The notes below the pieces were generated by a model. It had not been told where the DNA came from and did not search any database. It saw only the letters and a program-made list of their open reading frames with translations. Shown here in pieces: positions 1-64,000 of a stretch of DNA of 64,000 nucleotides (position 1 is its first letter; each line of letters begins with the position of its first letter). The stretch comes from Prauserella cavernicola (GTDB lineage: Bacteria > Actinomycetota > Actinomycetes > Mycobacteriales > Pseudonocardiaceae): positions 1,115,137-1,179,136 of the forward strand of contig NZ_JAENJH010000001.1 in NCBI RefSeq assembly GCF_016595675.1, in the 5' to 3' direction. The translations under genes were made by a program, and so were the position numbers.

Positions 1-692
1 GCGATGATCGGCCGGAACGACACCCAGATCCTCGGCCTCGGCCTGCCCACCGCGTCGGCGTGCGCGTGCACCGCCGCGATCTGCTCCGCCGTCTCCCGCA
101 ACGGCTCGCCCCACAGCCCGAAGATGTCGCCGAGCCGCCCGCCGACCCGGTAGGCCGCCTCCGACGACCCGCCCACCGAGATCGGGATCAGCTCCTGGTG
201 CGGCCGCACGTCCGAGCGGAAGTTCTCGAACCGGTAGTGCCTGCCGTGGAAGGAGAACTCCCCGGTCTCGGTCCACGCCCGCCGCAGGATGCGGATGTAC
301 TCGTCGGAGCGCTCGTAGCGTTGCTCCTTGGACAGGTAGTCGCCCTCGCGGCGTTGCTCGGCGTCGTTGCCGCCGGAGATGATGTGCACGGCGAGCCGCC
401 CGGCCGCGATCTGGTCGAGTGTGGCGAACATCCGCGCGGCGTGCGTCGGGAAGATGACGCCGGGCCGGTGCGCGAGCATCGCCTTGAGGTGCTCGGTCTC
501 GTTGACGACGAACTGCGCGAACTGGTTCGCGTCGGCCCTCGACGAGTGGTAGGCGACCAGCGTGTAGTCGAACCCGCCGTCGTCGAGCGCCCGCGCGTAC
601 CTGCGCGCGTAGTCGCGGTCGAAGCCGCTGGAGCCGGGGTTGGTGTCGGAGTCGGCGTTGGGGTTGATGGCACTGATGAACTCGGCCGGCAT
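1..692 (-). CDS. LLM-class FMNH2-dependent alkanesulfonate monooxygenase (partial, C-terminus beyond window)
   Basis: About 230 N-terminal residues of a luciferase-like (SsuD/SfnG type) monooxygenase are visible. The family uses reduced FMN and oxygen to release sulfite from sulfonates or sulfones. The protein starts MPAEFISAINPN. It carries the family pattern RPGVIFPTHAARMFATLDQIAAG, here shortened to its key parts HRPGV and ATLDQ, then the HIISGGND segment, and it ends in FRPII at the window edge. The ATG at 692 has a strong GGGAGGG ribosome site just upstream. It is the last visible gene of the sulfonate operon, 13 bases after the second SsuA-like lipoprotein. It is a paralogue of the SsuD-like gene at 6054-7184, so the operon probably handles more than one sulfur substrate. 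The substrate is inferred from family and context only. Confidence 0.88.
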   Translation of the reverse strand, partial: MPAEFISAINPNADSDTNPGSSGFDRDYARRYARALDDGGFDYTLVAYHSSRADANQFAQFVVNETEHLKAMLAHRPGVIFPTHAARMFATLDQIAAGRLAVHIISGGNDAEQRREGDYLSKEQRYERSDEYIRILRRAWTETGEFSFHGRHYRFENFRSDVRPHQELIPISVGGSSEAAYRVGGRLGDIFGLWGEPLRETAEQIAAVHAHADAVGRPRPRIWVSFRPII

Positions 693-705
693 CGAAGACC
701 CTCCC

Positions 706-1683
706 TCAGCTCTGCCCGGCCGGGCCGGGGTACAGCGAGGTCTCGACACTGCTCGCGACGTCGACCCCGCTGGGCAGGGAGCCGACGTCGGTCATCGTGT
801 CGGACACCTCCTGCACGGCGTCGACGACCTCGGGCCCGATCGGCTCCAGCCGGTCGTTGCCCTGGTCGACGAGCGTGGCGGCGGTGGCCTCGTCCACGCG
901 GTTGGTCTCGGCGAAGGCGGTGACGTAGTCGCCCCGGTGCTCCCGGCTCCAGGCATAGGCCCGCTCGATCCTGGTGAGCAGGTCGGCGATCGCCTCCCGC
1001 TTGGCGGGATCGTCCAGCGACGCGGTGGCCGCGGACAGCAGGCCGATGCCGCTGGTCCGGCCGTCCTCGCCGGTCACGAGGGAGCGCGCCCCACCGTCGA
1101 GCGCCTTGACTCCGTAGACACCGAACGTGGCCCACACGTCGATCTGGCCCGAGCTGAACGCGGCCTGCGCGTCGGTGGGCAGCAGGTACCGCACGTTGAC
1201 ATCCGAATAGGACAGTCCCACATCGGCGAGTGCCCGCACGAGCAGGTATTCCGCGATGCTGCCCTTCGCCGAGGAGACCACCACGTCCTTGCCCTCGAGG
1301 TCGGCGACGTCACGTACCGGTGAACCGGGCTGCGTCACGACCGCCACGGACTCGCCGGTGCTGCGCAGCGCGGCGACGCCCGTGACCGGCACCCCACCGG
1401 AGATGGCCTGCAGGGTCGGCAGGTCGGCGGCGATCGCCGTGTCCACCGACCCGGCCTTCACGGCCTCGAACAGCGGCGCGGCGCCCTGGAACTGTGCCCA
1501 GTCGACCTCGTACGGAGTGTCCTCGAGCACCCCTGAGGCGTCGAGCAGGGTCTGCAGTCCCTTGACCTGGTCGCCGAGCACGAGCGTGGTGGTACCACCG
1601 GAGGCGGAGCCACCACACCCGGCGGTCAGGGCGGTGAGCAGGCCGGCCAGCGCCAGGGCGGCGGTACGGCGGAAGCGGCGCAC
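706..1683 (-). CDS. SsuA-like sulfonate ABC transporter substrate-binding lipoprotein (copy 2)
   Basis: A 325-residue periplasmic-type binding protein of the aliphatic sulfonate/nitrate/taurine (SsuA/TauA, NMT1-like) family. It has a lipoprotein signal with lipobox LTAGC (Cys23), so it should be anchored on the outer face of the membrane. Family hallmarks are the repeated patterns KAGSVDTAIAAD, GSPVRDVADLEGK and SSGQIDVWATF, typical of SBPs that capture small sulfonates. It lies 12 bases downstream of the ATPase gene and 13 bases upstream of the next monooxygenase. It shares block structure with the other binding protein at 5059-6057, suggesting duplication. One ABC core may therefore serve two binding proteins with different ligands. 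Confidence 0.9.
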   Translation of the reverse strand: MRRFRRTAALALAGLLTALTAGCGGSASGGTTTLVLGDQVKGLQTLLDASGVLEDTPYEVDWAQFQGAAPLFEAVKAGSVDTAIAADLPTLQAISGGVPVTGVAALRSTGESVAVVTQPGSPVRDVADLEGKDVVVSSAKGSIAEYLLVRALADVGLSYSDVNVRYLLPTDAQAAFSSGQIDVWATFGVYGVKALDGGARSLVTGEDGRTSGIGLLSAATASLDDPAKREAIADLLTRIERAYAWSREHRGDYVTAFAETNRVDEATAATLVDQGNDRLEPIGPEVVDAVQEVSDTMTDVGSLPSGVDVASSVETSLYPGPAGQS

Positions 1684-1695
1684 GGGTCTCTCCTT

Positions 1696-2427
1696 TCAGG
1701 ACGCGGGGGTGGTGTCGGGCCGGGCCGAGGCGTCGCGGACGCCGAGCCAGCCGAGCAGGCGCCCGCGCAGCGCGACGAAGGTCGGGTCGCCGACGTCGCG
1801 GGGCCTGGGCAGGTCGACGGTCACCTCGTGGGCGATGCGCCCCTCGTCCATCACGAGCACGCGGTCGGCGAGCAACAGCGACTCCTCGACGTCGTGGGTG
1901 ACGAACAGGACCGCGCAGCCGTGCTGGCGCCAGAGGTCAATGACGAGCCGCTGGGCCTTGGCCCTGGTGAGCGCGTCGAGCGCGCCGAACGGCTCGTCGA
2001 GCAGCAGCAGCTCTGGTTCGCGGACGAGTGCCCTGGCCAGCGACACGCGCTGCGCCTCGCCACCGGAGAGCGTCTTCGGCCACACGCCGCCGTGCCCACC
2101 GAGACCCACTTCGTCGAGGTAGCGGATGGCGAGGTCCCGGTCCGGGCGGCCCGGCAGGCCCAGCACGACGTTGCGCCACACGCGTTTCCACGGCATGAGC
2201 CGCGGCGACTGGAACGCCACCGCGCGCCGCTGCGGCACCTCGACGACGCCTTCGATCTCGGCGTCGATACCGGCGAGGATGCGCAGGAGGGTGCTCTTGC
2301 CGCACCCGCTGTGGCCGAGCAGCGCGACGAACTCGCCCGGCTGGATGTCGATGTCGAGATCGGTGAGCACGCGCCGGTCGCCGAACTCCCGGTTCAGCCC
2401 CCTGACGCGCACGGATGGCTCGGTCAT
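1696..2427 (-). CDS. ssuB: sulfonate ABC transporter ATP-binding protein (SsuB-like)
   Basis: A 243-residue ABC ATPase that should power sulfonate uptake with the adjacent permease. All nucleotide-binding motifs are present: Walker A GHSGCGKST, Q-loop FQSPRLMPW, signature LSGGEAQRVSLARAL, Walker B LLLLDEPFGALD and H-loop FVTHDVEE. The order and the MPW Q-loop variant fit the SsuB/TauB branch. I start at the ATG at 2427. A GTG two codons upstream (2433) would overlap the permease stop as GTGA and is equally possible. It sits between the permease and the second binding protein in one operon. Confidence 0.92.
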   Translation of the reverse strand: MTEPSVRVRGLNREFGDRRVLTDLDIDIQPGEFVALLGHSGCGKSTLLRILAGIDAEIEGVVEVPQRRAVAFQSPRLMPWKRVWRNVVLGLPGRPDRDLAIRYLDEVGLGGHGGVWPKTLSGGEAQRVSLARALVREPELLLLDEPFGALDALTRAKAQRLVIDLWRQHGCAVLFVTHDVEESLLLADRVLVMDEGRIAHEVTVDLPRPRDVGDPTFVALRGRLLGWLGVRDASARPDTTPAS

Positions 2428-2429
2428 GG

Positions 2430-3281
2430 TCACGTCCCGTCGAAGGAGGAGCGCCACGACAGCAGGTACCTGCCGAGGAGCCGGACGATGAAGTCGGAGA
2501 TGAGGCCGAGGATCGCGTAGACGACCAGACAGACCACGATCACGTCGGTCTGGAAGAACTCGCGCGCGGTGTTCATCAGGTACCCGATGCCCTCGGTGGC
2601 GTTGACCGTCTCGCCGAAGACGAGCGCGAGCCACGCGCTGCCGAGCGCGTACCGCAGACCGACGAGCGCACCGGGCACGGCGCCGGGCAGGATCACGTGG
2701 CGGATCAGGCCCACCCGGCCGAGGCCGAGCACCCGGCCCGCCTCGATGAGCTGCGCGTCGACGGCACGGATCCCGCCGTAGAGGTTGAAGTACAGGGGAA
2801 ACGACACGGCCAGTGCGACGAGCGCGATCTTCGGCGTCTCATCGATGCCGAACCAGATGATGAACAGCGGGATCAGCCCGACCCACGGGATGGTGCGGAT
2901 CATGCCGACGGTCGCGTCGATCAGATCCTCCCCGAGCCGGAACAGTCCGGCGACGAGTGCCAGCGCGACCGCGATCGAGCCGCCGAGCAGGAACCCGGTG
3001 AGCGCTCGCTGGCCGGAGGTGAGGATCGCGCTGGTGAGCTCCCCGTCCGCGGTCAGCTGCACGGCCTGGCTGACGACGTCGACCGGCGAGGCCAGCACGT
3101 CGGGCGGCAGCGCGCCGGTCGCGCTCGCGACGTACCAGGCCAGCAGAAACGCGACCGGCCCGATGGTGCGGCGCACGGCACGGGGCAGCGTCAGCCCGGA
3201 CCGTCTGCGCTCAGGTTCGACGGTCACGCGCCGCACCGCCGAGGGCGGGCCAGGGGGCGCGAGGGGGTCGGCGCGGGTCAT
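2430..3281 (-). CDS. ssuC: sulfonate ABC transporter permease (SsuC-like)
   Basis: A 283-residue inner-membrane permease of the BPD transporter family. After a basic N-terminal tail it has several hydrophobic segments and the ABC-coupling EAA loop EAGRVLGLGRVGLIRHVILP. The SsuC/TauC-type segments AWLALVFGETVNATEGIGY and GLISDFIVRLLGRYLLSWR are also present. The ATG at 3281 overlaps the stop of the upstream fusion gene (ATGA) and is preceded by GGAGAGGAG. It should form the membrane channel for SsuB at 1696-2427 and the two lipoprotein binding proteins of the operon. Confidence 0.92.
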   Translation of the reverse strand: MTRADPLAPPGPPSAVRRVTVEPERRRSGLTLPRAVRRTIGPVAFLLAWYVASATGALPPDVLASPVDVVSQAVQLTADGELTSAILTSGQRALTGFLLGGSIAVALALVAGLFRLGEDLIDATVGMIRTIPWVGLIPLFIIWFGIDETPKIALVALAVSFPLYFNLYGGIRAVDAQLIEAGRVLGLGRVGLIRHVILPGAVPGALVGLRYALGSAWLALVFGETVNATEGIGYLMNTAREFFQTDVIVVCLVVYAILGLISDFIVRLLGRYLLSWRSSFDGT

Positions 3282-5062
3282 GGCGTACTCCTCTCCGTGG
3301 GATGCGGGCCGGTGACGGCCGGCCGGCCGGGATCGGCCGACCACTGGGACCAAGAGCCCGGGTAGAGCGCCGCGTCGATGCCGGCGATGGCGAGCGCCGC
3401 CACCTGGTGCGCGGCCGTGACTCCGGAGCCGCAGTAGACGCCGACGCCGGCACGCGCGCCGAGCTCGCGGAACCGGGCGGCGAGCTCGGTGGCCGGGCGG
3501 AACCGGCCGTCGGCGGTCAGGTTGTCGCCGGTCGGCGCGCTGAGCGCCCCCGGGATGTGCCCCGCCCTCGGATCGACGGGCTCCTCCTCGCCGCGGTAGC
3601 GGGCGCCGGCCCTGGCGTCGAGCAGCGCACCCGGGCCGGGCAGCGCGGCCGCGTCGTCGGCGGTGAGCACCGGCAGGTGCCCCGGCTCGAGCACGACGTC
3701 ACCACGTTCGGGAGCATCACCTTCGCCGGAGTGCAGCTCCCCCTGCCACGCCCGCAGTCCGCCGTCGAGCAACCGGACCCGTGAGACCCCGCCCCAGCGC
3801 AGCAACCACCACGCGCGCGCGGCCGACAGGCCGCCGTTGTCGTCGTAGACCACCACGGAGGCGCCGTCCCGCACACCCCAGCGGCGAGCCGCGTCCTGCA
3901 GGTCCGCGAGGTCGGGCAACGGATGCCTGCCCTCCGTTGTGGACGGTGTCGCCGCGAGCTCGGTGTCGAGATCCACGTACACCGCGCCCGGCAGGTGTCC
4001 CTCCGCGAAGTGCCGGTGGCCGTCGGGATCGCCCAGCGCCCAGCGCACGTCGAGCAGCACGGGCGGCTCCGGTGAGTCCAGCTCGACCGCGAGCGACGCG
4101 GCCGACACCAGTACCTCCGCCGCCCGGTCGCGCGCGGCGGCGGCGACGAGCTCACGCCGCACGGCCTCGTTGCGCGGCGTGGCGACGCCGTGCAGGCGGC
4201 CGAGCAGCACGATCTCACCGTTGAGATAGTCCACCTCGACGGATCCGGCGGCCCGCGCGAGGCTCTGCCAGGTCGAGTTCCCACCCGCGGCCAGCCCCGG
4301 GATCTCCGCAGGCGCGGTCAGGGAGAGGTCCACGTCGGACTCGGCAGCGAGGTCGGCGACGGCGAGGCCCGCGGCGTCGAACACGGCGCGGGCCTCGGTC
4401 TCCAGCTCCTCGCCGACCCGGGCGCTGTGCTCTCCCCTGCCGTACAGGGCGTCGGGGGCGTTACGCAGGTTGCCCAGCAGCTTCGCCAGCTTCCAGCGCG
4501 GCAGGTCGGTCACCACCTGCACCCCGAAACCGGCCTCGCGCAGGTCGTCGGCGATCCAGCTCAGCCGAGGGTCCTTGCCGCCGGGGTAGCGGCCGAGCCA
4601 GAGCAGTCCCGGTGCGCGGCCACCGCGGGCCACCACCTCACCGGGGCGCAGGAACTCGGACGGCATCCACACCACCGCGCCGAACACCGTGCGAAAGCGG
4701 CGCAGCGCCGCGCGCTCGTTGTCCAGCCCGTTCTGCAGCACGAGCACCGGGAGGTCCGAGGCGTACCCGCCGCCGGCGACGGGCCGCCACGACCAGTCCT
4801 GCAACGCCTGTTCGGTGTGCTGGGACTTGGTGGCCAGCACGAGCACGTCGTCGGCGGTCAGCTCCAGCTCGTCGGGACCGGAGACGACCGGCAGGCGCAC
4901 CACGTGCGTGCCGTCCGGCCGCACGTAGCGCAGCCCGTCGGCACGCAGCGCCGCACCGTGGTCGCCCCTGGCGACCAGCACCACCTCGGCGCCCGAGAGG
5001 CTCAGCTGCGCGGCGACCGTGGCGCCGACCGCGCCCGCGCCGATGATCACGTACCGGGTCAT
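3278..5062 (-). CDS. fusion protein: ketopantoate-reductase-like domain + tandem rhodanese (SseA-type) sulfurtransferase
   Basis: One open frame of 594 residues joins two enzyme families. Residues 1 to about 315 match the 2-dehydropantoate 2-reductase (ApbA/PanE) family: the NADP-binding start VIIGAGAVGATVA, LATKSQHT, and the helix PRWKLAKLLGNLRNA. Residues about 320-594 form a two-domain rhodanese like 3-mercaptopyruvate/thiosulfate sulfurtransferase: an inactive first module (VLLDVRWALG, AYVDLD-like segment) and an active second module with VYCGSGVTAAH, active Cys544. I see no stop or frame break between the parts. The gene overlaps both neighbours by four bases (ATGA) inside a sulfonate operon, so the rhodanese may move sulfane sulfur made from organosulfur compounds. 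The reductase half is not expected in such an operon, and its substrate is unknown. Confidence 0.85.
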   Translation of the reverse strand: MTRYVIIGAGAVGATVAAQLSLSGAEVVLVARGDHGAALRADGLRYVRPDGTHVVRLPVVSGPDELELTADDVLVLATKSQHTEQALQDWSWRPVAGGGYASDLPVLVLQNGLDNERAALRRFRTVFGAVVWMPSEFLRPGEVVARGGRAPGLLWLGRYPGGKDPRLSWIADDLREAGFGVQVVTDLPRWKLAKLLGNLRNAPDALYGRGEHSARVGEELETEARAVFDAAGLAVADLAAESDVDLSLTAPAEIPGLAAGGNSTWQSLARAAGSVEVDYLNGEIVLLGRLHGVATPRNEAVRRELVAAAARDRAAEVLVSAASLAVELDSPEPPVLLDVRWALGDPDGHRHFAEGHLPGAVYVDLDTELAATPSTTEGRHPLPDLADLQDAARRWGVRDGASVVVYDDNGGLSAARAWWLLRWGGVSRVRLLDGGLRAWQGELHSGEGDAPERGDVVLEPGHLPVLTADDAAALPGPGALLDARAGARYRGEEEPVDPRAGHIPGALSAPTGDNLTADGRFRPATELAARFRELGARAGVGVYCGSGVTAAHQVAALAIAGIDAALYPGSWSQWSADPGRPAVTGPHPTERSTP

Positions 5063-6057
5063 GGCGCCACCGCCTGGGACACCGCGTCGTTGAACCGCGT
5101 CGTGAACCCGGTGGACACCTCGACCGGCGCGTCGTAGGTCCCGAGCTCCACCCAGGCGTCGGCCTCGCGTTGCAGGGTGTCGTAGACCTCCGGCCCGATG
5201 GGCACGTACGACTTGGTCTGTCGCCGCGCCGCGAGTTCCGCGGCCTCCGGGCTGAGCCCGCTGACCTCCTGCCCCGCTTTCGCCCAGGCTTCGGGGTGGT
5301 CGTTGACCCACTCCTGGGCCTTCGCCACGCGGCCGAGGAAGTCGGCGATCGCCTCGCGTTTCGCGGGATCCTCGGAGGCCTCCGTGCCGACGAACTGGAA
5401 CGTGTAGGTCTCGCCCAGTTCGGTGATGTCACCCGAGTTCAGGATCGGCCGCGCACCGGACTGGGTCTGTGCGGTGGCGAGGATCGGGTCCCAGACGGCC
5501 CACGCGTCGACCTGGCCGGAGTTGAACGCGGCGAGCCCGTCGCTGGTCTTGAGGTTCACCAGCTCCACGTCGTCGGCGCTCAGGCCGAACTGCTCCAGCG
5601 CCAGCAAGGTGTAGTAGTGCACACCCGCGCCGAAGGTCAGCGCGATCTTCTTGCCCTTGAGCCCGGAGAGGTCGCGGACCGGCGAGTCCTCCGGCACGAC
5701 GATCGCCGAGGACTCGGCGCCGGAACCGTGTGCGGTGGCCGCGGAGCCGACCTTGACGTTCTTGCCGCCGTAGAGCGCCTGGATCGCGCCGGTGCTCCCG
5801 CCGTTGCCGCCGACGTCCACCGACCCGGCGCTGATCGCCTCGAGCAGATCGGGGGTGGCGTTGAAGTCCGCCCACTCGATGTCGTAGGGAGTGTCGTCCA
5901 GTCCGGCCGCCTCGAGCAGGGTGCGGCTGGAGAGCTTGTTGGACTGGCCGACCGTCAGGGTGACGCCGTCACCGGAGCCGCTGTCGGAACCGGTACCGCA
6001 GGCGGTCAGCGCCGCGAGGGTGACGACGGCCAGTACGGTGCGCAGGATTCGGGTCAT
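5059..6057 (-). CDS. ssuA: SsuA-like sulfonate ABC transporter substrate-binding lipoprotein (copy 1)
   Basis: A 332-residue binding protein with signal peptide and lipobox LTAC (Cys20). The body has the SsuA/NMT1 pattern: AGLDDTPYDIEWADF, ISAGSVDVGGNGG, SPVRDLSGLKGKKIALTFGAG and FNSGQVDAWAVWDP. The last is typical of aliphatic sulfonate binding proteins. It should deliver ligand to the SsuBC core encoded downstream. It overlaps the monooxygenase stop upstream and the fusion gene downstream by four bases each, so it is translated as part of a tightly coupled operon. It is a diverged paralogue of the gene at 706-1683. Confidence 0.92.
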   Translation of the reverse strand: MTRILRTVLAVVTLAALTACGTGSDSGSGDGVTLTVGQSNKLSSRTLLEAAGLDDTPYDIEWADFNATPDLLEAISAGSVDVGGNGGSTGAIQALYGGKNVKVGSAATAHGSGAESSAIVVPEDSPVRDLSGLKGKKIALTFGAGVHYYTLLALEQFGLSADDVELVNLKTSDGLAAFNSGQVDAWAVWDPILATAQTQSGARPILNSGDITELGETYTFQFVGTEASEDPAKREAIADFLGRVAKAQEWVNDHPEAWAKAGQEVSGLSPEAAELAARRQTKSYVPIGPEVYDTLQREADAWVELGTYDAPVEVSTGFTTRFNDAVSQAVAP

Positions 6058-7184
6058 GATGCGGATGCCTTCGGAAGAGTCGGGTGGTCGAGGCCGCGGT
6101 CGCGCAGCACGTCCCTGATCACGGGCAGCAGGTGACGGCCGTAGTCCCGCGCGTCGCCGAGCAGGTCCCAGCCCTTGAACAGGAACGAGGTGACACCGAG
6201 CTCGACGTAGTCGGCGACCGCGCTCGCGACCGTCTCCGGGGACCCGACCAGCGCCGAGGAGATCCCGGACGCGTTGGTGGCCTTCGAGGTTCCGGTCCAG
6301 TACGCGCGGTCGAGCAGCGCCCCGCTCGCGTTGACCTCCCGCAACCGGTCACTGCCCTCGTTGTTCGCGGTCTTGTCGCCGATCCCGCGCAACCGCACCC
6401 GGTCCCACGAGCCGCCACGCACGTTGCGTTCGATGGTCGACGTGATCCGCTCCGCCTTCTCCAGCGCCGCCGCGTCGGTCGGGGCGATGATCGGGCGGAC
6501 GGAGACGTTGAACGCCAAGGGTTCCGTGCGGCCCACCTCGGCGGCCACGGCGCGGATGCGGCCGATCTGCTCGCGGGTCTGCCGCAGCGGCTCGCCGTAG
6601 AAGGCGATGGCGTCGGCGACCCGTGCGCCCGTCGCGATCCCGGCGGCCGACGAGCCGGCGAAGTAGATCCTCGGCCGGGGCCGCTGCACCGGGAACACGT
6701 CCACGTCGATGCCCTCGACCTGGTAGTGCTCGCCGTGATGGTCGAGCGGTCCCTTCGTGGTCCACACGCGCTTGACGATCTCGACGAACTCGCCGGTGCG
6801 GGCGTAGCGCTGTTCCTTCGGCAGCCGGTCACCGTCCCGGCGCTGGTCGGCGTCGCTGCCGCCGGTGATGATGTGCACCGCCGTCCGCCCGCCGCTGAGC
6901 GCGTCGAGGGTCGCGATCGTGCGGGCGAACACGGTCGGTGCGACGAAGCCCGGTCGGTGGGCGATGAGGAAACCGAGCCTGCTCGTGTACGCCGCGGCGA
7001 ACGCGGCGAGCTGCGCACCGTCGGCCATCGCGGAACCGTTGCCGATGAGCACCCGGTCGAACCCGGCCTCGTCCTGTGCGGCGGCCAGCCGCCGGAGGTA
7101 GTCGAGATCGACGGGGCCGGTGCTGCGCTGCTGGATCTCCTGCCCGTCGTGGGGTGCCAGGAATCCGAGGAACTCGATGCTCAC
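6054..7184 (-). CDS. ssuD: FMNH2-dependent alkanesulfonate monooxygenase (SsuD-like)
   Basis: A 376-residue luciferase-like monooxygenase close to SsuD. Visible family features are FLIAHRPGFVAPTVFART, HIITGGSDADQRRDGD, EGIDVDVFPVQRPRPRIYFAGSS and FNVSVRPII. The length matches SsuD (about 380). The reaction is desulfonation of an alkanesulfonate with FMNH2 and O2 to an aldehyde and sulfite. I choose the GTG at 7184, which overlaps the stop of the hydrolase gene upstream as GTGA. The FMN reductase partner (SsuE) is not seen in the window and must come from elsewhere. It is followed with a four-base overlap by the binding protein gene. Confidence 0.92.
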   Translation of the reverse strand: MSIEFLGFLAPHDGQEIQQRSTGPVDLDYLRRLAAAQDEAGFDRVLIGNGSAMADGAQLAAFAAAYTSRLGFLIAHRPGFVAPTVFARTIATLDALSGGRTAVHIITGGSDADQRRDGDRLPKEQRYARTGEFVEIVKRVWTTKGPLDHHGEHYQVEGIDVDVFPVQRPRPRIYFAGSSAAGIATGARVADAIAFYGEPLRQTREQIGRIRAVAAEVGRTEPLAFNVSVRPIIAPTDAAALEKAERITSTIERNVRGGSWDRVRLRGIGDKTANNEGSDRLREVNASGALLDRAYWTGTSKATNASGISSALVGSPETVASAVADYVELGVTSFLFKGWDLLGDARDYGRHLLPVIRDVLRDRGLDHPTLPKASAS

Positions 7185-7900
7185 GGCAGCACCTCGCTGG
7201 TGTTGCCGAGCAGTTCCTCGACGAAGAGCACGATGCGGGCGGCCGCGATGCGATGGGTGGCGTCGTTGAGCGCGTCGTGGCGACCGCCTGCGACGGCGAC
7301 CAGGCTCGCCCTCGGCAACCGGGCGTAGCGGGCTCTGGCCCCGGCGAGAGGACTCAGCGGATCCTCGGCGCCGTGCACGCCGAGGACAGGCACGTCCACC
7401 GCCGGGAGCTCGGCGTCGAGGCGCAGCGTCTCGGGAATCGCGGCGAGCGCACCCGGGGTGAGCCGCTGTTCGTCGCTGATCCACTTCCGGTGGGCCGGGC
7501 ACGCGGTGCGCGAGGCCAGCTCCTCGTCCCAGTCGCGCGGAGCCTGCCCGGCGCCGCTGGGCAGGCCGGCCAGCACGAGTCCCGCGACCCGGACCGTGCC
7601 TGTGGCCTGCAACCGCGACGCCAGCAGCGCGCCGGTGTCGGAGCCGATCAGCACGTGCGGGGCAGGCAGCGTGTCGTCGGCCAGCAACGTCTTGACCGCC
7701 GCGGTGACGGCCTCGGGATCGACGCTCGCGTCGCCCAGCGCGTGCACGCGGTAGCCGTCGGCCGACAACCGCCTGCCGAAACGCTCGTACACGGCGGGCC
7801 GCTCGCCCCGGCCCGGCAGCACGACCAGTGTGGCCCTCGGGTTGATGCCGTCGGGCTCGGACCAGTGCAGGCCCGTCGCGTGATCAGTCATGCCCATCAC
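7181..7900 (-). CDS. alpha/beta hydrolase with Asp-type nucleophile elbow
   Basis: A 239-residue alpha/beta-hydrolase-fold protein, first gene of the sulfonate operon. The nucleophile elbow reads GSDTG, which puts Asp rather than Ser at the nucleophile position, as in haloalkane dehalogenases and epoxide hydrolases. The acid lies in HGAEDPLSP and the histidine in AGGRHDALND. The oxyanion region is LVVLPGRGERP. ATGs at 7900 and 7891 are both possible starts. It overlaps ssuD by four bases. The Asp nucleophile argues against a simple esterase, and cleavage of a halogenated or thioester-like sulfur compound is only a guess. Confidence 0.85.
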   Translation of the reverse strand: MMGMTDHATGLHWSEPDGINPRATLVVLPGRGERPAVYERFGRRLSADGYRVHALGDASVDPEAVTAAVKTLLADDTLPAPHVLIGSDTGALLASRLQATGTVRVAGLVLAGLPSGAGQAPRDWDEELASRTACPAHRKWISDEQRLTPGALAAIPETLRLDAELPAVDVPVLGVHGAEDPLSPLAGARARYARLPRASLVAVAGGRHDALNDATHRIAAARIVLFVEELLGNTSEVLP

Positions 7901-7940
7901 GACACACGACGCCGACGTGAGCCGTCAAACCCCTCACGCA

Positions 7941-7966
7941 ATGTGGGAAGTTGTGCGCTCCCATAT
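7941..7966. promoter_or_regulatory. inverted repeat between sulfonate operon and CGNR regulator (candidate operator)
   Basis: Arms ATGTGGGA (7941-7948) and TCCCATAT (7959-7966) are inverted with seven of eight positions matching, separated by 10 bases. The site lies 41 bases upstream of the first gene of the sulfonate operon (minus) and 66 bases upstream of the divergent regulator (plus). The flanking CATATATTTT stretch is the only AT-rich spot in this intergenic region and may belong to a minus-strand promoter. Binding by the CGNR protein is inferred from position only. Confidence 0.45.
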
Positions 7967-8031
7967 ATTTTCGTGGTGAAATCGGGTAAGGCAATTCGGT
8001 TGACAGGCACGACGAAAGGCAGGCGGCCCCG

Positions 8032-8664
8032 GTGACGAGTGTGCGTGCACGGGCGGTTCAGGGCCGACGACGACGCGGGCCGGTCGAGACGACCAAGGAC
8101 CTGCGCAGGCTCGGGTTCCCTTTCCGCTCAGGGAGTTTGAGTCTCGACTTCGTGGCCACCGTGGCCAAACGCGGCATGGGCGATCGCGAGATGCTGGCGA
8201 CGCCGGACGACCTGGAGACGTGGCTGCACGTCGCGGGACTCCCGCCGGCCGAAGAACCCGCGACACCGTCCGAACTGGACTCCGCTCGCGCGCTTCGCGA
8301 GGCGATCCACCGGCTCACATGGTCCAGAGTGGACGGAGCAAGACCGAACCGGGCGGCCATTCGTGTCGTCAACGACGCCGCGAGTGCGGGCACCCCGGCC
8401 ATCACGATCGGCGCCGACGGGAGCACCGCCGTGCCCGCGCCGAGCGCGCCGGTGACGGCGTCGCTGGCACTGGTCGCCCGCGACGCCGTCGAGCTGTTCA
8501 CCGGACCGCTCGCCCACCGCATCCGCGCCTGTATCGGCCACGACTGCTCGCTGTTCTTCGTCGACAGGTCGCGGCCCGGATCTCGCCGCTGGTGCGCGAT
8601 GGCCGCGTGCGGAGAGAAGGCGAGCTCGGCCAGCTACCGGCAGCGCCACCCCGGCGCCCGCTAA
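8032..8664 (+). CDS. CGNR zinc-finger / ABATE-domain transcriptional regulator
   Basis: A 210-residue protein with the ABATE (stress-induced, DUF1470) domain, residues about 25-160, starting at FPFRSGSLSLDFVATV. A C-terminal zinc finger follows (about 165-205), with cysteines in RACIGHDCSLFFVD and RRWCAMAACG. The name-giving CGNR motif is altered to CGEK. Family members are thought to be DNA-binding regulators. The GTG at 8032 is used. It is divergent from the sulfonate operon and shares a 131-base intergenic region with it, which makes it the likely local regulator. Confidence 0.85.
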   Translation: MTSVRARAVQGRRRRGPVETTKDLRRLGFPFRSGSLSLDFVATVAKRGMGDREMLATPDDLETWLHVAGLPPAEEPATPSELDSARALREAIHRLTWSRVDGARPNRAAIRVVNDAASAGTPAITIGADGSTAVPAPSAPVTASLALVARDAVELFTGPLAHRIRACIGHDCSLFFVDRSRPGSRRWCAMAACGEKASSASYRQRHPGAR

Positions 8665-8700
8665 GCGAACCCCACCAGCGCTCGCGCGTTCCTGCCGAAT

Positions 8701-8753
8701 GCGGTGAAGGGCACCTTTACTGCACTAGATGCAGTAAAGGTGCCCTTCACCGC
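8701..8753. terminator. perfect 24-bp inverted repeat, bidirectional terminator-like hairpin
   Basis: Positions 8701-8724 and 8730-8753 are perfect reverse complements, 24 bp each, with the loop CTAGA. The repeat sits between the convergent CGNR gene (ends 8664) and dgdA (ends 8797), so either transcript would fold it. No long U-run follows, as is common in actinomycetes. The half beginning GCGGTGAAGGGCACC looks like an intergenic palindrome I associate with Amycolatopsis-type genomes. That last point is recollection, not shown here. Confidence 0.8.
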
Positions 8754-8796
8754 AATCAGAGCGGGCGCACCCGGTAGCGGCGCTGCCTGACGCGCC

Positions 8797-11097
<2,301 letters not shown>

Positions 11098-11110
11098 GTG
11101 CCGGACGGGC

Positions 11111-11761
11111 TCACACGACCCGGCCGCGGTGCTTGAGCCGCTTGCTCGAGTGGCGGGCCGCCCACAGCACCACGAGGAACGCCAGCGCGAGCAGCGGGTA
11201 GCCCATCGCGAGCCTGGCGAAGGCCAGCCAGCCGGTGCTGTTCTCGTCGTAGAGCCACTGCTGCACCACGAACCTGGCCGCGAACAGGACCGTCAGCGTC
11301 GCCGTCGCGAGGTCGAAGGCCAGCATCGAGCCCCGGTCCGACCGCCACGCGGTGCCCTTGCCGGTCACCGCGTTCACGAGCACACCGACCAGCGGCCACC
11401 GCACCAGGATCGACACCAGCAGCAGCGCGGCCCCGATCGCGTTCGTCCAGATCCCCAGCAGGAAGAACCCCTTGGCGGAGCCGGTCTGGTACGCCACGAA
11501 GGCCGCGACGCCCACTCCCAGCAGACCCGACACCGCTGTGGGGAACGGTTCCTTGCGAACCAGCCGGAAGACGGTCACCGCCGCCGCGAGGCCCAGTGCG
11601 ATCACGATCGCCGGCTGCAACCCGAAGACGGAGTTGACGATGACGAACACGACCACGGGCAGTCCCGTGTAGACGAGGCCGATCGGCCCGCCCAGCTGGT
11701 CCATCACCGAGTTGCCCGCTCGCCGCGGTTGCCTGTCTCGGACGGTCCGGGCCTCGGTCAT
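11111..11761 (-). CDS. DUF3159 family membrane protein
   Basis: A 216-residue integral membrane protein of the actinobacterial DUF3159 family. It has about five hydrophobic segments, among them GLVYTGLPVVVFVIVNSVFG, GFFLLGIWTNAIGAALLLVS and a last helix LLALAFLVVLWAARH followed by a basic tail. The family has no assigned function. The ATG at 11761 follows GAAGGGGAG at good spacing. The gene is convergent with dgdR (13 bases between stops) and divergent from the histidine kinase at 12091. Confidence 0.85.
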   Translation of the reverse strand: MTEARTVRDRQPRRAGNSVMDQLGGPIGLVYTGLPVVVFVIVNSVFGLQPAIVIALGLAAAVTVFRLVRKEPFPTAVSGLLGVGVAAFVAYQTGSAKGFFLLGIWTNAIGAALLLVSILVRWPLVGVLVNAVTGKGTAWRSDRGSMLAFDLATATLTVLFAARFVVQQWLYDENSTGWLAFARLAMGYPLLALAFLVVLWAARHSSKRLKHRGRVV

Positions 11762-11901
11762 CACTAGCTCCCCTTCACTGGTTCGGTGTGCCGCCTGGGG
11801 GCCCAGGAGAAACGGTGCCGCTGCGGCACACTCAAGCCCGGACCGCGTGACGCGGGTCACTAGGCCGAACGGGCGATGCGCGCGGCGAGCGAGCCTAGCA
11901 G

Positions 11902-11925
11902 CGCATCCACCAATTGGTTGATGCG
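11902..11925. promoter_or_regulatory. near-perfect 24-bp palindrome in the DUF3159 / histidine-kinase intergenic region
   Basis: The 24 bases centred on ACCAATTGGT form a palindrome with a single mismatched pair: the left arm begins CGCATC and the right arm ends GATGCG. It lies 141 bases upstream of the DUF3159 start and 165 bases upstream of the kinase start. It is the only marked structure in this 329-base gene-free stretch (11762-12090). It looks like an operator for a dimeric regulator, but the cognate protein is not known. Confidence 0.5.
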
Positions 11926-12090
11926 ACGGTCCGCCACCGCCCGTGGCGAAACCTGGCCGCGCGGACGATCCGGCGCCCGCGCCCTCGCGGCACGCTGAAC
12001 TCATGCACGAACTCGCGCGAACGCGCACGCGCCCGTCATGCTGACGAGCAACGCGCGGCGGTCGCGCGAGGTCTGGTCCAGGAGTGCGTC

Positions 12091-13365
12091 GTGAGCATCG
12101 AAGCCGAACTGCGCGCGGAGTTCGACTACTGGGAGCGCAAAGAGGCCGCCGCCGTCGACGCGCTTCCCTACGTCCTGCTGACCTTCAGCACCCTCGTCAC
12201 GTTGCTACAGCCCACCTGGGGTGTGCCGGTGAACGCGCCAACGGTCATCGCGCTCTCGGCGGGGGCCGCGATCTGGCTGCTCTGGTTCCACACGCTGCAC
12301 CCGCAGTGGCGCGGCAGGCGCCTGCTGATGGGCGGCTACTACGCCGGGCTGATGGCCTTCATGGGGTGCCTGGTGTACCTCACGCCCTGGTATGGGTTCT
12401 TCGCGTTCGCGGGCTATCCGCAGGCCTTCGAGTACCTGCGCGGGCGCTGGCGCTACGCGGGCGTCGTCGCCACGGCGACGATCTCGGCAGCGGCCTACCT
12501 GGGCGGGGTGGATCCGCTCACCGCCGACGTGCTCTGGGAATGGGGCACCGTCAGTGCCGTGAGCGTCGTGCTGGCGAGCGGCTTCTTCTACCTGGCCGAG
12601 ATGATGGAACTGCGGGACGTCCGGCAGAAACGGGCGCTCGCGGAGCTGCACCGGGCCAACGTCAAGCTCGAGGAAGCGCTGGAGGAGAACGCGGGCCTGC
12701 ACGCCCAGCTGCTCACCCAGGCACGGGAGGCCGGCGTGCTCGACGAGCGGCAGCGGATGGCGCGCGAGATCCACGACACCCTCGCCCAGGGCCTGGCGGG
12801 AATCCTCACGCAGTTGCAGGCCGCCGAGCAGTCCCTCGACGAGCACCCGACCCTGCGCAGGCATCTGACGAACGCGACGGCGCTCGCCCGCGAGAGCCTC
12901 ACCGAGGCTCGCCACACGGTGCACGCGGTGGAGCCGATGGTGCTGGCCGAGTCCCGCCTGCCCGACGCGATCGGCGACGTGGCCAGGCGCTGGGAGGAGG
13001 TGCACGGTGTGGCCGTGCGGCTGACCACCACCGGCGACGCCAGGCCCATGCACGCCGACATCGAGGTGGCCCTGCTGCGCACCGCGCAGGAGGCGCTGGC
13101 CAACGTGGCCAAGCACGCCGCCGCGGGCCGGGTCGGCCTGACCCTGTCGTACATGGAGGACGTGGTGACACTCGACGTGCGCGACGACGGCGTCGGCTTC
13201 GACCCGGACGTCAAGCGTGCCGGGGGTTCCGCGGACGGCGGATTCGGAATCGCCGGAATGCGCCAGCGAGTACGGCGCCTCACGGGACGTCTGGAGATCG
13301 AGTCGGAGCCGGGCGGCGGCACGGCCGTCTCGGCCACCGTGCCCGCCATCCCGGCAGGCGGCTGA
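12091..13365 (+). CDS. orphan NarL/DesK-type sensor histidine kinase
   Basis: A 424-residue sensor kinase. The N-terminal third has several membrane segments (about 25-165). A coiled coil follows (about 175-215), then a HisKA_3 dimerisation domain with phospho-acceptor His228 in RMAREIHDTLAQGL. The HATPase domain has EALANVAKHA, DVRDDGVGFDP and GGFGIAGMRQRV. The GTG at 12091 is preceded by CCAGGAG. Kinases of this class usually pair with a LuxR-type response regulator, but none is adjacent. The next gene, 233 bases on, encodes a MerR-like protein. The gap between them shows no obvious site. Confidence 0.9.
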   Translation: MSIEAELRAEFDYWERKEAAAVDALPYVLLTFSTLVTLLQPTWGVPVNAPTVIALSAGAAIWLLWFHTLHPQWRGRRLLMGGYYAGLMAFMGCLVYLTPWYGFFAFAGYPQAFEYLRGRWRYAGVVATATISAAAYLGGVDPLTADVLWEWGTVSAVSVVLASGFFYLAEMMELRDVRQKRALAELHRANVKLEEALEENAGLHAQLLTQAREAGVLDERQRMAREIHDTLAQGLAGILTQLQAAEQSLDEHPTLRRHLTNATALARESLTEARHTVHAVEPMVLAESRLPDAIGDVARRWEEVHGVAVRLTTTGDARPMHADIEVALLRTAQEALANVAKHAAAGRVGLTLSYMEDVVTLDVRDDGVGFDPDVKRAGGSADGGFGIAGMRQRVRRLTGRLEIESEPGGGTAVSATVPAIPAGG

Positions 13366-13598
13366 ACCCTGCCTGTCCGGGCAGCGATGACGGGCGCGTT
13401 CGCCCTCGATCGGGCACGAACCCGGCCCGCACCCGGACGCTGCGGCACACTCGGGACCAGCGTGGTGCGGGTCCCGACGCAGCGGCCGCACCGCCCGGTT
13501 CGGGTGGCGTGCCGCGCCGCACGAGTGCCGCGGTGGCAGAGTTCGTGCCGAGTCCGGCGCGGCCCCGCGGCCGGGTCCCTCAGAAGGAGAAGTCAGTC

Positions 13599-14387
13599 GT
13601 GGCCTGGAGTACTCGTCAGCTCGCCGAGCTGGCCGGCACGAGCCTGCGGGCCGTGCGGCACTACCACGACGTGGGTCTGCTGCCCGAGCCGGAGCGCAGA
13701 GCCAACGGCTATAAGCGCTACGGCGTCGCGCACCTGGTCCGGGTGCTGCGGATCAAGCGGTTGACCGACCTCGGGTTCTCGCTGTCCCAGATCGCGGAGA
13801 TGGGCGACGCCGACGAGCATCCCGAGGAGGCGTTGCGCCGGCTGGACGTCGAGCTCGCCGAGACCGTGGAGCGGCTGCAGCGTGTGCGCGCCGAGCTCGA
13901 CCTGATCCTGCGCGAGTCGACACCGACCGACCTGCCACCCGAGCTGGCCGTCGCCGCGGCCGACGCGAACCTCTCCGGCGCCGACCGCGCCTTCATGGTC
14001 GTGATGAGCCGGGTGCTGAGCCCGGAGGCGATCTCGGCGTACACGAAGATGCTGCGGAACCAGCCGTCGAACCCCGTCGTCGACGCCTTCGACGAGCTGG
14101 ATCCCGATGCCGACGAGAAGACGCGCCAGGCGCTGGCGCGCGACATGGTGCCGCACGTCCGCGAGCTCTACGCCGACAATCCGGGCCTGGTGGACACCAG
14201 TCCGCAGACACCGTCGGCGAAGAAGCTGGCGGCGCACTCGGTGGACGCGGCACTCGAAGATCTCTACAACCCGGCCCAGGTGGACGTCATGTACCGCGTC
14301 CGGAAGTTGTTGAAGCGACAGCGGTCCGACGATCCCGGTCTGAAAAGGACGGACGCGGGATCGTCGGAACCGGACGGATCAGCGTGA
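13599..14387 (+). CDS. MerR-family transcriptional regulator (paralogue A)
   Basis: A 262-residue regulator. The N-terminal MerR winged helix (about 1-72) reads WSTRQLAELAGTSLRAVRHYHDVGLLPEPERR, then NGYKRY and a helix RVLRIKRLTDLGFSL. A coiled dimerisation helix (about 85-115) and a C-terminal domain of unknown ligand follow. The GTG at 13599 has AAGGAG upstream. It is a clear paralogue of the gene at 19872-20594, with the same start, wing and C-terminal DLYNPAQ/ELYNPAQ motif. Its 3' end overlaps the convergent stress protein gene by nine bases and contains a stem-loop. Confidence 0.88.
   Translation: MAWSTRQLAELAGTSLRAVRHYHDVGLLPEPERRANGYKRYGVAHLVRVLRIKRLTDLGFSLSQIAEMGDADEHPEEALRRLDVELAETVERLQRVRAELDLILRESTPTDLPPELAVAAADANLSGADRAFMVVMSRVLSPEAISAYTKMLRNQPSNPVVDAFDELDPDADEKTRQALARDMVPHVRELYADNPGLVDTSPQTPSAKKLAAHSVDAALEDLYNPAQVDVMYRVRKLLKRQRSDDPGLKRTDAGSSEPDGSA
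14325..14368. terminator. stem-loop inside the 3' end of the MerR gene
   Basis: TCCGACGATCCCG at 14325-14337 is perfectly inverted as CGGGATCGTCGGA at 14356-14368, with an 18-base loop. It lies in the last 65 bases of the MerR coding sequence, where the convergent gene (stop at 14379) also ends. It probably serves as a shared terminator for both transcripts. Confidence 0.5.
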
Positions 14388-14648
14388 CTTGATCTTGCGC
14401 CCGGTCACCTTGTTGTAGATGACCAGGACGATGACCGCGCCGATGACGGACCCGATCCAGCCCGCGGGCTCGAAGCCGCGGATGCCCACGGTGAGCAGGC
14501 CGAAGATGAACCCACCCACGACCGAGCCGATGACACCCAGCACGATCGTCTTCAGCAGACCGATGTCGTCCTTGCCGGGAACAATCGCTCGCGCGAGGAA
14601 CCCGGCGACCAGTCCGAACACGATCCAGCCGAGAATTGTCCAGAACAT
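14379..14648 (-). CDS. GlsB/YeaQ/YmgE-family stress-response membrane protein
   Basis: An 89-residue, very hydrophobic protein of the transglycosylase-associated (GlsB/YeaQ/YmgE) family. Three membrane helices are visible: TILGWIVFGLVAGFLARAI, LGVIGSVVGGFIFGLL and WIGSVIGAVIVLVIYN, with a basic end GRKIKSR. The family is small, membrane-bound and often stress-induced, and its biochemical role is unknown. The length is typical. It is convergent with and overlaps the MerR gene. Between it and the next minus-strand gene (14649-14933) I see no gene. Confidence 0.85.
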   Translation of the reverse strand: MFWTILGWIVFGLVAGFLARAIVPGKDDIGLLKTIVLGVIGSVVGGFIFGLLTVGIRGFEPAGWIGSVIGAVIVLVIYNKVTGRKIKSR

Positions 14649-14933
14649 CGCTTCACCTCGTGGTCGATCGGACTAACACTCTTACCCTACGGGAGCGGGT
14701 CCCGGCACGCTGGCTTCGAGCGTCGGACACGGGAGCGATTGCCGCGACAGCAACACTTCGGGCCCGGTCAGACCGGTCGGACTCTCACCGGCTGTGGCGA
14801 GCGCCGCACGCGCCGTCCGAGCGCCGATGCCGCCGGTGGTCGCGCCGCGCCTCGCCGTGACCGGCAGCCTCGCCGCCACCACCAGGTGGCGACGGCGAGG
14901 CAGCACGGCCTGAGCGCCCCGGCTGCGCTCAGG

Positions 14934-15614
14934 TCAGAGCCGCTCGATCCACACGGAGCGGAAGCGGGGGTTCTCTCCGGGGTCACCGTGGTCCTGCAGC
15001 CGGATCGCGCCCGGCTCCGGCCCCTCGGCCCGCCCGGATCCGGTCTTGCCGTCGATCGCGACGTCGTCGTGCACGAGCTGCCCGTTCCACCACAGGCTCA
15101 CGCGCGCGTCGGCCACCTTCTCGCCGGCACCGTCGAAGCGGGCAGCGGTGAACTCGATGTCGTAGGTCTGCCACGTCAACGGCGGTGTCGCCGCGTTGAC
15201 GTCCGGAGCCTTCTTCGTGTAGATCGCGCCGGCGTCGTCGTTCGCGGGCTCGTCGACCCCGAACGACTCCAGCACCTGGATCTCGTAGCGCTCCTGAAGG
15301 TAGACACCGCTGTTGCCCCGGGTCTGGCCCGTGACCTCCGGCGGATAGTCCGGCTGGAACCACTCGACGTGCAGCCGGAAGTCGGTGAACGTCTCGGTGG
15401 TGCGGATGTCGCCGCCGTAGGACTCCATCGAGCCGGCCGCGACCGGCCACGTGGCTTCGCCCCCGTCGGCGGACTCCCAGGCGTCGAGGTCGGTGCCGTC
15501 GAACAGCACGATCCGCTCCTGGCCCCCAGCGGCCGGACGTTCGGCCTGCGCCACGGCCGGAGCCGCGACGAGCACGGCGGCGAGCACCGACAGCGGTGCG
15601 AGGAGCTTCCGCAT
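14934..15614 (-). CDS. secreted DUF1080 (3-keto-disaccharide hydrolase-like) protein
   Basis: A 226-residue exported protein. The signal peptide (about 1-25) ends near AVAQA. The mature part is a single DUF1080 jelly-roll domain: IVLFDGTDLDAWES, DIRTTETFTDFRLHVEWF, RGNSGVYLQERYEIQVLESFG, and an end with IRLQDHGDPGENPRFRSVWIERL. Related proteins bind or hydrolyse carbohydrates outside the cell, some acting on 3-keto-glycosides. The start at 15614 follows GGGGAAGG. It is a single-gene unit by spacing. Confidence 0.88.
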   Translation of the reverse strand: MRKLLAPLSVLAAVLVAAPAVAQAERPAAGGQERIVLFDGTDLDAWESADGGEATWPVAAGSMESYGGDIRTTETFTDFRLHVEWFQPDYPPEVTGQTRGNSGVYLQERYEIQVLESFGVDEPANDDAGAIYTKKAPDVNAATPPLTWQTYDIEFTAARFDGAGEKVADARVSLWWNGQLVHDDVAIDGKTGSGRAEGPEPGAIRLQDHGDPGENPRFRSVWIERL

Positions 15615-15774
15615 GCGCCTTCCCCTCGACGGCGACAGGACCGGCTCGCGCTCCGCTGTGACGGGAGCCACGACGCCCACAGTGAAAAGCCTCTTCGGTG
15701 GAAAGTCAACGAAAGTCGGCTCAAGTTCGACAAAAGCCCTCAGCTGTCGCAATGGCCGCGACGACGGCCGCCAG

Positions 15775-16344
15775 TCAGTTCACCACTCGGTAGCGCAGGT
15801 GCGTGGCGGCCGGCGTGACGACCGCGTCGAGGCGCTCCAGCGTGATCGCCGAGCCGAGCGTGGCGAACAGACTCGTGCCGCCGCCGATCAGCAACGGGAC
15901 CACGTGGACGAAGATCTCGTCGACCAGGCCGAGCGGCAACGCCTGCTGCAACACGGTCGCGCCGTGCAGGCCGACGGCTCGCTCGCCCGCCGCCTCCGTG
16001 GCGAGCTCGATCGCCTTGGCCGCGCCGTCGTGGACGAAGCGGTAGACCGACGGGCACCGCGCGGGCGGCTCGCGGTGCGTGACCACGAAGCACGGGAGTC
16101 CGCCCAGCGGACCGTTCTCGCCCCACATGTCCACGCACTTGTCGAAGGACCTGCGGCCCATCACGATCGCGCCGGTGCCGACGACGGCGGCGTCCAGCAG
16201 TGCCCGGTCGGCCTCGGTCGAGGCGTCGAACAGCCAGTCGTGCAGCGTGCCCGCGCCGTCGCCGAAGGGGTTCTCGCGGCTGTCGTTGGGGCCGGTGACG
16301 TAACCGTCGAGCGAGATCGACATGTCGGAGACCACGAGTGCCAT
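15775..16344 (-). CDS. dihydrofolate reductase family protein (RibD C-terminal domain)
   Basis: A 189-residue protein of the RibD_C/DHFR-like family. It begins VVSDMSISLDGYVTGPND, followed by a nucleotide-binding core (AIVMGRRSFD, GLPCFVVTH) and a C-terminal HVVPLLIGGGTSLF motif typical of the family. Members are NADPH-dependent reductases of mostly unknown substrate and not true folate enzymes. It stands alone between the DUF1080 gene and a gene-free region. Confidence 0.85.
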   Translation of the reverse strand: MALVVSDMSISLDGYVTGPNDSRENPFGDGAGTLHDWLFDASTEADRALLDAAVVGTGAIVMGRRSFDKCVDMWGENGPLGGLPCFVVTHREPPARCPSVYRFVHDGAAKAIELATEAAGERAVGLHGATVLQQALPLGLVDEIFVHVVPLLIGGGTSLFATLGSAITLERLDAVVTPAATHLRYRVVN

Positions 16345-16759
16345 GGGAGTGTCCTCTCAGAGTCGGGGATCGGGTGTTCTCACCGACACGTCGAACACGG
16401 AGCCCGGCTTTCGACACGGCTCCCGGGAAAGTTCCGGGGGCCCGGGTCCGTGCCTCGATGACGCCCCGGAACGGCGAACTCGACCCGCTCGCCCGACCTC
16501 GCCGCCGGGGGCGCGGAGCCGCCCATCGTGGCGGCCGGGTGCGAGGAGGTCCCCTGTCCCTCCCTCACCGGATCCGGAAACCAGCACGTGGTGGTGAGTC
16601 GTGCCGCGTACGCGATCACGTGTCCGCTGTGCGGGGCGTGCACTGTCCCACGGGAGTCGAACCCATTGCGCCGCCCTTGGCGCACCAGCGGGCCGGAATT
16701 ACCGCCGGCCACGGCGTGTGCTCGCTTTTCCGGAAGCCGGCTACCGACTCCTCGCACCG
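16345..16759. other. 415-base gene-free stretch
   Basis: No reading frame here has family features, a ribosome site and a plausible start together. The composition stays GC-rich, and GGGCCC-type short palindromes are scattered without a clear hairpin. I see nothing that identifies a promoter, RNA or decayed gene. Confidence 0.4.
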
Positions 16760-17230
16760 TCAGGGCAGCAGCGTGACCGTCCAGTTGGCTCGCTGGATGT
16801 CGGCGTCGATCTGCCGCAGTTGCGCCGCCGTCTGGTCGGCCCGCACGCGCAGCTCGCTCACCGGCAGTGCCGTGAGCGTGCGCAGTTCCGAGCGCAGGTG
16901 CCGGAACTCGTTGCGGGCCGCCCCGGCGTCGGCGGCCGCGGTGAGCACACTGTGCCGCTGCCGCAGGACGTCCCGCCGCGCCAGCGCGTCGGTGATCGTG
17001 CCCTCGCCCAGCGACGTCGCCGCGTTGGTCCGGTTGATCCGCCGGATCAGCGCCTCCAGCTCTCCCAGTGCCTGCTCGGCCTCCGCGAGCAGCGCGACCG
17101 GGTCCTCGACCGGGCTGTCACCCTCCTGGTAGCGCGCGTTGCCGACGATCCGGGCCCGGAGCTGGTCGATCCGCTTGGCGGTGGCCGAGCGGATCGCCAG
17201 CGCCTCCGCGACCGTCATCTCCCCTGTCAT
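16760..17230 (-). CDS. DIP1984 family protein
   Basis: A 156-residue, mostly helical cytoplasmic protein. It matches the DIP1984 (septicolysin-like) family: TVAEALAIRSATAKRIDQLR at the start, LIRRINRTNAAT in the middle, and the end LRQIDADIQRANWTVTLLP. The INRTN motif and the final DxxIQxxNW segment are the family's conserved parts. The function of the family is not established. It stands alone. Confidence 0.85.
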   Translation of the reverse strand: MTGEMTVAEALAIRSATAKRIDQLRARIVGNARYQEGDSPVEDPVALLAEAEQALGELEALIRRINRTNAATSLGEGTITDALARRDVLRQRHSVLTAAADAGAARNEFRHLRSELRTLTALPVSELRVRADQTAAQLRQIDADIQRANWTVTLLP

Positions 17231-17279
17231 GATCCCGAGGCTACGGCCTGTACCCCGCTGCGCGCACGCGAGTTCTCAC

Positions 17280-18380
17280 TCACCGAGCCGCGGTGATCCG
17301 GACCCGCCGACTGTCGTGATCGGACAGCAATGCCGCCAGCGCACCGCCCTCCTCGGCGACGGCCTCGCGATCGGACTTGGCCAACCGCCGCAGCGGCGCG
17401 ACCACCACGGTGCTGTCCTCGACGGTCCAGGTCGCGCCGACCCGGCCGTCGACGAGCACCACGCGCTCGCCCGCCACGGAGAGGCCGCGGTGGTCGTCGT
17501 CGATGATCCGGCTCCGGTCGTGGTAGCCGAGGATGGCGTTGTCGAACGCGGGCAGGAACCGCACCGGAGCCGCGGCGTCGGCGTCGGGCCGCGGCGCGTC
17601 CGGCAGGTCGAGCAGCTCGCGCCCGCGCTCGTCGCGCACGCTCACCAGCTCGTCGCGGATCGCGGCCACCGCGGCGGGCAGTCCCGCGAGACCGCACCAG
17701 GCGCGCAGGTCGGCCGTGGCGGCGGGACCGAACGCGGCCAGATAGCGCCGGACGAGCGCCGCGCCCACGGGATCGGCGCCCTCCGGCGCGGGCGGATCGA
17801 TCTCCCGTCCCAGCCATTGCGACATCAGGGCGTAGCGCGCCCCGCCTGTGGCCCGCCAGAGCCCGCGCGGTGGCAGCTGCACGACGGGCAGGAGCGCGGC
17901 GATCAGCACCTCGCCCAACGGCCTCGGTCCCGGTTCCGGCCAGCGGTCCGCGAGCTCTCGCGCGAGCTCGCCCATCGTGCGCGGTTCGCCGTCGGCCAGT
18001 GCCTGCCTGCCCGCGTCGGCGAGCGCGTCGAGGTCGACGCCGTCGAGTTCCCTGCGGTATACCCCGAGCACCTTCTGCGTCAGCATCGCGCCGTGCCGCG
18101 CGCGCCAGGCCAGTGCGTCGTCGGCGGTGACGAGGTGCACGGTGCGGCGCATCAGGTGGGTCCGGGCCACGCGCCGTCCGGAGAGCGACTCCGAGAGGCT
18201 CGCCGGGTCGAACGCGCGCAGCCGCGACCACAGTCCGATGAACGGCTCCTGCGGTTCCTGCGCCTGCAACCCGCCCAGGTGCGCGACCGCGTCGAGCACG
18301 GGAAGGTCGGATCGGTCGAGCAGCAGCTGCCGGGCCAGCGTCGCGCGGTTGAGCGCCCGGATCGTGGTCGGGACGGTCAT
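17280..18380 (-). CDS. winged-helix DNA-binding protein, HTH_42 / AlkZ-like DNA glycosylase family
   Basis: A 366-residue protein of the HTH_42 (PF06224) family. That family includes the Streptomyces DNA glycosylase AlkZ and E. coli YcaQ, which remove bulky or cross-linked alkylated bases. Visible features are the N-terminal helix and the LGGLQAQEPQEPFIGLWSR segment. This carries a QAQ triplet (Gln39, Gln41) at the position of the catalytic Q-x-Q motif. LMRRTVHLVTADD, FLPAFDNAILGYHDR and the C-terminal GRVGATW motif follow. The ATG at 18380 fits the family start. A self-resistance role is not implied, as no cross-linker cluster is nearby. Confidence 0.85.
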   Translation of the reverse strand: MTVPTTIRALNRATLARQLLLDRSDLPVLDAVAHLGGLQAQEPQEPFIGLWSRLRAFDPASLSESLSGRRVARTHLMRRTVHLVTADDALAWRARHGAMLTQKVLGVYRRELDGVDLDALADAGRQALADGEPRTMGELARELADRWPEPGPRPLGEVLIAALLPVVQLPPRGLWRATGGARYALMSQWLGREIDPPAPEGADPVGAALVRRYLAAFGPAATADLRAWCGLAGLPAAVAAIRDELVSVRDERGRELLDLPDAPRPDADAAAPVRFLPAFDNAILGYHDRSRIIDDDHRGLSVAGERVVLVDGRVGATWTVEDSTVVVAPLRRLAKSDREAVAEEGGALAALLSDHDSRRVRITAAR

Positions 18381-18567
18381 GGACGGTGCACCTTTCGACG
18401 TCGCCTGCTCGCACACCACGGTGGCAGGAATAGCGGTCAGGGGATGTCCGCATCCCGGGCCTGGCGACAACCCGTCGGTACGCGGCAGGAATGCCACTCC
18501 TGACAGCGGTTCTCCCCGCCTAGCGTTGCACCCCGTGACCACCGGCGCGAAAGGACAATCCGCTGCC

Positions 18568-19236
18568 ATGTACGCACAAATCGTTCTGTTCGACGGCTTC
18601 GACCCGCTCGACGTGATCGCACCCTTCGAGGTGCTGCACGCGGGCGGTGTCGCCTCCGGGGGCGCGGTGGAGGTGGAACTGGTCTCCGCCGAGGGCGCCC
18701 GCGAGGTGGTCGGCGGAACCGGCGGCCTCGCCCTGCGCGCCACCGCCGGACTGGACCCTGGCCGCGCGGGGATCGTGGTGGTGCCCGGCGCGGCGGGTCG
18801 CATCGCCGAATCCGGCGACGACGACAGCGACGGCGACGCCGGGTCCATTCCCGTCCTGCTCGGCCGCACGCTGCGGACCGAGCTGCCGACGCTGCTGCGG
18901 CAGGCGATGGACAACCCGGAGATCACCATGAGCACGGTGTGCGGTGGCTCCCTGGTCCTGGCCATGGCCGGGCTGCTGGAGGGCCGCCACGCCACCACCC
19001 ACCACCTGGGGCTGGACCTGCTCGACGCCACCGGCGCGCACGCGGTGAACGCCCGCGTCGTCGACGACGGCGACCTCGTCACCGGCGGCAGCGTCACCTC
19101 CGGACTCGACCTCGCGCTCCACCTGCTCGACCGCGAGGTGGGGCCCCGGATCGCGCACGCCGTCGAAGAGCTGTTCGCCCACGAGCGCCGCGGCACCGTC
19201 TGGCGCGACCGCGGAGAAGCACCTGTCTACAGCTGA
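18568..19236 (+). CDS. DJ-1/PfpI family (class I glutamine amidotransferase-like) protein
   Basis: A 222-residue DJ-1/PfpI-fold protein. The N-terminus is AQIVLFDGFDPLDVIAPFEVL, and the nucleophile elbow STVCGGSLVLAMAGLLEGR places the reactive cysteine at 125. ATTHHLGLDLL and VTGGSVTSGLDLALHLL complete the pattern of the isonitrile-hydratase/regulator-like subgroup. An insert rich in Asp/Ser (GDDDSDGD) is unusual. The ATG at 18568 follows GAAAGGAC, and a GTG at 18537 would add 10 residues. It is divergent from the AlkZ-like gene and 28 bases upstream of the next gene, probably co-transcribed with it. Confidence 0.85.
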   Translation: MYAQIVLFDGFDPLDVIAPFEVLHAGGVASGGAVEVELVSAEGAREVVGGTGGLALRATAGLDPGRAGIVVVPGAAGRIAESGDDDSDGDAGSIPVLLGRTLRTELPTLLRQAMDNPEITMSTVCGGSLVLAMAGLLEGRHATTHHLGLDLLDATGAHAVNARVVDDGDLVTGGSVTSGLDLALHLLDREVGPRIAHAVEELFAHERRGTVWRDRGEAPVYS

Positions 19237-19264
19237 CCACCCTCGAGAAAGTAAGCACACCACG

Positions 19265-19564
19265 ATGTCCGTCGAAGGTCTCTGGGACCTGTCCCTGTCC
19301 ACGCCGATCGGCACGCTCTCCGCTGTGCTCGAGCTCCGCCGCGAGCACGGCGTTCTCACCGGGACCGCGCGCTGCGCGGGAGAAGAGGTGGCGCTGCGCG
19401 ACGTCGCCCTCGACGGCGACCGGCTCACCTGGACACAGTCCATCAGCCGGCCGCTGCGGCTCAATCTGGCGTTCGCCGTGACGGTGCACGGTGACACCCT
19501 GTCGGGGACGTCGAAGGCCGGGCGCCTGCCCGCCTCGAAGGTCACGGGCACGCGCAGACCGTGA
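19265..19564 (+). CDS. conserved hypothetical beta-rich protein
   Basis: A 99-residue protein I do not recognise by name. It starts VEGLWDLSLSTPIGTLSAVLEL and has alternating short hydrophobic strands with an internal repeat of the LTGT/LSGT type (VLTGTARCAGE, TLSGTSKAGRLPASKVTG). This suggests a small beta-barrel. No signal peptide or membrane segment is visible. It follows the DJ-1-like gene by 28 bases with GAGAAAG as a weak ribosome site, so the two probably form one operon. Confidence 0.7.
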   Translation: MSVEGLWDLSLSTPIGTLSAVLELRREHGVLTGTARCAGEEVALRDVALDGDRLTWTQSISRPLRLNLAFAVTVHGDTLSGTSKAGRLPASKVTGTRRP

Positions 19565-19670
19565 CGTCCAGCGCGACACGCCACGAACGCGCGCCACGGC
19601 TTGACCATGCCCCTGGGGCACGGTGTCCACTGCGGCGGCAAGCACCAGCCGAGAGCGGGAGGACGCCACC

Positions 19671-19859
19671 GTGGCCCAGTTCGAGCACAAGATCCTCACC
19701 TACGAGATGAAGTGGAAGGGATTCCCCTACTCGCAGATGGAGAAGGAGCTCAACGAACTCGGCAGGGAGGGCTGGGAATCGGTGGGCACCATCGTGCCGA
19801 GCATCGGCAACGGGCAGACGCACGAGATCAGCATCGTGCTCAAGAGGACCGTGGGCTGA
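19671..19859 (+). CDS. DUF4177 domain small protein
   Basis: A 62-residue protein from the GTG at 19671, which follows GGGAGG at good spacing. It matches the DUF4177 pattern: FEHKILTYEMKW, LNELGREGWESVGTIVP and EISIVLKRTV. The family is small and of unknown function. Its stop is 12 bases before the MerR start at 19872, with AGGAGG in the gap, so the two genes are co-transcribed. Confidence 0.8.
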   Translation: MAQFEHKILTYEMKWKGFPYSQMEKELNELGREGWESVGTIVPSIGNGQTHEISIVLKRTVG

Positions 19860-19871
19860 GGAGGCACTGCG

Positions 19872-20594
19872 GTGGCGTGGAGCACCCGTCAGCTTGCCGA
19901 GCTCGCCGGCACGACGCTGAAAACCGTCCGCTACTACCACAAGATCGGGCTGCTGGACGAGCCCGAGCGCGCGGTGAACGGTTACAAGCGCTACCAGATC
20001 ACACACCTGATCCGGCTGCTCCGCATCCGCAGGCTCGTCGATCTGGGAGTCCCGCTGTCCGGCATCGAGGCGATGGGGGAATCGGAGGAGACCGCGGCGC
20101 AGGCGCTGCGCTCCCTCGACGCCGAGCTGGAGGCGAGCATCGAACGGCAGCAGCGGATGCGGGCGGATCTGGCGGTGGTGCTCCGGCAACGAGAGATGGC
20201 CGAGCTCCCACCGGGGTTCGACCCGGAGGCCGCACAGGGCCCGGAATCCGAACGATCCCTGCTGCTACTGCTGTCCCGCGTGCTCTCACCGTCCATGATG
20301 GGCACTCTGCGGGAGTTGCACCAGGGCGAACGCGCGCCGTTCGTGGCGCAGTTCGACGCCCTGCCCGCGGACGCGAACGAGGCGGAACGGCAACGGCTGG
20401 CCGAGCGCTACCTTCCCGAGGTCGCGCGGGCCTACCGGGACTATCCGGCGCTGCGGAACCTGGACGCCGCCTCGTCGGGCAGGACATCGTCCACCAGGGC
20501 GATCGTCAGCGAGGGACTGGCCGAGTTGTACAACCCGGCGCAGCTCGACGTGCTGCGCCGCCTGCACGTACTCCTCGAGCGGGAGAACGACTAG
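19872..20594 (+). CDS. MerR-family transcriptional regulator (paralogue B)
   Basis: A 240-residue regulator beginning WSTRQLAELAGTTLKTVRYYHKIGLLDEPERA, with NGYKRYQ in the wing and a coiled helix at about 80-110. Its C-terminal domain includes LSRVLSPSMMGTL and ELYNPAQLDVL. It resembles the gene at 13599-14387 from end to end. The GTG start at 19872 is preceded by GAGGAGG. The gene is coupled to DUF4177 and converges on a TetR gene. Confidence 0.88.
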   Translation: MAWSTRQLAELAGTTLKTVRYYHKIGLLDEPERAVNGYKRYQITHLIRLLRIRRLVDLGVPLSGIEAMGESEETAAQALRSLDAELEASIERQQRMRADLAVVLRQREMAELPPGFDPEAAQGPESERSLLLLLSRVLSPSMMGTLRELHQGERAPFVAQFDALPADANEAERQRLAERYLPEVARAYRDYPALRNLDAASSGRTSSTRAIVSEGLAELYNPAQLDVLRRLHVLLEREND

Positions 20595-20608
20595 GTCTCG
20601 AGTGGGAA

Positions 20609-20624
20609 ACCGGCCGACGCCGGT
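20609..20624. terminator. hairpin between convergent MerR and TetR genes
   Basis: ACCGGC at 20609-20614 and GCCGGT at 20619-20624 form a six-pair GC-rich stem with loop CGAC, 15 bases after the MerR stop and 15 bases before the TetR stop. It has no U-run and is a modest bidirectional terminator candidate. Confidence 0.45.
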
Positions 20625-20638
20625 CGACCGCGCTCGCG

Positions 20639-21223
20639 TCATCGGGCCGGTCTGCGTATCCCGCCGAGGATGAAACCGGTCCTGCGGTCGTAGTCCGCGC
20701 GGGGCGGGCGGCTCCCGTGTTTGAGGGCCAGGGCGTTGTCGACGATGAGCGCATGCAGGTCCTCCCGGGTGAACTCCGGGGCGAGTACGCCGGCGGCATG
20801 TCCTGCCTCGACCAGCTCGTCGTAGATCTCTCCTGCGGCATGGCAGATCGCCAGAAGCTGCTCCGAGTGGGGATATTCCTGAAGCAGGACGTCATTGACC
20901 GCGGGCCGCCGGTACTGCAGGTCGCGGATCGCGCCGAGATAGTGGTCGATCCGCTCGGCGACATCGGGGATCGAGCGCGTGTGCTCGATGATGCGCTGCG
21001 ACTCGGCCGCGACGACGTCCTCGATGACAGCCTCGATCAGTCCGACTCTTCCGCCGAACCTGTTGAAGATGGTCGCCTTGCTCACTCCGGCGGCGACGGC
21101 GACATCCTCGAGTGGCGCGGAGAAACCGTGCTCGCCGAACACGTTCCGTGCGGCGGCGAGGATCTGCGCGGCATTGCGGCGGGCATCCGTACGCAGCTCA
21201 GACGTGGATCTTGACGGGGCCAC
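20639..21223 (-). CDS. TetR-family transcriptional repressor
   Basis: A 194-residue regulator from the GTG at 21223. I prefer this to the ATG at 21271, because AAGGAG lies five bases before the GTG and because the longer form would begin inside an operator. The helix-turn-helix (about 10-60) reads AAQILAAARNVFGEHGFSAPLEDVAVAAGVSKATIFNRFGGR, shown here by its key parts NVFGEHGF and VSKATIFNRF. The C-terminal part is a typical all-helical ligand domain. It is divergent from the NmrA-like gene, whose control region carries two copies of one palindrome. Confidence 0.87.
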   Translation of the reverse strand: MAPSRSTSELRTDARRNAAQILAAARNVFGEHGFSAPLEDVAVAAGVSKATIFNRFGGRVGLIEAVIEDVVAAESQRIIEHTRSIPDVAERIDHYLGAIRDLQYRRPAVNDVLLQEYPHSEQLLAICHAAGEIYDELVEAGHAAGVLAPEFTREDLHALIVDNALALKHGSRPPRADYDRRTGFILGGIRRPAR

Positions 21224-21254
21224 GACCTCTCCTTCCTCCGCCACGCGGGCGAAC

Positions 21255-21271
21255 TTGACTCCGGGAGTCAT
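21255..21271. promoter_or_regulatory. operator O2: TTGACTC-CGG-GAGTCAT
   Basis: A palindrome with TTGACTC (21255-21261) and GAGTCAT (21265-21271) around CGG. It is the same as O1 at 21298 except for the last base. For the plus-strand gene its TTGACT is a good -35 element, with TACCGT at 21278-21283 as -10 after exactly 17 bases. A repressor bound here would block that promoter. Confidence 0.65.
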
Positions 21272-21297
21272 GTTACCTACCGTGGGCTCGTAGAAAC

Positions 21298-21314
21298 TTG
21301 ACTCGGTGAGTCAA
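21298..21314. promoter_or_regulatory. operator O1: TTGACTC-GGT-GAGTCAA
   Basis: A perfect palindrome of 7-bp arms with a 3-base spacer in the 149-base region between the TetR gene and the NmrA-like gene. A second copy (O2) lies 43 bases away centre to centre, about four helical turns. Two identical dyads between a TetR gene and a divergent target are the usual sign of autoregulation plus repression of the neighbour. Confidence 0.7.
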
Positions 21315-21372
21315 CTTATTTGGGCTCCCGAGCCGCCCGAGCCGTATGCCCGCACCACAGAAGGACCTAGCC

Positions 21373-22227
21373 ATGATCATCGTGACCGGAGCGACCGGCA
21401 CCCTCAACGGCGCCACCGTCGTGGATCTTCTCCGACGCGTTCCAGCGGCTGAGGTCGGCGTCAGCGTCCGCAACCCCGATCGCGCCCGGCACCTGGCAGC
21501 TCGCGGCGTGCGTGTGCGCCAGGGCAGCTACGACGACCCCGCAGCCCTGCGCCATTCGTTCGCCGACGCGGATCAGGTGCTCCTGGTCTCGTCGAGCGAT
21601 CTCACCGCCGATATCCTCACGCAGCACCGCACGGCGATCGACGCCGCGGTGGATGCCGGCGCTCGGCGGATCCTCTACACCAGCAGTCACCGAGCCGGCT
21701 ACGACACGCCCTATCCGGCACTCGCGATCCATGCCGCCACCGAGGCGTACCTTGCCGCGTCGGGGGTCGCGTGGACCGCGCTGCGCAACGGCTTCTACGG
21801 CGACCTCGACGCGATGCTCGGCCCGTGGCAGTCCTCAGGCGTGATCGCCAAACCGGCCGACGGCCCGTTCGCGTGGATCGACCGTCGCGACGCGGGACAG
21901 GCCGCCGCGGCGATCCTCACCGGCGACACCCAGTTCGACGGCCCCGTCGAACTGACCCCGGCCACGCCCGTCACGCTCGACGACTTCGCGTCGGCGGCCT
22001 CCGAGCTGACCGGGCGCAGCATCGAACGCGTCGTCGTGGACGACGAGCAGTGGATCGCGGAGGAGCTGGCGAACGGCACTCCGGAGGCAGCCGCCCGCCT
22101 CACGCTCTCGATGCTCCAGGCGACGCGGACAGGCTACTTCGCCCACGTCGACCCGCTGCTCGCCCAACTCCTCGGACGAGAGCCGCGCAACGTCGCCGAT
22201 CAGCTCTCGGACCACATTGCCCGATGA
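21373..22227 (+). CDS. NmrA-like NAD(P)-binding oxidoreductase (QorB-type)
   Basis: A 284-residue atypical SDR. The N-terminal cofactor motif is MIIVTGATGTLNGATV. VSVRNPDRARHLAARGVRVRQGSYDD, SSDLTADILTQHRTAIDAA and TALRNGFYGD follow. The C-terminus is typical of the NmrA/QorB group, some of which reduce quinones. The usual GxxGxxG is changed, with LNG where LGG is common. The ATG at 21373 follows AGAAGGA. It is probably repressed by the divergent TetR protein through O1 and O2, perhaps in response to an electrophile or quinone. Confidence 0.85.
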   Translation: MIIVTGATGTLNGATVVDLLRRVPAAEVGVSVRNPDRARHLAARGVRVRQGSYDDPAALRHSFADADQVLLVSSSDLTADILTQHRTAIDAAVDAGARRILYTSSHRAGYDTPYPALAIHAATEAYLAASGVAWTALRNGFYGDLDAMLGPWQSSGVIAKPADGPFAWIDRRDAGQAAAAILTGDTQFDGPVELTPATPVTLDDFASAASELTGRSIERVVVDDEQWIAEELANGTPEAAARLTLSMLQATRTGYFAHVDPLLAQLLGREPRNVADQLSDHIAR

Positions 22228-22240
22228 AGCGAGTCTTCGC

Positions 22241-22897
22241 TCACGCGTCCTGATCGGTGAGTCCGGCGTCGTGGACGACGAGAGCGACCTGTGTCCGGTT
22301 GCCCGCGTCCAGCTTGGCCATGATGTGTCCGATGTGGACTTTCACGGTGGATTCGCTGAGACCGAGCTTCCTGGCGATCTCGCCGTTGCTGAGCCCATGA
22401 CCAAGGCACACCGCGACGTCGTGCTCGCGCGGCGTCAGCTCGGCGAGCCTGGAGCGCGCCTGCTCCCCCGCCGCACCGGTGGCGAACGTGGTCAGCAGCC
22501 GCCTGGTGATCCTCGGCGAGAGCATCGCCTCGCCCTTGCCGACCACCCGCACCGCGGCGACCAGGTCCCGGGGCGGCGTGTCCTTCAACAGGAAACCGGC
22601 CGCGCCGTGGCGCAGCGCGGCGTAGACGTACTCGTCGAGGTCGAAGGTCGTGAGGATGACCACCGAGGGCGGGTCGGCGCGCCCGGTGAGCCTGCGGGTC
22701 ACCTCGATGCCGTCGACCTTGGGCATCTGCACGTCGGTGAGCACGACGTCGGGACGGTACCGGTCGGTCAGCTCGACGGCGTGCGCACCGTCGTCGCCCT
22801 CGGCCACGACCTCGATCTCGGGGTCGGAGTCCAGAATCATCCTGATGCCACTGCGGACCAGTTCCTCGTCCTCGAGCAGCAGCACCTTGATCGTCAC
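22241..22897 (-). CDS. NarL/LuxR-type response regulator
   Basis: A 218-residue response regulator. The receiver domain (about 1-120) has acidic residues in LLLEDEELV, the phospho-acceptor Asp in VVLTDVQMPKVDG, Thr in VVILTTFDLDEYV, and Lys in GFLLKDTP. The LuxR helix-turn-helix (about 150-210) reads LTPREHDVAVCLGHGLSNGEIARKL, then SESTVKVHIGHIMAKL. Its start overlaps the kinase stop by four bases, so it is the partner of the kinase upstream and the last gene of the ABC-transporter operon. Confidence 0.93.
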   Translation of the reverse strand: MTIKVLLLEDEELVRSGIRMILDSDPEIEVVAEGDDGAHAVELTDRYRPDVVLTDVQMPKVDGIEVTRRLTGRADPPSVVILTTFDLDEYVYAALRHGAAGFLLKDTPPRDLVAAVRVVGKGEAMLSPRITRRLLTTFATGAAGEQARSRLAELTPREHDVAVCLGHGLSNGEIARKLGLSESTVKVHIGHIMAKLDAGNRTQVALVVHDAGLTDQDA

Positions 22898-24108
22898 GTG
22901 GCCTCCTGGGCTGGTGTGGCTGTCACCGGGAACCGCGCGCTGACCCGGAACCGGCCGTCACCGGTCGGCCCGGTGTGGAGCTCGCCCCCGGCGAGCTCCA
23001 CCCGCTCCCGCATACCCACGAGACCGTAGCCGGAGCCGGGAACGTCGGACGAGCGGGGCGTGAGCTGGTTGGTCACGGTCAGGTCCAGCCGGTCGTCCGC
23101 GGTGGCCAGCCGCACCTCCACCGCCGCGTGCGGCGCGTGCTTGCCCGCGTTGGTCAGCGACTCCTGCACCACGCGGTACACGGCGCGGCCGACCTCCCCC
23201 GCGATCGCGGGCGCCGGGTCCGGCAGCTGGAGCTCCACCCGCGCCCCGGTGGCGGTGACGTCCTCGACGAGCTCGTCGACGGAGGCGAGCACGTCGGTGC
23301 CGTTGCGGACCGGCGTGAGCCCGGCCTGCGGCGCCTCGTCGCGCAGTACCCGCAGGATGCCGCGCAGCTCCTCGAGCGCGGTGGCGCTGACCGACCGGAT
23401 CGTCTCCGCGGTCTGCGCCGTGCGTTCGTCGGGCGCCTGGATCGAGAGCGCGCCCGCCTGCAGCGCCACGGCGGTGACCCGGTGTGCAACGACGTCGTGC
23501 ATCTCGCGCGCGATGCGGCGTCGTTCGGCGAACACCGCCTGGTCGGCGAGCAGCGTGCGCGTGCGCTCGGCTTCCTCGGCCCGGTCACGCAGCACCGCCA
23601 GCAGATCGGCGCGCTGCCGCATCCAGAGCCCGGCCAGCGCGGGTCCGACGATGAACAGCCCGAGGAACATCGCCAGCACCATCGGCGACTGATAGTCGCG
23701 CTGCAAGTGCGGGACGAGCACGACCAGGACCGTTCCCAGTGCGGCCACGCCGGTGATCCAGCCGAGGCCGAACCGCGCGGCCACCGAGTACAGCCCGACG
23801 GTCAACGGGAGCAGCGTCGCGTCGGCCGCCATCGCCGCCGCGGCGAGCGCGAGCACCGGCACCGGCCACCGCCTGCGGACGAGCAGGGCGGCACACGAGA
23901 CGAGCACGGCGGGCAGGTGCAGCGGCGGATGCGGGTCGGCGGGATCACCGCTGGCCAGGGTGAACCAGATCGCGAACGCGGCCACGGCGACGTCGAGCAG
24001 CACCAGCTCCACCCGGCCGTCCCACCACGTGAGCAGGCGTCTCACCCGCTCGGGCGGCCGCCTCACGGTCAGGACCAGCAGGCGAAACCGGGCGAGGGCC
24101 TCACGCAT
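22894..24108 (-). CDS. sensor histidine kinase (HisKA_3, NarL-type system)
   Basis: A 404-residue membrane kinase. About five membrane segments lie in residues 30-175. A helical linker follows, then the phospho-acceptor motif ERRRIAREMHDVVAHRVTAV. The ATPase domain has VVQESLTNAGKHAP and GSGYGLVGMRERVELAGGEL. It overlaps the response regulator by four bases and the upstream permease gene by eight. Clustering with an ABC exporter suggests it senses a compound that the exporter handles, or the cell-envelope stress that compound causes. Confidence 0.93.
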   Translation of the reverse strand: MREALARFRLLVLTVRRPPERVRRLLTWWDGRVELVLLDVAVAAFAIWFTLASGDPADPHPPLHLPAVLVSCAALLVRRRWPVPVLALAAAAMAADATLLPLTVGLYSVAARFGLGWITGVAALGTVLVVLVPHLQRDYQSPMVLAMFLGLFIVGPALAGLWMRQRADLLAVLRDRAEEAERTRTLLADQAVFAERRRIAREMHDVVAHRVTAVALQAGALSIQAPDERTAQTAETIRSVSATALEELRGILRVLRDEAPQAGLTPVRNGTDVLASVDELVEDVTATGARVELQLPDPAPAIAGEVGRAVYRVVQESLTNAGKHAPHAAVEVRLATADDRLDLTVTNQLTPRSSDVPGSGYGLVGMRERVELAGGELHTGPTGDGRFRVSARFPVTATPAQEAT

Positions 24109-24805
24109 CGCGTCGCATCAGGGTCACGTGCGCCGCGGCGAGACCGGCGACCGCGAGTGCGGCGAACACCAGCGGCGCCAGCCAGCCCTGCCCGCCTCCC
24201 CCGGCGGGCAGTCCGGCCGTGCCGCTGATCGGCAGCACCGACAGCGGGACCCGCAGCAGCGCCGCCACCACGCTCTCCGCCATCAGAGCCCACACCGCGA
24301 GCACCCCGACCGCGGCGGCGGTGTGCCGCAACAGCGCGCCCAGCGCCACCCCGACGAGTCCCGAAAGGACGGTCAGCAGCAGCACGCCGGCCACCGCGGT
24401 CCCCCACGTCGCCGCCTCCGAGGGCAACGCTCCGCCGCCCGCGAGGACCCCCGCGGCGGAGAGCAGCACCATCAGCGCACCGCCGAGCAGCCCCAGCCCG
24501 CCGATCACGACGGCCCGCGCCGCGACGATCCGCGCGGGCGTCCGCAGCACCAGGCGCGTGGTGGCCCGCGTGCCGTGCTGGTCGTCGAGACTGAACGCGC
24601 ACACCCCGACCGCGGCGACCAGCAACGCCCCCACGCGCGCGACCAGACCGAAGGACGAGGTGAACGCGTTGAGCGTGCCGAGATCGCGTTTGAGGCCCCA
24701 GTACAGGCCGGACGCGAACTGCAGCACGGCCGCCGCGGTGAGCAGCAACCAGGTCGAGCGCAGTGACCGCACTCGCAGCCATTCGTACGCCAGCGCGTTC
24801 TTCAT
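24101..24805 (-). CDS. ABC transporter permease (ABC-2 type)
   Basis: A 234-residue membrane protein with about six hydrophobic segments. It starts KNALAYEWLRVRSLRSTWLLL, the cytoplasmic entry typical of ABC-2 type permeases. It has DDQHGTRATTRLVLRTPARIVAARAV after the second helix pair, also typical of that group. It overlaps the ATPase gene (ATGA) and the kinase gene, so it is the membrane partner of the ATPase at 24802-25701. The substrate is unknown. Confidence 0.88.
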   Translation of the reverse strand: MKNALAYEWLRVRSLRSTWLLLTAAAVLQFASGLYWGLKRDLGTLNAFTSSFGLVARVGALLVAAVGVCAFSLDDQHGTRATTRLVLRTPARIVAARAVVIGGLGLLGGALMVLLSAAGVLAGGGALPSEAATWGTAVAGVLLLTVLSGLVGVALGALLRHTAAAVGVLAVWALMAESVVAALLRVPLSVLPISGTAGLPAGGGGQGWLAPLVFAALAVAGLAAAHVTLMRRDA

Positions 24806-25701
24806 CGCGCCCGCCCTCCCTTCGCGGCGACGGTCGCCGCCATGAACGCTTCCTCGAGTCCACTGTGCCGCACGAACAGCTCGCGCACGGGAGCACCCGT
24901 CCTGGCCGCGATCGCCGAGACCAACTCGGTGTCGGCGGTGTCGACCACCAGCTCCTCGGCCGCTTCCCTGCTCACGCGCAGGCCCCGGCGGGTCAGCTCC
25001 AGCATCAGCTCCACCGGCTGCGAGGTCCGCACCACCACGTCGGCGTGCGCGTGCCGCTGGACGAACTCGGTCATCGGGCCAGCCGACAGCAGGCGACCCG
25101 AGTCGATCACGATGAGATCGTCGGCGAGCTGTGACATCTCGGCGAGCAGGTGGGACGAGGCGAACACCGTGCGCCCCTCAGCCGCCAGATCGCGCAGCAG
25201 CACGCGGATCCACCGCACTCCCTCGGGGTCGAGCCCGTTGGCGGGCTCGTCGAGGATCAGGTACTCGGGATCGCCGAGCAACGCCGTGGCGAGCCCGAGC
25301 CGCTGCCGCATGCCGAGGCTGAACCGGCCCACGGCCTTGCGAGCGCTGGTTTCCAGTCCGACGGTGGCCAGCACCTCACGCACGCGCCGCGCCGGGACTC
25401 CCCCGCCTGCGGCGACCATGCGCAGGTGTGCCTCGGCCGTGCGGGCCGGGTGGAACGCGCCCGCGTCGACGAGCACGCCGACCGACCGCAGTGGGTCGGC
25501 CAGCTGCGCGTAGCCGCTCCCCCCGAACGTGGTCCGCCCCGCGCCGCGCGCCAGACCCAGCATGAGCCGGATCGTCGTCGACTTGCCCGCGCCGTTGGCG
25601 CCGAGGAAGCCGGTGACCACGCCGGGCCGCACGGTGAAGGTCAGTCCCTCCACTCCGGCACCGTCGGGGAACCGCTTCGTCAGCCCTTCCGCGCGGATCA
25701 C
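24802..25701 (-). CDS. ABC transporter ATP-binding protein (exporter, CcmA/BcrA type)
   Basis: A 299-residue ATPase. It has Walker A GANGAGKST, a Q-loop region with GVLVDAGAFHPARTAEAHL, signature FSLGMRQRLGLATALLG, Walker B YLILDEPANGLDPEG and H-loop SSHLLAEM. A C-terminal extension (about 215-299) is common in drug or lantibiotic exporters of the BcrA group. I start at the GTG at 25701, which overlaps the upstream gene as GTGA and gives the usual IRAEGLTKRF start. Confidence 0.92.
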   Translation of the reverse strand: MIRAEGLTKRFPDGAGVEGLTFTVRPGVVTGFLGANGAGKSTTIRLMLGLARGAGRTTFGGSGYAQLADPLRSVGVLVDAGAFHPARTAEAHLRMVAAGGGVPARRVREVLATVGLETSARKAVGRFSLGMRQRLGLATALLGDPEYLILDEPANGLDPEGVRWIRVLLRDLAAEGRTVFASSHLLAEMSQLADDLIVIDSGRLLSAGPMTEFVQRHAHADVVVRTSQPVELMLELTRRGLRVSREAAEELVVDTADTELVSAIAARTGAPVRELFVRHSGLEEAFMAATVAAKGGRAR

Positions 25702-25943
25702 AACTGCCCCCTGCCGTAGGCGTGGCCACGGCCGATGACGAACCACAGCAGACTGCCGAGGAACGGCGCGCAGAACGCGAAGATCACCCAGACGAGTTTC
25801 ATCCCCATGGCCAGAGGTGAGGCCAGGATGCTCACCAACGCGGCGATGAAGAGCACCACGAACGACAGGACCGCCGCGAGGATCAAGATCCCTACGATCC
25901 ACCGCGGGTCCAGGTCGGCGGCGAGCACGAGCTGCGAGTCCAC
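25698..25943 (-). CDS. small membrane protein, PLDc N-terminal domain type
   Basis: An 81-residue protein with two membrane helices (VGILILAAVLSFVVLFIAAL and GMKLVWVIFAFCAPFLGSLLWFVIG, shown here in parts) and the end GRGHAYGRGQL. The MKLVWVxFAFxxPxLGSLLWFxIGR pattern is that of PLDc_N (phospholipase-D nuclease N-terminal) proteins, which have no nuclease domain at this length. It is the first gene of the ABC/two-component operon, coupled by GTGA to the ATPase gene. It may be an accessory of that transporter. Confidence 0.8.
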   Translation of the reverse strand: MDSQLVLAADLDPRWIVGILILAAVLSFVVLFIAALVSILASPLAMGMKLVWVIFAFCAPFLGSLLWFVIGRGHAYGRGQL

Positions 25944-26054
25944 GTCTGTTCTCCTTGCCGAAAACGGGTTGTGCCAACAACGACACGTCCACGATCGGCC
26001 ACGAACAGCTGCGCCGCATCAGAAGTTCGGCGAGAACCGCCTAGGCGGAAAGTA

Positions 26055-26453
26055 CTAGACCACGGCGGGACTGGCGTGCGCGCACACCTGGATCCGCGCT
26101 CCGTCCGGGTCGCGCAGCCACAGGATCCACTGGGTGGGTATCCGTTCGATCTCGCTCACGTCCAGCTCGTGCGCGAGCGCGCGCTCCCTGACGGCCGCGA
26201 GTTCGTCGAGACCGGCGACGGCGAGGCCGAAACTCTCCACGCGCGGCCGCGGAGACCTTCCCGCTTCCGCCTCGACCAGTTTGAGGTAGCGGCCCTCGCC
26301 ACCCAGCTCCACGATCGCCATCCGGGGGACGTCGTCGCTCGCCGCCCGGTCGAACACGATCCTCGCGTCGAACGCATCGGCGTAGAAGCGCGCCATCCGA
26401 TCCAGTTCGGACGTGACGGCGACGACGTGGTTGATCCCGGAGGTGAGCGGCAT
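26055..26453 (-). CDS. VOC-family (glyoxalase/bleomycin-resistance fold) protein
   Basis: A 132-residue protein with the vicinal-oxygen-chelate fold in two halves: GINHVVAVTSELDRMARFYADAFDARIVFD and FGLAVAGLDELAAVRERA, given here by their key parts INHVVAV and FYADAF. It ends LWLRDPDGARIQVCAH. Metal-ligand positions (His in INHVV, Glu-type in the strand ends) are only partly conserved, so it may be a binding protein or an enzyme. It stands alone, 20 bases from the dehydrogenase gene. Confidence 0.82.
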   Translation of the reverse strand: MPLTSGINHVVAVTSELDRMARFYADAFDARIVFDRAASDDVPRMAIVELGGEGRYLKLVEAEAGRSPRPRVESFGLAVAGLDELAAVRERALAHELDVSEIERIPTQWILWLRDPDGARIQVCAHASPAVV

Positions 26454-26473
26454 GCGCCGGAGCCTAGCCGGGA

Positions 26474-27244
26474 TCAGGCGTGCGACTGCTCCGCGATCCG
26501 TTCCAGCGTCCGGCGCGAGGCGTCCGACATCTCGGCTGGCACGGCCAGTTCGGTGAGGTACTCGACGACCGAGCTCATCTCGTGGGCACGGCGCAGCGCG
26601 TGCTGGCGGGTGCCCGTCTCGAACCGGTCGATCATGCGTCCCTCGCCCGCGAGCTGACCGGCGATCTGGGCGCGCACCCAGCCTTCACAGCCCGCCGCGC
26701 GGCCAGCCTCGAGCGTCTCGACGACCACCACCGCGAGGCTCTTCATCAGCACGCTGCGCAGGAGCTTGCGCGAGGTGGCGTCGCCTGCCGCGCCGTCGAT
26801 GTGTTCCACGTCGGAACCCAGTGAGCGCAGGAACTCCGCCACCTCCGGCGCCGCCGAGCCGCTGACGATCGTGTCGGTCGCGGCACCCTTCATCGGGACG
26901 GGGCCGAGGATCGCGACGTCGGCGAACCCGGCGCCGCCCGCCTCGATCAGGGCGGCGGCCTCGGCCATCACACCGGGCGAGGCGGTGGTGAAGTCCGCGT
27001 ACACCGCGCCCGCGCCGAGCTCGCCCGCGCACTCCCGCGCGATCGTCAGGCTCAGGCTCGCGCCGGTGAGCACCACCACGAGCTCGGCGTGCGCCAGCAG
27101 TTCCGGCAGCGACTCCACCCTGCGCACGCCGTCGGGCGTCGGCACGGGCCCCGGGTCGTGCCCCACGACGTCGTGGCCGGCGCGCACGGCGTCGGCGGCG
27201 TAGCGGGACCCGGCCTCGCCCAGTCCCGCGAATCCGATCTTCAT
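26474..27244 (-). CDS. NAD(P)-dependent dehydrogenase (6PGDH / 3-hydroxyisobutyrate dehydrogenase superfamily, DUF1932)
   Basis: A 256-residue oxidoreductase. The NAD-binding Rossmann start is KIGFAGLGEAGSRYAADAVRAGH. VYADFTTASPGVMAEAAALI follows, then VAILGPVPMKGAATDTIVSG. A C-terminal helical DUF1932 domain contains KLLRSVLMKSLAVVVVETLEA, with the family's catalytic-type lysine region. It is the last gene of the TRAP/RraA/IclR operon, 34 bases after the IclR gene. It probably oxidises or reduces a hydroxy-dicarboxylate-like intermediate, but the substrate is not shown by sequence. Confidence 0.87.
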   Translation of the reverse strand: MKIGFAGLGEAGSRYAADAVRAGHDVVGHDPGPVPTPDGVRRVESLPELLAHAELVVVLTGASLSLTIARECAGELGAGAVYADFTTASPGVMAEAAALIEAGGAGFADVAILGPVPMKGAATDTIVSGSAAPEVAEFLRSLGSDVEHIDGAAGDATSRKLLRSVLMKSLAVVVVETLEAGRAAGCEGWVRAQIAGQLAGEGRMIDRFETGTRQHALRRAHEMSSVVEYLTELAVPAEMSDASRRTLERIAEQSHA

Positions 27245-27278
27245 CTCTGTCTCCTCGTCTGGGGAACCCGGTGCGACG

Positions 27279-28019
27279 TCACGGGTTCACCGCCTGCGCG
27301 GCGCGGCGGAGCTCGGGCACCGAGCCCAGCAACCGCTCCGCGTCCACCGTCTCGGTCGGCCCGACCGCGGAGATCGCGCCGAGCACGGTGGCTGTCTGGT
27401 CGTACAACGGCACACTCACGCTGGCGAAGCCGATGTCGCGCTCCTCCACCGAGATGTGGTAGCCGTCGCGGCGGATCGCGGCGAGCTGCTCGCGGTACTC
27501 CGCCGGGCTGCCGGGAAGGTCGGGCAGCAGTTCCTCGGCCGTCTCCCGCGGCAGTGCCGCGAGGATCGTCTTGCCCGCGCCGACGTGCAGCGGGAGGCGT
27601 CGGCCCAGCGGCATCTGGTACCGCAGCGGGCTCTCCCCGTCCACCCGCAGCGTCAGCACCCTGGCGTTGCCGACGCGGACGTAGAGGTTGGTGGTGAGCC
27701 CGGTGGCCTCGGACAGCTGTTGCATGACGGGCCTGCAGCGGTTGCTCAACGGGTCGGTCAGCAGGAATCCGTTGGCCAGTCCCAGTGCCGCCGGGCCGAG
27801 CCGGTACTCACCGTGCTCGGCCACGACGAAGCCGCGCTGCTCCATGGCCCGCAGGATCCGCAACGTCGTCGCGTTCTGCAGGCCCGCCCCCGAGCTCAGG
27901 TCCACCAGCCGCAAGGGCCGGTCGCTGGTTTCGAGCAGTTCGAGCAGCTGGAAAGCCCTGTCCACGCTCCGGACGGTCGTGGAAGGCTGCTTGGCGGATT
28001 CCTCGGTCATGACCGACAT
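27279..28019 (-). CDS. IclR-family transcriptional regulator
   Basis: A 246-residue regulator. The N-terminal winged helix (about 15-80) has SVDRAFQLLELLETSDRPLRLVDLS and NATTLRILRAMEQRGFV. The C-terminal effector domain (about 95-240) has LPLHVGAGKTILAALPRE, RRDGYHISVEERDIGFASVSVPL and the closing ISAVGPTE. It lies inside the operon, between the RraA-like aldolase and the dehydrogenase, so it is likely a local regulator responding to the catabolite. ATGs at 28019 and 28010 are both possible, and neither has a strong ribosome site. Confidence 0.9.
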   Translation of the reverse strand: MSVMTEESAKQPSTTVRSVDRAFQLLELLETSDRPLRLVDLSSGAGLQNATTLRILRAMEQRGFVVAEHGEYRLGPAALGLANGFLLTDPLSNRCRPVMQQLSEATGLTTNLYVRVGNARVLTLRVDGESPLRYQMPLGRRLPLHVGAGKTILAALPRETAEELLPDLPGSPAEYREQLAAIRRDGYHISVEERDIGFASVSVPLYDQTATVLGAISAVGPTETVDAERLLGSVPELRRAAQAVNP

Positions 28020-28033
28020 TGTCACAGCCGCGA

Positions 28034-28654
28034 TCAGCTCCCGCGCTGGGCAACGGTGCGGGCTCGCGCGGCCTCCTCGTCGGCGTGCTTGCGCTCGGCG
28101 CGCTCCAGGACCTCCCGCGCCTCGGCCCACGGCACCACGGCGACGCCGTCGGAGTCGCCCAGCACGATGTCGCCGGGGCTCACGACCACCCCGCCGATCG
28201 CCACCGGAACCTGCTTGCGCCACGGCCCGTTCTTGTACGGGCCCGCCGGGCTGCTCGCGCGCGCGAAGACGGGGAAGCGCTCCGCCTCGAGGTCCTCGAT
28301 GTCGCGCACGGCTCCGTCGATCACCATGCCCGCGCACTCGGCGTTGATCAGCCGGTGTGCGATGAGCTCGCCGATCAGCGCCCGGTCGCGCACGCCGTGA
28401 CCGTTGACCACCAGCACCTCGCCCGGTCGCACGTCCGCGATGGACTCGTGGATGCCCTTGTTGTCACCACCCGCCACCTCGAGGGTGCGGGCCCTCGCCG
28501 TGAGGCGGGCGCCGCGCCACGTGGCGCCGATCCCGGCGTCGACGACGCCGAGCCGGTCCATCGAGTCGCCGACGTTGGCCACCGGCAGTGCCGCGAAGCG
28601 CTCCCGGATCCCGAGCCACTCGCGCTCGGCGTCATCGGTGTTGCTGTCGTTCAC
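28034..28654 (-). CDS. RraA-like / 4-hydroxy-4-methyl-2-oxoglutarate aldolase family protein
   Basis: A 206-residue protein of the RraA-like fold that includes HMG/CHA class II pyruvate aldolases. The family pattern is visible: VANVGDSMDRLGV, GGDNKGIHESIADVRPGEVLVVNGHG, AECAGMVIDGAVRDIEDLEA with the conserved Asp-Gly-x-x-Arg-Asp, and GGVVVSPGDIVLGDSDGVAVVP. The last motif favours the aldolase type over the RNase E inhibitor. It sits between a membrane pair and IclR, which fits pyruvate release from an imported keto-acid. Confidence 0.88.
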   Translation of the reverse strand: MNDSNTDDAEREWLGIRERFAALPVANVGDSMDRLGVVDAGIGATWRGARLTARARTLEVAGGDNKGIHESIADVRPGEVLVVNGHGVRDRALIGELIAHRLINAECAGMVIDGAVRDIEDLEAERFPVFARASSPAGPYKNGPWRKQVPVAIGGVVVSPGDIVLGDSDGVAVVPWAEAREVLERAERKHADEEAARARTVAQRGS

Positions 28655-28720
28655 GTCGTTCCTTTCGGTTGTCGGTGCTGTCTGGTGCTATCTGGTGTTG
28701 TCGGTGCGGTCCGGTGGCGG

Positions 28721-28996
28721 CTAGTCGCCGGGCTTGTAGCCGTGGACGTAGGCGAGCAGCAGGGTCCACATGCCCAGCAGCGCGGCGGTGCCGAAGACCC
28801 ACGGGCTCAGCACGTCCCACGCCCCGCTCACGAATCCGCCGCTCACCGCGACGAGCCCGGCGATCTGGGACAGCACGAGGACGGCGCCGAGCAGCAGCAT
28901 CACGACGAGCAGCACCACGAAGACCGCGGTGGTCGCCGTCATCGCCTTCTGGCGGACGGGGCCGGGCGTGGGCCCGGTGGGTTCGGTGTGGGACAC
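28721..28996 (-). CDS. small two-helix membrane protein, probable partner of the TRAP-like permease
   Basis: A 91-residue protein from the GTG at 28996. After a short polar N-terminus it has two long hydrophobic helices (about 23-47 and 58-83) and a tail HGYKPGD. It lies 32 bases downstream of the TRAP-like large permease and upstream of the aldolase, all on one strand. It may take the role of the small TRAP subunit (DctQ), but true DctQ proteins have four helices, so I leave the function open. Confidence 0.7.
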   Translation of the reverse strand: MSHTEPTGPTPGPVRQKAMTATTAVFVVLLVVMLLLGAVLVLSQIAGLVAVSGGFVSGAWDVLSPWVFGTAALLGMWTLLLAYVHGYKPGD

Positions 28997-29028
28997 GATG
29001 CGCGTTCCTCCTCGACGGTTCGGGTGGC

Positions 29029-30375
29029 TCAGTGCGGCACGGGTAGCCAGCCCGGCCCGATCAGCGTGGCGATGACCAGGAAGGGCAGGACGTAGAGCAC
29101 GATCAGCGGCACGAAGGTCCGCACCGGGTTGACGCCCGCGATGCCCGTGGCGATGTAGATCGCCGACGCTCCGGGTGGTGAGGCGCCCTCGGTGGAGGCG
29201 GCGACCAGCACGACGCAGCCGGCCAGCACGGGGTGCACTCCCGACGCGACGAGCACGCTGAAGCCGATGCCGCCGATGGTCGCGATCGTGGCGGTCGAGC
29301 TCAGTGGTCCCGCCACTAGCACCACGAGCACGGCGACGATGAAGGACATGACGGCCGGGCTCGCGTCGAGGCCGATGAGCACCTCGGAGAGCTGTTCGGC
29401 CAGGCCCAGCTCGGTGAGCACCGCGCCACCGGCGAAGGCGAACACCAGGGTGGCGCCGATGTCGCGGTAGCGCGGCGCGCACTTGGCGACGAAGCCGAAC
29501 CACTCGGTGCGCGTCTTCGGCAGCTGACGCCAGCCCACCACCAGCGCGAATAGCCCGAGCAGGACGGGGATCCACACCACGATGCTGATCGAGTCCATCG
29601 CGACCTCACCGACCGCGCTCGTCACCAGGTCCCCGGTCGGGCCGAGCGTGACCAGCATGGGAATGAGGATTCCGAGGAACACCAGCAGCGAGGTCCAGCC
29701 CCGCCGCAGCGACGTGCGCAGCGGCGAGATCAGCTCGGGGTCCAGCCGGTCGATCTTGTGGCGCCGCACGAAGAAGTACACGACGAGCAGGCGCCACAGC
29801 ACGCACCAGGCGGCGGCGACGAACATCGCGGGCAGCAGCTGGTCGGTGCTCAGGTACGGCGAGACCGTGCCGAGGCCCACGAGGATGAAGAACGACGCGC
29901 TGGGCGGGATCACCGTGCCGTTGCCCGCGTTGCCGGCGACCATCGTCGCGGCGACCTCCGGCGGCCACTTCGACCGCTTCATCCACGGGATCGCCACCGC
30001 GCCCATGGTCGCCGCGTTCGCCGAACCGGAGTGCGCGACGGAGCCGAACAGGGCGGAGCCCGCGGTGGCGACGTAGCCCGCCCCTCCCCGGAACCTGCCC
30101 AGCAGGGAGTTCAGCACCTCGATCTGCCGGTCGACCACGCCCGAGGCCGACAGCAGGAAGCCGATGAAGGTGAAGGCCAGCGCGGCGAACACGATCTCCT
30201 GCGAGAACGCGGCCCGCATTCCCTCCCCGACCAGGTCGAGGAAGGCGGATCCGCCGAACCCGCAGACCACGAGGAAGCCGACGATCATGGCCTCCCCGAT
30301 GCCACGGCGCAGCACCACGCTCCACACCACGATCACCGTGATGTAGGCGGCGAGCGCCCAGACTGCTGTGCCCAT
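29029..30375 (-). CDS. TRAP transporter large permease-like protein (DctM family)
   Basis: A 448-residue membrane protein with about 12 hydrophobic segments. Family marks of DctM-type permeases are HSGSANAATMGAVAIPWMKR, NAGNGTVIPPSASFFILVG and the later GPLSSTATIATIGGIGFSVL with GASPPGASAIYIATGIA. It should import a small acid using an ion gradient. No DctP-type binding protein is found nearby, which is unusual for TRAP. It starts at 30375 behind GAGGGGAA and is the first gene of the operon down to the dehydrogenase at 26474. Confidence 0.85.
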   Translation of the reverse strand: MGTAVWALAAYITVIVVWSVVLRRGIGEAMIVGFLVVCGFGGSAFLDLVGEGMRAAFSQEIVFAALAFTFIGFLLSASGVVDRQIEVLNSLLGRFRGGAGYVATAGSALFGSVAHSGSANAATMGAVAIPWMKRSKWPPEVAATMVAGNAGNGTVIPPSASFFILVGLGTVSPYLSTDQLLPAMFVAAAWCVLWRLLVVYFFVRRHKIDRLDPELISPLRTSLRRGWTSLLVFLGILIPMLVTLGPTGDLVTSAVGEVAMDSISIVVWIPVLLGLFALVVGWRQLPKTRTEWFGFVAKCAPRYRDIGATLVFAFAGGAVLTELGLAEQLSEVLIGLDASPAVMSFIVAVLVVLVAGPLSSTATIATIGGIGFSVLVASGVHPVLAGCVVLVAASTEGASPPGASAIYIATGIAGVNPVRTFVPLIVLYVLPFLVIATLIGPGWLPVPH

Positions 30376-30402
30376 GTCGACCTGGTTCCCCTCGTCGTCG
30401 AG

Positions 30403-30429
30403 AGTTCACTAGATGAACTATTAGTTCAT
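30403..30429. promoter_or_regulatory. interleaved dyads with three AGTTCA half-sites upstream of the TRAP operon
   Basis: AGTTCA (30403-30408), TGAACT (30414-30419) and AGTTCAT (30423-30429) form two overlapping dyads. The second, ATGAACT-ATT-AGTTCAT (30413-30429), is perfect. The stretch is unusually AT-rich for this genome. It lies 28 bases upstream of the permease start and 170 bases from the divergent TetR gene, the likely binding protein. Confidence 0.65.
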
Positions 30430-30598
30430 AACTGAATTCGGTCGAGAGTATGTCCAGCGCTGACGTCTCGCGTCAAGTGATTCCCGGAAAGCCCGTGAAG
30501 TGACCACTGTGGACGGTCACCGCCGGGGCACGACCGGACGACGTCGGCAACGCCGGTATCGTGCGGGGCATGACTGTGGAGTTCGCGCGGGTGACGTC

Positions 30599-31201
30599 GT
30601 GACCGGTCCGGTTCCGCGCGTCCGGCGCGACGAGGTGCGACGGCGGCTGCTCGACGCCGCGGCCGTGGTGTTCGCCGAGCGCGGCTACCAGGCCGCGCGG
30701 CTCGACGAGATCGCCCACGCCGCCGGCTTCACCAAGGGCGCGGTCTACTCGAACTTCGCGGGCAAGCACGCCCTGCTCGCCGAGCTGATCGACCAGCACG
30801 TCCGCACCGAGTTCGCGGTGAACGCCGACGAGATCCGCGCCAGGAACCGGCCCGACCAGGCGCTCGAGGACATCGCAGGGGCCTTCGCGGCCGGCATCGT
30901 CGAGGAGGGCACCTGGACCCGGCTGCTCGTGGAGATCGCCCAGCAGGCAGGCCACGACGCGGACGTGCGCGAGGTCTACGTCGGCGTGCGCAGGACGCTG
31001 CGCGACGAGCTGGCCGCCGCGCTGACCAAGGCGTTCGACGAGCTCGGCATCGAGCTCGCGGTGCCGGCGCAGCAGCTGGCCCTGACGCTGCAGTCGTTGC
31101 GACTGGGTCTCGCGCTCGAGCACGGCACCGACCCGGAACAGGCCGATCTGGCCGCCATCCGGGCCGTCTTCACCGACACGCTGCGGGGCCTCACCCGCTG
31201 A
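30599..31201 (+). CDS. TetR-family regulator, divergent from the TRAP-like operon
   Basis: A 200-residue TetR protein. The helix-turn-helix (about 10-57) reads RRRLLDAAAVVFAERGYQAARLDEIAHAAGFTKGAVYSNFAGK, given here by FAERGYQ and FTKGAVYSNF. A helical effector domain follows, with LRLGLALEHGTDPEQ. The GTG at 30599 gives a typical N-terminus, although its ribosome site is weak. It is transcribed away from the TRAP-like permease and is the likely binder of the AGTTCA dyads. Confidence 0.85.
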   Translation: MTGPVPRVRRDEVRRRLLDAAAVVFAERGYQAARLDEIAHAAGFTKGAVYSNFAGKHALLAELIDQHVRTEFAVNADEIRARNRPDQALEDIAGAFAAGIVEEGTWTRLLVEIAQQAGHDADVREVYVGVRRTLRDELAAALTKAFDELGIELAVPAQQLALTLQSLRLGLALEHGTDPEQADLAAIRAVFTDTLRGLTR

Positions 31202-31312
31202 GTTCCGCCGCACTGCACGAGGCCCGTCCCGAACTTACGATTGGCCGGTGACCCACCGGACCGACCGAAGGGGACCGAGGTCCCCGCGTACTGCCCTGCC
31301 CCGGCGCGCGGG

Positions 31313-32809
31313 ATGAGCGCTCCGGCACCGCTGTGGTTGTTCGCCGACCAGCTCGGCCCGCATTTCCACGGCACCGCGGACCTGCGCGACCGCGAGGTCC
31401 TGCTGATCCGGTCGAGCGCCGCGTTCGCCCGCAAGCCGTTCCACCGGCAGAAGATGCACCTGGTGGAGGCCGGGATGCGGCGGCTCGCCGAGGACCTGGG
31501 CGAGCGCGCGCGGATCATCGACGCGCGGACCTACACCGAGGGCCTGCGCCGGTTCGGCCGCCCCGTGGTGGTCCACGAACCCGGTTCGCACGCGGCCGAC
31601 GCGCTCGTGCGCAGGCTGCGCGACCAGGGCATGGTAGAGGAAATCCTGCCCACGCCAGGATTCGCGTTGTCCAAAGCGGACTTCGCGGAGTGGGTGTCCG
31701 GTCGCAGGCGCTTTCTCATGGAGGACTTCTACCGCGACCAGCGCCGCCGCTTCGGCGTGCTGCTGGAAGCCGACGAGCAGCCCGTGGGCGGCAAGTGGAA
31801 CTACGACCACGACAACCGCCACCCGCCACCCGGCCAGGCCACGCTGCCGGTGCCCGCGCCCTATCGGCCGCAGGAGAACGAGATCGACGAGCGGGTGCGC
31901 GCCGATCTCGACCGGGCGGAGCGCGACGGCGCCATCCGGCCCGTCGGTGTGGACGGCCCTCGCCGGTTCGCGGTGGGACACGACGAGGCCCGCCGGGCGC
32001 TGCGCCGGTTCCTCGACCACCGGCTGCCCACGTTCGGCCCGCACCAGGACGCCATGCTCGGCGGCGACTGGGCGATGTCGCACGCGCTGCTGTCGGTGCC
32101 GCTCAACCTCGGTCTGCTCGACCCGCTCGACGTCGCGCGCGAGGCCGAGCAGTGCTACCGCTCCGGCGACGCACCCCTGGCCAGCGTCGAGGGCTTCATT
32201 CGGCAGGTGCTCGGCTGGCGGGAATGGGTGTGGCACCTCTACTGGCACCTCGGCCCGGACTACCTGCGCCGCAACAAACTCCAGGCGCGCCGCACGCTTC
32301 CGGACTGGTGGTGGCGGCTCGACGCCGACGCCATCGAGGCGTCCTGTCTGCGCACGGCACTCGCCGGGGTGCGCGACCGCGGCTACGCCCATCACATCGA
32401 ACGGCTGATGGTGCTGGGCAACCACGCGCTGCAACGCGGCTACGACCCGGCCGAGCTGAACCGGTGGTTCGCCACGGCGTTCGTCGACGGGTTCCCGTGG
32501 GTGATGCCCGCGAACGTGATCGGCATGAGCCAGTACGCCGACGGCGGGATCGTCGCCACCAAGCCGTACGCCTCGGGCGGCGCCTACATCAACCGCATGA
32601 GCGATCACTGTCGCGGCTGCGCGTTCGACCCGAAGCAGCGGGTCGGCGAGGACGCGTGCCCGTTCACCGCCGGGTACTGGGCGTTCCTCGATCGCAACGA
32701 GGAACGGCTCCGGGGCAACCCGCGCCTGCGCCAACCACTCAACGGCCTGCGCCGGCTGGCCGACCTGCCCGCGGTCGTGGAGCAGGAAGCCGCCCGCGAC
32801 CGGTTCTGA
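31313..32809 (+). CDS. phrB: iron-sulfur bacterial (6-4) photolyase / cryptochrome (PhrB / FeS-BCP)
   Basis: A 498-residue cryptochrome/photolyase-related protein of the FeS-BCP group, which repairs (6-4) photoproducts with light using FAD and a 4Fe-4S cluster. The start LWLFADQLGPHF is typical. KWNYDHDNR is present, and the FAD region includes VLGWREWVWHLYWHLGPDYL and FVDGFPWVMPANVIGMSQYADGG. Four cysteines at 345, 433, 436 and 449 (SCLRTAL, HCRGCAFD, DACPFT) match the spacing of the cluster ligands in Agrobacterium PhrB. The ATG at 31313 fits the family start. An SDR gene follows after 17 bases. Confidence 0.93.
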   Translation: MSAPAPLWLFADQLGPHFHGTADLRDREVLLIRSSAAFARKPFHRQKMHLVEAGMRRLAEDLGERARIIDARTYTEGLRRFGRPVVVHEPGSHAADALVRRLRDQGMVEEILPTPGFALSKADFAEWVSGRRRFLMEDFYRDQRRRFGVLLEADEQPVGGKWNYDHDNRHPPPGQATLPVPAPYRPQENEIDERVRADLDRAERDGAIRPVGVDGPRRFAVGHDEARRALRRFLDHRLPTFGPHQDAMLGGDWAMSHALLSVPLNLGLLDPLDVAREAEQCYRSGDAPLASVEGFIRQVLGWREWVWHLYWHLGPDYLRRNKLQARRTLPDWWWRLDADAIEASCLRTALAGVRDRGYAHHIERLMVLGNHALQRGYDPAELNRWFATAFVDGFPWVMPANVIGMSQYADGGIVATKPYASGGAYINRMSDHCRGCAFDPKQRVGEDACPFTAGYWAFLDRNEERLRGNPRLRQPLNGLRRLADLPAVVEQEAARDRF

Positions 32810-32826
32810 CACTCCTGGAGGATTTC

Positions 32827-33756
32827 TTGCTCGACACCCTGCTGGACCGCACGGTCGTGCTCGGCTACTCGCGCTGGGGCTACCGCCTGCGGCGGCGCGG
32901 CTGGGCGCAGGACGACCCGCCCGCGGGCTCGTTGCGCGGCAAGGTCGTTCTCGTCACCGGCGCCAGCTCCGGCCTCGGCGAGGCCGCGGCCATCGACCTC
33001 GCCAAGCTGGGCGCGGCGGTGGTGCTGGTGGTGCGCAACGTCGAACGCGGCGAGCGCACCCTGGAACGCGTCCGCGAGGCCGTGCCGGAGGCCGACGTCA
33101 GCACCGCCCGCTGCGACCTCTCCGACCCCGGGTCGGTGCGGGAGTTCGCCGCCACGCGGTCGCGGGTGGACGTGCTGCTGCACAACGCCGGGGTGCTGCC
33201 GAAGGAGCGCACGGAGAACGCCGACGGGCACGAGCTGACGCTGGCCACTCACGTGCTCGGCCCGTTGCTGCTGACCGAGCTGCTGCGGCCCGTGCTGCGC
33301 GAGTCCGCCGACGCGCGGGTGATCCTGATGTCGTCGGGCGGGATGTACACGCAGGCGCTCGCCGTCGACGACCCCGAGTACCGCCAGGGCACCTTCCGCG
33401 GCGCGACGGCCTACGCGCGCACCAAGCGGATGCAGGCCGAGCTCACGCCGCTGCTGTCACAGCGCTGGTCCGGCGACGGCATCGGCGCGTACTGCCTGCA
33501 TCCCGGCTGGGCAGACACCCCCGGCGTCGCCGACTCGCTGCCCGGCTTCCAGCGGCTGACCAGCAAGCTCCTGCGCACGCCCGCCGAAGGCGCCGACACG
33601 GCGGTGTGGCTGGCGGCGACCAGGCCCGCGCCACCGTCGGGCCGGTTCTGGCACGACCGCCGCGAGCGTCCGCTGCACCTGCTGCCGCGCACCCGGCCCG
33701 CGGCGGGCCAGCGGGAGCGGCTGCTGCGGTACTGCCTCGAGGCGATCGGTCTCTGA
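32827..33756 (+). CDS. short-chain dehydrogenase/reductase (DHRS-12 / retinol-dehydrogenase-like)
   Basis: A 309-residue SDR. The cofactor motif VVLVTGASSGLGEAAAIDLA is preceded by an N-terminal extension (about 40 residues, GYSRWGYRLRRRGW). Also present are DVLLHNAGVLP, ILMSSGGMYTQAL and the catalytic Tyr-x-x-x-Lys in AYARTKRMQAEL. It starts at the TTG at 32827 behind GGAGGA and directly follows the photolyase gene. The extension and pattern resemble eukaryote-type DHRS12 proteins, and SDRs of this type often sit beside photolyases. The substrate is unknown. Confidence 0.85.
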   Translation: MLDTLLDRTVVLGYSRWGYRLRRRGWAQDDPPAGSLRGKVVLVTGASSGLGEAAAIDLAKLGAAVVLVVRNVERGERTLERVREAVPEADVSTARCDLSDPGSVREFAATRSRVDVLLHNAGVLPKERTENADGHELTLATHVLGPLLLTELLRPVLRESADARVILMSSGGMYTQALAVDDPEYRQGTFRGATAYARTKRMQAELTPLLSQRWSGDGIGAYCLHPGWADTPGVADSLPGFQRLTSKLLRTPAEGADTAVWLAATRPAPPSGRFWHDRRERPLHLLPRTRPAAGQRERLLRYCLEAIGL

Positions 33757-33765
33757 CAGCAGTCG

Positions 33766-34037
33766 TCAGCGTGCGATGAAGTCCAGCAGGACCTCGTTGA
33801 ACCGCGCCGCGTGAGGCGCGCCCTCGACCACCACCAGCCCGCTGTCACGGATCGCCGCACCGGTCGCAGGCGATCACGCGAATGGCCCGCCGACACGAGC
33901 GCGGGCACCCGGAACTCCCAGGAACTGCTGCTCAACGGCCGGCCGTGGATCAGCACCACGGGAGCTCCCGAGCCGTGGTCCTGATAGGACAGCTCGACGG
34001 GGGTGTTTCCGTCGGTTCCCACGGTCATGGTGGGCAC
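33766..34037 (-). pseudogene. decayed alpha/beta hydrolase (non-haem haloperoxidase type) with internal deletion
   Basis: The 5' part, from GTG at 34037 behind GGAGGAACG, encodes TVGTDGNTPVELSYQDHGSG and VVLIHGRPLSSSSWEFRVPAL, the normal start of a haloperoxidase-like hydrolase. The frame is then lost at SAGHS. In another frame VIACDR of the next strand is still legible, and in a third frame the end SGLVVVEGAPHAARFNEVLLDFIAR and a stop are intact. About 190 middle residues, including the nucleophile elbow, are missing. The remaining catalytic His (GAPHA) cannot act alone, so the gene is dead. Confidence 0.8.
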
Positions 34038-34197
34038 GGCGCGTTCCTCCTGCGGCCTCGGGTGCGCGGATGGGCCGCCCGGTCGCCCGACCCGACCGGT
34101 GCCGAAACCCGGCCTCGTCCGAATCCGACCAATACGGACACGTGGCCACCACGAATTCCCGGTGAACGACGTCGCCTCGACACGGATCGGGAAGGTG

Positions 34198-34752
34198 ATG
34201 GAGACACCGGAGTCGTTGATCGAACAGGTGGCGAAGGGCGACAAGGACGCCTTCGCCGACCTGTACGACCAGCTCGCTGGCGCGGTCACCGGCATGGCCG
34301 CGCGTGTTCTGCGCAACCAGGCACACGCGGAAGAGGTGATGCAGGAGGCGTTCCTGGAGGTCTGGCGCAAGGCAGGCACGTACTCACCCGACCGGGGAAG
34401 CGTGCGGACGTGGGCACTCACGATCGCGCACCGGCGCGCGGTGGACCGGGTCCGCTCGGCGAACTCGGCGACCGAACGCGAGGTACGCGACGGGCTGGCC
34501 AACCCTCACCGGGACTTCGACGAGGTGTCGGACGCGGTGCTGGCCGGCTTCGAACGAGCGGAGGTCCGCACCGCGTTGCAGAGCCTGACCGCGCCACAGC
34601 GGCAGGCGATCGTCCTCGCCTACTTCGAGGGACACACCTACGCCGAGGTCGCGGTCCTGCTCGAGCTGCCAGTGGGCACCGTCAAGTCCCGAATGCGAGA
34701 GGGGCTGTTTCGACTGCGGACGAGTTTGGAGGTGTCCGGTGACGACGAATGA
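34198..34752 (+). CDS. sigK: ECF RNA polymerase sigma factor (SigK-like)
   Basis: A 184-residue ECF sigma factor. Region 2 (about 15-85) has DAFADLYDQLAGAVTGMAARVL, AEEVMQEAFLEVWRKA and SVRTWALTIAHRRAVDRVR. Region 4 (about 120-175) has LQSLTAPQRQAIVLAYFEGHTYAEVA and VGTVKSRMREGLFRLR. The pattern, with WxLTxAHRRAVDRVR, matches SigK of mycobacteria and relatives. The ATG at 34198 follows GGGAAGG. The anti-sigma gene overlaps its end by 14 bases, which is usual for sigK-rskA pairs. Confidence 0.87.
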   Translation: METPESLIEQVAKGDKDAFADLYDQLAGAVTGMAARVLRNQAHAEEVMQEAFLEVWRKAGTYSPDRGSVRTWALTIAHRRAVDRVRSANSATEREVRDGLANPHRDFDEVSDAVLAGFERAEVRTALQSLTAPQRQAIVLAYFEGHTYAEVAVLLELPVGTVKSRMREGLFRLRTSLEVSGDDE

Positions 34753-34984
34753 CGATCACTACGACCCTCACGGTCTGCTCGGCGCCTACGTGCTGGACGC
34801 CGTCACGGACACACAGCGAGAGCAGTTCGAGCAGCACCTCGAGCAGTGCCCACGCTGTGGAGAGGAGATCGACGAGCTGCGCGCGGCGGCGGCGTGGCTG
34901 GGCTCGGTGGTCCCGCGCACGCCACGTCCGGCGACGCGGGAGTTCCTACTGGACCAGCTCGACCGGACCCCGCAGGGCGACTGA
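34739..34984 (+). CDS. truncated zinc-binding anti-sigma factor (RskA-like N-terminal domain only)
   Basis: An 81-residue protein starting HYDPHGLLGAYVLDAVTDTQREQFEQHLEQCPRC. This is the N-terminal ZAS helix bundle with the HxxxCxxC zinc motif (HLEQCPRC). RskA-type anti-sigmas are about 230 residues with a membrane helix and an extracellular part. Both are absent here because the gene stops right after the domain. The GTG start overlaps the sigma gene, so pairing with the sigma factor is likely. It would be a soluble inhibitor that cannot sense from the membrane. Confidence 0.82.
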   Translation: MTTNDDHYDPHGLLGAYVLDAVTDTQREQFEQHLEQCPRCGEEIDELRAAAAWLGSVVPRTPRPATREFLLDQLDRTPQGD

Positions 34985-35004
34985 CGGCTCCGTGTGGCCG
35001 TCAG
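34981..35004. terminator. hairpin across the convergent stops of anti-sigma and sigma-region-4-like genes
   Basis: CTGACGGC (34981-34988) and GCCGTCAG (34997-35004) are perfectly inverted with an 8-base loop. The stem contains the stop codon of each convergent gene, so it can terminate both transcripts. Confidence 0.6.
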
Positions 35005-35249
35005 CCGGACAGAGCTTGCGGGGGCTCGCGGTGGCCGCCCGCAGCGCGCAGCGCGTCCAGCAGCATGCGGTGGATGACCTCGCGCGCCAGGCCGGTGTCG
35101 GCGTGGATGTCCTCGACCGAGCGGCCCTGCAGGGCCGCGGTGAGCAGGTCGCGCTGGTCTCCGGGCAGCCCGCGCAGGGCGGCCAGGGCGTCCCGCGCGG
35201 GGCCCGGCCGGCCGGGCGCCGGTGGCAACTCGGAAACGGTGCTGGTCAT
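35001..35249 (-). CDS. small protein resembling an isolated sigma-70 region 4
   Basis: An 82-residue protein. After a Pro-rich N-terminus (about 1-18) it reads ALAALRGLPGDQRDLLTAALQGRSVEDIHADTGLAREVIHRMLLDALR. This resembles sigma region 4 helix-turn-helix (L-x-x-LP-x-x-QR-x-L and the recognition helix) without region 2. It is convergent with the sigma/anti-sigma pair. It might bind the same promoters or the anti-sigma, but no function can be assigned from sequence alone. Confidence 0.65.
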   Translation of the reverse strand: MTSTVSELPPAPGRPGPARDALAALRGLPGDQRDLLTAALQGRSVEDIHADTGLAREVIHRMLLDALRAAGGHREPPQALSG

Positions 35250-35276
35250 GGTCGTCCCTTCCGCCGGAGCCCGGCG

Positions 35277-36143
35277 TTACTTGTCCGCCACCGCGTCGAA
35301 GACCACACGCGCGTTGTCGCCGAACACCGCGCCGTCGAGGTGCCCGACTCCGGCGCTGGTCACCGAGACGAGCCGCCCGGTGCGGGTGGCGGGGTCGAAG
35401 TCGGCGAACCAGGGTCCGCCGCTGGCCCCGCCGACCATGTCGCAGTTGATCCTGAGGTTCCCCGCCGTCGGCGAGGCCGGGGCCTCGCTCTCGCAGTACA
35501 GCTGCCGCTGGCCCAGCTGGGGCCGCGACATCGGGTAACCGAAGGTGGTGACCTGCTCCCCCACGGAGCCGGAGAGGTCGACGTCGTTGGCGCCGACGGT
35601 GTCGGTCAGCGACCGCCCGTCGACCGGGTCGACCTGCACCACGCCGATGTCGTGGCCAGCCTGGTCCGTGGTGGTGAACTCGTGCGGGAAGGCCGCGGCG
35701 CGCACCGGGAACACCCCGTGCGGCGCCTCGCCCTCGTGATAGCCGGGCGCGAACACCAGGTCCCCGTACGCGGCGTCCTCCCTGCCCGGACTCGTGAGGC
35801 AGTGCGCCGCGGTCACCACCGTGCCGCCGCTGTCACCGGCCACCGAGGTGGCGGTGCAGTAGCTGTCCCTGAGGTCGTCGGGATCGGTGAAGTACAACCG
35901 CCCGACCGTCTCCAGCGGAGTGTCCTTCCACTCCTTGGTCAGCGGGCCGGTGTCCTGCGTCGCCTCGCTCTTCGCGGCGTCGCGCATGCGCTCCGGGGTC
36001 CAGTGCGCGAGCGCGTCCTCGCGCTGCTGCGCCGTGTACTCGGTCACCACCGGGGGCTCCTCCGCCGCGCTCGCGGGCGCACTGGTCACGGCCGAGGCCC
36101 CGACCAGGACAGCGAGCAGGGCCAGGGAGCGTGTGAGCCGCAT
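35277..36143 (-). CDS. secreted trypsin-like serine protease (glutamyl-endopeptidase-like)
   Basis: A 288-residue secreted protease. The signal peptide (about 1-27) ends APASAAE. A propeptide-like stretch with EYTAQQREDALAHWTPERMRDA is followed by the protease domain. The catalytic triad is in TVVTAAHCL (His), GHDIGVVQV (Asp) and CDMVGGASGGPWF (Ser, within GASGGP). The GASGGP form and YCTATSV start resemble V8-like glutamyl endopeptidases more than classical trypsin. It begins at the ATG at 36143 and lies just after the sigma-region-4-like gene. Confidence 0.88.
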   Translation of the reverse strand: MRLTRSLALLAVLVGASAVTSAPASAAEEPPVVTEYTAQQREDALAHWTPERMRDAAKSEATQDTGPLTKEWKDTPLETVGRLYFTDPDDLRDSYCTATSVAGDSGGTVVTAAHCLTSPGREDAAYGDLVFAPGYHEGEAPHGVFPVRAAAFPHEFTTTDQAGHDIGVVQVDPVDGRSLTDTVGANDVDLSGSVGEQVTTFGYPMSRPQLGQRQLYCESEAPASPTAGNLRINCDMVGGASGGPWFADFDPATRTGRLVSVTSAGVGHLDGAVFGDNARVVFDAVADK

Positions 36144-36297
36144 GTGATGCCTTTCGTCCGGACCGGTCATGATCCACTACCCGCTCGGCGAGCACGGCAA
36201 ACGTGATCCGGGGAACGAGGACTTGAGTGTGCCGTGGCGGCATACCTTTCACTCGGGACCAGCGCACCCCGCAGATCCCGACGACCTGGAGGAACCC

Positions 36298-36912
36298 GTG
36301 ACCCGCGAGGCCGATGAGCAGCGGTTGAAGCCGTTCCGGCGCTCCGAGGTGCTCAACCGCCACCTCTACACGATCGAGCACACCGGGCCCGACGGCTCCC
36401 CGGCGGTCTACACCGTCGAGGTCGACGCCAACGTGGACTGGGACGCACGGCTCTATGTCGACGAGAAACGGCACGGCCAGCAGGAGATGCCGGCCGAGTT
36501 CCCCGTTCCGGGCGGCAAGATCGAGGTGAACGCGTCGATGTACGGCATCCAGCGGGTCCACTTCGTGTCCGACACCGGCGAACAGACCCGCCTGTCGCCG
36601 CTACCGGGCACACTCGAGTACCTGCGGGCGAGGCTGGCCCAGCGCAGTCCGGTACTCGACCGGGTGATCGCGTGGACGGCGATCGTGATCCTGGTGATCA
36701 ACCTGGTGCTGGCGGTTCCCCAGGGTCTCGAGCTCCTCACCGGGGTCCCCCGCGTCGCCGAGCTGGTCGGCACGTTCACCTCGCCGGTCGCGCTCCCGGA
36801 GTGGCTCAACATCACGCTGCTCCTCGCGGGAGCCGCGGCCGCGGTGGAGCGGGTGCTCACGTTGCGCCGCAACAAGGTACTCGACGTCGAGACCATCTGG
36901 TCGGCGTTCTAG
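36298..36912 (+). CDS. hypothetical membrane protein
   Basis: A 204-residue protein I do not recognise. The first 125 residues are soluble and beta-rich (YTIEHTGPDGSPAVYTVEVDANVDW, LYVDEKRHGQQEMPAEFPVPGG). Two membrane helices follow (about 123-145, IAWTAIVILVINLVLAVPQG, and about 170-187, LNITLLLAGAAAAVERVL) and a basic end. The GTG at 36298 follows CTGGAGGA. It lies 134 bases upstream of the lasso precursor on the same strand but has no lasso-cluster family features. Confidence 0.75.
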   Translation: MTREADEQRLKPFRRSEVLNRHLYTIEHTGPDGSPAVYTVEVDANVDWDARLYVDEKRHGQQEMPAEFPVPGGKIEVNASMYGIQRVHFVSDTGEQTRLSPLPGTLEYLRARLAQRSPVLDRVIAWTAIVILVINLVLAVPQGLELLTGVPRVAELVGTFTSPVALPEWLNITLLLAGAAAAVERVLTLRRNKVLDVETIWSAF

Positions 36913-37046
36913 CCGCGCGCGTACCAGCCAGGCAGCGCCCGCGCCAGTCTCCGGCCGGTAGCGGACAAAGCCTGGCAGACCCCGGCGGACCGTTTGGATG
37001 ATGGCAGGGTCCGAATCCCCGATGAGCGAGGAATGAGGGAACTGTC

Positions 37047-37208
37047 TTGGACCGCAACGTGAACCACACCGAAGACCTTCACGACGGCTCGATCAGCGAA
37101 CTGCCCGCCTACGAGCCACCGTCCTTTGAGGACATGGGGTCGTTCCGCGGCGAGACCGGCGGGGGCGGCGCGCTGTACTACGACCCGAACATCCGGGGCA
37201 TCGTCTGA
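37047..37208 (+). CDS. lasso peptide precursor (A gene)
   Basis: A 53-residue precursor starting at TTG 37047, seven bases after GAGGG, with an in-frame stop just upstream. The leader (residues 1-38) carries the recognition motif YxxPxLxxxGxF as YEPPSFEDMGSF (residues 22-33, Phe in place of Leu) and Thr37, the conserved position -2. The predicted core is residues 39-53, GGGALYYDPNIRGIV. A ring from Gly39 to Asp46 would have eight members, leaving the tail PNIRGIV. Cleavage one residue earlier would give a nine-member ring. The predicted cyclised neutral mass is about 1545.8 Da by my arithmetic. The lasso macrocyclase gene follows after 35 bases. Confidence 0.88.
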   Translation: MDRNVNHTEDLHDGSISELPAYEPPSFEDMGSFRGETGGGGALYYDPNIRGIV

Positions 37209-37243
37209 CGGTCTGACCATCGACTCAGGAGAGTGAGCTCGAC

Positions 37244-39085
37244 ATGCTGGAGCACGGCGCGCTGTTCTTCCTCGTCCTTCCGGACCGCGAGGACAGCCGC
37301 GCCGTGCTCCGGCATCCCGGGCTGCGGGGCCACGACATCCGCGTGGTCGAGCACGCCTCGGGTCTGCCGTGGATCGTCGGCAGGTGGGACGACGGCGACC
37401 TGCGTCTCGCGCGCCGTGGTCCCGACTCGCTGGCCGTCGTCGGCCGTGTCTCCGCGAACGACACCGAACTGCTCGCCGCGCTCGCGTCCTGGGACCGGCG
37501 GACGGGGGCCGACGAGCCGTCACGCCGCTGGGCGGGTGATTTCCACGTCGTCTCGTCGGTCGGCGGTGAGGCCTCCCTGCGGGGCACCGCGTACGGAACC
37601 CGCCGCGTCTTCCACACCGACCACGCCGGGCTGACGGTCGCCTCCGACCGGGCCGCGGCACTGGCGCGGCTGACCGGCGCGCCCATCGACCGCTCCGCGC
37701 TGGCCACGCGCCTGATCTCCCCCTCGCCGTACCCGCTCGCCGAGCGTCCACTGTGGAACGGTGTGCACTCCGTGCGTCCCGGGTACCGGCTCGTGCTCCC
37801 CGGGGCCGGCGGTGCCCGGTCGGTGCGCTGGCACCGGCCGCCCGAGCCCGGCGTCGGCCTTCGCGACGGCGCCCGGCAGGTGCGCGAGGCGCTCGATCGC
37901 GCCGTCGCGCTGCGCACCGACGGCGACGGGCTGGTGAGCTCCGATCTCTCCGGCGGGCTCGACTCCACGTCGGTGGCCTTCGTCGCCGCGCGGCAGCTCG
38001 ACCCGAGCAGGTTCCTGGTGTCCACCGGCTCGGACAACCCCGGCAACTGCGACGACCTGAACTGGGCCCGCGACGCCGTCGCCCACCTGCCCGGCGTCGA
38101 GCACGACGTGTTCGCCGGAGCCGAGCAGCCCCTGTTCTACGAGGGCTGGCAGGACCTGCGGGTGCCCTTCGACGTGCCGTCCGAGGCGATGGTGAACCCG
38201 GACCGCGTGTTCGCCTCGGCGCGGCGCATGGCGCGGCGTGGCTCGCGACTGCACTTCAAGGGCATCGGCGGCGACCAGCTCTTCCAGAGCCCGCCCGCGC
38301 ACTACCACGCACTGCTGACGCGGCAGCCGCTGTTGTCGCTGCAGCGGATCCGCGGGTACCGGGCGCTGTTCTCCTGGCGCTGGCGCGAGCTGCTGCCCGC
38401 ACTGGCCGACCGGCGCTCGTTCGCCACCGCGATGTCGCGCCTTGACCTGGCCAACCCGCGTTCGGTGGAGTTCGGCACGGTCCTGCTGGACTGGTCCTAC
38501 CCGGCCCGGGTGCCGTCCTGGCTCACCGCCGAGTCCCGCGACCTGCTGGCCGAGGAGCTCGCGAGCACCTCCGGCGCGGCCCCGCTGGCCCCCACGCGGG
38601 GCCGGCACCTCGAACTCGAGGCGATCGACTGCTTCACCCGCGAGCTGGCCCCGTGGCGCGACATCGGCCGCCGCGACGGCATCGAGTTCGCCCTGCCCTA
38701 CTTCGACGACCACGTGATCGACGCGGCGCTGGCCGTGCGCCCGCGGGACCGGGCCACCCCGTTCGCCTACAAGCCGCTGCTGGCCGAGGCCATGCGCGGG
38801 GTGCTGCCCGCGGAGATCACCAGGCGCCGCACCAAGGCCACCGGCGACGCCGCCGTCGGCGCGGGGCTGCGCCGCGGACGCGAGGCACTGGCGGCCCTGT
38901 GGGAGGACTCCGTGCTCGGCGACCTGGGGCTGGCCGATCCCGGCGAACTGCGCCGGCTGTGCCTGTCACCGTCGGCCAAGGGCGCAGCGGAGGGACTGAT
39001 CGACGCCGTGGCCGCCGAACTGTGGGCCCGCTCGGCGGTGCCCGCCGCGGCGGCACCGGACCTGGAAAGGAGCGCGAGCGCATGA
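37244..39085 (+). CDS. lasso peptide macrocyclase (asparagine-synthetase-like, C protein)
   Basis: A 613-residue homologue of asparagine synthetase that adenylates the Asp side chain of the core and closes the macrolactam ring. The N-terminal half resembles the glutamine amidotransferase domain but lacks the N-terminal Cys nucleophile (it begins MLEHGALFFLVLP), as in known lasso cyclases. The ATP-binding motif SSDLSGGLDSTSVA places SGGLDS at residues 236-241. HFKGIGGDQLFQ and RRRTKATGDA are further family marks. The ATG at 37244 follows CAGGAGAG. It overlaps the RRE gene by four bases. Confidence 0.93.
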   Translation: MLEHGALFFLVLPDREDSRAVLRHPGLRGHDIRVVEHASGLPWIVGRWDDGDLRLARRGPDSLAVVGRVSANDTELLAALASWDRRTGADEPSRRWAGDFHVVSSVGGEASLRGTAYGTRRVFHTDHAGLTVASDRAAALARLTGAPIDRSALATRLISPSPYPLAERPLWNGVHSVRPGYRLVLPGAGGARSVRWHRPPEPGVGLRDGARQVREALDRAVALRTDGDGLVSSDLSGGLDSTSVAFVAARQLDPSRFLVSTGSDNPGNCDDLNWARDAVAHLPGVEHDVFAGAEQPLFYEGWQDLRVPFDVPSEAMVNPDRVFASARRMARRGSRLHFKGIGGDQLFQSPPAHYHALLTRQPLLSLQRIRGYRALFSWRWRELLPALADRRSFATAMSRLDLANPRSVEFGTVLLDWSYPARVPSWLTAESRDLLAEELASTSGAAPLAPTRGRHLELEAIDCFTRELAPWRDIGRRDGIEFALPYFDDHVIDAALAVRPRDRATPFAYKPLLAEAMRGVLPAEITRRRTKATGDAAVGAGLRRGREALAALWEDSVLGDLGLADPGELRRLCLSPSAKGAAEGLIDAVAAELWARSAVPAAAAPDLERSASA

Positions 39086-39339
39086 GCACCGCCTTCGCCA
39101 AGCACGTCACCTTCACCCGCACCGAGTACGGCGGCGTGGTCCTCGACCGCAAGAAGGGCCGCTACTGGCAGCTCAACCCCACCGCGGTGCTGGTCACCGA
39201 CACGCTCGGCGAGGGAGGCTCGGTCGCCGACGCGGTGCGCCGGGTCAGCCGGGAGTTCGCCGTGAACGAGCAGCGGGTACAGCACGATGTGACCGAGTTG
39301 CTGGACCGGTTGCGGGCATCGGGAGTGCTGCGCGCATGA
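39082..39339 (+). CDS. lasso peptide leader-binding protein (RRE, PqqD-like, B1)
   Basis: An 85-residue PqqD-like RiPP recognition element. The pattern is VTFTRTEYGGVVLDRKKGRYWQLNPTAVLV, then a helical end with RRVSREFAVNEQRVQHDVTELLDRLRASGVL. The strand GVVLDRKKGRYWQLN is where RREs bind the leader. It overlaps the macrocyclase stop (ATGA) and the peptidase start (ATGA), so all three enzymes are translated together. It should present the YxxP...GxF motif of the precursor to the peptidase. Confidence 0.92.
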   Translation: MSTAFAKHVTFTRTEYGGVVLDRKKGRYWQLNPTAVLVTDTLGEGGSVADAVRRVSREFAVNEQRVQHDVTELLDRLRASGVLRA

Positions 39340-39773
39340 GTGTGCAGATCATGATCCCGTGGGACGAACGGCTGCGTGGCCGGCGTCCCGCGCTGTGGTT
39401 CGGCACGAGGCTCGCGATCGCGCTCGCCCGGGTGCTGACGCTGCTGCCGCCGCACCGGCTGGAACGCGTGCTGACGGTCCTGCGGTGGCGGGCCAGGCCC
39501 GCTACCGCCGCCGAGACCGACGAGGCACTGCGATCGGTGCTGTCCAGCAGCCTGATGCTCAACGCGCACAAGGCGTGCCTGCCACGCTCGATCGCGGCGG
39601 CGCTGACCTGCAGGCTGCTCGGCCGCTGGCCCACGTGGTGCACCGGCGTCGGTGTCACCCCGCCGTTCTCAGCGCACGCCTGGGTGGAGGTCGACGGCGT
39701 GCCCGTGGGCGAGGTCGACAACGGCACCGGCTTCGCGAGGCTGCTCGTCGTCGCCCCGGCGGACGAGCGCTAG
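39336..39773 (+). CDS. lasso peptide leader peptidase (transglutaminase-like, B2)
   Basis: A 145-residue cysteine protease of the lasso B2 (transglutaminase-like) family that removes the leader peptide. Catalytic positions are Cys81 in HKACLPRSIAAA and His114 in FSAHAWVEVDG, with a probable Asp at 120. A basic N-terminal half with LALARVLTLLPPHRLERVL is typical. It overlaps the RRE gene by four bases and is the last gene of the cluster. No ABC transporter (D) gene follows. Confidence 0.92.
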   Translation: MSVQIMIPWDERLRGRRPALWFGTRLAIALARVLTLLPPHRLERVLTVLRWRARPATAAETDEALRSVLSSSLMLNAHKACLPRSIAAALTCRLLGRWPTWCTGVGVTPPFSAHAWVEVDGVPVGEVDNGTGFARLLVVAPADER

Positions 39774-40074
39774 TGCCGGACGCGCCGCAGCGCCAGTAGC
39801 TCCTCGGGCGTGAAGTCCGCCGACCGCGCTCACGTGACGATGCGCTGCTCCTCGTCGCGCAGCTCCCGCGCGACCTTCAGCACGCCGTGCTGGTCACCGT
39901 GCAGCAGGTCTCCGGCTCGACGGCCGGCCCGGCGTGCGTACCCGCGACTCCGCGGCCGCCGAGTCGATCGTGACCGCGGGCGCCCGCGGCGGACTCAGCG
40001 ACCTGCCGCGCGCCCCACGGCCGGCCAGGGATCGCTCCACCACGATTTTGAGTCGCAGACATGCGACAGCAACG
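39774..40074 (-). pseudogene. possible decayed gene remnant
   Basis: On the minus strand one frame reads GRRAGDLLHGDQHGVLKVAR, then ELRDEEQRIVT, a TGA stop, then SADFTPEELLALRRVRH and a stop just after the lasso peptidase. The two parts look like one protein's C-terminus broken by a nonsense codon. I cannot name the family, and no start or upstream part is recognisable. No other gene is seen in this 301-base stretch. Confidence 0.3.
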
Positions 40075-40464
40075 CTAGCTCTGCGGGAGATTCTCCCACA
40101 GGCCCACCACGTTGCCCTCGGTGTCGACGAAGTAGGCGTAGTAGCCCATCTGCGGGATCTCCGTGCGCCCCACAAGTTTCGCGCCGCCGAGCCGCTCGAT
40201 CTTCTCCAGCGCCGCGTCGATGCTCGCCACGTCGACGGTGAGCACCGGCCCCTTAGGTGCGGCGTCGGCACGGTCGAACATGCCGCCGTTGATGAACCCC
40301 GGTTCGGTTGGCATCCCCTGCTCCGAGGTCGGTCCGGTCGTCACGATCGTGTACGCCATCTCGGGCATGTCCGTGAGATTCCAACCGAACACCTCGCGGT
40401 AGAAGCCGCGGGCGCGCTCACCGCTGTCGAACGGGATCTCGAAGTGAACGATCTTGCCGCTCAT
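40075..40464 (-). CDS. VOC-family protein (glyoxalase-like)
   Basis: A 129-residue VOC-fold protein. It begins GKIVHFEIPFDSGERARGFY, with VFGWNLTDMPEM, and a second half VLTVDVASIDAALEKIERLGG and YAYFVDTEGNVVGLWE. This is the well-known pattern of stand-alone VOC enzymes, with His near the first strand and Glu at the end of the last (LWENL) as metal-type ligands. The ATG at 40464 gives the family start. The substrate is unknown. It is a single gene between the lasso cluster and a DoxX protein. Confidence 0.87.
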   Translation of the reverse strand: MSGKIVHFEIPFDSGERARGFYREVFGWNLTDMPEMAYTIVTTGPTSEQGMPTEPGFINGGMFDRADAAPKGPVLTVDVASIDAALEKIERLGGAKLVGRTEIPQMGYYAYFVDTEGNVVGLWENLPQS

Positions 40465-40588
40465 CGCCGTCTCCTGCCGTCTCCTGCTCCTCGCTCGATC
40501 TGACGGCACCGACGCTAGTTACGGCCACCAGGCCCGACCAGGGCACTTCTGCCCTATCCCGGCATGGTCCATTCGCGACAGTGCGCGC

Positions 40589-41011
40589 TCAGGTTCGCGT
40601 CGACCACAGTGCCCATGCGACGAGCAACGGCTGCCCCGCCAGGCGCACGGCGCGCTTGCGGTCGGTGTCCAGGCCGAAGCCGTCGCGCTTGTTCGTGTAC
40701 TGCGAGATGTTGCCGGGAAACACCGCGGTGAAGAACGCCGCGGTGAGGACACCCATCCGACGGCGTTCCTTCGGCAGCGCGATCAGCCCCGCGCCGAGCG
40801 CGATCTCGGCCGCACCGGAGAGCAGCACGACGTCGTCGGCGTCCATCGGAACCCACGGCGGCACCTGGGCCTGGAACTCCTCGCGGGCGAACGTCAGGTG
40901 CCCGATGCCGGCGAACGCGAGCCCGGCGCCGAGTGCGTGTGCGGCGACGCGACGCGCGCGATCCGTGCGAGCGCGGCGGCGACGCGTCGACAGCGTTGAA
41001 GTACGAGTCAT
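40589..41011 (-). CDS. DoxX-like membrane protein
   Basis: A 140-residue membrane protein with four helices. The DoxX-family start is ALGAGLAFAGIGHLTFAREEFQ, then VLLSGAAEIALGAGLIAL, a third helix with TAAFFTAVFPGNISQYTNKRDGFGLDTDRKR, and QPLLVAWALW at the end. The FPGNxxQYxxxxDxFGLDTDxxR segment is typical of the group. The ATG at 41011 is the more likely start, and one at 41035 is possible. The function in this organism is unknown. Confidence 0.85.
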   Translation of the reverse strand: MTRTSTLSTRRRRARTDRARRVAAHALGAGLAFAGIGHLTFAREEFQAQVPPWVPMDADDVVLLSGAAEIALGAGLIALPKERRRMGVLTAAFFTAVFPGNISQYTNKRDGFGLDTDRKRAVRLAGQPLLVAWALWSTRT

Positions 41012-41103
41012 GTCCCCACGGTAAGGACTCACCACCGATCGCGCCGGGTCACGGGAGGAGGAATCGATCGTGTCGCACCCGATGCCTCGCGGAGGAATCC
41101 CGC

Positions 41104-41298
41104 ATGCCCGCGCTCACCCGCGTTCTGGGTAGGGCCACCGCCGCCCACGCGGCGGACGCGCTGCCCGACCGCGGTGCACGCCTGAGTCAGCGGTCGGTCC
41201 ACAACGGACAAGTCTGGTCGCCTCGGTGTGGTCCTCAGTCGCTAGTCGCCGGTTCGAGGATCACGACCGCCGTCCCGCCGGGCCTGCGGGTCGCGTAG
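41104..41298 (+). pseudogene. possible fragment of a small membrane protein gene
   Basis: Behind GGAGGAATCCCGC an ATG at 41104 opens MPALTRVLGRATAAHAADAL. This resembles the N-terminus of small DUF4267-type proteins, but the continuation is hydrophilic and unlike that family, and the frame runs into the convergent nitroreductase gene. If real, it is a decayed start with the rest deleted. Confidence is low. Confidence 0.2.
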
Positions 41299-41705
41299 GC
41301 GTCGAGGTCCTTGTCCAGTTCGCGCCACCGGGCCCACAACCGCTCGTGCTCCTGGTCGCGGGCCGCCCTGCCCCGGACTCGCCTGGTGCCGTCGACAAGT
41401 ACCACGCTGGCGTCGGGTTTGGCCTGGAGGTTCAGCCACCACGCGGGTTCGGGCTCGGCCCAGCCGTTCATCGCGAGCGTCACCAGGTTCGGGCCGTCGT
41501 GGAAGTAGGCGAGGATCACGCTGCGCTCACGGCCCGTGCGACGCCCCACGGTCGTGAGCCGCATGGTGCCCCACCGGGTGCCTTTCGGCGGCCAGAGCCC
41601 GGTCCGGCCAGGCGTGAGGCGGTACAGGGCGCGGTGCACCTTCCACGCCAGCCGGACGAACCAGCGCGGCGGAAGCCGCCCGGACCACGTGCCTTCGCGA
41701 GACAT
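41235..41705 (-). CDS. F420-type nitroreductase/quinone reductase family protein (Ddn-like)
   Basis: A 156-residue protein of the deazaflavin-dependent nitroreductase (DUF385) family. It has a basic N-terminus with LAWKVHRALYRLTPGRTGLW, MRLTTVGRRTGRERSVILAYFHDG, LVTLAMNGWAEPEPAWWLNLQAKPDASV and a final WARWRELDKDLDAYA. The TVGRRTGRxRxV segment binds the F420 cofactor in the family. The ATG at 41705 fits. It probably reduces quinones or nitro compounds with F420H2. Confidence 0.87.
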   Translation of the reverse strand: MSREGTWSGRLPPRWFVRLAWKVHRALYRLTPGRTGLWPPKGTRWGTMRLTTVGRRTGRERSVILAYFHDGPNLVTLAMNGWAEPEPAWWLNLQAKPDASVVLVDGTRRVRGRAARDQEHERLWARWRELDKDLDAYATRRPGGTAVVILEPATSD

Positions 41706-41899
41706 GGGACCCCCAGGGGCTGCTCCGACGTCGGCCGAGATTAACCCCGCCGCGGGCGCCACACCAGGGCCACTGGACCCCGAAGGCGCCGACTCGGGCC
41801 CGCAGTGACCAGTCGCGCACCGGCGCACGCGTCGTGATCCCGGACGAGCCGGGCACGTACCGGCGGCCGGGTACGCATGCGTGCGGCTTCCCGGCGTCG

Positions 41900-42505
41900 C
41901 TACCTCGCGCGGGTGCCCGCCCAGTGGGCGATACCCGCGCCCGCCGCGGTGCCGACGGCGAGCGCGCCGAACAACAACACCCACCACACGTCGACGAGGT
42001 ACCCGGTCACCGCGATCGCGGCACCGAGACCGAGCACGCCGCCCACCCCGGCGGTCCCGCCCGGTGCGTCCCGGCGGCGAGGATTCGGGCGGCGGAAGAG
42101 CGCGGGCGCGGCCCAGAACGACGCAACGGAGATCATCAGCAGCACCACGCCGACGTCCCGCCAGAGGTAGTCCTGCTCGGCGAGTCCGTAGGCCAGCACC
42201 GCGATCCCCCCGGACAGGAGGACACCGAACGGCGCGGCCCTCGGCCCGCCCAGCAGGTAGAGCCCGGCGCACGCACCGACCGTCAGCGACAGGCCGATCG
42301 GAGCCAGGAACGCCGTCATCCCGACGAGCATCATGTGCTCGGACGGGTAGATCTCGGCCGCGCCCAGCGCGGCCGCCGCGATCCCGAGGACGGGGCTGGC
42401 GATCAGCAGCCCCATGGTGATCCAGGTCAGCCTCTTCTCGAACTTCTTCTCGAACAACAGCTGCTCGGCGGCCTGCTGCCCGCGACGCTTCGTGCCGGAC
42501 CCCAT
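41900..42505 (-). CDS. hypothetical polytopic membrane protein
   Basis: A 201-residue protein with about six membrane helices after a basic start KRRGQQAAEQLLFEKKFEKRL. Examples are GLLIASPVLGIAAAALGAA, VGVVLLMISVASFWAAPALF and GGVLGLGAAIAVTGYLVDVW. I do not recognise a family. It is a single gene, with 82 bases to the next gene downstream on the same strand. Confidence 0.75.
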   Translation of the reverse strand: MGSGTKRRGQQAAEQLLFEKKFEKRLTWITMGLLIASPVLGIAAAALGAAEIYPSEHMMLVGMTAFLAPIGLSLTVGACAGLYLLGGPRAAPFGVLLSGGIAVLAYGLAEQDYLWRDVGVVLLMISVASFWAAPALFRRPNPRRRDAPGGTAGVGGVLGLGAAIAVTGYLVDVWWVLLFGALAVGTAAGAGIAHWAGTRAR

Positions 42506-42587
42506 CGCACTCCCCCCGACCGAGCCGGGGCACCCCGTGTGCGATCACCGGCGACGGGCAGACTACCCGGTCAGCCCGGTTCGTGAC

Positions 42588-42848
42588 CTAGTCGCGCACG
42601 AGAAACGACGACCCACCCGGGTTCCGGATCTCGCGGACACCCAGGTCGGCGAGGTTGTCCACGAACCGCCGGCGCGTCACGGGAGCCGCCCCGAGCCGCC
42701 CGACGAAGGCGAGGTACTCCTCGTAGAGCTCGTGGGTCGCCTGCTCGCCATCCCACAGCAGTCCGCGGTGAAGCCACTCGACCACGGTCGGCTCGGGACG
42801 CGCCGTGCGGCGCTCATCATGGTCGCCGTGCTCATCGTGCTTGGTCAT
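42588..42848 (-). CDS. small hypothetical protein with winged-helix-like segment
   Basis: An 86-residue protein from the ATG at 42848 behind GGCAGGAG. A charged His/Asp/Glu-rich start (KHDEHGDHDERR) is followed by VVEWLHRGLLWDGEQATHELYEEYLAFVG, then VTRRRFVDNLADLGVREIRN. The second part resembles the small winged-helix domain at the end of some phage-type primases (YxxY...F...L...G). No other phage gene is near, so this is only a likeness. Function unknown. Confidence 0.65.
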   Translation of the reverse strand: MTKHDEHGDHDERRTARPEPTVVEWLHRGLLWDGEQATHELYEEYLAFVGRLGAAPVTRRRFVDNLADLGVREIRNPGGSSFLVRD

Positions 42849-42879
42849 GCTCGTCTCCTGCCGGGTCTGGTCGATCGGG

Positions 42880-43701
42880 TCACGCGGCCGCGGTGACGTC
42901 GCGGTCGTCCACCACCTGGTCGATCCACTCCGAGTACGCGGCCACCGACGTGAAGAGCGCGGGCCCCTCGGCGCACTCCGACTCTCCCTGCCCGGAGCGG
43001 CTGGTGGCCCCCGCGAGGCTCCAGGTTTCCGGACCGGTCCTGACGAGCAGCGGGCCTCCGGAGTCGCCGTGGCACGCGCCGACACCGCCGTCGCGCTCTC
43101 CCACGCACAGCTCGGCGTCGGTCTTGCGGTCGGTGCAGAGCTCCGGTGCCACCACGCGGGTGTCGAGCTGGTGCAGCTGTCGCGGCTTCTCCGGGGCCGG
43201 GCAGGTCACCGGGTCCTGACAGGTCGAACCCCAGCCGAGCATCCGGACGTCCGCACCCGGGTCAGTGGCCGTGGCGTCGGCGAGGTCGATGGGCTCGGCG
43301 TCCACCGGCTCGGCCAACCGGACCAGGGCCACGTCGTCGCCGACGAACTCGCCCTCTCCGTAGCCGGGGTGCACGACCTTCTCCACCACCCGGCGCTGCT
43401 CGCCGCCCTCGGTGCGGTCATTGCTGCCCACCCTGGCCGTGAGCTGCGTCAGGTCGTCGACGCCGGCCACGCAGTGAGCCGCCGTGACCGCCCAGGTGGG
43501 ACTCACGAGACTCGCCCCGCACCGGTGCAGTGGTTCTGGCGGACCGTCGAGCGTGAGGTTGACGATGAACGGATACTTCCCGTCCGCGACGTCTCCCCCG
43601 ATGACGGCGGCGTCACTGTCCGACGCGCCCGCGGCGGAGGTGAGGCCCGCCAGAATCGCGCCCGTACCTGCCAGCACTGCGGTGACCCGAGTCCAACGCA
43701 T
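42880..43701 (-). CDS. secreted S1-family serine protease (chymotrypsin fold)
   Basis: A 273-residue secreted protease. A signal peptide (about 1-28) and a short propeptide end at AVIGGD, the zymogen activation site (usual IVGG). The triad is visible in AVTAAHCVAG (His), GDDVALVRL (Asp) and ACHGDSGGPLL (Ser). The residue six before the serine, position 189 of chymotrypsin numbering, is Gly, so Arg/Lys specificity of true trypsin is not expected. The ATG at 43701 follows AAAGGAACGGA. Confidence 0.88.
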   Translation of the reverse strand: MRWTRVTAVLAGTGAILAGLTSAAGASDSDAAVIGGDVADGKYPFIVNLTLDGPPEPLHRCGASLVSPTWAVTAAHCVAGVDDLTQLTARVGSNDRTEGGEQRRVVEKVVHPGYGEGEFVGDDVALVRLAEPVDAEPIDLADATATDPGADVRMLGWGSTCQDPVTCPAPEKPRQLHQLDTRVVAPELCTDRKTDAELCVGERDGGVGACHGDSGGPLLVRTGPETWSLAGATSRSGQGESECAEGPALFTSVAAYSEWIDQVVDDRDVTAAA

Positions 43702-43826
43702 TCCGTTCCTTTCCACGACGACTGGAATCGGTGCCCAGTCTCGGGCGGAACAAGATCATCGGGCATCGGCCGATCGGCCGGGTGCGCCTCGGCCGAGTGG
43801 TCCGGACGAGCAGGACCACCGGCCCG

Positions 43827-45191
43827 TCAGTCCAGCGCGGAGGCCATCCACCGGAACAGCGGATCGGTGTGGCTCGGCAGCTCGGCGTACATCGCGCCGA
43901 GCCGCCGGTAGAGCTGGTGGGTGGCCGGATCGGGGACGAACTCGGTGCCCGGCCGCACCATCGCCTCGATCGCCTCGTCGAACCCGCCGAAGAGGCCGAG
44001 CCCGACACCCGCGCACAGGGCCGAGCCGAGCCCGGCGCCGCCGTTCGCGGTGCGCGTGGGCCGGTTGAACACGTCGGCGATGATCTGCATCAGCACCGCG
44101 GACTCCGCTCCCCCTCCGGAGACCAGCACCCGCTCGAACTTGGTGTTGAGCTCCGCGGCCATCGCCTCGGCGTTGCCGTGCATGGTCAGCGCGATCGCCT
44201 CCAGCACCGCGCGGTAGAGGTGGAACGGGCCCTGCCTGCCGTCGAAACCGAGGAACGCGCCCCTGCGGAACGGCGCCTCCACCGGAGCCAGCCAGTCGAG
44301 CACCGCCACCAGCCCGTCGGAACCGGCCGGGACAGTCGCGGCACCCTCGTTGAGCCGGTCCTCCTCGCCGAGCAGGTCGCGCAGCCAGCTGACCGTCCAC
44401 ATGCCACGCCGGATGCCGTGGCTCTCGTACAGATACTTCCCCGGGCGGCACGCGAAGTTCGACCAGAACGCCTCGGCGTCCCGCACGTTGCGCGCACCGG
44501 TGGTCATCCCGGCGATGTAGGTGCCGAGCGAGAGCAGCACGGTGCCGTCGTCGGCCAGCCCGCTGCCCAGTGCCTCCACCGACTTGTCGTTGGCGGTGGC
44601 GAACACCGGCAGCCCCGCGGGCAGCCCGGTGTGCGCCGCGGCGTCCTCGGTGACGGTGCCGAGCAGCTCGCCCGGGTTCACGAGCTCGAACAACATCTCG
44701 CGCGGCACGTCGGGCTCGGGCAGCCACGACCACGTGTCGGTGTCGATCGGCCACACGCCCTGGTAGTTCGCCGCCGTGTCCCGGAACCGGCCCGTCATCC
44801 GGGCGGTGATGTAGCCCGACGACGTCGTGACGTAGCGGACGTCGGGATCGGCGTGCTCGTACGGGCGCGACACCCGGTCGTCCATCCAGCTCAGCACCGG
44901 CTGGGCCAGGGTGCCGTCGGCCCGCAGCAGCGCGCGGCAGAACCGGATCGTGCACAGGCCGACGCCGCGGATGTCCTCCACCCTGCCCTCGAACACGGCC
45001 AGCGCCGCCCGCATGGCGCCGCCGATCGAGTCCCACAGGTCGTCGTCGGGGTGCTCGACCGCGCCCGGCTCCGGCATCGCGTTGGGGCGCAGCGGAACCC
45101 GGCCCCGCGCGTGCACGGTGCCGTGCTCGTCGTAGATCGTGACCTTGGTGCTCTGCGAGCCGTTGTCGATCCCGACCAGATACGCCGTCAC
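43827..45191 (-). CDS. FGGY-family carbohydrate kinase (YgcE-like)
   Basis: A 454-residue sugar/polyol kinase. It starts VTAYLVGIDNGSQSTKVTIYD, the FGGY phosphate-binding motif with G-S-Q-S-x-K. It has VLSWMDDR, then ATANDKSVEALGSGL, and the adenosine-type motif VLVSGGGAESAVLMQIIADV. Its GTG start at 45191 overlaps the FAD-oxidase gene as GTGA. It is the last gene of a three-gene operon with an SDR and a FAD-linked oxidase, the same trio as E. coli ygcW-ygcU-ygcE, whose substrate is not established. Confidence 0.9.
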   Translation of the reverse strand: MTAYLVGIDNGSQSTKVTIYDEHGTVHARGRVPLRPNAMPEPGAVEHPDDDLWDSIGGAMRAALAVFEGRVEDIRGVGLCTIRFCRALLRADGTLAQPVLSWMDDRVSRPYEHADPDVRYVTTSSGYITARMTGRFRDTAANYQGVWPIDTDTWSWLPEPDVPREMLFELVNPGELLGTVTEDAAAHTGLPAGLPVFATANDKSVEALGSGLADDGTVLLSLGTYIAGMTTGARNVRDAEAFWSNFACRPGKYLYESHGIRRGMWTVSWLRDLLGEEDRLNEGAATVPAGSDGLVAVLDWLAPVEAPFRRGAFLGFDGRQGPFHLYRAVLEAIALTMHGNAEAMAAELNTKFERVLVSGGGAESAVLMQIIADVFNRPTRTANGGAGLGSALCAGVGLGLFGGFDEAIEAMVRPGTEFVPDPATHQLYRRLGAMYAELPSHTDPLFRWMASALD

Positions 45192-46633
45192 GAGCGCTCC
45201 ACCGGGAAGATGGTGCCCGGGTTCATGATCCCCTCGGGATCGAAGGCCTCCTTGAGCCTGCGCAGGACCGCGTAGGCACTGCCGTGCTCCTGCTCCGTCC
45301 ACGGCGTGCGGTACTTGCCGATGCCGTGGTGGTGCACCATCGACCCGCCCCGCGCGAGCGTCTCCTCGACGATGATGGCGTTGATCGGAATGTGGTACTT
45401 CTCGATCTCCTCGCGGGGTTCGCAGTTGATCCGGTAGTCGTAGACGAAGTACATGTTCGTCCCGGTCTGGTAGCTGTGCGAGGAGTGGCCGCCGAGCATC
45501 GTGATGTCGTCGACGTGCGGGTACTCGCCGGTGATCCGCGCGATCACGGCGTCGTAGATCTCGCCGATCACCGACCAGTCGGCGGAGACCTCGGTGGTGT
45601 AGCCGAGGGTGGCCTCGGTGAGCATCGCCTTCTTCTCGGCCTCGATCTTGTCGGGTCCCCAGTTGAGGTTGTCGAACCACTCGCGGATGAGCTCGGGCTC
45701 CACCCGCTCGTGCGTGTGCCCGGCGAGCACCCTGTCGATCTCGGCGCTGGTGGCGTCGGCCAGCGGCGCGGGCCCCTCGGCGAGGAAGACGGCGACGCAC
45801 TTGCCCTTGGCGAAGTGGGAGAAATGCTGCGCGGCGTCCTGCTCCGAGTAGACCCTGGCCACCGAGGGCCGGTAGCCGTTGGTGATGACCTCGCGCAGGA
45901 CCGCGATGCCGGTGTGCACGTCGTCGAGCAGGTAGCCGTGGAAGCGGTAGTTCTCGGGCTCGTACTTGAACAGCTTCACCGTGGCCTCGGTGACGAAGCA
46001 CAGCGCGCCCTCGTTGCCGATGGCGATGCTGCGGATGTCCGGGCCGGCCGCACGCCGCGGCACGCTCTTGATCCTGGCGATGGTGCCGTCGGGAAACACC
46101 GCCTCCAGACCGGTGACCATGTCCTCGATCGCTCCGTAGAGCGTCGAGAACTGACCGATCGAGCGGGTGGCGACAAGGCCGCCGATCTGGGCCAGCGGCT
46201 TGGACTGCGGCGAGTGCCCTGTGGTCAGGCCGTGTTCGCGGACCCGCTCCTCGAGCACGCGCAGCGGGACGCCGCACTGCGCGGTGGCCTGCATGGTGAC
46301 GGGGTCGACGCTCACGATCTCGTCCATCTCGGACCCGTCGAGCACCACGGTGCGCTCGAACGCCGTCTCCAGTCCGCCCTCGGTGCCGGTCCGGCCGGTG
46401 CGCGGCACGATGTTGACCCGGTGCTGCGAGGCGAAGGACAGGACCCGCGCCACCTGCTCGGCGTCGCGGGCCCGCACGATGGCGACCGGTAAGGGACCGT
46501 CGTAGATGCCGTGGACGGCGGTGTACTTCTTGAACCTGTCGACGCTCGCCTCGCGCAGCAGCTGCTCGTCGGTGTCCACCCGGTCCGCGCCCGCGATCTC
46601 CCGAAGGCGGCCGATGATCGCCTGGTTGTCCAT
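45188..46633 (-). CDS. FAD-linked oxidase (GlcD / alkyldihydroxyacetone-phosphate-synthase-like, YgcU-like)
   Basis: A 481-residue VAO-type flavoprotein. The N-terminal FAD-binding domain has VAIVRARDAEQVARVLSFAS, VNIVPRTGRTGTEGGLE, TTGHSPQSKPLAQIGGLVATRSIGQFSTLYGAIEDMV and AIGNEGALCFVTEATVKLF. The C-terminal part ends GSAYAVLRRLKEAFDPEGIMNPGTIFP, typical of GlcD-type enzymes. The SIGQFSTxYGxIEDM segment is that of the AGPS/YgcU group. It overlaps the kinase gene by four bases and follows the SDR by 32 bases. Confidence 0.9.
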   Translation of the reverse strand: MDNQAIIGRLREIAGADRVDTDEQLLREASVDRFKKYTAVHGIYDGPLPVAIVRARDAEQVARVLSFASQHRVNIVPRTGRTGTEGGLETAFERTVVLDGSEMDEIVSVDPVTMQATAQCGVPLRVLEERVREHGLTTGHSPQSKPLAQIGGLVATRSIGQFSTLYGAIEDMVTGLEAVFPDGTIARIKSVPRRAAGPDIRSIAIGNEGALCFVTEATVKLFKYEPENYRFHGYLLDDVHTGIAVLREVITNGYRPSVARVYSEQDAAQHFSHFAKGKCVAVFLAEGPAPLADATSAEIDRVLAGHTHERVEPELIREWFDNLNWGPDKIEAEKKAMLTEATLGYTTEVSADWSVIGEIYDAVIARITGEYPHVDDITMLGGHSSHSYQTGTNMYFVYDYRINCEPREEIEKYHIPINAIIVEETLARGGSMVHHHGIGKYRTPWTEQEHGSAYAVLRRLKEAFDPEGIMNPGTIFPVERS

Positions 46634-46665
46634 AGTGGAATCTTTCTCCCGTTCGGTCGTGTCCG

Positions 46666-47442
46666 TCAGCGAGTCAGGTAGCCGCCGTCGACGGTGAGGA
46701 CGTGTCCGTTGACGTAGTCGGAGGCGCGGCTGGCGAGAAACACCACCGCGCCCATGAGGTCGCCGAGCTCGCCCCAGCGCCCGGCCGGGATGTGGTCCAG
46801 CACGCGCTGGTTCGTCTCCGGTTCCGAGCGGGTGTGCTCGGTGAGCGGCGTGGCGAAGTAGCCGGGGGCGATGGCGTTGCACTGGACGTTGTGGGCGCCG
46901 AGCTCGTCGCAGTAGGCCTTGGTGAAGCCGACGATGCCGTGCTTGGTCGCCGCGTAGGCCGGGGACAGCCGCCCGCCCAGGAAGGAGAACAGCGACGCGA
47001 TGTTGATGATCTTGCCGTGCCCCTGCTCCACCATGTGCCGCCCCGCGCACCGGCCGAGTTCGAACGGCGCGGTGAGGTTGAGCGCGACCATCGGGTCCCA
47101 TTCCGTGCGGCCGAACTCGCCGGCGGGCGCGAGTTTCGAGATGCCCGCCGAGTTCACCAGGATGTCGACCGAGCCGAGCGTGTCGACGCAGCACCGCACC
47201 ACCCGCTCGGGTGCGCCCTGTTCGGTGAGGTCGACGTCCATGAGCTCGAGCCGGGTTCCGGTCGGCCCCGCCAGTTCCTTGGTCTCGCCGTGGTCGTCGA
47301 ACACCGTCGGCACGAAGACGTCGGCGCCCGCCTTGGCCAGCGCCAGCGAGAACGCGCGGCCGAGGCCGGTGTTACCGCCGGTCACGATGGCGTTGCGCCC
47401 GCGCAGGGAGAACATCTCGAGCGAGAAGTCCTGGATGTCCAA
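46666..47442 (-). CDS. short-chain dehydrogenase (KduD/YgcW-like)
   Basis: A 258-residue SDR. NAIVTGGNTGLGRAFSLALAKAG, DILVNSAGISKLAP, IINIASLFSFLGG, the catalytic YAATKHGIVGFTKAYCDELG and AIAPGYFATPLTEHTRSEPE are visible. The end is DYVNGHVLTVDGGYLTR. The last block is characteristic of the 2-deoxy-D-gluconate 3-dehydrogenase (KduD) and YgcW group. It is the first gene of the operon with the FAD-linked oxidase and FGGY kinase, so the three probably oxidise and phosphorylate one sugar acid or polyol. Confidence 0.92.
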   Translation of the reverse strand: MDIQDFSLEMFSLRGRNAIVTGGNTGLGRAFSLALAKAGADVFVPTVFDDHGETKELAGPTGTRLELMDVDLTEQGAPERVVRCCVDTLGSVDILVNSAGISKLAPAGEFGRTEWDPMVALNLTAPFELGRCAGRHMVEQGHGKIINIASLFSFLGGRLSPAYAATKHGIVGFTKAYCDELGAHNVQCNAIAPGYFATPLTEHTRSEPETNQRVLDHIPAGRWGELGDLMGAVVFLASRASDYVNGHVLTVDGGYLTR

Positions 47443-47553
47443 CGGGAGACCCTTTCGCCGGTGTGCTCGCCTGCCACGTGCGTGCCTGTCGTGGGCGACC
47501 GTACCGGCGCTGTCATCGTCGCTCCACCGCGCGAGGCGAGGATCTCCCGGAGT

Positions 47554-48039
47554 TCACCTGTCCGTTCGGGGCGTGTCCCGAACCGGGATGGCCTGCACCA
47601 GGCGACGGGACGCGGCGAAGCCGTGCCGCTCGTAGGCGGGCACGGCGTCCTCGGACGAGTGCACGGTGACCCGTTCCAGCCCGAGGTCGGCGGCCAGGCG
47701 CAGAGTCACGTCGATCAGCACGCCGCCGAGGCCGTGGCCCCGGGCCTCCGGGACCACGTACACGCACTGCACGTCACCGCAGGCTCGCTCGAACGCGTAC
47801 GGCGTCGGCACGCGCGCGGTGATCGCCAGGAACGCCATCCCGAGCACCTCGCCCTCGCGGAGGAGGACCAGGCACCGGTGGCTCGCGGCGTTGTCCCGCG
47901 TCCACCCGGCGAACTCGCGCACGAACAGTGCGCGGTCGCGGTCCGGCAGGTGGTCCCGTTCGGCGACCCAGCGCCAGCGCAGGCCGGCGACGGTCTCGAG
48001 CTCGACGGGACGGGCGGGGCGGACCTCAATGTTCGGCAC
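47554..48039 (-). CDS. GNAT-family N-acetyltransferase
   Basis: A 161-residue GNAT protein. The core has VRPARPVELETVAGLRWRWV, LVLLREGEVLGMAFLAI, CVYVVPEARGHGLGGVLIDVTLRLAADLG (the acetyl-CoA loop R-G-H-G-L-G) and VTVHSSEDAVPAYERHGFAA. The acceptor is unknown. It stands alone between the carbohydrate operon and a Rieske gene. Confidence 0.87.
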   Translation of the reverse strand: MPNIEVRPARPVELETVAGLRWRWVAERDHLPDRDRALFVREFAGWTRDNAASHRCLVLLREGEVLGMAFLAITARVPTPYAFERACGDVQCVYVVPEARGHGLGGVLIDVTLRLAADLGLERVTVHSSEDAVPAYERHGFAASRRLVQAIPVRDTPRTDR

Positions 48040-48079
48040 GGGTGCGATTGTGCCGCTCCCGGCGCGGCGACGGGCCCCC

Positions 48080-49084
48080 TCAGCCCGCGGTCGGCACGCC
48101 GGCGAACGTGCGCACCCTGGCCTGAACCCTGCCGTCGACGACGCGGGCGTGGAAGCGGGGCTGCGGTGCCGTCGCGGGGCCGTGCACGACCGCTCCGTCG
48201 GCGAGCCGGAACACGCTGCCGTGCCAGGGACATCGCAGACAGTCGCCGCCGTTCTCGCTCAGTAGTTCGCCGTCGTGCAACGGACCCGACGTGTGCGAGC
48301 AGGTGTCGGCGAGCACGTCGACCTGGGATCCGGTGCGCACGAGCACCACCGGGACGTCGCCGGCGAACCGCTTGACCGGGCTGCGGTCGGGCAGTTCGGC
48401 GAACCCGACGAGGTCGGTCCACTCCCCGGGCCCCGTGTGGGGCACGGCCTCCGTGTGGTTGGCGCCCATCGCGAAGTGGTAGGACAGGTGACCGCCGATG
48501 GCGGCGCTCGCGCCGAGGACCGACAACCCGGCGAGGCTCGCCGCGGCACCGGCCGCGCGATGACCCCTCCCGCGCAGGCGCAGTGACGCGACGAAACAGA
48601 GCAGCCCGACGGCGTTACCGGCCGCGTGCACCACCGCTACCCGCTGTTGTTCCTCGTGTCCCTTCAGGTAGTCGGCCGTGCCCGCGGCGGCCGCGGGCAG
48701 GCTCGTCACCAGTCCGACGCGGATCAGCGCGTCGGCCACCGGCGCTCCGCCACGGCAGGCGTCCGCCACGGCCGAAGACACGAACGCGCCCATCGGCGCC
48801 TGCACCAGCGCGGGATGCAGTGGGTGGCCCAGCCAGACGCCGTGCAGCGTGTCGCGCAGGCGCCGCGAGCGCAGCACCTTCTCCCCTGTGACGCGCAGGA
48901 GCGCGGCCGCGCGGTCGAGCCTGCGTTGCTCGGCGAGGCGGGCGATGTCGTCGAACGGTCGCACGAGTTCCTTGTGCCCTCCTGCGGCCGCGGTCAAACG
49001 CCGTGCCGCCAGCGGGTCTTTCAGTCCGGGTGGACGCGGATGGACACCGGCGGACCGGTAGGTCGCCAATGCCGCGTCGTTCAC
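48080..49084 (-). CDS. DUF2231 membrane domain fused to a Rieske [2Fe-2S] domain
   Basis: A 334-residue protein. Residues about 75-215 form a DUF2231 membrane domain with GHPLHPALVQAPMGAFVSSAVADA and four hydrophobic segments. Residues about 230-334 form a Rieske domain with cluster ligands in TCSHTSG (Cys, His) and CPWHGSVF (Cys, His). A regular Rieske protein has a single membrane anchor, so this is a distinct arrangement, known from actinobacteria. It could move electrons to or from a membrane partner that is not encoded nearby. Confidence 0.87.
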   Translation of the reverse strand: MNDAALATYRSAGVHPRPPGLKDPLAARRLTAAAGGHKELVRPFDDIARLAEQRRLDRAAALLRVTGEKVLRSRRLRDTLHGVWLGHPLHPALVQAPMGAFVSSAVADACRGGAPVADALIRVGLVTSLPAAAAGTADYLKGHEEQQRVAVVHAAGNAVGLLCFVASLRLRGRGHRAAGAAASLAGLSVLGASAAIGGHLSYHFAMGANHTEAVPHTGPGEWTDLVGFAELPDRSPVKRFAGDVPVVLVRTGSQVDVLADTCSHTSGPLHDGELLSENGGDCLRCPWHGSVFRLADGAVVHGPATAPQPRFHARVVDGRVQARVRTFAGVPTAG

Positions 49085-49664
49085 CCGCCGGTGCCGGTCC
49101 AGCTGCCCGCACGACCGCGCCGCGGTGGCCTCTGGGGACCCGGTACGTCAGTCGCCGATCGCGTACGGGCACCGAGCCCGAAACCCAGTCCGCGAGCACC
49201 GATGCACCCAGCACCGACCGGGCGAGTGTCAAGGCAGGGCGATCTGATCCGCCGACTGCTCCCGAGGGGAGAGCGACGCCGACGGTATCGAGCGTCACCG
49301 AAGGGTCCAGTCCACCGAGCCGGATGGTCCGGAATCGACTCGGCCCGGCGTCGGCGACATCAAATTTTCCGTCCGATACGACCGAAATAAGAACCACAGT
49401 CCGCTTTCCACAGTGGATTCCTTGGTGCATAACGGTCAATCGGCTCTGGGGTCCTCAACTTCCGAGGGGTCACGCGTCGCTTCCGGTGGCACGCCGTCCA
49501 CAATGAACGACGCAAAAACTGATCACGAACGCGCCGGTCGTGACGTTCGGCATCTGGGGGCTTTCGCGCGGCCTCGCGTCCTGCCGGGTGATAGTCGGCG
49601 CGACCGATCCGGTTGGTCCGGACTGGGCACCGCCCTGGGCGGGCCGGGCAGGGGAAGGGAACGC
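49085..49664. other. 580-base gene-free region with an AT-rich island
   Basis: No reading frame here has family features. An AT-richer island near 49360-49440 (CAAATTTT, GAAATAAGAA, CATAACGG) stands out and is a likely divergent promoter zone for the Rieske gene and the amino acid permease. The 220-odd bases from there to the permease start may be a long leader, but I recognise no riboswitch in it. Confidence 0.4.
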
Positions 49665-51158
49665 ATGGCACTGGGCAGAACGAAGTCTATCGAGCAGGCT
49701 ATTCGCGACACCGAAGAACCCGAGTTCCAACTGAAGAGAGCCATCGGCCCGGTCCAGCTCACGATTCTCGGCATCGGTGTCCTCATCGGTACCGGCGTGT
49801 TCGTCCTGACGGGCCAGGCGGCCGCGCAGTACTCGGGCCCCGCGGTCGCACTGTCGTTCGCCATCAGTGGTGCGGCCTGCGCGCTCGCGGCACTCTGTTA
49901 CGCGGAGTTCGCGTCCACGGTTCCGGTGGCGGGTAGTGCCTACACCTATTCCTACGTGTCGATGGGCGAGTTCATCGCCTGGATGATCGGCTGGGACCTG
50001 ATCCTGGAGTTCACCATCGGCGCGGCCACGGTGTCGAAGGGCTGGGGCGGCTACTTCGACAGCGTGTTCAACTCGATCGGCATCACGTTGCCGGAGGCGC
50101 TGTCCAACGCCCCGTCCGACGGCGGCATCGTGGACCTGCCCGCCGTGTTCGTCGCGCTGCTGATGGCGGTCGTGCTCGTGCTCGGCATCCGGTTGTCCAC
50201 GTGGGTCAACGCGGCGGTCACCGCGCTGAAGTTGGTGATCGTGGTGGGCATCATCGCGGTGGGCATCTTCTTCGTGAAGGGCGAGAACCTCACGCCGTTC
50301 ATCCCCGAGGCCCGCGAGGGTTCCTACGGTGACAGCGTCGCGGAGTCGCCGCTGCTGCTGCAGATCTTCGGCGTGGACACGATCTACGGTGGACTCGGTG
50401 TGTTCACCGGTGCCGCACTGGTCTTCTTCGCCTACCTGGGTTTCGACATCGTCGCCACGATGTCCGAAGAGGTCAAGCGCCCGCAGCGCACGATGCCGAT
50501 CGGCATCATCGGCTCGCTGCTGATCGCCACCGTCCTCTACATCATCGTGTCGCTGATCATCACCGGCATCGTGCCGTTCGACCAGCTCAATGTGGAGGCA
50601 CCGGCTGCCGTCGCGATGGCCGCGACCGGCATACCCGCGGCCGAGTTCATCATCTCGCTCGGAATCCTCATCGGACTCACCGTGGTGATCATGACGCTGA
50701 TGCTCGGCCAGAGCCGGGTGGCGTTCGCGATGAGTCGCGACCGGCTGCTGCCGGTGTGGCTGTCCAAGGTGCACCCGAAGTACCGGACGCCGTACCGGCT
50801 GACGATCATCACCGCGATCGTCGCCGCCGCGCTGGCCGGCTTCATGCCGCTGACGGCGCTGGGCCAGCTGGTGAACATCGGCACGCTCGCCGCGTTCGTC
50901 CTCGTGTCGATCGGCGTCATCGTGCTGCGGCGTACCCGGCCGGATCTGCCGAGGGCGTTCAAGACGCCGTTCGTCCCGGTGCTGCCGATCGTGTCCGCGC
51001 TGGCGTGCCTGCTGGTCGCGCTGTTCCTGCCGTTGGACACCTGGATCCGGTTCGTGGCGTGGATGGCGCTCGGCGCGGTCATCTACTTCTTCTACGGCCG
51101 CAAGCGGAGCCGGGTCGGCACCGGCGAGGACATCTCGGAGACCGCGCGCAGGGTCTGA
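49665..51158 (+). CDS. APC-superfamily amino acid permease (CAT / YfnA-like)
   Basis: A 497-residue secondary transporter with about 12 membrane helices. The N-terminus KRAIGPVQLTILGIGVLIGTGVF carries the APC motif GIGxxIGTGVF. Later marks are GSAYTYSYVSMGEFIAWMIGWDL, VFFAYLGFDIVATMSEEVKRPQRTMPIGI and a C-terminal helix pair typical of cationic amino acid transporters. The ATG at 49665 follows GGGGAAGGGA. A PucR regulator follows at 51261. The substrate is an amino acid, identity unknown. Confidence 0.92.
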   Translation: MALGRTKSIEQAIRDTEEPEFQLKRAIGPVQLTILGIGVLIGTGVFVLTGQAAAQYSGPAVALSFAISGAACALAALCYAEFASTVPVAGSAYTYSYVSMGEFIAWMIGWDLILEFTIGAATVSKGWGGYFDSVFNSIGITLPEALSNAPSDGGIVDLPAVFVALLMAVVLVLGIRLSTWVNAAVTALKLVIVVGIIAVGIFFVKGENLTPFIPEAREGSYGDSVAESPLLLQIFGVDTIYGGLGVFTGAALVFFAYLGFDIVATMSEEVKRPQRTMPIGIIGSLLIATVLYIIVSLIITGIVPFDQLNVEAPAAVAMAATGIPAAEFIISLGILIGLTVVIMTLMLGQSRVAFAMSRDRLLPVWLSKVHPKYRTPYRLTIITAIVAAALAGFMPLTALGQLVNIGTLAAFVLVSIGVIVLRRTRPDLPRAFKTPFVPVLPIVSALACLLVALFLPLDTWIRFVAWMALGAVIYFFYGRKRSRVGTGEDISETARRV

Positions 51159-51260
51159 CCGAGACGACCGCGACACCACGGCGCACCCGGATGCTCACCG
51201 CGGCTTCCGGGGGCGTCGTACGTCGCGACCGACTTGTCCGGTTGAGTAGGCTCCGCGCCC

Positions 51261-52454
51261 ATGGATTCTCTGGACGAGTGCTGGCACGGCCGAGTCGTCA
51301 GGGCGACCACCCAGGCTGTGCTCACGCGTATTCGTGCGGAGTTTCCCGACTACGACGTCCTCGACGACGCCACCGTGCAGGACGACGTCGGCTACGTGAC
51401 CACCTGGCACTCCGAACTGGTGCTCTCCTGCCTCGCCGCCGAACACCAGCCCGATCCCGGGATCTTCGGCAACAGCGCCATCCGGCGGTTCCACCAGGGC
51501 GTGCCGGTGCAGGCGCTGCTCAGCTCCTACGAGGTGTGGGCCGAGGAGCTGTGGAAGCAGGTGCTCGAACCGACGGACGACACGGCGCCGGACCCGAGGT
51601 GGACCATGGAGTTCGCCGCGGCCATCACCCGGCACGTCCAGGTCGCGCTCTCGGCCGTGAACCGGATCTACGTCGACGAGGCGGCGGGGCGCGGCCGCGC
51701 CCACGCGGGCCTGCGACCCGACCTGCTGCGAGCGCTGCTCGCGACCGACGAGGCCACGGAGTTTATCCAGCGACTGGCCAGGACATTGCGACTCGATCCC
51801 ACGGTGCCGCACGCGCTGGTGCTCGTGCGCTCACGCGAACCTGACGACGCCGCCAGAGCCGAGCTGCGCAGCGCGCTGCGCACCACCACCGACGCACTCG
51901 ACGCGGCCAGGTTCGCCGTGGTGACCAGCGGCATCGACGGCCAGGACGCGGTCGCGATCTCGCCGCTGCACGACACACCGCACCAGCGGCTGTTGGAGAC
52001 CGCCGACGCGATCGCCGCGGACCTGCCGGAGTTCTTCGTCGGGGTGAGCCGCCCCTACCGGACCTCGGGCGGCTTCGCGCACGGCTACCTCGAGGCGCTG
52101 CACGCGATCACGTACGCGCCGGGGCGTGGTGAGCGGCGGGCGTACGCGCCGTCGGAGGCGCTGCCCAACCGGATCCTGCGGGAGAGCGACCACGCGGAGC
52201 GACTGCGCGCGCAGACCGTGGACCTGGTCGCCGCCTACGACCGCGAGCACGGCTCCGAGCTGCTGGTCACGTTGCAGACCTACGCCGAGGCGCACTTCGG
52301 ACTCAAGACCGCGTCCACGATGCTCTACGTGCAGCCCAACACCGTGCGGTACCGCCTCCAGCGCGTCCACGACCTCACCGGGCACGACCCGCTGACCTCG
52401 CACGGCATCTTCGTCCTGCTCGCCGGCCTGCGGCTGATCGAACCGGAGCGCTGA
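51261..52454 (+). CDS. PucR/CdaR-family transcriptional regulator
   Basis: A 397-residue regulator. The N-terminal part is a helical sensor-like domain with LLSSYEVWAEELWKQVLEP. A GGDEF-like middle (about 180-300) follows, and the C-terminal PucR helix-turn-helix contains LVTLQTYAEAHFGLKTASTMLYVQPNTVRYRLQRVHDLTG, given here by TASTMLYVQPNTVRYRLQRV. It lies 102 bases after the permease and 142 bases before the lyase operon, all on one strand. It may control either or both. Confidence 0.9.
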   Translation: MDSLDECWHGRVVRATTQAVLTRIRAEFPDYDVLDDATVQDDVGYVTTWHSELVLSCLAAEHQPDPGIFGNSAIRRFHQGVPVQALLSSYEVWAEELWKQVLEPTDDTAPDPRWTMEFAAAITRHVQVALSAVNRIYVDEAAGRGRAHAGLRPDLLRALLATDEATEFIQRLARTLRLDPTVPHALVLVRSREPDDAARAELRSALRTTTDALDAARFAVVTSGIDGQDAVAISPLHDTPHQRLLETADAIAADLPEFFVGVSRPYRTSGGFAHGYLEALHAITYAPGRGERRAYAPSEALPNRILRESDHAERLRAQTVDLVAAYDREHGSELLVTLQTYAEAHFGLKTASTMLYVQPNTVRYRLQRVHDLTGHDPLTSHGIFVLLAGLRLIEPER

Positions 52455-52515
52455 GCGCCCAGATTGCCGATCGCGCAAATCCGGGGCCGCAACTTCGCGC
52501 TCAGGACTAGTGCTG

Positions 52516-52554
52516 TGGGCCCCACGGCGCTCCTACTCTCTCTGGAATTCCAGA
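52516..52554. promoter_or_regulatory. palindromes upstream of the lyase-oxidase-AbgT operon
   Basis: TCTGGAATTCCAGA at 52541-52554 is a perfect 14-base palindrome, 43 bases before the TTG start of the lyase gene. GTGGG-C-CCCAC at 52516-52526 is a second, shorter dyad. They fill the gap after the PucR gene and are the likely control sites of the operon. The binding protein (PucR or another) is not shown. Confidence 0.5.
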
Positions 52555-52596
52555 AGGGGCTGGTCACCGGCCCCTCCTTCCCGGAGAGAGGCTGCC

Positions 52597-53841
52597 TTGA
52601 GCGACCCGCACCACGCACCGGACGGGACGACCGCCCGCTCCCTCGCCCACTCCCCGACCGCGACCCTCCGCCTGTTCGACGTGCCGGAGCTGATCGTGGC
52701 GCTGGCCAGGGTCAAGCACGCGGCGGCCAGGGCCAACCACGAGAACGGCCTGCTGCCCTCGACCGTCGCGGAGCCGATCGAGGGCGCGGCCCAGCGCTTC
52801 GCCGACGGCCACGACCACGACGCGTTCTGCCTGCCCGTCATCGCCGCGGGCGGCGGTACCGCCACGAACATGAACGCCAACGAGGCGATCGCGGCGGCGG
52901 CGCGAGCCGGTGGCGTCGAGGTGCACCCGAACGACCACGTCAACCTTTCGCAGTCCTCCAACGACGTCTATCCGACGGCACTCAAGCTCGCCCTGCACCC
53001 CATCGCGGTCGCCGCGGCCGACGAGCTCGCCCGGCTGGCCGCCACCTTCCGGATCAAGGCCGAGGAGTACGCCTCGGCCACGCGGCTCGGCCGCACGGTC
53101 TGGCAGGACGCGGTGCTCGTGCCGATCCGCGACACGCACCTGGGTCAGGCCGCCGCGATGCAGCGCCTGTCCGACGGCCTGCGCACGGCGGCGCGGCGAC
53201 TGCTGGCCGTGCAGCTGGGCGGGACCGTGCTCGGCACCCGCGCCGGGTCGAGCCAGGACTTCGCCGAGCGCGCACTGGGCCACCTCGCCGGATCGACGGG
53301 TCTGGACCTGCGGCCGAGCGAGAGCCTGACCGACGCCTTCGCGCACAGCGACGTGTTCTCGGAGGTCGCCGACGCCGTCGCCAGGGCAGGCGCCGTGCTG
53401 CACAAGATCGGCCAGGACCTGCGGGTGCTGAGCTCGGGACCGGTGGGCGGACTACGTGAGCTCACACTGCCGTCCATCCAGCCAGGGTCGTCGATCATGC
53501 CGGGCAAGGTGAACCCCGTCATCCCGAACATGGTCATCCAGGCGAGCTTCGGCATCCGGTCGGCCTCCTACGCCGTGTCCATGGCGGTGGCGGCGGGCGA
53601 GCCCGACATCAACGTCAACGGTCCCGCGGTCACCGCCAGCCTCTACCCCGCGTTGCACGCGCTGCGGGAGAACACGGCGATCCTCAACGACCACTGCGTC
53701 GCGGGGATGGTGTGGAACCTCGACCGGCTCGAGGAGTTCAAGGCGGGCAGCTACGAGGACCTGATGGAGCTGGCCAGGGCGCGCGGCTACGACACCGCCT
53801 CGCGCAGCGCCTCGACGCGCGGGGTGAGCGCCGATGCATAG
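52597..53841 (+). CDS. aspartase/fumarase-superfamily lyase (short form)
   Basis: A 414-residue enzyme of the superfamily that removes amine or hydroxyl from fumarate-forming substrates. The three signature regions are GTATNMNANEAIAAAA, NDHVNLSQSSNDVYPTALKLAL and the catalytic loop SSIMPGKVNPVIPNM. It is shorter at both ends than aspartase (about 470), and the usual N-terminal segment before the helix bundle is missing. The TTG at 52597 follows GGAGAGAG. It is coupled to the DAO-type oxidase gene by an eight-base overlap. The amine substrate is likely unusual. Confidence 0.87.
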   Translation: MSDPHHAPDGTTARSLAHSPTATLRLFDVPELIVALARVKHAAARANHENGLLPSTVAEPIEGAAQRFADGHDHDAFCLPVIAAGGGTATNMNANEAIAAAARAGGVEVHPNDHVNLSQSSNDVYPTALKLALHPIAVAAADELARLAATFRIKAEEYASATRLGRTVWQDAVLVPIRDTHLGQAAAMQRLSDGLRTAARRLLAVQLGGTVLGTRAGSSQDFAERALGHLAGSTGLDLRPSESLTDAFAHSDVFSEVADAVARAGAVLHKIGQDLRVLSSGPVGGLRELTLPSIQPGSSIMPGKVNPVIPNMVIQASFGIRSASYAVSMAVAAGEPDINVNGPAVTASLYPALHALRENTAILNDHCVAGMVWNLDRLEEFKAGSYEDLMELARARGYDTASRSASTRGVSADA

Positions 53842-54922
53842 CGCCGTCGTGATCGGTGCGGGCGTCGTGGGCAGCACGATCGCCGCGACGCTGGCCGCAC
53901 GGGGACATGCCGTCACCGTGCTGGACGCGGGTGAGCCGGGTTCGGCCGTCAGCGAGGCGAGCTTCGCCTGGGTCAACGCCCACCACGGCAAGCGTCCGGT
54001 GTCCTACCGGGAGCTGAACCGCCGGGGACTGCGCGTCCACCACCGCTGGCACCGCGAGGGCAGGGCACCGTGGTTCTTCCCCACCGGAGCGCTCACGGTG
54101 GCCGGTGACCGAGGCGGCGGGGAGAAGCTGCGGGCCGAACTCGAGTCCGCCGCCGAGACCGGCGAGCAGCTCACCGAGCTCAGCGGCGCGCAACTGCGCA
54201 GGCGGTTTCCCGACCTGGGTCCCGACGTCGACCACGCCTCGTTCAATCCCGACGAGGGCTGGGTCGACACGCGCAGGCTGATCGCCCACCAGCTGGCCGC
54301 GGCGAGCGGAGCCGAGGTCCGGACCTCCTGCCCGGTCACGCGCGTGCTGCCCCGCCCGGGCGGCGATGGCGTCGAGGTGCACACCGCCGACGGGGGCGTG
54401 CACGAGTTCGACTCCGTCGTCGTGGCCGCGGGCAACGGATCCGCGCCGCTGCTGCACTCGCTCGCGCCGACACCGTTGCTGACGACCGGGAGCGCGGACG
54501 CGAAGATCGGCATGACGCTCGAGACCGAGCCGCTCGACGTCGCACCTCCCACGGTCTTCAAGTCCCCCGACGTCTCGATTCGCCCCGCACCCGGCGGCAG
54601 GGCTGTGATCGCCGACCACGCGACGGCGGCGAACTTCCGCCACGACGACCCCGATCTGTGGACGCTGCCCCGGACTCTGCTCGCCAGGGCGGCCACGATC
54701 ATGCCCGCACTGGCGAGCGCACGGATCGCGCGCGTCCGGGTCAGCGAGCGCGTGATGCCGGTTGACGGGTTGCCCGTCGTCGGCAGGGTCGCTCCCGGCG
54801 TGCTCACCGTGCTGACCCACAGCGGCGTCACTCTTGCGCCCCTGCTGTCGGAGCTCGTCGCCGACGGCCTCGACGCCGACACCCCGCCCGGCCTCGTCGA
54901 CTACCGCCCGGACCGGTTCTGA
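53834..54922 (+). CDS. FAD-dependent amine/amino acid oxidase (DAO family)
   Basis: A 362-residue flavoenzyme. The FAD-binding N-terminus is HSAVVIGAGVVGSTIAATLAARGHAVTVLDA. It has SFAWVNAHH, a C-terminal substrate part, and the closing FAD motif DGLPVVGRVAPGVLTVLTHSGVTLAPLL. It resembles glycine oxidase and D-amino-acid-dehydrogenase-like enzymes. The start overlaps the lyase gene, and the stop is 10 bases from the AbgT start. The gene order suggests the pathway oxidises a secondary amine or D-amino acid before or after the lyase step. Confidence 0.88.
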   Translation: MHSAVVIGAGVVGSTIAATLAARGHAVTVLDAGEPGSAVSEASFAWVNAHHGKRPVSYRELNRRGLRVHHRWHREGRAPWFFPTGALTVAGDRGGGEKLRAELESAAETGEQLTELSGAQLRRRFPDLGPDVDHASFNPDEGWVDTRRLIAHQLAAASGAEVRTSCPVTRVLPRPGGDGVEVHTADGGVHEFDSVVVAAGNGSAPLLHSLAPTPLLTTGSADAKIGMTLETEPLDVAPPTVFKSPDVSIRPAPGGRAVIADHATAANFRHDDPDLWTLPRTLLARAATIMPALASARIARVRVSERVMPVDGLPVVGRVAPGVLTVLTHSGVTLAPLLSELVADGLDADTPPGLVDYRPDRF

Positions 54923-54932
54923 GGAGGACCCG

Positions 54933-56468
54933 ATGACCGCTCCCACCAGTCAGAGCCGTGCCAGCAGTGGACTTCAGCGCGTGTTGCGGGGAATCGAGGT
55001 GGTGGGAAACAAGGTCCCGCACCCATTCGTCCTGTTCCTGGTCCTCATCTCCGTCATCGCTGTCGCGAGCCTGGTGCTCGACGTCCTCGGAGTCACCGCG
55101 ACCTCACCCAACGGCGAGGTCATCGAGGTCCGCAGCCTGCTGTCGACCGACGGCATCCGGATGGCGCTCGACACCGCGCTCGAGAACTTCATGCTCTTCA
55201 GTCCATTCGGGACCGTTCTCGTGATCATGATGGGCGTCTCCGTGGCGACCCAGACCGGTTATCTGCAGTCGTTGCTCACCGGGATCGTCAACCGGGTCCC
55301 GAAGAAGCTGGTGACGTTCTCGGTCTCGTACCTGGCGATGATCGCGCACGTGGCGGGCGACGCCTCGATCGTCATCATGGCCCCACTCGGGGCGATCGCG
55401 TTCCACCTCGTCGGCCGCAGCCCCATCACCGGCATGGTGCTGGCCTACGTCTCCGCCGCCGCGGCCTACGCCGCCAGCCCGTCGGTGACCCCGTCGGACG
55501 CCATGTTCAGCGGCCTGAGCACCGAGGCGGCCCAGCTCGCCGAACCGGGCTACGTGGTCTCGCCGATCTCCACCATCTTCTTCACGGCGGCCTCGTCGGT
55601 GGTGATGGCACTCGCGCTGACCCTGGTGTGCGAGCTGGTGATCACCCGCCGGGTCGCGGCGCTGGGCGAGATCAAGCACCTGCCGCACGAGCTCGAGCAA
55701 CTGGACTCTTCGTCGGCGGGCGGGAGCGCGCGGGAACGGCGTGCGACGCGCTGGGCCTCGGTGCTGCTGCTGGCCTACGTCGCACTGGTCCTGCTGGCGC
55801 TGATCCCGTCGTGGTCACCACTGCGCACCGCGGACGGCGAACTGGAGGGCGGCCCCGTCTTCGCGGGCATCGCCGTGATCAGTTCGCTCATGTTCATCGT
55901 CGCGGGCGTCGTGTACGGCAAGCTGTCCGGCCGGATCACGTCGGTCCAGAACGACCTGCCCAAGCACATGGCCCACGGGGTGCACGAGCTCGCGCCGATC
56001 ATCGTGCTGTTCCTCGTGATCTCGCAGTTCACCGCCTACTTCAACTGGACCAACCTCGCCCGCGTCATGTCCATCAAGGGCGCGGAGCTGCTGCAGCAGG
56101 TCAACATGCCGACCCTGCTGTTGCTGCTGCTGATCATCGTGACCGTGTCGGTACTGGACGTCGTGACGCTGGGCGGAGCCGCGATGTACGCGATGGTGGG
56201 CCTCGTGCTGGTGCCCATGCTGTTCAGCGTCGGAGTGTCGCCGGAGACCACGCAGACCGTGTACCGGATCGGCGACAGCATCACCAACCCGGTCAACCCC
56301 TTCAACCCGTACTTCCTGTGGGTGCTCACCCTGCTCAAGCGGTACCTGCCGAACGCGGGTATCGGGACGCTGGCGTCGATGACGGTTCCGCTGGCGCTCG
56401 GCGCGGGCGCCATCTGGATCGTGTTCTTCCTGATCTGGACGGCACTCGGCATCCCGCTCGGACCGTGA
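54933..56468 (+). CDS. AbgT-family transporter
   Basis: A 511-residue membrane protein of the AbgT family, founded by the p-aminobenzoyl-glutamate importer. The start VVGNKVPHPFVLFLVLISVI is typical. Other marks are AHVAGDASIVIMAPLGAIAFH, AASPSVTPSDAMFSG, and the end block TVYRIGDSITNPVNPFNPYFLWVLTL. The ATG at 54933 is behind GAGGAGG. It is co-transcribed with the lyase and oxidase, so the likely cargo is an N-substituted amino acid that these enzymes use. Confidence 0.92.
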   Translation: MTAPTSQSRASSGLQRVLRGIEVVGNKVPHPFVLFLVLISVIAVASLVLDVLGVTATSPNGEVIEVRSLLSTDGIRMALDTALENFMLFSPFGTVLVIMMGVSVATQTGYLQSLLTGIVNRVPKKLVTFSVSYLAMIAHVAGDASIVIMAPLGAIAFHLVGRSPITGMVLAYVSAAAAYAASPSVTPSDAMFSGLSTEAAQLAEPGYVVSPISTIFFTAASSVVMALALTLVCELVITRRVAALGEIKHLPHELEQLDSSSAGGSARERRATRWASVLLLAYVALVLLALIPSWSPLRTADGELEGGPVFAGIAVISSLMFIVAGVVYGKLSGRITSVQNDLPKHMAHGVHELAPIIVLFLVISQFTAYFNWTNLARVMSIKGAELLQQVNMPTLLLLLLIIVTVSVLDVVTLGGAAMYAMVGLVLVPMLFSVGVSPETTQTVYRIGDSITNPVNPFNPYFLWVLTLLKRYLPNAGIGTLASMTVPLALGAGAIWIVFFLIWTALGIPLGP

Positions 56469-56489
56469 CGGATCTGGCACGATGCCGGG

Positions 56490-56801
56490 ATGGAGACACG
56501 ACTGTGGATCGCGGTGGACCAGGGCTGGGTGAGGGCGGACCAGGTGGTGCAGGTACGCCACGCCCGTGCCACGAGCGGGGTGTCGTCCCAGAACCAGTAC
56601 CAGGTCAGGGTGCGCCTGGCGACGCCGGACGGCACCGCGGACCGGTTCGGTCCCTCCGAGCACGTCTTCGCCGCGGTGGCCGAGCAGGAGACCGCGGCGC
56701 ACATCGCGGAGGAGCTCGTGCGCTACCTCTACCGCAGCGGTGACCAGGCCATCGGCATCATCGTTCTGAGCAAGGGCAAGGTCACCTCCGAACGGCGCTG
56801 A
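56490..56801 (+). CDS. hypothetical small protein
   Basis: A 103-residue protein I do not recognise. It starts WIAVDQGWVRADQVVQVRHAR and has a beta-rich body (QYQVRVRLATPDGTADRF) and a helix EQETAAHIAEELVRYLY, then IGIIVLSKGKV. No signal or membrane segment is visible. It follows the AbgT gene by 21 bases on the same strand, possibly as the last gene of that operon. Confidence 0.65.
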   Translation: METRLWIAVDQGWVRADQVVQVRHARATSGVSSQNQYQVRVRLATPDGTADRFGPSEHVFAAVAEQETAAHIAEELVRYLYRSGDQAIGIIVLSKGKVTSERR

Positions 56802-56828
56802 CCAGGCACGCGAGGCTCCCCTGGCGAC

Positions 56829-56867
56829 TTGCGCAAGGCTAACTGTCGCGTCAGTAGCCTTGCGCAA
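56829..56867. promoter_or_regulatory. operator with 13-bp inverted repeat upstream of the XRE-TetR regulator
   Basis: TTGCGCAAGGCTA at 56829-56841 is perfectly inverted as TAGCCTTGCGCAA at 56855-56867, 13-base spacer. Each arm contains the self-complementary TTGCGCAA, so two such sites lie 31 bases apart (about three helical turns). A partial third copy (ATCGCAAG) follows. The repeat ends 30 bases before the regulator start and is the likely autoregulatory operator. Confidence 0.75.
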
Positions 56868-56896
56868 ATCGCAAGGGGCCACTACGGTCACCCGAC

Positions 56897-57769
56897 ATGG
56901 CCGAGACCGAAGACTTGCGAACGCGGGTCCGCAGTCTCATCGGCGCCAAACCGGGAGCCCAGCGCGAGTTCGCCAAGGGCATCGGCCTCGACGAGACCAA
57001 GCTGTCCAAATCGCTCAAAGGCACGCGACGGTTCTCGCCAGAGGAACTCGTCCTGATCGCCGGGCACGCGGGTGTGACGGTGAACTGGCTGCTCAACGGT
57101 AGCGACGAAGCCGTCACCGTCACCGCGGTGCCCGTACCCGCCACCCGTTCGGCCAGCGCGCCCACCGAGGGTTCGCAACCCGAACGACGGCGGCACATTC
57201 TCGAGACAGCGTGGAAGCTCATCGCCACACGCGGTTACCACCACGTGCGCATCGCCGACATCGCCAAGGCGTGCGGCACCAGCACGGCCGCCATCCACTA
57301 CTACTTCCCCACCAGGGAAGACGTGCTCAACGAGGCGTTGCGGCGCAACGTGAAGCTCGCGTTCGACCGCCAGGTCGCCGAGCTGCACGCGATCGACAAC
57401 GCCCACGAGCGACTGGTGCGGCTGGTGGAGCTGCAGCTGCCCACGGACGGACTGCTCAGGGACGAGTGGTCGGTGTGGTTGCAGGTGTGGAACGAGAGCG
57501 CGCTGAACCCGGCCATGCGCTCGCTCTACTGGGACTCCTACAACCGCTGGTTCGACACGATCTCCATGACCGTCCGAACCGGACAGGAACAGGGACTGTT
57601 CCGGGACGGCGACCCCCGCGAGGTCGCCACCCGACTGAGCGCGCTCATCGACGGGCTCGGCATCCAGGTGCTCACCGGCAAACCCGGCCGCACGGCCGAC
57701 TCCATGCGAGAGCACCTGAGGGACTTCATCGACCGCAACATCGTCCAGGGAGGACTGCGAGAACCATGA
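56897..57769 (+). CDS. XRE-TetR fusion transcriptional regulator of the carnitine-type operon
   Basis: A 290-residue protein with two DNA-binding domains. Residues about 1-75 read as a Cro/XRE helix-turn-helix ([31 protein letters not shown]). After a Pro/Ala/Ser linker, residues about 95-290 are a TetR protein with [37 protein letters not shown] and a helical ligand domain. It overlaps the BKACE gene (ATGA), so it is translated with the operon it heads. A strong inverted repeat lies just upstream. The ligand is likely an operon substrate or intermediate. Confidence 0.88.
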
Positions 57770-58659
57770 ACAGCGAAGTCATCGTCACCTGCGCGCTCAC
57801 CGGCGCGGGTGACACCGTCGGCAAGAGCGAGCACGTGCCGGTCACTCCCGAGCAGATCGCCGCCTCCGCCGTCGAGGCCGCCAACGCCGGCGCGGCCGTG
57901 GTGCACATCCACGTGCGCAACATCGAGACCGGCCAGGGTTCCCGCGACGTCGGGCTCTACCGCGAGGTCGTGCGCCGGGTCAAGGACAGCGGCGTCGACG
58001 TGGTCATCAACCTCACCGCGGGCATGGGCGGCGACCTGGTGATCGACCAGGAGGACCCGCTCAAGCCGGTGGACGGCACCGACCTGGTCAACGCCCAGGA
58101 CCGGCTGCCGCACGTCGAGGAGCTGTTGCCCGACATCTGCACGCTCGACTGCGGTTCGCTGAACTTCGGTGAGGGCAGCCAGCTCTACGTGTCCACTCCG
58201 GACATGCTGCGCGCGGGCTCCAAGCGAATCCAGGAGCTCGGCGTCAAGCCGGAGCTGGAGATCTTCGACACCGGACAGCTCTGGTTCGCCACCAAGATGA
58301 TCGAGGAGGGGCTGATCGACGCTCCCCCGCTCTTCCAGCTGTGCATGGGAATTCCCTACGGCGCGCCCGCGAATCCCGAGTTGCTGCAGACGATGGTGCA
58401 CATGCTGCCCGAGGGCTCGCAGTGGGCCTCGTTCGCGATCGGCCGCAACCAGCTGCCGTGGGTGGCGCACTCCGCGCTGCTGGGCGGGCACGTGCGTGTC
58501 GGCCTCGAGGACAACCTCTACCTCAGCAAGGGCGTCAAGGCCACCAACGGCCAGCTCGTCGAGCGCGCCGTCGGCATCGTCGAGGGACTCGGCGCGAAGA
58601 TCGCCTCACCCGACGACGCGCGCCGCATCCTGAAGCTCAAGGGGGCTCCGAGTGCCTGA
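57766..58659 (+). CDS. cdhC: BKACE-family beta-keto acid cleavage enzyme, probable dehydrocarnitine cleavage enzyme
   Basis: A 297-residue BKACE enzyme. It transfers an acyl group from a beta-keto acid to acetyl-CoA, giving acetoacetate and a new CoA ester. [25 protein letters not shown] (metal-binding His-x-His), [18 protein letters not shown] and [15 protein letters not shown] are family marks. The gene order BKACE, 3-hydroxyacyl-CoA-type dehydrogenase, thioesterase matches cdhC-cdhA-cdhB of Pseudomonas carnitine catabolism, where dehydrocarnitine is cleaved to betainyl-CoA. The assignment rests on this order. The family alone covers many beta-keto acids. Confidence 0.85.
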
Positions 58660-59605
58660 GCCCAAGGACGTCACCACCGTCGCGTGCATCGGCGCGGGCG
58701 TGATCGGCGGCGGCTGGGCCGCCCACTTCCTCGCCCGCGGTTACCAGGTGCGCGCCTGGGATCCGGCGCCCGACGCCGCCGAGCGGCTCGGCAGGCTGGT
58801 CGCGGCCGCGTGGCCCGCGCTCACCGAACTGGGCCTCGCCGAGGGTGCCTCGCCGGACAACCTCACGGTGCTGCCCACCCTCGCCGAAGCCGTGGCAGGC
58901 GCGGGCTTCGTGCAGGAGAGCGCGCCCGAGGACCTGGACGTCAAGCGGCGGCTGCTCGCCGACATCGCCGAGGTCACGCCGGACGGCGTCGTCATCGCAT
59001 CGTCCACGTCGGGCTACGGCATGAGTGAGATGCAGACCGAGGCCGCGACGCCAGAGCGGCTCGTGGTGGGTCACCCGTTCAACCCGCCGTATCTCATCCC
59101 GCTCGTCGAGGTGGTGGGCGGCAAGGCCACCGAGGCGTGGGCCGTGGAGTGGGCGAGCGAGTTCTACCGCCACGTCGGCAAGTCCGTGATCACGATGGAC
59201 AACGAGCTCCCCGGCTTCATCGCCAACCGGTTGCAGGAGGCCTTGTGGCGCGAGGCGCTGCACATGGTCGCCAACGGCGAGGCGACGGTGGAGCAGATCG
59301 ACACCGCGATCACCGACGGGCCCGGTCTGCGCTGGCCGGTGCACGGGCCGTGCCTCACGTTCCACCTGGCGGGCGGCGAGGGCGGCATGGCGCACATGCT
59401 CGACCACTTCGGACCGTCGCTCAAGGCCCCGTGGACGCGGCTGGACGCGCCCGAGCTGACCAAGCGCCTGCGCGACGACATGGTGGCGGGCTGCGAGGAC
59501 GAGGCGGGCGAACGCTCGATCGCCGACCTCGTGGCCGAACGCGACCGCGCGATCATCGCGGTGCAGCGCGCCGTCGAGGCCAGCCGAGGAGGCAGCGGTG
59601 GGTGA
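58652..59605 (+). CDS. cdhA: probable L-carnitine 3-dehydrogenase (3-hydroxyacyl-CoA dehydrogenase family)
   Basis: A 317-residue NAD-dependent dehydrogenase. The Rossmann start is [60 protein letters not shown] with the catalytic His, and [27 protein letters not shown] are the pattern of carnitine dehydrogenases (L-carnitine to 3-dehydrocarnitine). The length matches CdhA (about 320). The GTG at 58652 overlaps the BKACE gene by eight bases. The next gene overlaps this one by eight bases too. Confidence 0.87.
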
Positions 59606-60035
59606 CGTACTGGAGTACCACGACACCGTTCGCGACGAGTGGATCGACTACAACGGACACCTGAGTGAGCCGTTCTACGTCATGGTGTTCGGGTTCGCCA
59701 CCACCCACCTGATGGACCACACCGGCATCGACGAGAGCTACCGGACCGGAACCGGAGCGTCGCTCTACACCGTCGAGGCCCATGTGCGGTACCTGCGCGA
59801 GGTCGGTCCGGGCGCGGACCTGCACATCACGACGTTCGTGCTGTCGGTCGGCGAGAAGAAGGTGCGGTTCTGCCACGAGATGAGAGTGGGCGGCGAGCTG
59901 GTGGCCACGGAGGAGCTGCTGGCCATCCACGTAGCCGGGGCCAGAGCGGCGCCCCTGCCGGAGGACATCGCGCAGCGCCTGCGCGGCCACCTCCTCGGCG
60001 CCCCTGACTACGCGGGGCGAGCCATCAGCTCCTGA
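59598..60035 (+). CDS. cdhB: probable betainyl-CoA thioesterase (hot-dog fold)
   Basis: A 145-residue hot-dog thioesterase. It has the YbgC/4HBT-like start EYHDTVRDEWIDYNGHLSEPFYVMVF, with Asp-Tyr-Asn-Gly-His at the usual active-site place. LYTVEAHVRYLREVGPG and VRFCHEMRVGGELVATEELLAIHV follow. In carnitine catabolism the partner CdhB hydrolyses betainyl-CoA to glycine betaine and CoA. The GTG start overlaps the dehydrogenase gene by eight bases. The ABC importer follows after 31 bases. Confidence 0.83.
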   Translation: MGDVLEYHDTVRDEWIDYNGHLSEPFYVMVFGFATTHLMDHTGIDESYRTGTGASLYTVEAHVRYLREVGPGADLHITTFVLSVGEKKVRFCHEMRVGGELVATEELLAIHVAGARAAPLPEDIAQRLRGHLLGAPDYAGRAISS

Positions 60036-60066
60036 CCCCCAGGCCCCCTACCGGAAGTCCGACTTC

Positions 60067-61623
60067 ATGTCGTTTGACAAACGTATCTCTCGAAGGAATT
60101 TTCTCGTCGGCAGCGCCGTGCTCGCGGGCACGGCTCCGCTGCTGGCGGCCTGTGGCGGGCGCTCCGGCGCCGTCACCGTCCCCAGTGGACCACCTCGTCG
60201 GGGAGGCCGGCTGCGCGTCGGCGTCACCGGCGGCGGCGCGTCCGACACGCTCGACCCGCACATCCCGGCGACCAGCCCGGACATCGCGCGGGTGCGCAAC
60301 CTGTACGAACCGCTGCTCTACCGCGATCACGACTACGAGCTCGAGATGCTGGTCGCGGAGTCGCTCACGTCGTCGCCCGACGCGACGACGTGGACGGCGA
60401 CCCTGCGCGAGGGCATCAAGTTCCACGACGGCAGACCGGTGACGCCCGCCGACGTCGTGGCCACGTTCCGCCGCATCCTGGATCCCGACGATCCGAAGAG
60501 CGGCGCGGCGAGCCTGACGATGCTCGGCGACGTGGTGGCCACGGGCGACCGGCAGGTCGAGTTCCGGCTCTCCGAGGCCTCCACCGTGTTCGACGACTAC
60601 CTCGCCCAGTACTCGCTGGGCGTCGTGCCCGCGGACTTCTCGATGGACAACCCGGTGGGCACCGGACCGTTCCGGCTCCAGGGCTTCACCCCGGGCCTGC
60701 AGAGCTCGTTCGTGCGCAATGAGCACTACTGGCGTCCCGGCCAGCCCTATGTGGACGAACTGGTGCTGATCAACTTCCCCGAGGACGACGCCCGCATCAA
60801 CGCGCTGCTGTCGTCGCAGGTGGACGCGATCGACCAGGTTCCCGTGGCACTGGTGGAGGTGCTGCGCAGCGACGAGCGCCTGCGGGTGCTCAGCGCGCAG
60901 ACCGGCACCTGGCTGCCGTTCACGATGCGGGTGGACCGCCCTCCGTTCGACGACGTCCGCGTGCGGCAGGCACTGCGGCTGGTGGTCGACCGCGAGCAGA
61001 TGATCAACCAGGTGCTCAGCGGTCAGGGCCGGATCGGCAACGACCTGTATGCGCCGTTCGACCCCGCCTACGCGAGCGAGCTCCCCCAGCGTAAGCAGGA
61101 CATCGCGCAGGCACGCCGGCTGCTGGCCGAGGCCGGGCATCCGAACCTGGACATCGAGCTGGTCACCGCGCCCATCCAGGCCGGCGCGGTCGAGGCGGCG
61201 CAGGTGTTCCAGCAGCAGGCCAAGGCCGCGGGCGTCAACGTCAGGCTGCGCAGACTCGACACCACGACGTTCTTCGGCGAGAACTACCTGAGCTGGGACT
61301 TCGCGCAGTCGTTCTGGTACACGCGCAACTACCTGCCGCAGGTCGCCAACGGGGCGCTACCGCAGTCGCCCTACAACGAGACGCACTGGGAGGACCCGGA
61401 GTTCCTCGACCTGGTGCGCCGGGCCGACCGCACCGTGGACCGCGCCGAGCGCGAGGAGCTGCTCAAACAGGCGCAGCGCATCGAGTACGAACGCGGCGGC
61501 AACATCATCTGGGGCTTTATGAACCAGGTCGACGCCTTCCAGGTGTACGTGGCGGGACTGGTGCCCGACCGCACGGGCCTGCCCCTGTCCGGTTACTCGT
61601 TCCGCGAAGCATGGCTCGGCTGA
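60067..61623 (+). CDS. Dpp/Opp-type ABC transporter substrate-binding lipoprotein with Tat signal
   Basis: A 518-residue family-5 solute-binding protein. The signal has the twin-arginine motif SRRNFL (residues 8-13) and a lipobox ending in Cys29 (LLAAC), so it is a Tat-exported lipoprotein. The mature part has SDTLDPHIPATSPDIARVRNLYEPLL, KFHDGRPVTPADVVATFRRIL and GTGPFRLQGFTPG, typical of dipeptide/opine/nickel binding proteins. It follows the thioesterase by 31 bases and leads the permease genes, so the cargo may be carnitine or an acyl or peptide derivative of it. Confidence 0.9.
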   Translation: MSFDKRISRRNFLVGSAVLAGTAPLLAACGGRSGAVTVPSGPPRRGGRLRVGVTGGGASDTLDPHIPATSPDIARVRNLYEPLLYRDHDYELEMLVAESLTSSPDATTWTATLREGIKFHDGRPVTPADVVATFRRILDPDDPKSGAASLTMLGDVVATGDRQVEFRLSEASTVFDDYLAQYSLGVVPADFSMDNPVGTGPFRLQGFTPGLQSSFVRNEHYWRPGQPYVDELVLINFPEDDARINALLSSQVDAIDQVPVALVEVLRSDERLRVLSAQTGTWLPFTMRVDRPPFDDVRVRQALRLVVDREQMINQVLSGQGRIGNDLYAPFDPAYASELPQRKQDIAQARRLLAEAGHPNLDIELVTAPIQAGAVEAAQVFQQQAKAAGVNVRLRRLDTTTFFGENYLSWDFAQSFWYTRNYLPQVANGALPQSPYNETHWEDPEFLDLVRRADRTVDRAEREELLKQAQRIEYERGGNIIWGFMNQVDAFQVYVAGLVPDRTGLPLSGYSFREAWLG

Positions 61624-61636
61624 GGAGGTGGGTTCG

Positions 61637-62593
61637 TTGTCCCGTTTGATCATTCGCAGACTGCTCGTCAGTCTTGTGGTGCTGTGGCTGGTGTCGTTGC
61701 TGGTCTTTGTCGCGACGCTGCTGCTTCCCGGCGACCCGGCCCGCGCGATCCTCGGCCAGCAGGCCACGCCGGACCGCATCGCCGCGCTGCAGGCGCAGCT
61801 GAACCTCGACGCGCCCGTGTGGGAGCGCTACCTGAGCTGGCTCGGCGGCGTGTTCACCGGTGACCTCGGCACGTCGGCCGCCACGCAGGGCCCGGTCAAC
61901 GACCTGCTCGGTGACCGCATCGGCGCCTCGCTGGTGCTGCTGGTGACCGCGGCGGTGCTCAGCACGCTGGTGGGACTGGCGCTGGGCACCTGGTCGGCCG
62001 TGCGGCGCGGCCGCGCCGCCGACCACACCGTGTCCGGCATCAGCCTGGTGATCGCGGCGCTGCCCGAGTTCGTGATCGGTGTCGCGCTGATCGTGCTGCT
62101 GTCCACCACGGTGTTCCCGCTGCTGCCGTCGGTGACGCTCGCCCCACCGGGCGAGCCAGTGTGGTCGCAACCACTGCAGCTGATCCTGCCGGTGCTCACG
62201 CTCACGCTCGTGGTCACGCCCTACATCACGAGGATGATGCGCGCGACGATGAGCGAGGTGCTCGACAGCGGCTATGTCGAGATGGCGCGGCTGAAGGGAA
62301 TCCCCGAGCGCACCGTCCTCACGCGACACGCGCTGCCGCACGCGATCGGCCCGGTCGCGCAGGTGATCGCGCTGCAGCTCGCGTGGCTCGCCGGCGGCGT
62401 CGTGGTGGTCGAGTTCCTGTTCCGCTACCCCGGTGTCGGGCAGGCGCTGATCGACGCGGTGAACAACCGCGACGTCGAGGTGGTGCAGGCGATCACGCTG
62501 CTCATCGCCGCGGTCTACATCGTGGTGAACCTGCTGGCCGACATCGTCGGCATCGTGACCAACCCCAGACTGCGGACCGAGGTGAGCCGATGA
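61637..62593 (+). CDS. Dpp/Opp-type ABC transporter permease (DppB-like)
   Basis: A 318-residue membrane protein, first permease of the importer. It starts SRLIIRRLLVSLVVLWLVSLLVF. It then has LLPGDPARAILGQQATP, a periplasmic loop, LNLDAPVWERYLSWLGGVFTGDLG, and the EAA-type loop DSGYVEMARLKGIPERTVLTRHALPHAI, given here by YVEMARLKG and RHALPHAI. I start at the TTG at 61637, eight bases after AGGAGG. A GTG at 61628 would overlap the ribosome site. It overlaps the next permease gene by four bases. Confidence 0.9.
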   Translation: MSRLIIRRLLVSLVVLWLVSLLVFVATLLLPGDPARAILGQQATPDRIAALQAQLNLDAPVWERYLSWLGGVFTGDLGTSAATQGPVNDLLGDRIGASLVLLVTAAVLSTLVGLALGTWSAVRRGRAADHTVSGISLVIAALPEFVIGVALIVLLSTTVFPLLPSVTLAPPGEPVWSQPLQLILPVLTLTLVVTPYITRMMRATMSEVLDSGYVEMARLKGIPERTVLTRHALPHAIGPVAQVIALQLAWLAGGVVVVEFLFRYPGVGQALIDAVNNRDVEVVQAITLLIAAVYIVVNLLADIVGIVTNPRLRTEVSR

Positions 62594-63465
62594 GTACCCC
62601 GACCGTCCCGTCCACCCGGTCCCGCAAGTCCACCGTGTTCCGGCGCGCGCTGGCGTTGCCCCAGGCGAAGATCGGGCTCACGCTCACGGCCGTCGTGGTG
62701 CTGCTGGCGGTGCTCGGACCGTGGCTCGGACCGTGGCTCACCGGCTACGACACCACCGGTTTCGCGGGCAAACCGTTCCACTCCGACGGCGTCGCGGGCA
62801 CCGACGGACTCGGCCGCGACGTGTTCACGCGCTTCCTCGCGGGCGGCGCGACGCTGCTGCTCTACGCCGTGCTGGCCACCGCGATCGGCATCGTGCTCGG
62901 CACCGCACTGGGCATGCTCGCCGGCTACACCGGCGGACGGCTCGACAGCATCATCATGCGCGGCAACGACGTGCTGCTGTCGTTCCCGCAGCTGGTGTTC
63001 GCGCTGCTGGCCATCGCGATGCTCGGGCCGCAGGGCTGGCTGCTGGTGCTGGTCATCGGCATCACCCACGCACCGCGCGTGGCCAGGGTCGCGCGGCAGG
63101 CCACCGTCGCGGTGAAGGACAGCGACTACATCAAGGCCGCGCAGCTCTACGCGATGCCAAGGCGACGCATCCTGTTGCGCGAGGTGCTGCCGAACATCAC
63201 CGGCCCGCTGATGGTGGAGCTGGGCCTGCGCCTGACCTACTCCATCGGCTACGTCGCCTCGCTGTCGTTCCTGGGCCTCGGCATCCAGCCGCCCGCGGCC
63301 GACTGGGGCCTGATGATCAACGAGAACCGCATCGCACTGGTGCTGGAGCCGTGGGGCGTGCTGCTGCCGGTGCTGGCCATCGCGGTGCTGACGGTGGGCA
63401 CCAACCTCGTCACCGACTCGCTCGCGTCCGCGGCGGCAGGCCGCGAGAAGGAGGCCGCCGCATGA
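62590..63465 (+). CDS. Dpp/Opp-type ABC transporter permease (DppC-like)
   Basis: A 291-residue membrane protein, second permease. The N-terminal cytoplasmic tail and first helix (TLTAVVVLLAVLGPWLGPWL) lead to HSDGVAGTDGLGRDVFTRFLAGG, the DppC-type motif GTDxxGRD. Helices 2-6 follow, with the coupling loop YIKAAQLYAMPRRRILLREVLPNI. LSFLGLGIQPPAADWGLMINENR is typical of the family. The start overlaps the DppB-like gene (ATGA), and the stop overlaps the ATPase gene. Confidence 0.92.
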   Translation: MSTPTVPSTRSRKSTVFRRALALPQAKIGLTLTAVVVLLAVLGPWLGPWLTGYDTTGFAGKPFHSDGVAGTDGLGRDVFTRFLAGGATLLLYAVLATAIGIVLGTALGMLAGYTGGRLDSIIMRGNDVLLSFPQLVFALLAIAMLGPQGWLLVLVIGITHAPRVARVARQATVAVKDSDYIKAAQLYAMPRRRILLREVLPNITGPLMVELGLRLTYSIGYVASLSFLGLGIQPPAADWGLMINENRIALVLEPWGVLLPVLAIAVLTVGTNLVTDSLASAAAGREKEAAA

Positions 63466-64000
63466 CCGCGCAGGTGACACTCACCCACGCGCTCGAGGTC
63501 GAGGACCTGCGAGTGAACACGCTCGCGGGCTCGCCCGTGCTGAAGGGAGTCTCGTACTCGATCGCGCCCGGCGAGGTGCTCGCGCTGGTCGGCGAGTCGG
63601 GCTCGGGCAAGACCACGGCGGGACTGGCCGCGCTGGGCCACTTCCGCCGGGGCCTCGCTCCGGCGGGCGGCACCGTCACCGCGAACCCCCGCGACGGGCA
63701 GTCCGTCGAGGTGCTCGGGCTCGCCGAGCGCAGGCGCAGGGCGCTGCGCGGGCACACGCTGTCCTATGTCCCGCAGGATCCCGCGCTCTCGCTCAACCCC
63801 GCGCTGCGCATCGGTCTCCAGATCGCTGAGGTGCTGGAGGCGCACGGCTACGGCGCGTCCGACGACGAGCGCTCCGCACGCGTCGCGGAGGTGCTCGGCG
63901 AGGTCGGGCTGCCCGCCGACGAGGACTACCAGCGGCGCTACCCGCACCAGCTCTCCGGCGGCCAGCAGCAGCGAGTGGGCATCGCGATGGCGTTCGCGTG
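63462..64000 (+). CDS. Dpp/Opp-type ABC transporter ATP-binding protein (partial, cut by window end)
   Basis: About 180 N-terminal residues of the importer's ATPase. Walker A is GESGSGKTTAGLA, the Q-loop segment is LSYVPQDPALSLNPAL (the usual DppD/OppD form), and the signature LSGGQQQRVGIAMAFA is reached near the window end. The Walker B part is beyond it. The ATG at 63462 overlaps the permease stop by four bases. The longer Dpp/Opp set normally includes a second ATPase domain or gene further on. Confidence 0.92.
   Translation, partial: MTAQVTLTHALEVEDLRVNTLAGSPVLKGVSYSIAPGEVLALVGESGSGKTTAGLAALGHFRRGLAPAGGTVTANPRDGQSVEVLGLAERRRRALRGHTLSYVPQDPALSLNPALRIGLQIAEVLEAHGYGASDDERSARVAEVLGEVGLPADEDYQRRYPHQLSGGQQQRVGIAMAFA

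Follow-up and report, generated by a model that had tools for sequence, protein, structure and literature searches.

What does the compact locus at positions 37047-39773 of the window, the 64,000-nucleotide stretch of Prauserella cavernicola DNA analyzed here, encode, and if it is a lasso peptide cluster, what would its product be and what would hold the thread? A preliminary description had proposed a full A-C-B1-B2 set, and its coordinates were all found correct on re-checking. The precursor gene A adjoins the gene of an asparagine-synthetase-like cyclase C with an SGGLDS ATP-binding motif (37244..39085, + strand), followed by B1, a PqqD-like leader-binding protein (RRE; 39082..39339, +), and B2, a transglutaminase-like leader protease (39336..39773, +). 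All three enzyme frames are open, and ATGA overlaps join C, B1, and B2 (37244-39773), the pattern expected of coupled translation. B1 scored 95.5 bits against the NCBIfam model NF033530 (lasso PqqD; cut-off 70) and B2 101.5 bits against NF033537 (lasso B2; cut-off 33). The Pfam matches to Asn_synthase, PqqD, and Transglut_core3 each lay above their cut-offs, C reaching 122.8 bits against PF00733 (Asn_synthase; cut-off 21). The top NCBIfam model for C was NF033561 (albusnodin/ikarugamycin macrolactam cyclase) at 252.3 bits, below the cut-off of 300, and among solved structures C had one weak match, to asparagine synthetase B (E = 0.0064); the cyclase trees described below also place it among lasso cyclases. 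Cys81 and His114 of B2 are invariant in an alignment of five sequences including that of the window, and B2 of the cluster is the single Transglut_core3 match in its own genome.

The putative precursor gene (37047..37208, +) comprises 53 codons starting with TTG. It had been called easily missed, which is fair: it had no Pfam match and reached 14.1 bits against NF033521 (lasso leader; cut-off 19), and the family models used here would therefore miss it. A putative RBS, AATGAGGGA (GAGGGA; 37032..37040, +), lies six bases 5' of the TTG. The same AATGAGGGA is found upstream of the precursor gene of Amycolatopsis antarctica AU-G6 (L043/L007), in which a GTG aligns with the TTG of the window at an equal distance. 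The proposed TTG start gains support from this GTG at the homologous position behind the same RBS; the following in-frame candidate, a GTG at 37059 of the window, would be 18 bases away from the RBS, which is far. The predicted leader of 38 residues (37047..37160, +) contains YEPPSFEDMGSF and ends with Thr(-2)-Gly(-1), Thr at -2 being as first described. The motif YxxPxFxxxGxF is likewise present in the leader, but it is the motif bound by the RRE (protein B1) and not, as had been stated, the RRE itself. Compared with A. antarctica, the 17 codons of the leader part YEPP..TG differ by 8 synonymous and 2 non-synonymous changes, whereas the first 10 core codons, aligned ungapped, differ by 1 and 8, respectively. 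Judged from these codon differences, the leader is under purifying selection and the core is not, a pattern typical of RiPP precursor evolution and thus strong evidence that ORF 37047-37208 is the precursor.

A Pfam scan of 17 frames flanking the cluster, within 30500-48000, recognized no ABC transporter, and export would then proceed via a transporter encoded away from the cluster; for chaxapeptin, a nonspecific secretion system was thought by its authors to serve. The cluster could instead be silent or decayed in this strain, with the weak TTG start leaving the product unmade. Besides the start codon and the lack of a recognized transporter in the frames scanned, this would agree with the citrulassin-type Lp1 cluster of S. 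leeuwenhoekii, whose product was undetectable both natively and heterologously. Three open enzyme frames, purifying selection on the leader, and the conserved RBS argue the other way and make a silent cluster unlikely; the cluster is probably real and working.

Upstream of the cluster lie an ECF-type sigma factor gene followed by a zinc-finger anti-sigma gene (34003-34984, +), at about 2 kb, and a TetR-type regulator, at about 6 kb. Genes for trypsin-like, secreted-looking proteases (PF13365/PF00089) flank it at 35277-36170 (-) and 42880-43716 (-). The nearest acetyltransferase gene found, of the GNAT type, is some 7.8 kb downstream, with sugar-kinase and oxidase genes in between. No empty site for the cluster could be drawn against stretches of three same-genus genomes, in which only single genes match: a glyoxalase gene in G001 and G002 and a membrane-protein gene in G003, along with a 113-base piece in G002.

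The likeliest product, by analogy with processed lasso peptides, is the core GGGALYYDPNIRGIV (37161..37205, +), released by a B2 cut after Thr-Gly and predicted to form a Gly1-Asp8 ring with the tail PNIRGIV, as proposed earlier. B1 would bind the leader via YEPPSFEDMGSF and bring it to B2, which would cut 38 residues in; C would then adenylate Asp8 and couple it with the Gly1 amino group, so that the ring forms with the tail threaded through it. The computed mass of this lasso is 1545.794 Da, or 1602.815 Da with one extra Gly, in agreement with the 1545.8 and 1602.8 Da given before. Antagonism of other bacteria or signalling may be its ecological role.

Lasso leaders have Thr at -2 as a rule, and lasso precursors an acid at core position 7-9, which the window precursor follows. 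A cut after Thr-Gly is favored because citrulassin N and leepeptin are processed there. The leepeptin precursor reads ...EETGLYGVRNDE, its product was 57 Da (one Gly) below prediction, and the ring is Leu1-Glu8 (PMC6856326); citrulassin N is described as starting at Leu1 with an eight-residue ring and a seven-residue tail (PMC12971885). Every member of the cyclase group described below (10/10) has Gly after Thr. Counted from this cut, seven members, including the window, have an acid at core position 8 and the other three have it at position 9, so the ring size is not fixed. The acid stands at position 8 in 42/42 other Thr-Gly precursors counted. With four consecutive Gly residues, the cut site is uncertain to within one residue. 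Cleavage directly after Thr would give 16 residues with a nine-residue Gly1-Asp9 ring, and hence the higher of the two masses. Such a cut would suit the Gly next to Thr throughout the group and the acid at 9 that S. bambusae, G720, and G1194 have even with a Thr-Gly cut. Gly was also long held to be nearly exclusive as first lasso-core residue, and the leepeptin work dates from a time when it seemed nearly obligatory there (PMC6856326). Set against the processing of leepeptin and citrulassin N and against the Thr -2 rule, cleavage after Thr is nonetheless quite improbable, and we retain the cut after Thr-Gly. As had been supposed, this core appears not to have been described: the exact core as text had no match in the literature searched, nor had those, whole or in part, of six further members of the group; supplements lay outside this search, so that the supplement of a mining paper may contain the core.

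A leader-plus-core pattern has one match in the 64-kb window, and 20 mononucleotide shuffles of its full length yielded none. That ORF 37047-37208 arose by chance and the true substrate is encoded elsewhere is hardly credible, since, for all the weak match of the lasso leader model, the leader, start, and spacing are kept in A. antarctica and the same pattern, composed after the motif had been seen, occurred in 0/5000 shuffles of the intergenic stretch. Precursor matches at E <=0.01 were found in 4 of 390 family genomes, own included, the nearest relative being that of A. antarctica (E = 9e-9); one of the four, in G086, is another lasso type with two Cys, and the adjoining cyclase is 35% identical to C. 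A precursor profile run on 397 genomes of the order gave two matches besides the genome's own, L058 (leepeptin-like) and L059 (another precursor), near cyclases 36% and 38% identical to C, respectively.

Other lasso loci came up alongside. L058 (1459-1632, -; genome G019 of the window's family) is the leepeptin-like precursor and ends with TIGVANREEVVWHFDTWS. G086 has two neighbouring lasso precursors (L005) that read LGGGGRGYDYSRQCWIIC and LGPKGWGFEWDVRCLTWCD after Thr, each with two Cys. A Prauserella marina plasmid (NZ_CP016354.1, L042, 3936-7646) holds a different lasso cluster, with C-B1-B2 followed by a methyltransferase gene.

Relatives of C were sought in 390 family genomes (136 with a match at 1e-20), in 394 class genomes (8 at 1e-110, own included), and in 394 genomes of the family of G720, taken to be Streptomycetaceae (37 at 1e-112). 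Named genomes searched with a profile of four cyclases gave 6 loci, and a plasmid search with C gave 36 records, of which the best four are Streptomyces (43.6%). In trees of 27 and 24 rows, a 100/100 branch separates C and nine other cyclases from the remaining rows, and the six of these nine relatives present in a 38-row tree all join the window at 100/100. Across the branch from the group, the 24-row tree has the citrulassins, chaxapeptin, L029, L088, and L095; in the 38-row tree the group and the citrulassins form an open fork, and midpoint rooting of the 27-row tree divides the group in two. The placement of two long rows, L073 and L099, is unsure. Because the branching order differs between trees, the sequences define the group as one side of a strong branch and not as a proved sister clade of the citrulassins. 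L088, L095, and L097, from the family of G720, have the cores FLRRGPHEPRVRLPLGA / FLKRGPHEPKVRLPLGW with Glu at 8, and L088 and L095 group in the cyclase tree. The window and A. antarctica share the gene order A-C-B1-B2; G048 has C-B1-B2-A and Crossiella B1-B2-A-C.

After Thr-Gly, the cores of the group read GGGALYYDPNIRGIV (window), AFAAAPIEPGTTHGIK (A. antarctica), FVVAGFPDPIGPGWF (G048), SIVVVIADGTSNRGWF (G098), FRPSGFFDGIVVGGKF (Crossiella sp. S99.2), MGLPIGGWDWNHVGGWF (S. bambusae), MGLPAGFWDWKGIRGWL (G720), LWPFGPSADHFAPGFI (G1194), LVVIIQADWNAPGWF (G1371), and LVVIVQADWNAPGWF (G1309). All ten, a small group with the near-identical pairs L074/L075 and L045/L049, have Gly as the third-last residue, versus 1/42 other Thr-Gly precursors counted, which are mostly near-identical citrulassin tails and so not 42 independent cases. 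The sole exception is an odd row, L024, and three of the 42 rows are not citrulassins (L088, L095, L097). Left out of the count were L050 (core LLGFSGNDRLILSKN, Ser third from the end), L029 (core SGSPKAARDPFGRRWLP, Trp third from the end), L028, which has no believable precursor, and L027, L077, L081, and L085, whose cyclase was unrecognized; L030-L035 and L046-L048 also fall outside the set. The tail motif was noticed in the first five precursors of the group. The other five are a fair though small test of it, because their loci were picked by cyclase sequence and the precursors read afterwards. Tail ends in the group are GIV, GIK, GWF, GWL, GKF, and GFI, the commonest last pair being Trp-Phe (5/10).

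The short tail, which had been thought puzzling, is not: a 15-residue core divided 8 + 7 is common to the predicted window peptide, the citrulassins (citrulassin N among them), and chaxapeptin. In a review table, citrulassin A and chaxapeptin each have a "Yes" for 95 C, apparently in a heat-stability column, and the review states that lasso stability increases with a larger plug and with a smaller ring (PMC7549694). According to another review, caulosegnins illustrate that the residues flanking the ring can outweigh ring size (PMC13352647). In the window peptide, the most likely lock would have the ring encircle the chain at Gly13, so that Arg12 lies on its upper face and Ile14-Val15 on its lower face, as suggested by the conserved Gly and by the structures of other short-tailed lasso peptides. 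Because this tail has less bulk than the GWF tails, threading could be weak. More tentatively, and on balance doubtful, the group may represent an undescribed lasso subfamily beside the citrulassins that is defined by a glycine gate, in which an invariant Gly sits in the plane of an eight- or nine-residue ring and the next two residues form the lower lock. The window member would then be the extreme case, with Ile-Val instead of Trp-Phe and a nearly featureless Gly-Gly-Gly ring start, and would reveal how little bulk suffices to lock an eight-residue ring.

Taken together, the locus is very probably an intact four-gene class II lasso cluster making GGGALYYDPNIRGIV, from an uncharacterized group near but outside the citrulassins. 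It is ordinary in kind, as the pathway is known and lasso cores are hypervariable; what is new is the exact core and a group with a conserved tail Gly. The picture of lasso peptide biosynthesis is unchanged. The locus offers a testable product with an exact mass from a precursor gene that lies below the family-model cut-offs used here, as well as a small group that adjoins a characterized family and keeps one tail residue constant. Rings of one kind carrying GIV, GIK, or GWF tails bear on what holds a lasso thread.

Among known systems, an albusnodin-type cluster was considered and rejected. Albusnodin-type clusters have an acetyltransferase acting on a core Lys; among the frames scanned no acetyltransferase lies beside the window cluster, its core has no Lys, and its cyclase is below the NF033561 cut-off. 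Leepeptin resembles the window peptide in its leader (YETP..GAF..ETG), in a product starting after Thr-Gly, and in the acid at 8, but it has an 18-residue core with an aromatic tail, and its cluster includes two ABC transporter genes needed for secretion. Chaxapeptin shares with the window a compact A-C-B1-B2 cluster without a transporter, located for chaxapeptin on the S. leeuwenhoekii plasmid pSLE2, as well as a 15-residue core with Gly1 and an acid at 8. Its cyclase is 37.9% identical to C and its leader ends in Thr-Leu instead of Thr-Gly; beyond size, no similarity of the window core to chaxapeptin or sungsanpin was seen.

Citrulassins A and N match the window prediction in the Thr-Gly cut, the 15-residue core, the eight-residue ring to Asp8, and the seven-residue tail, and citrulassin cyclases are about 41-45% identical to C. 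Their cores follow the pattern NDRL.LSKN with Arg9, whereas the window core has neither, position 9 being Pro and the sole Arg standing at 12. Membership in the citrulassin family was rejected on the lack of Arg9 and on the cyclase, which lies outside the citrulassin group across the 100/100 branch. Citrullination at position 9 is likewise not expected, as there is no Arg9; PF03068 (peptidylarginine deiminase) had no match in the genome itself or in any control genome. Closest is A. antarctica AU-G6, whose precursor is uncharacterized and whose core, AFAAAPIEPGTTHGIK, differs from that of the window, with C 62.6% and B2 81% identical and the same gene order, start position, and RBS.
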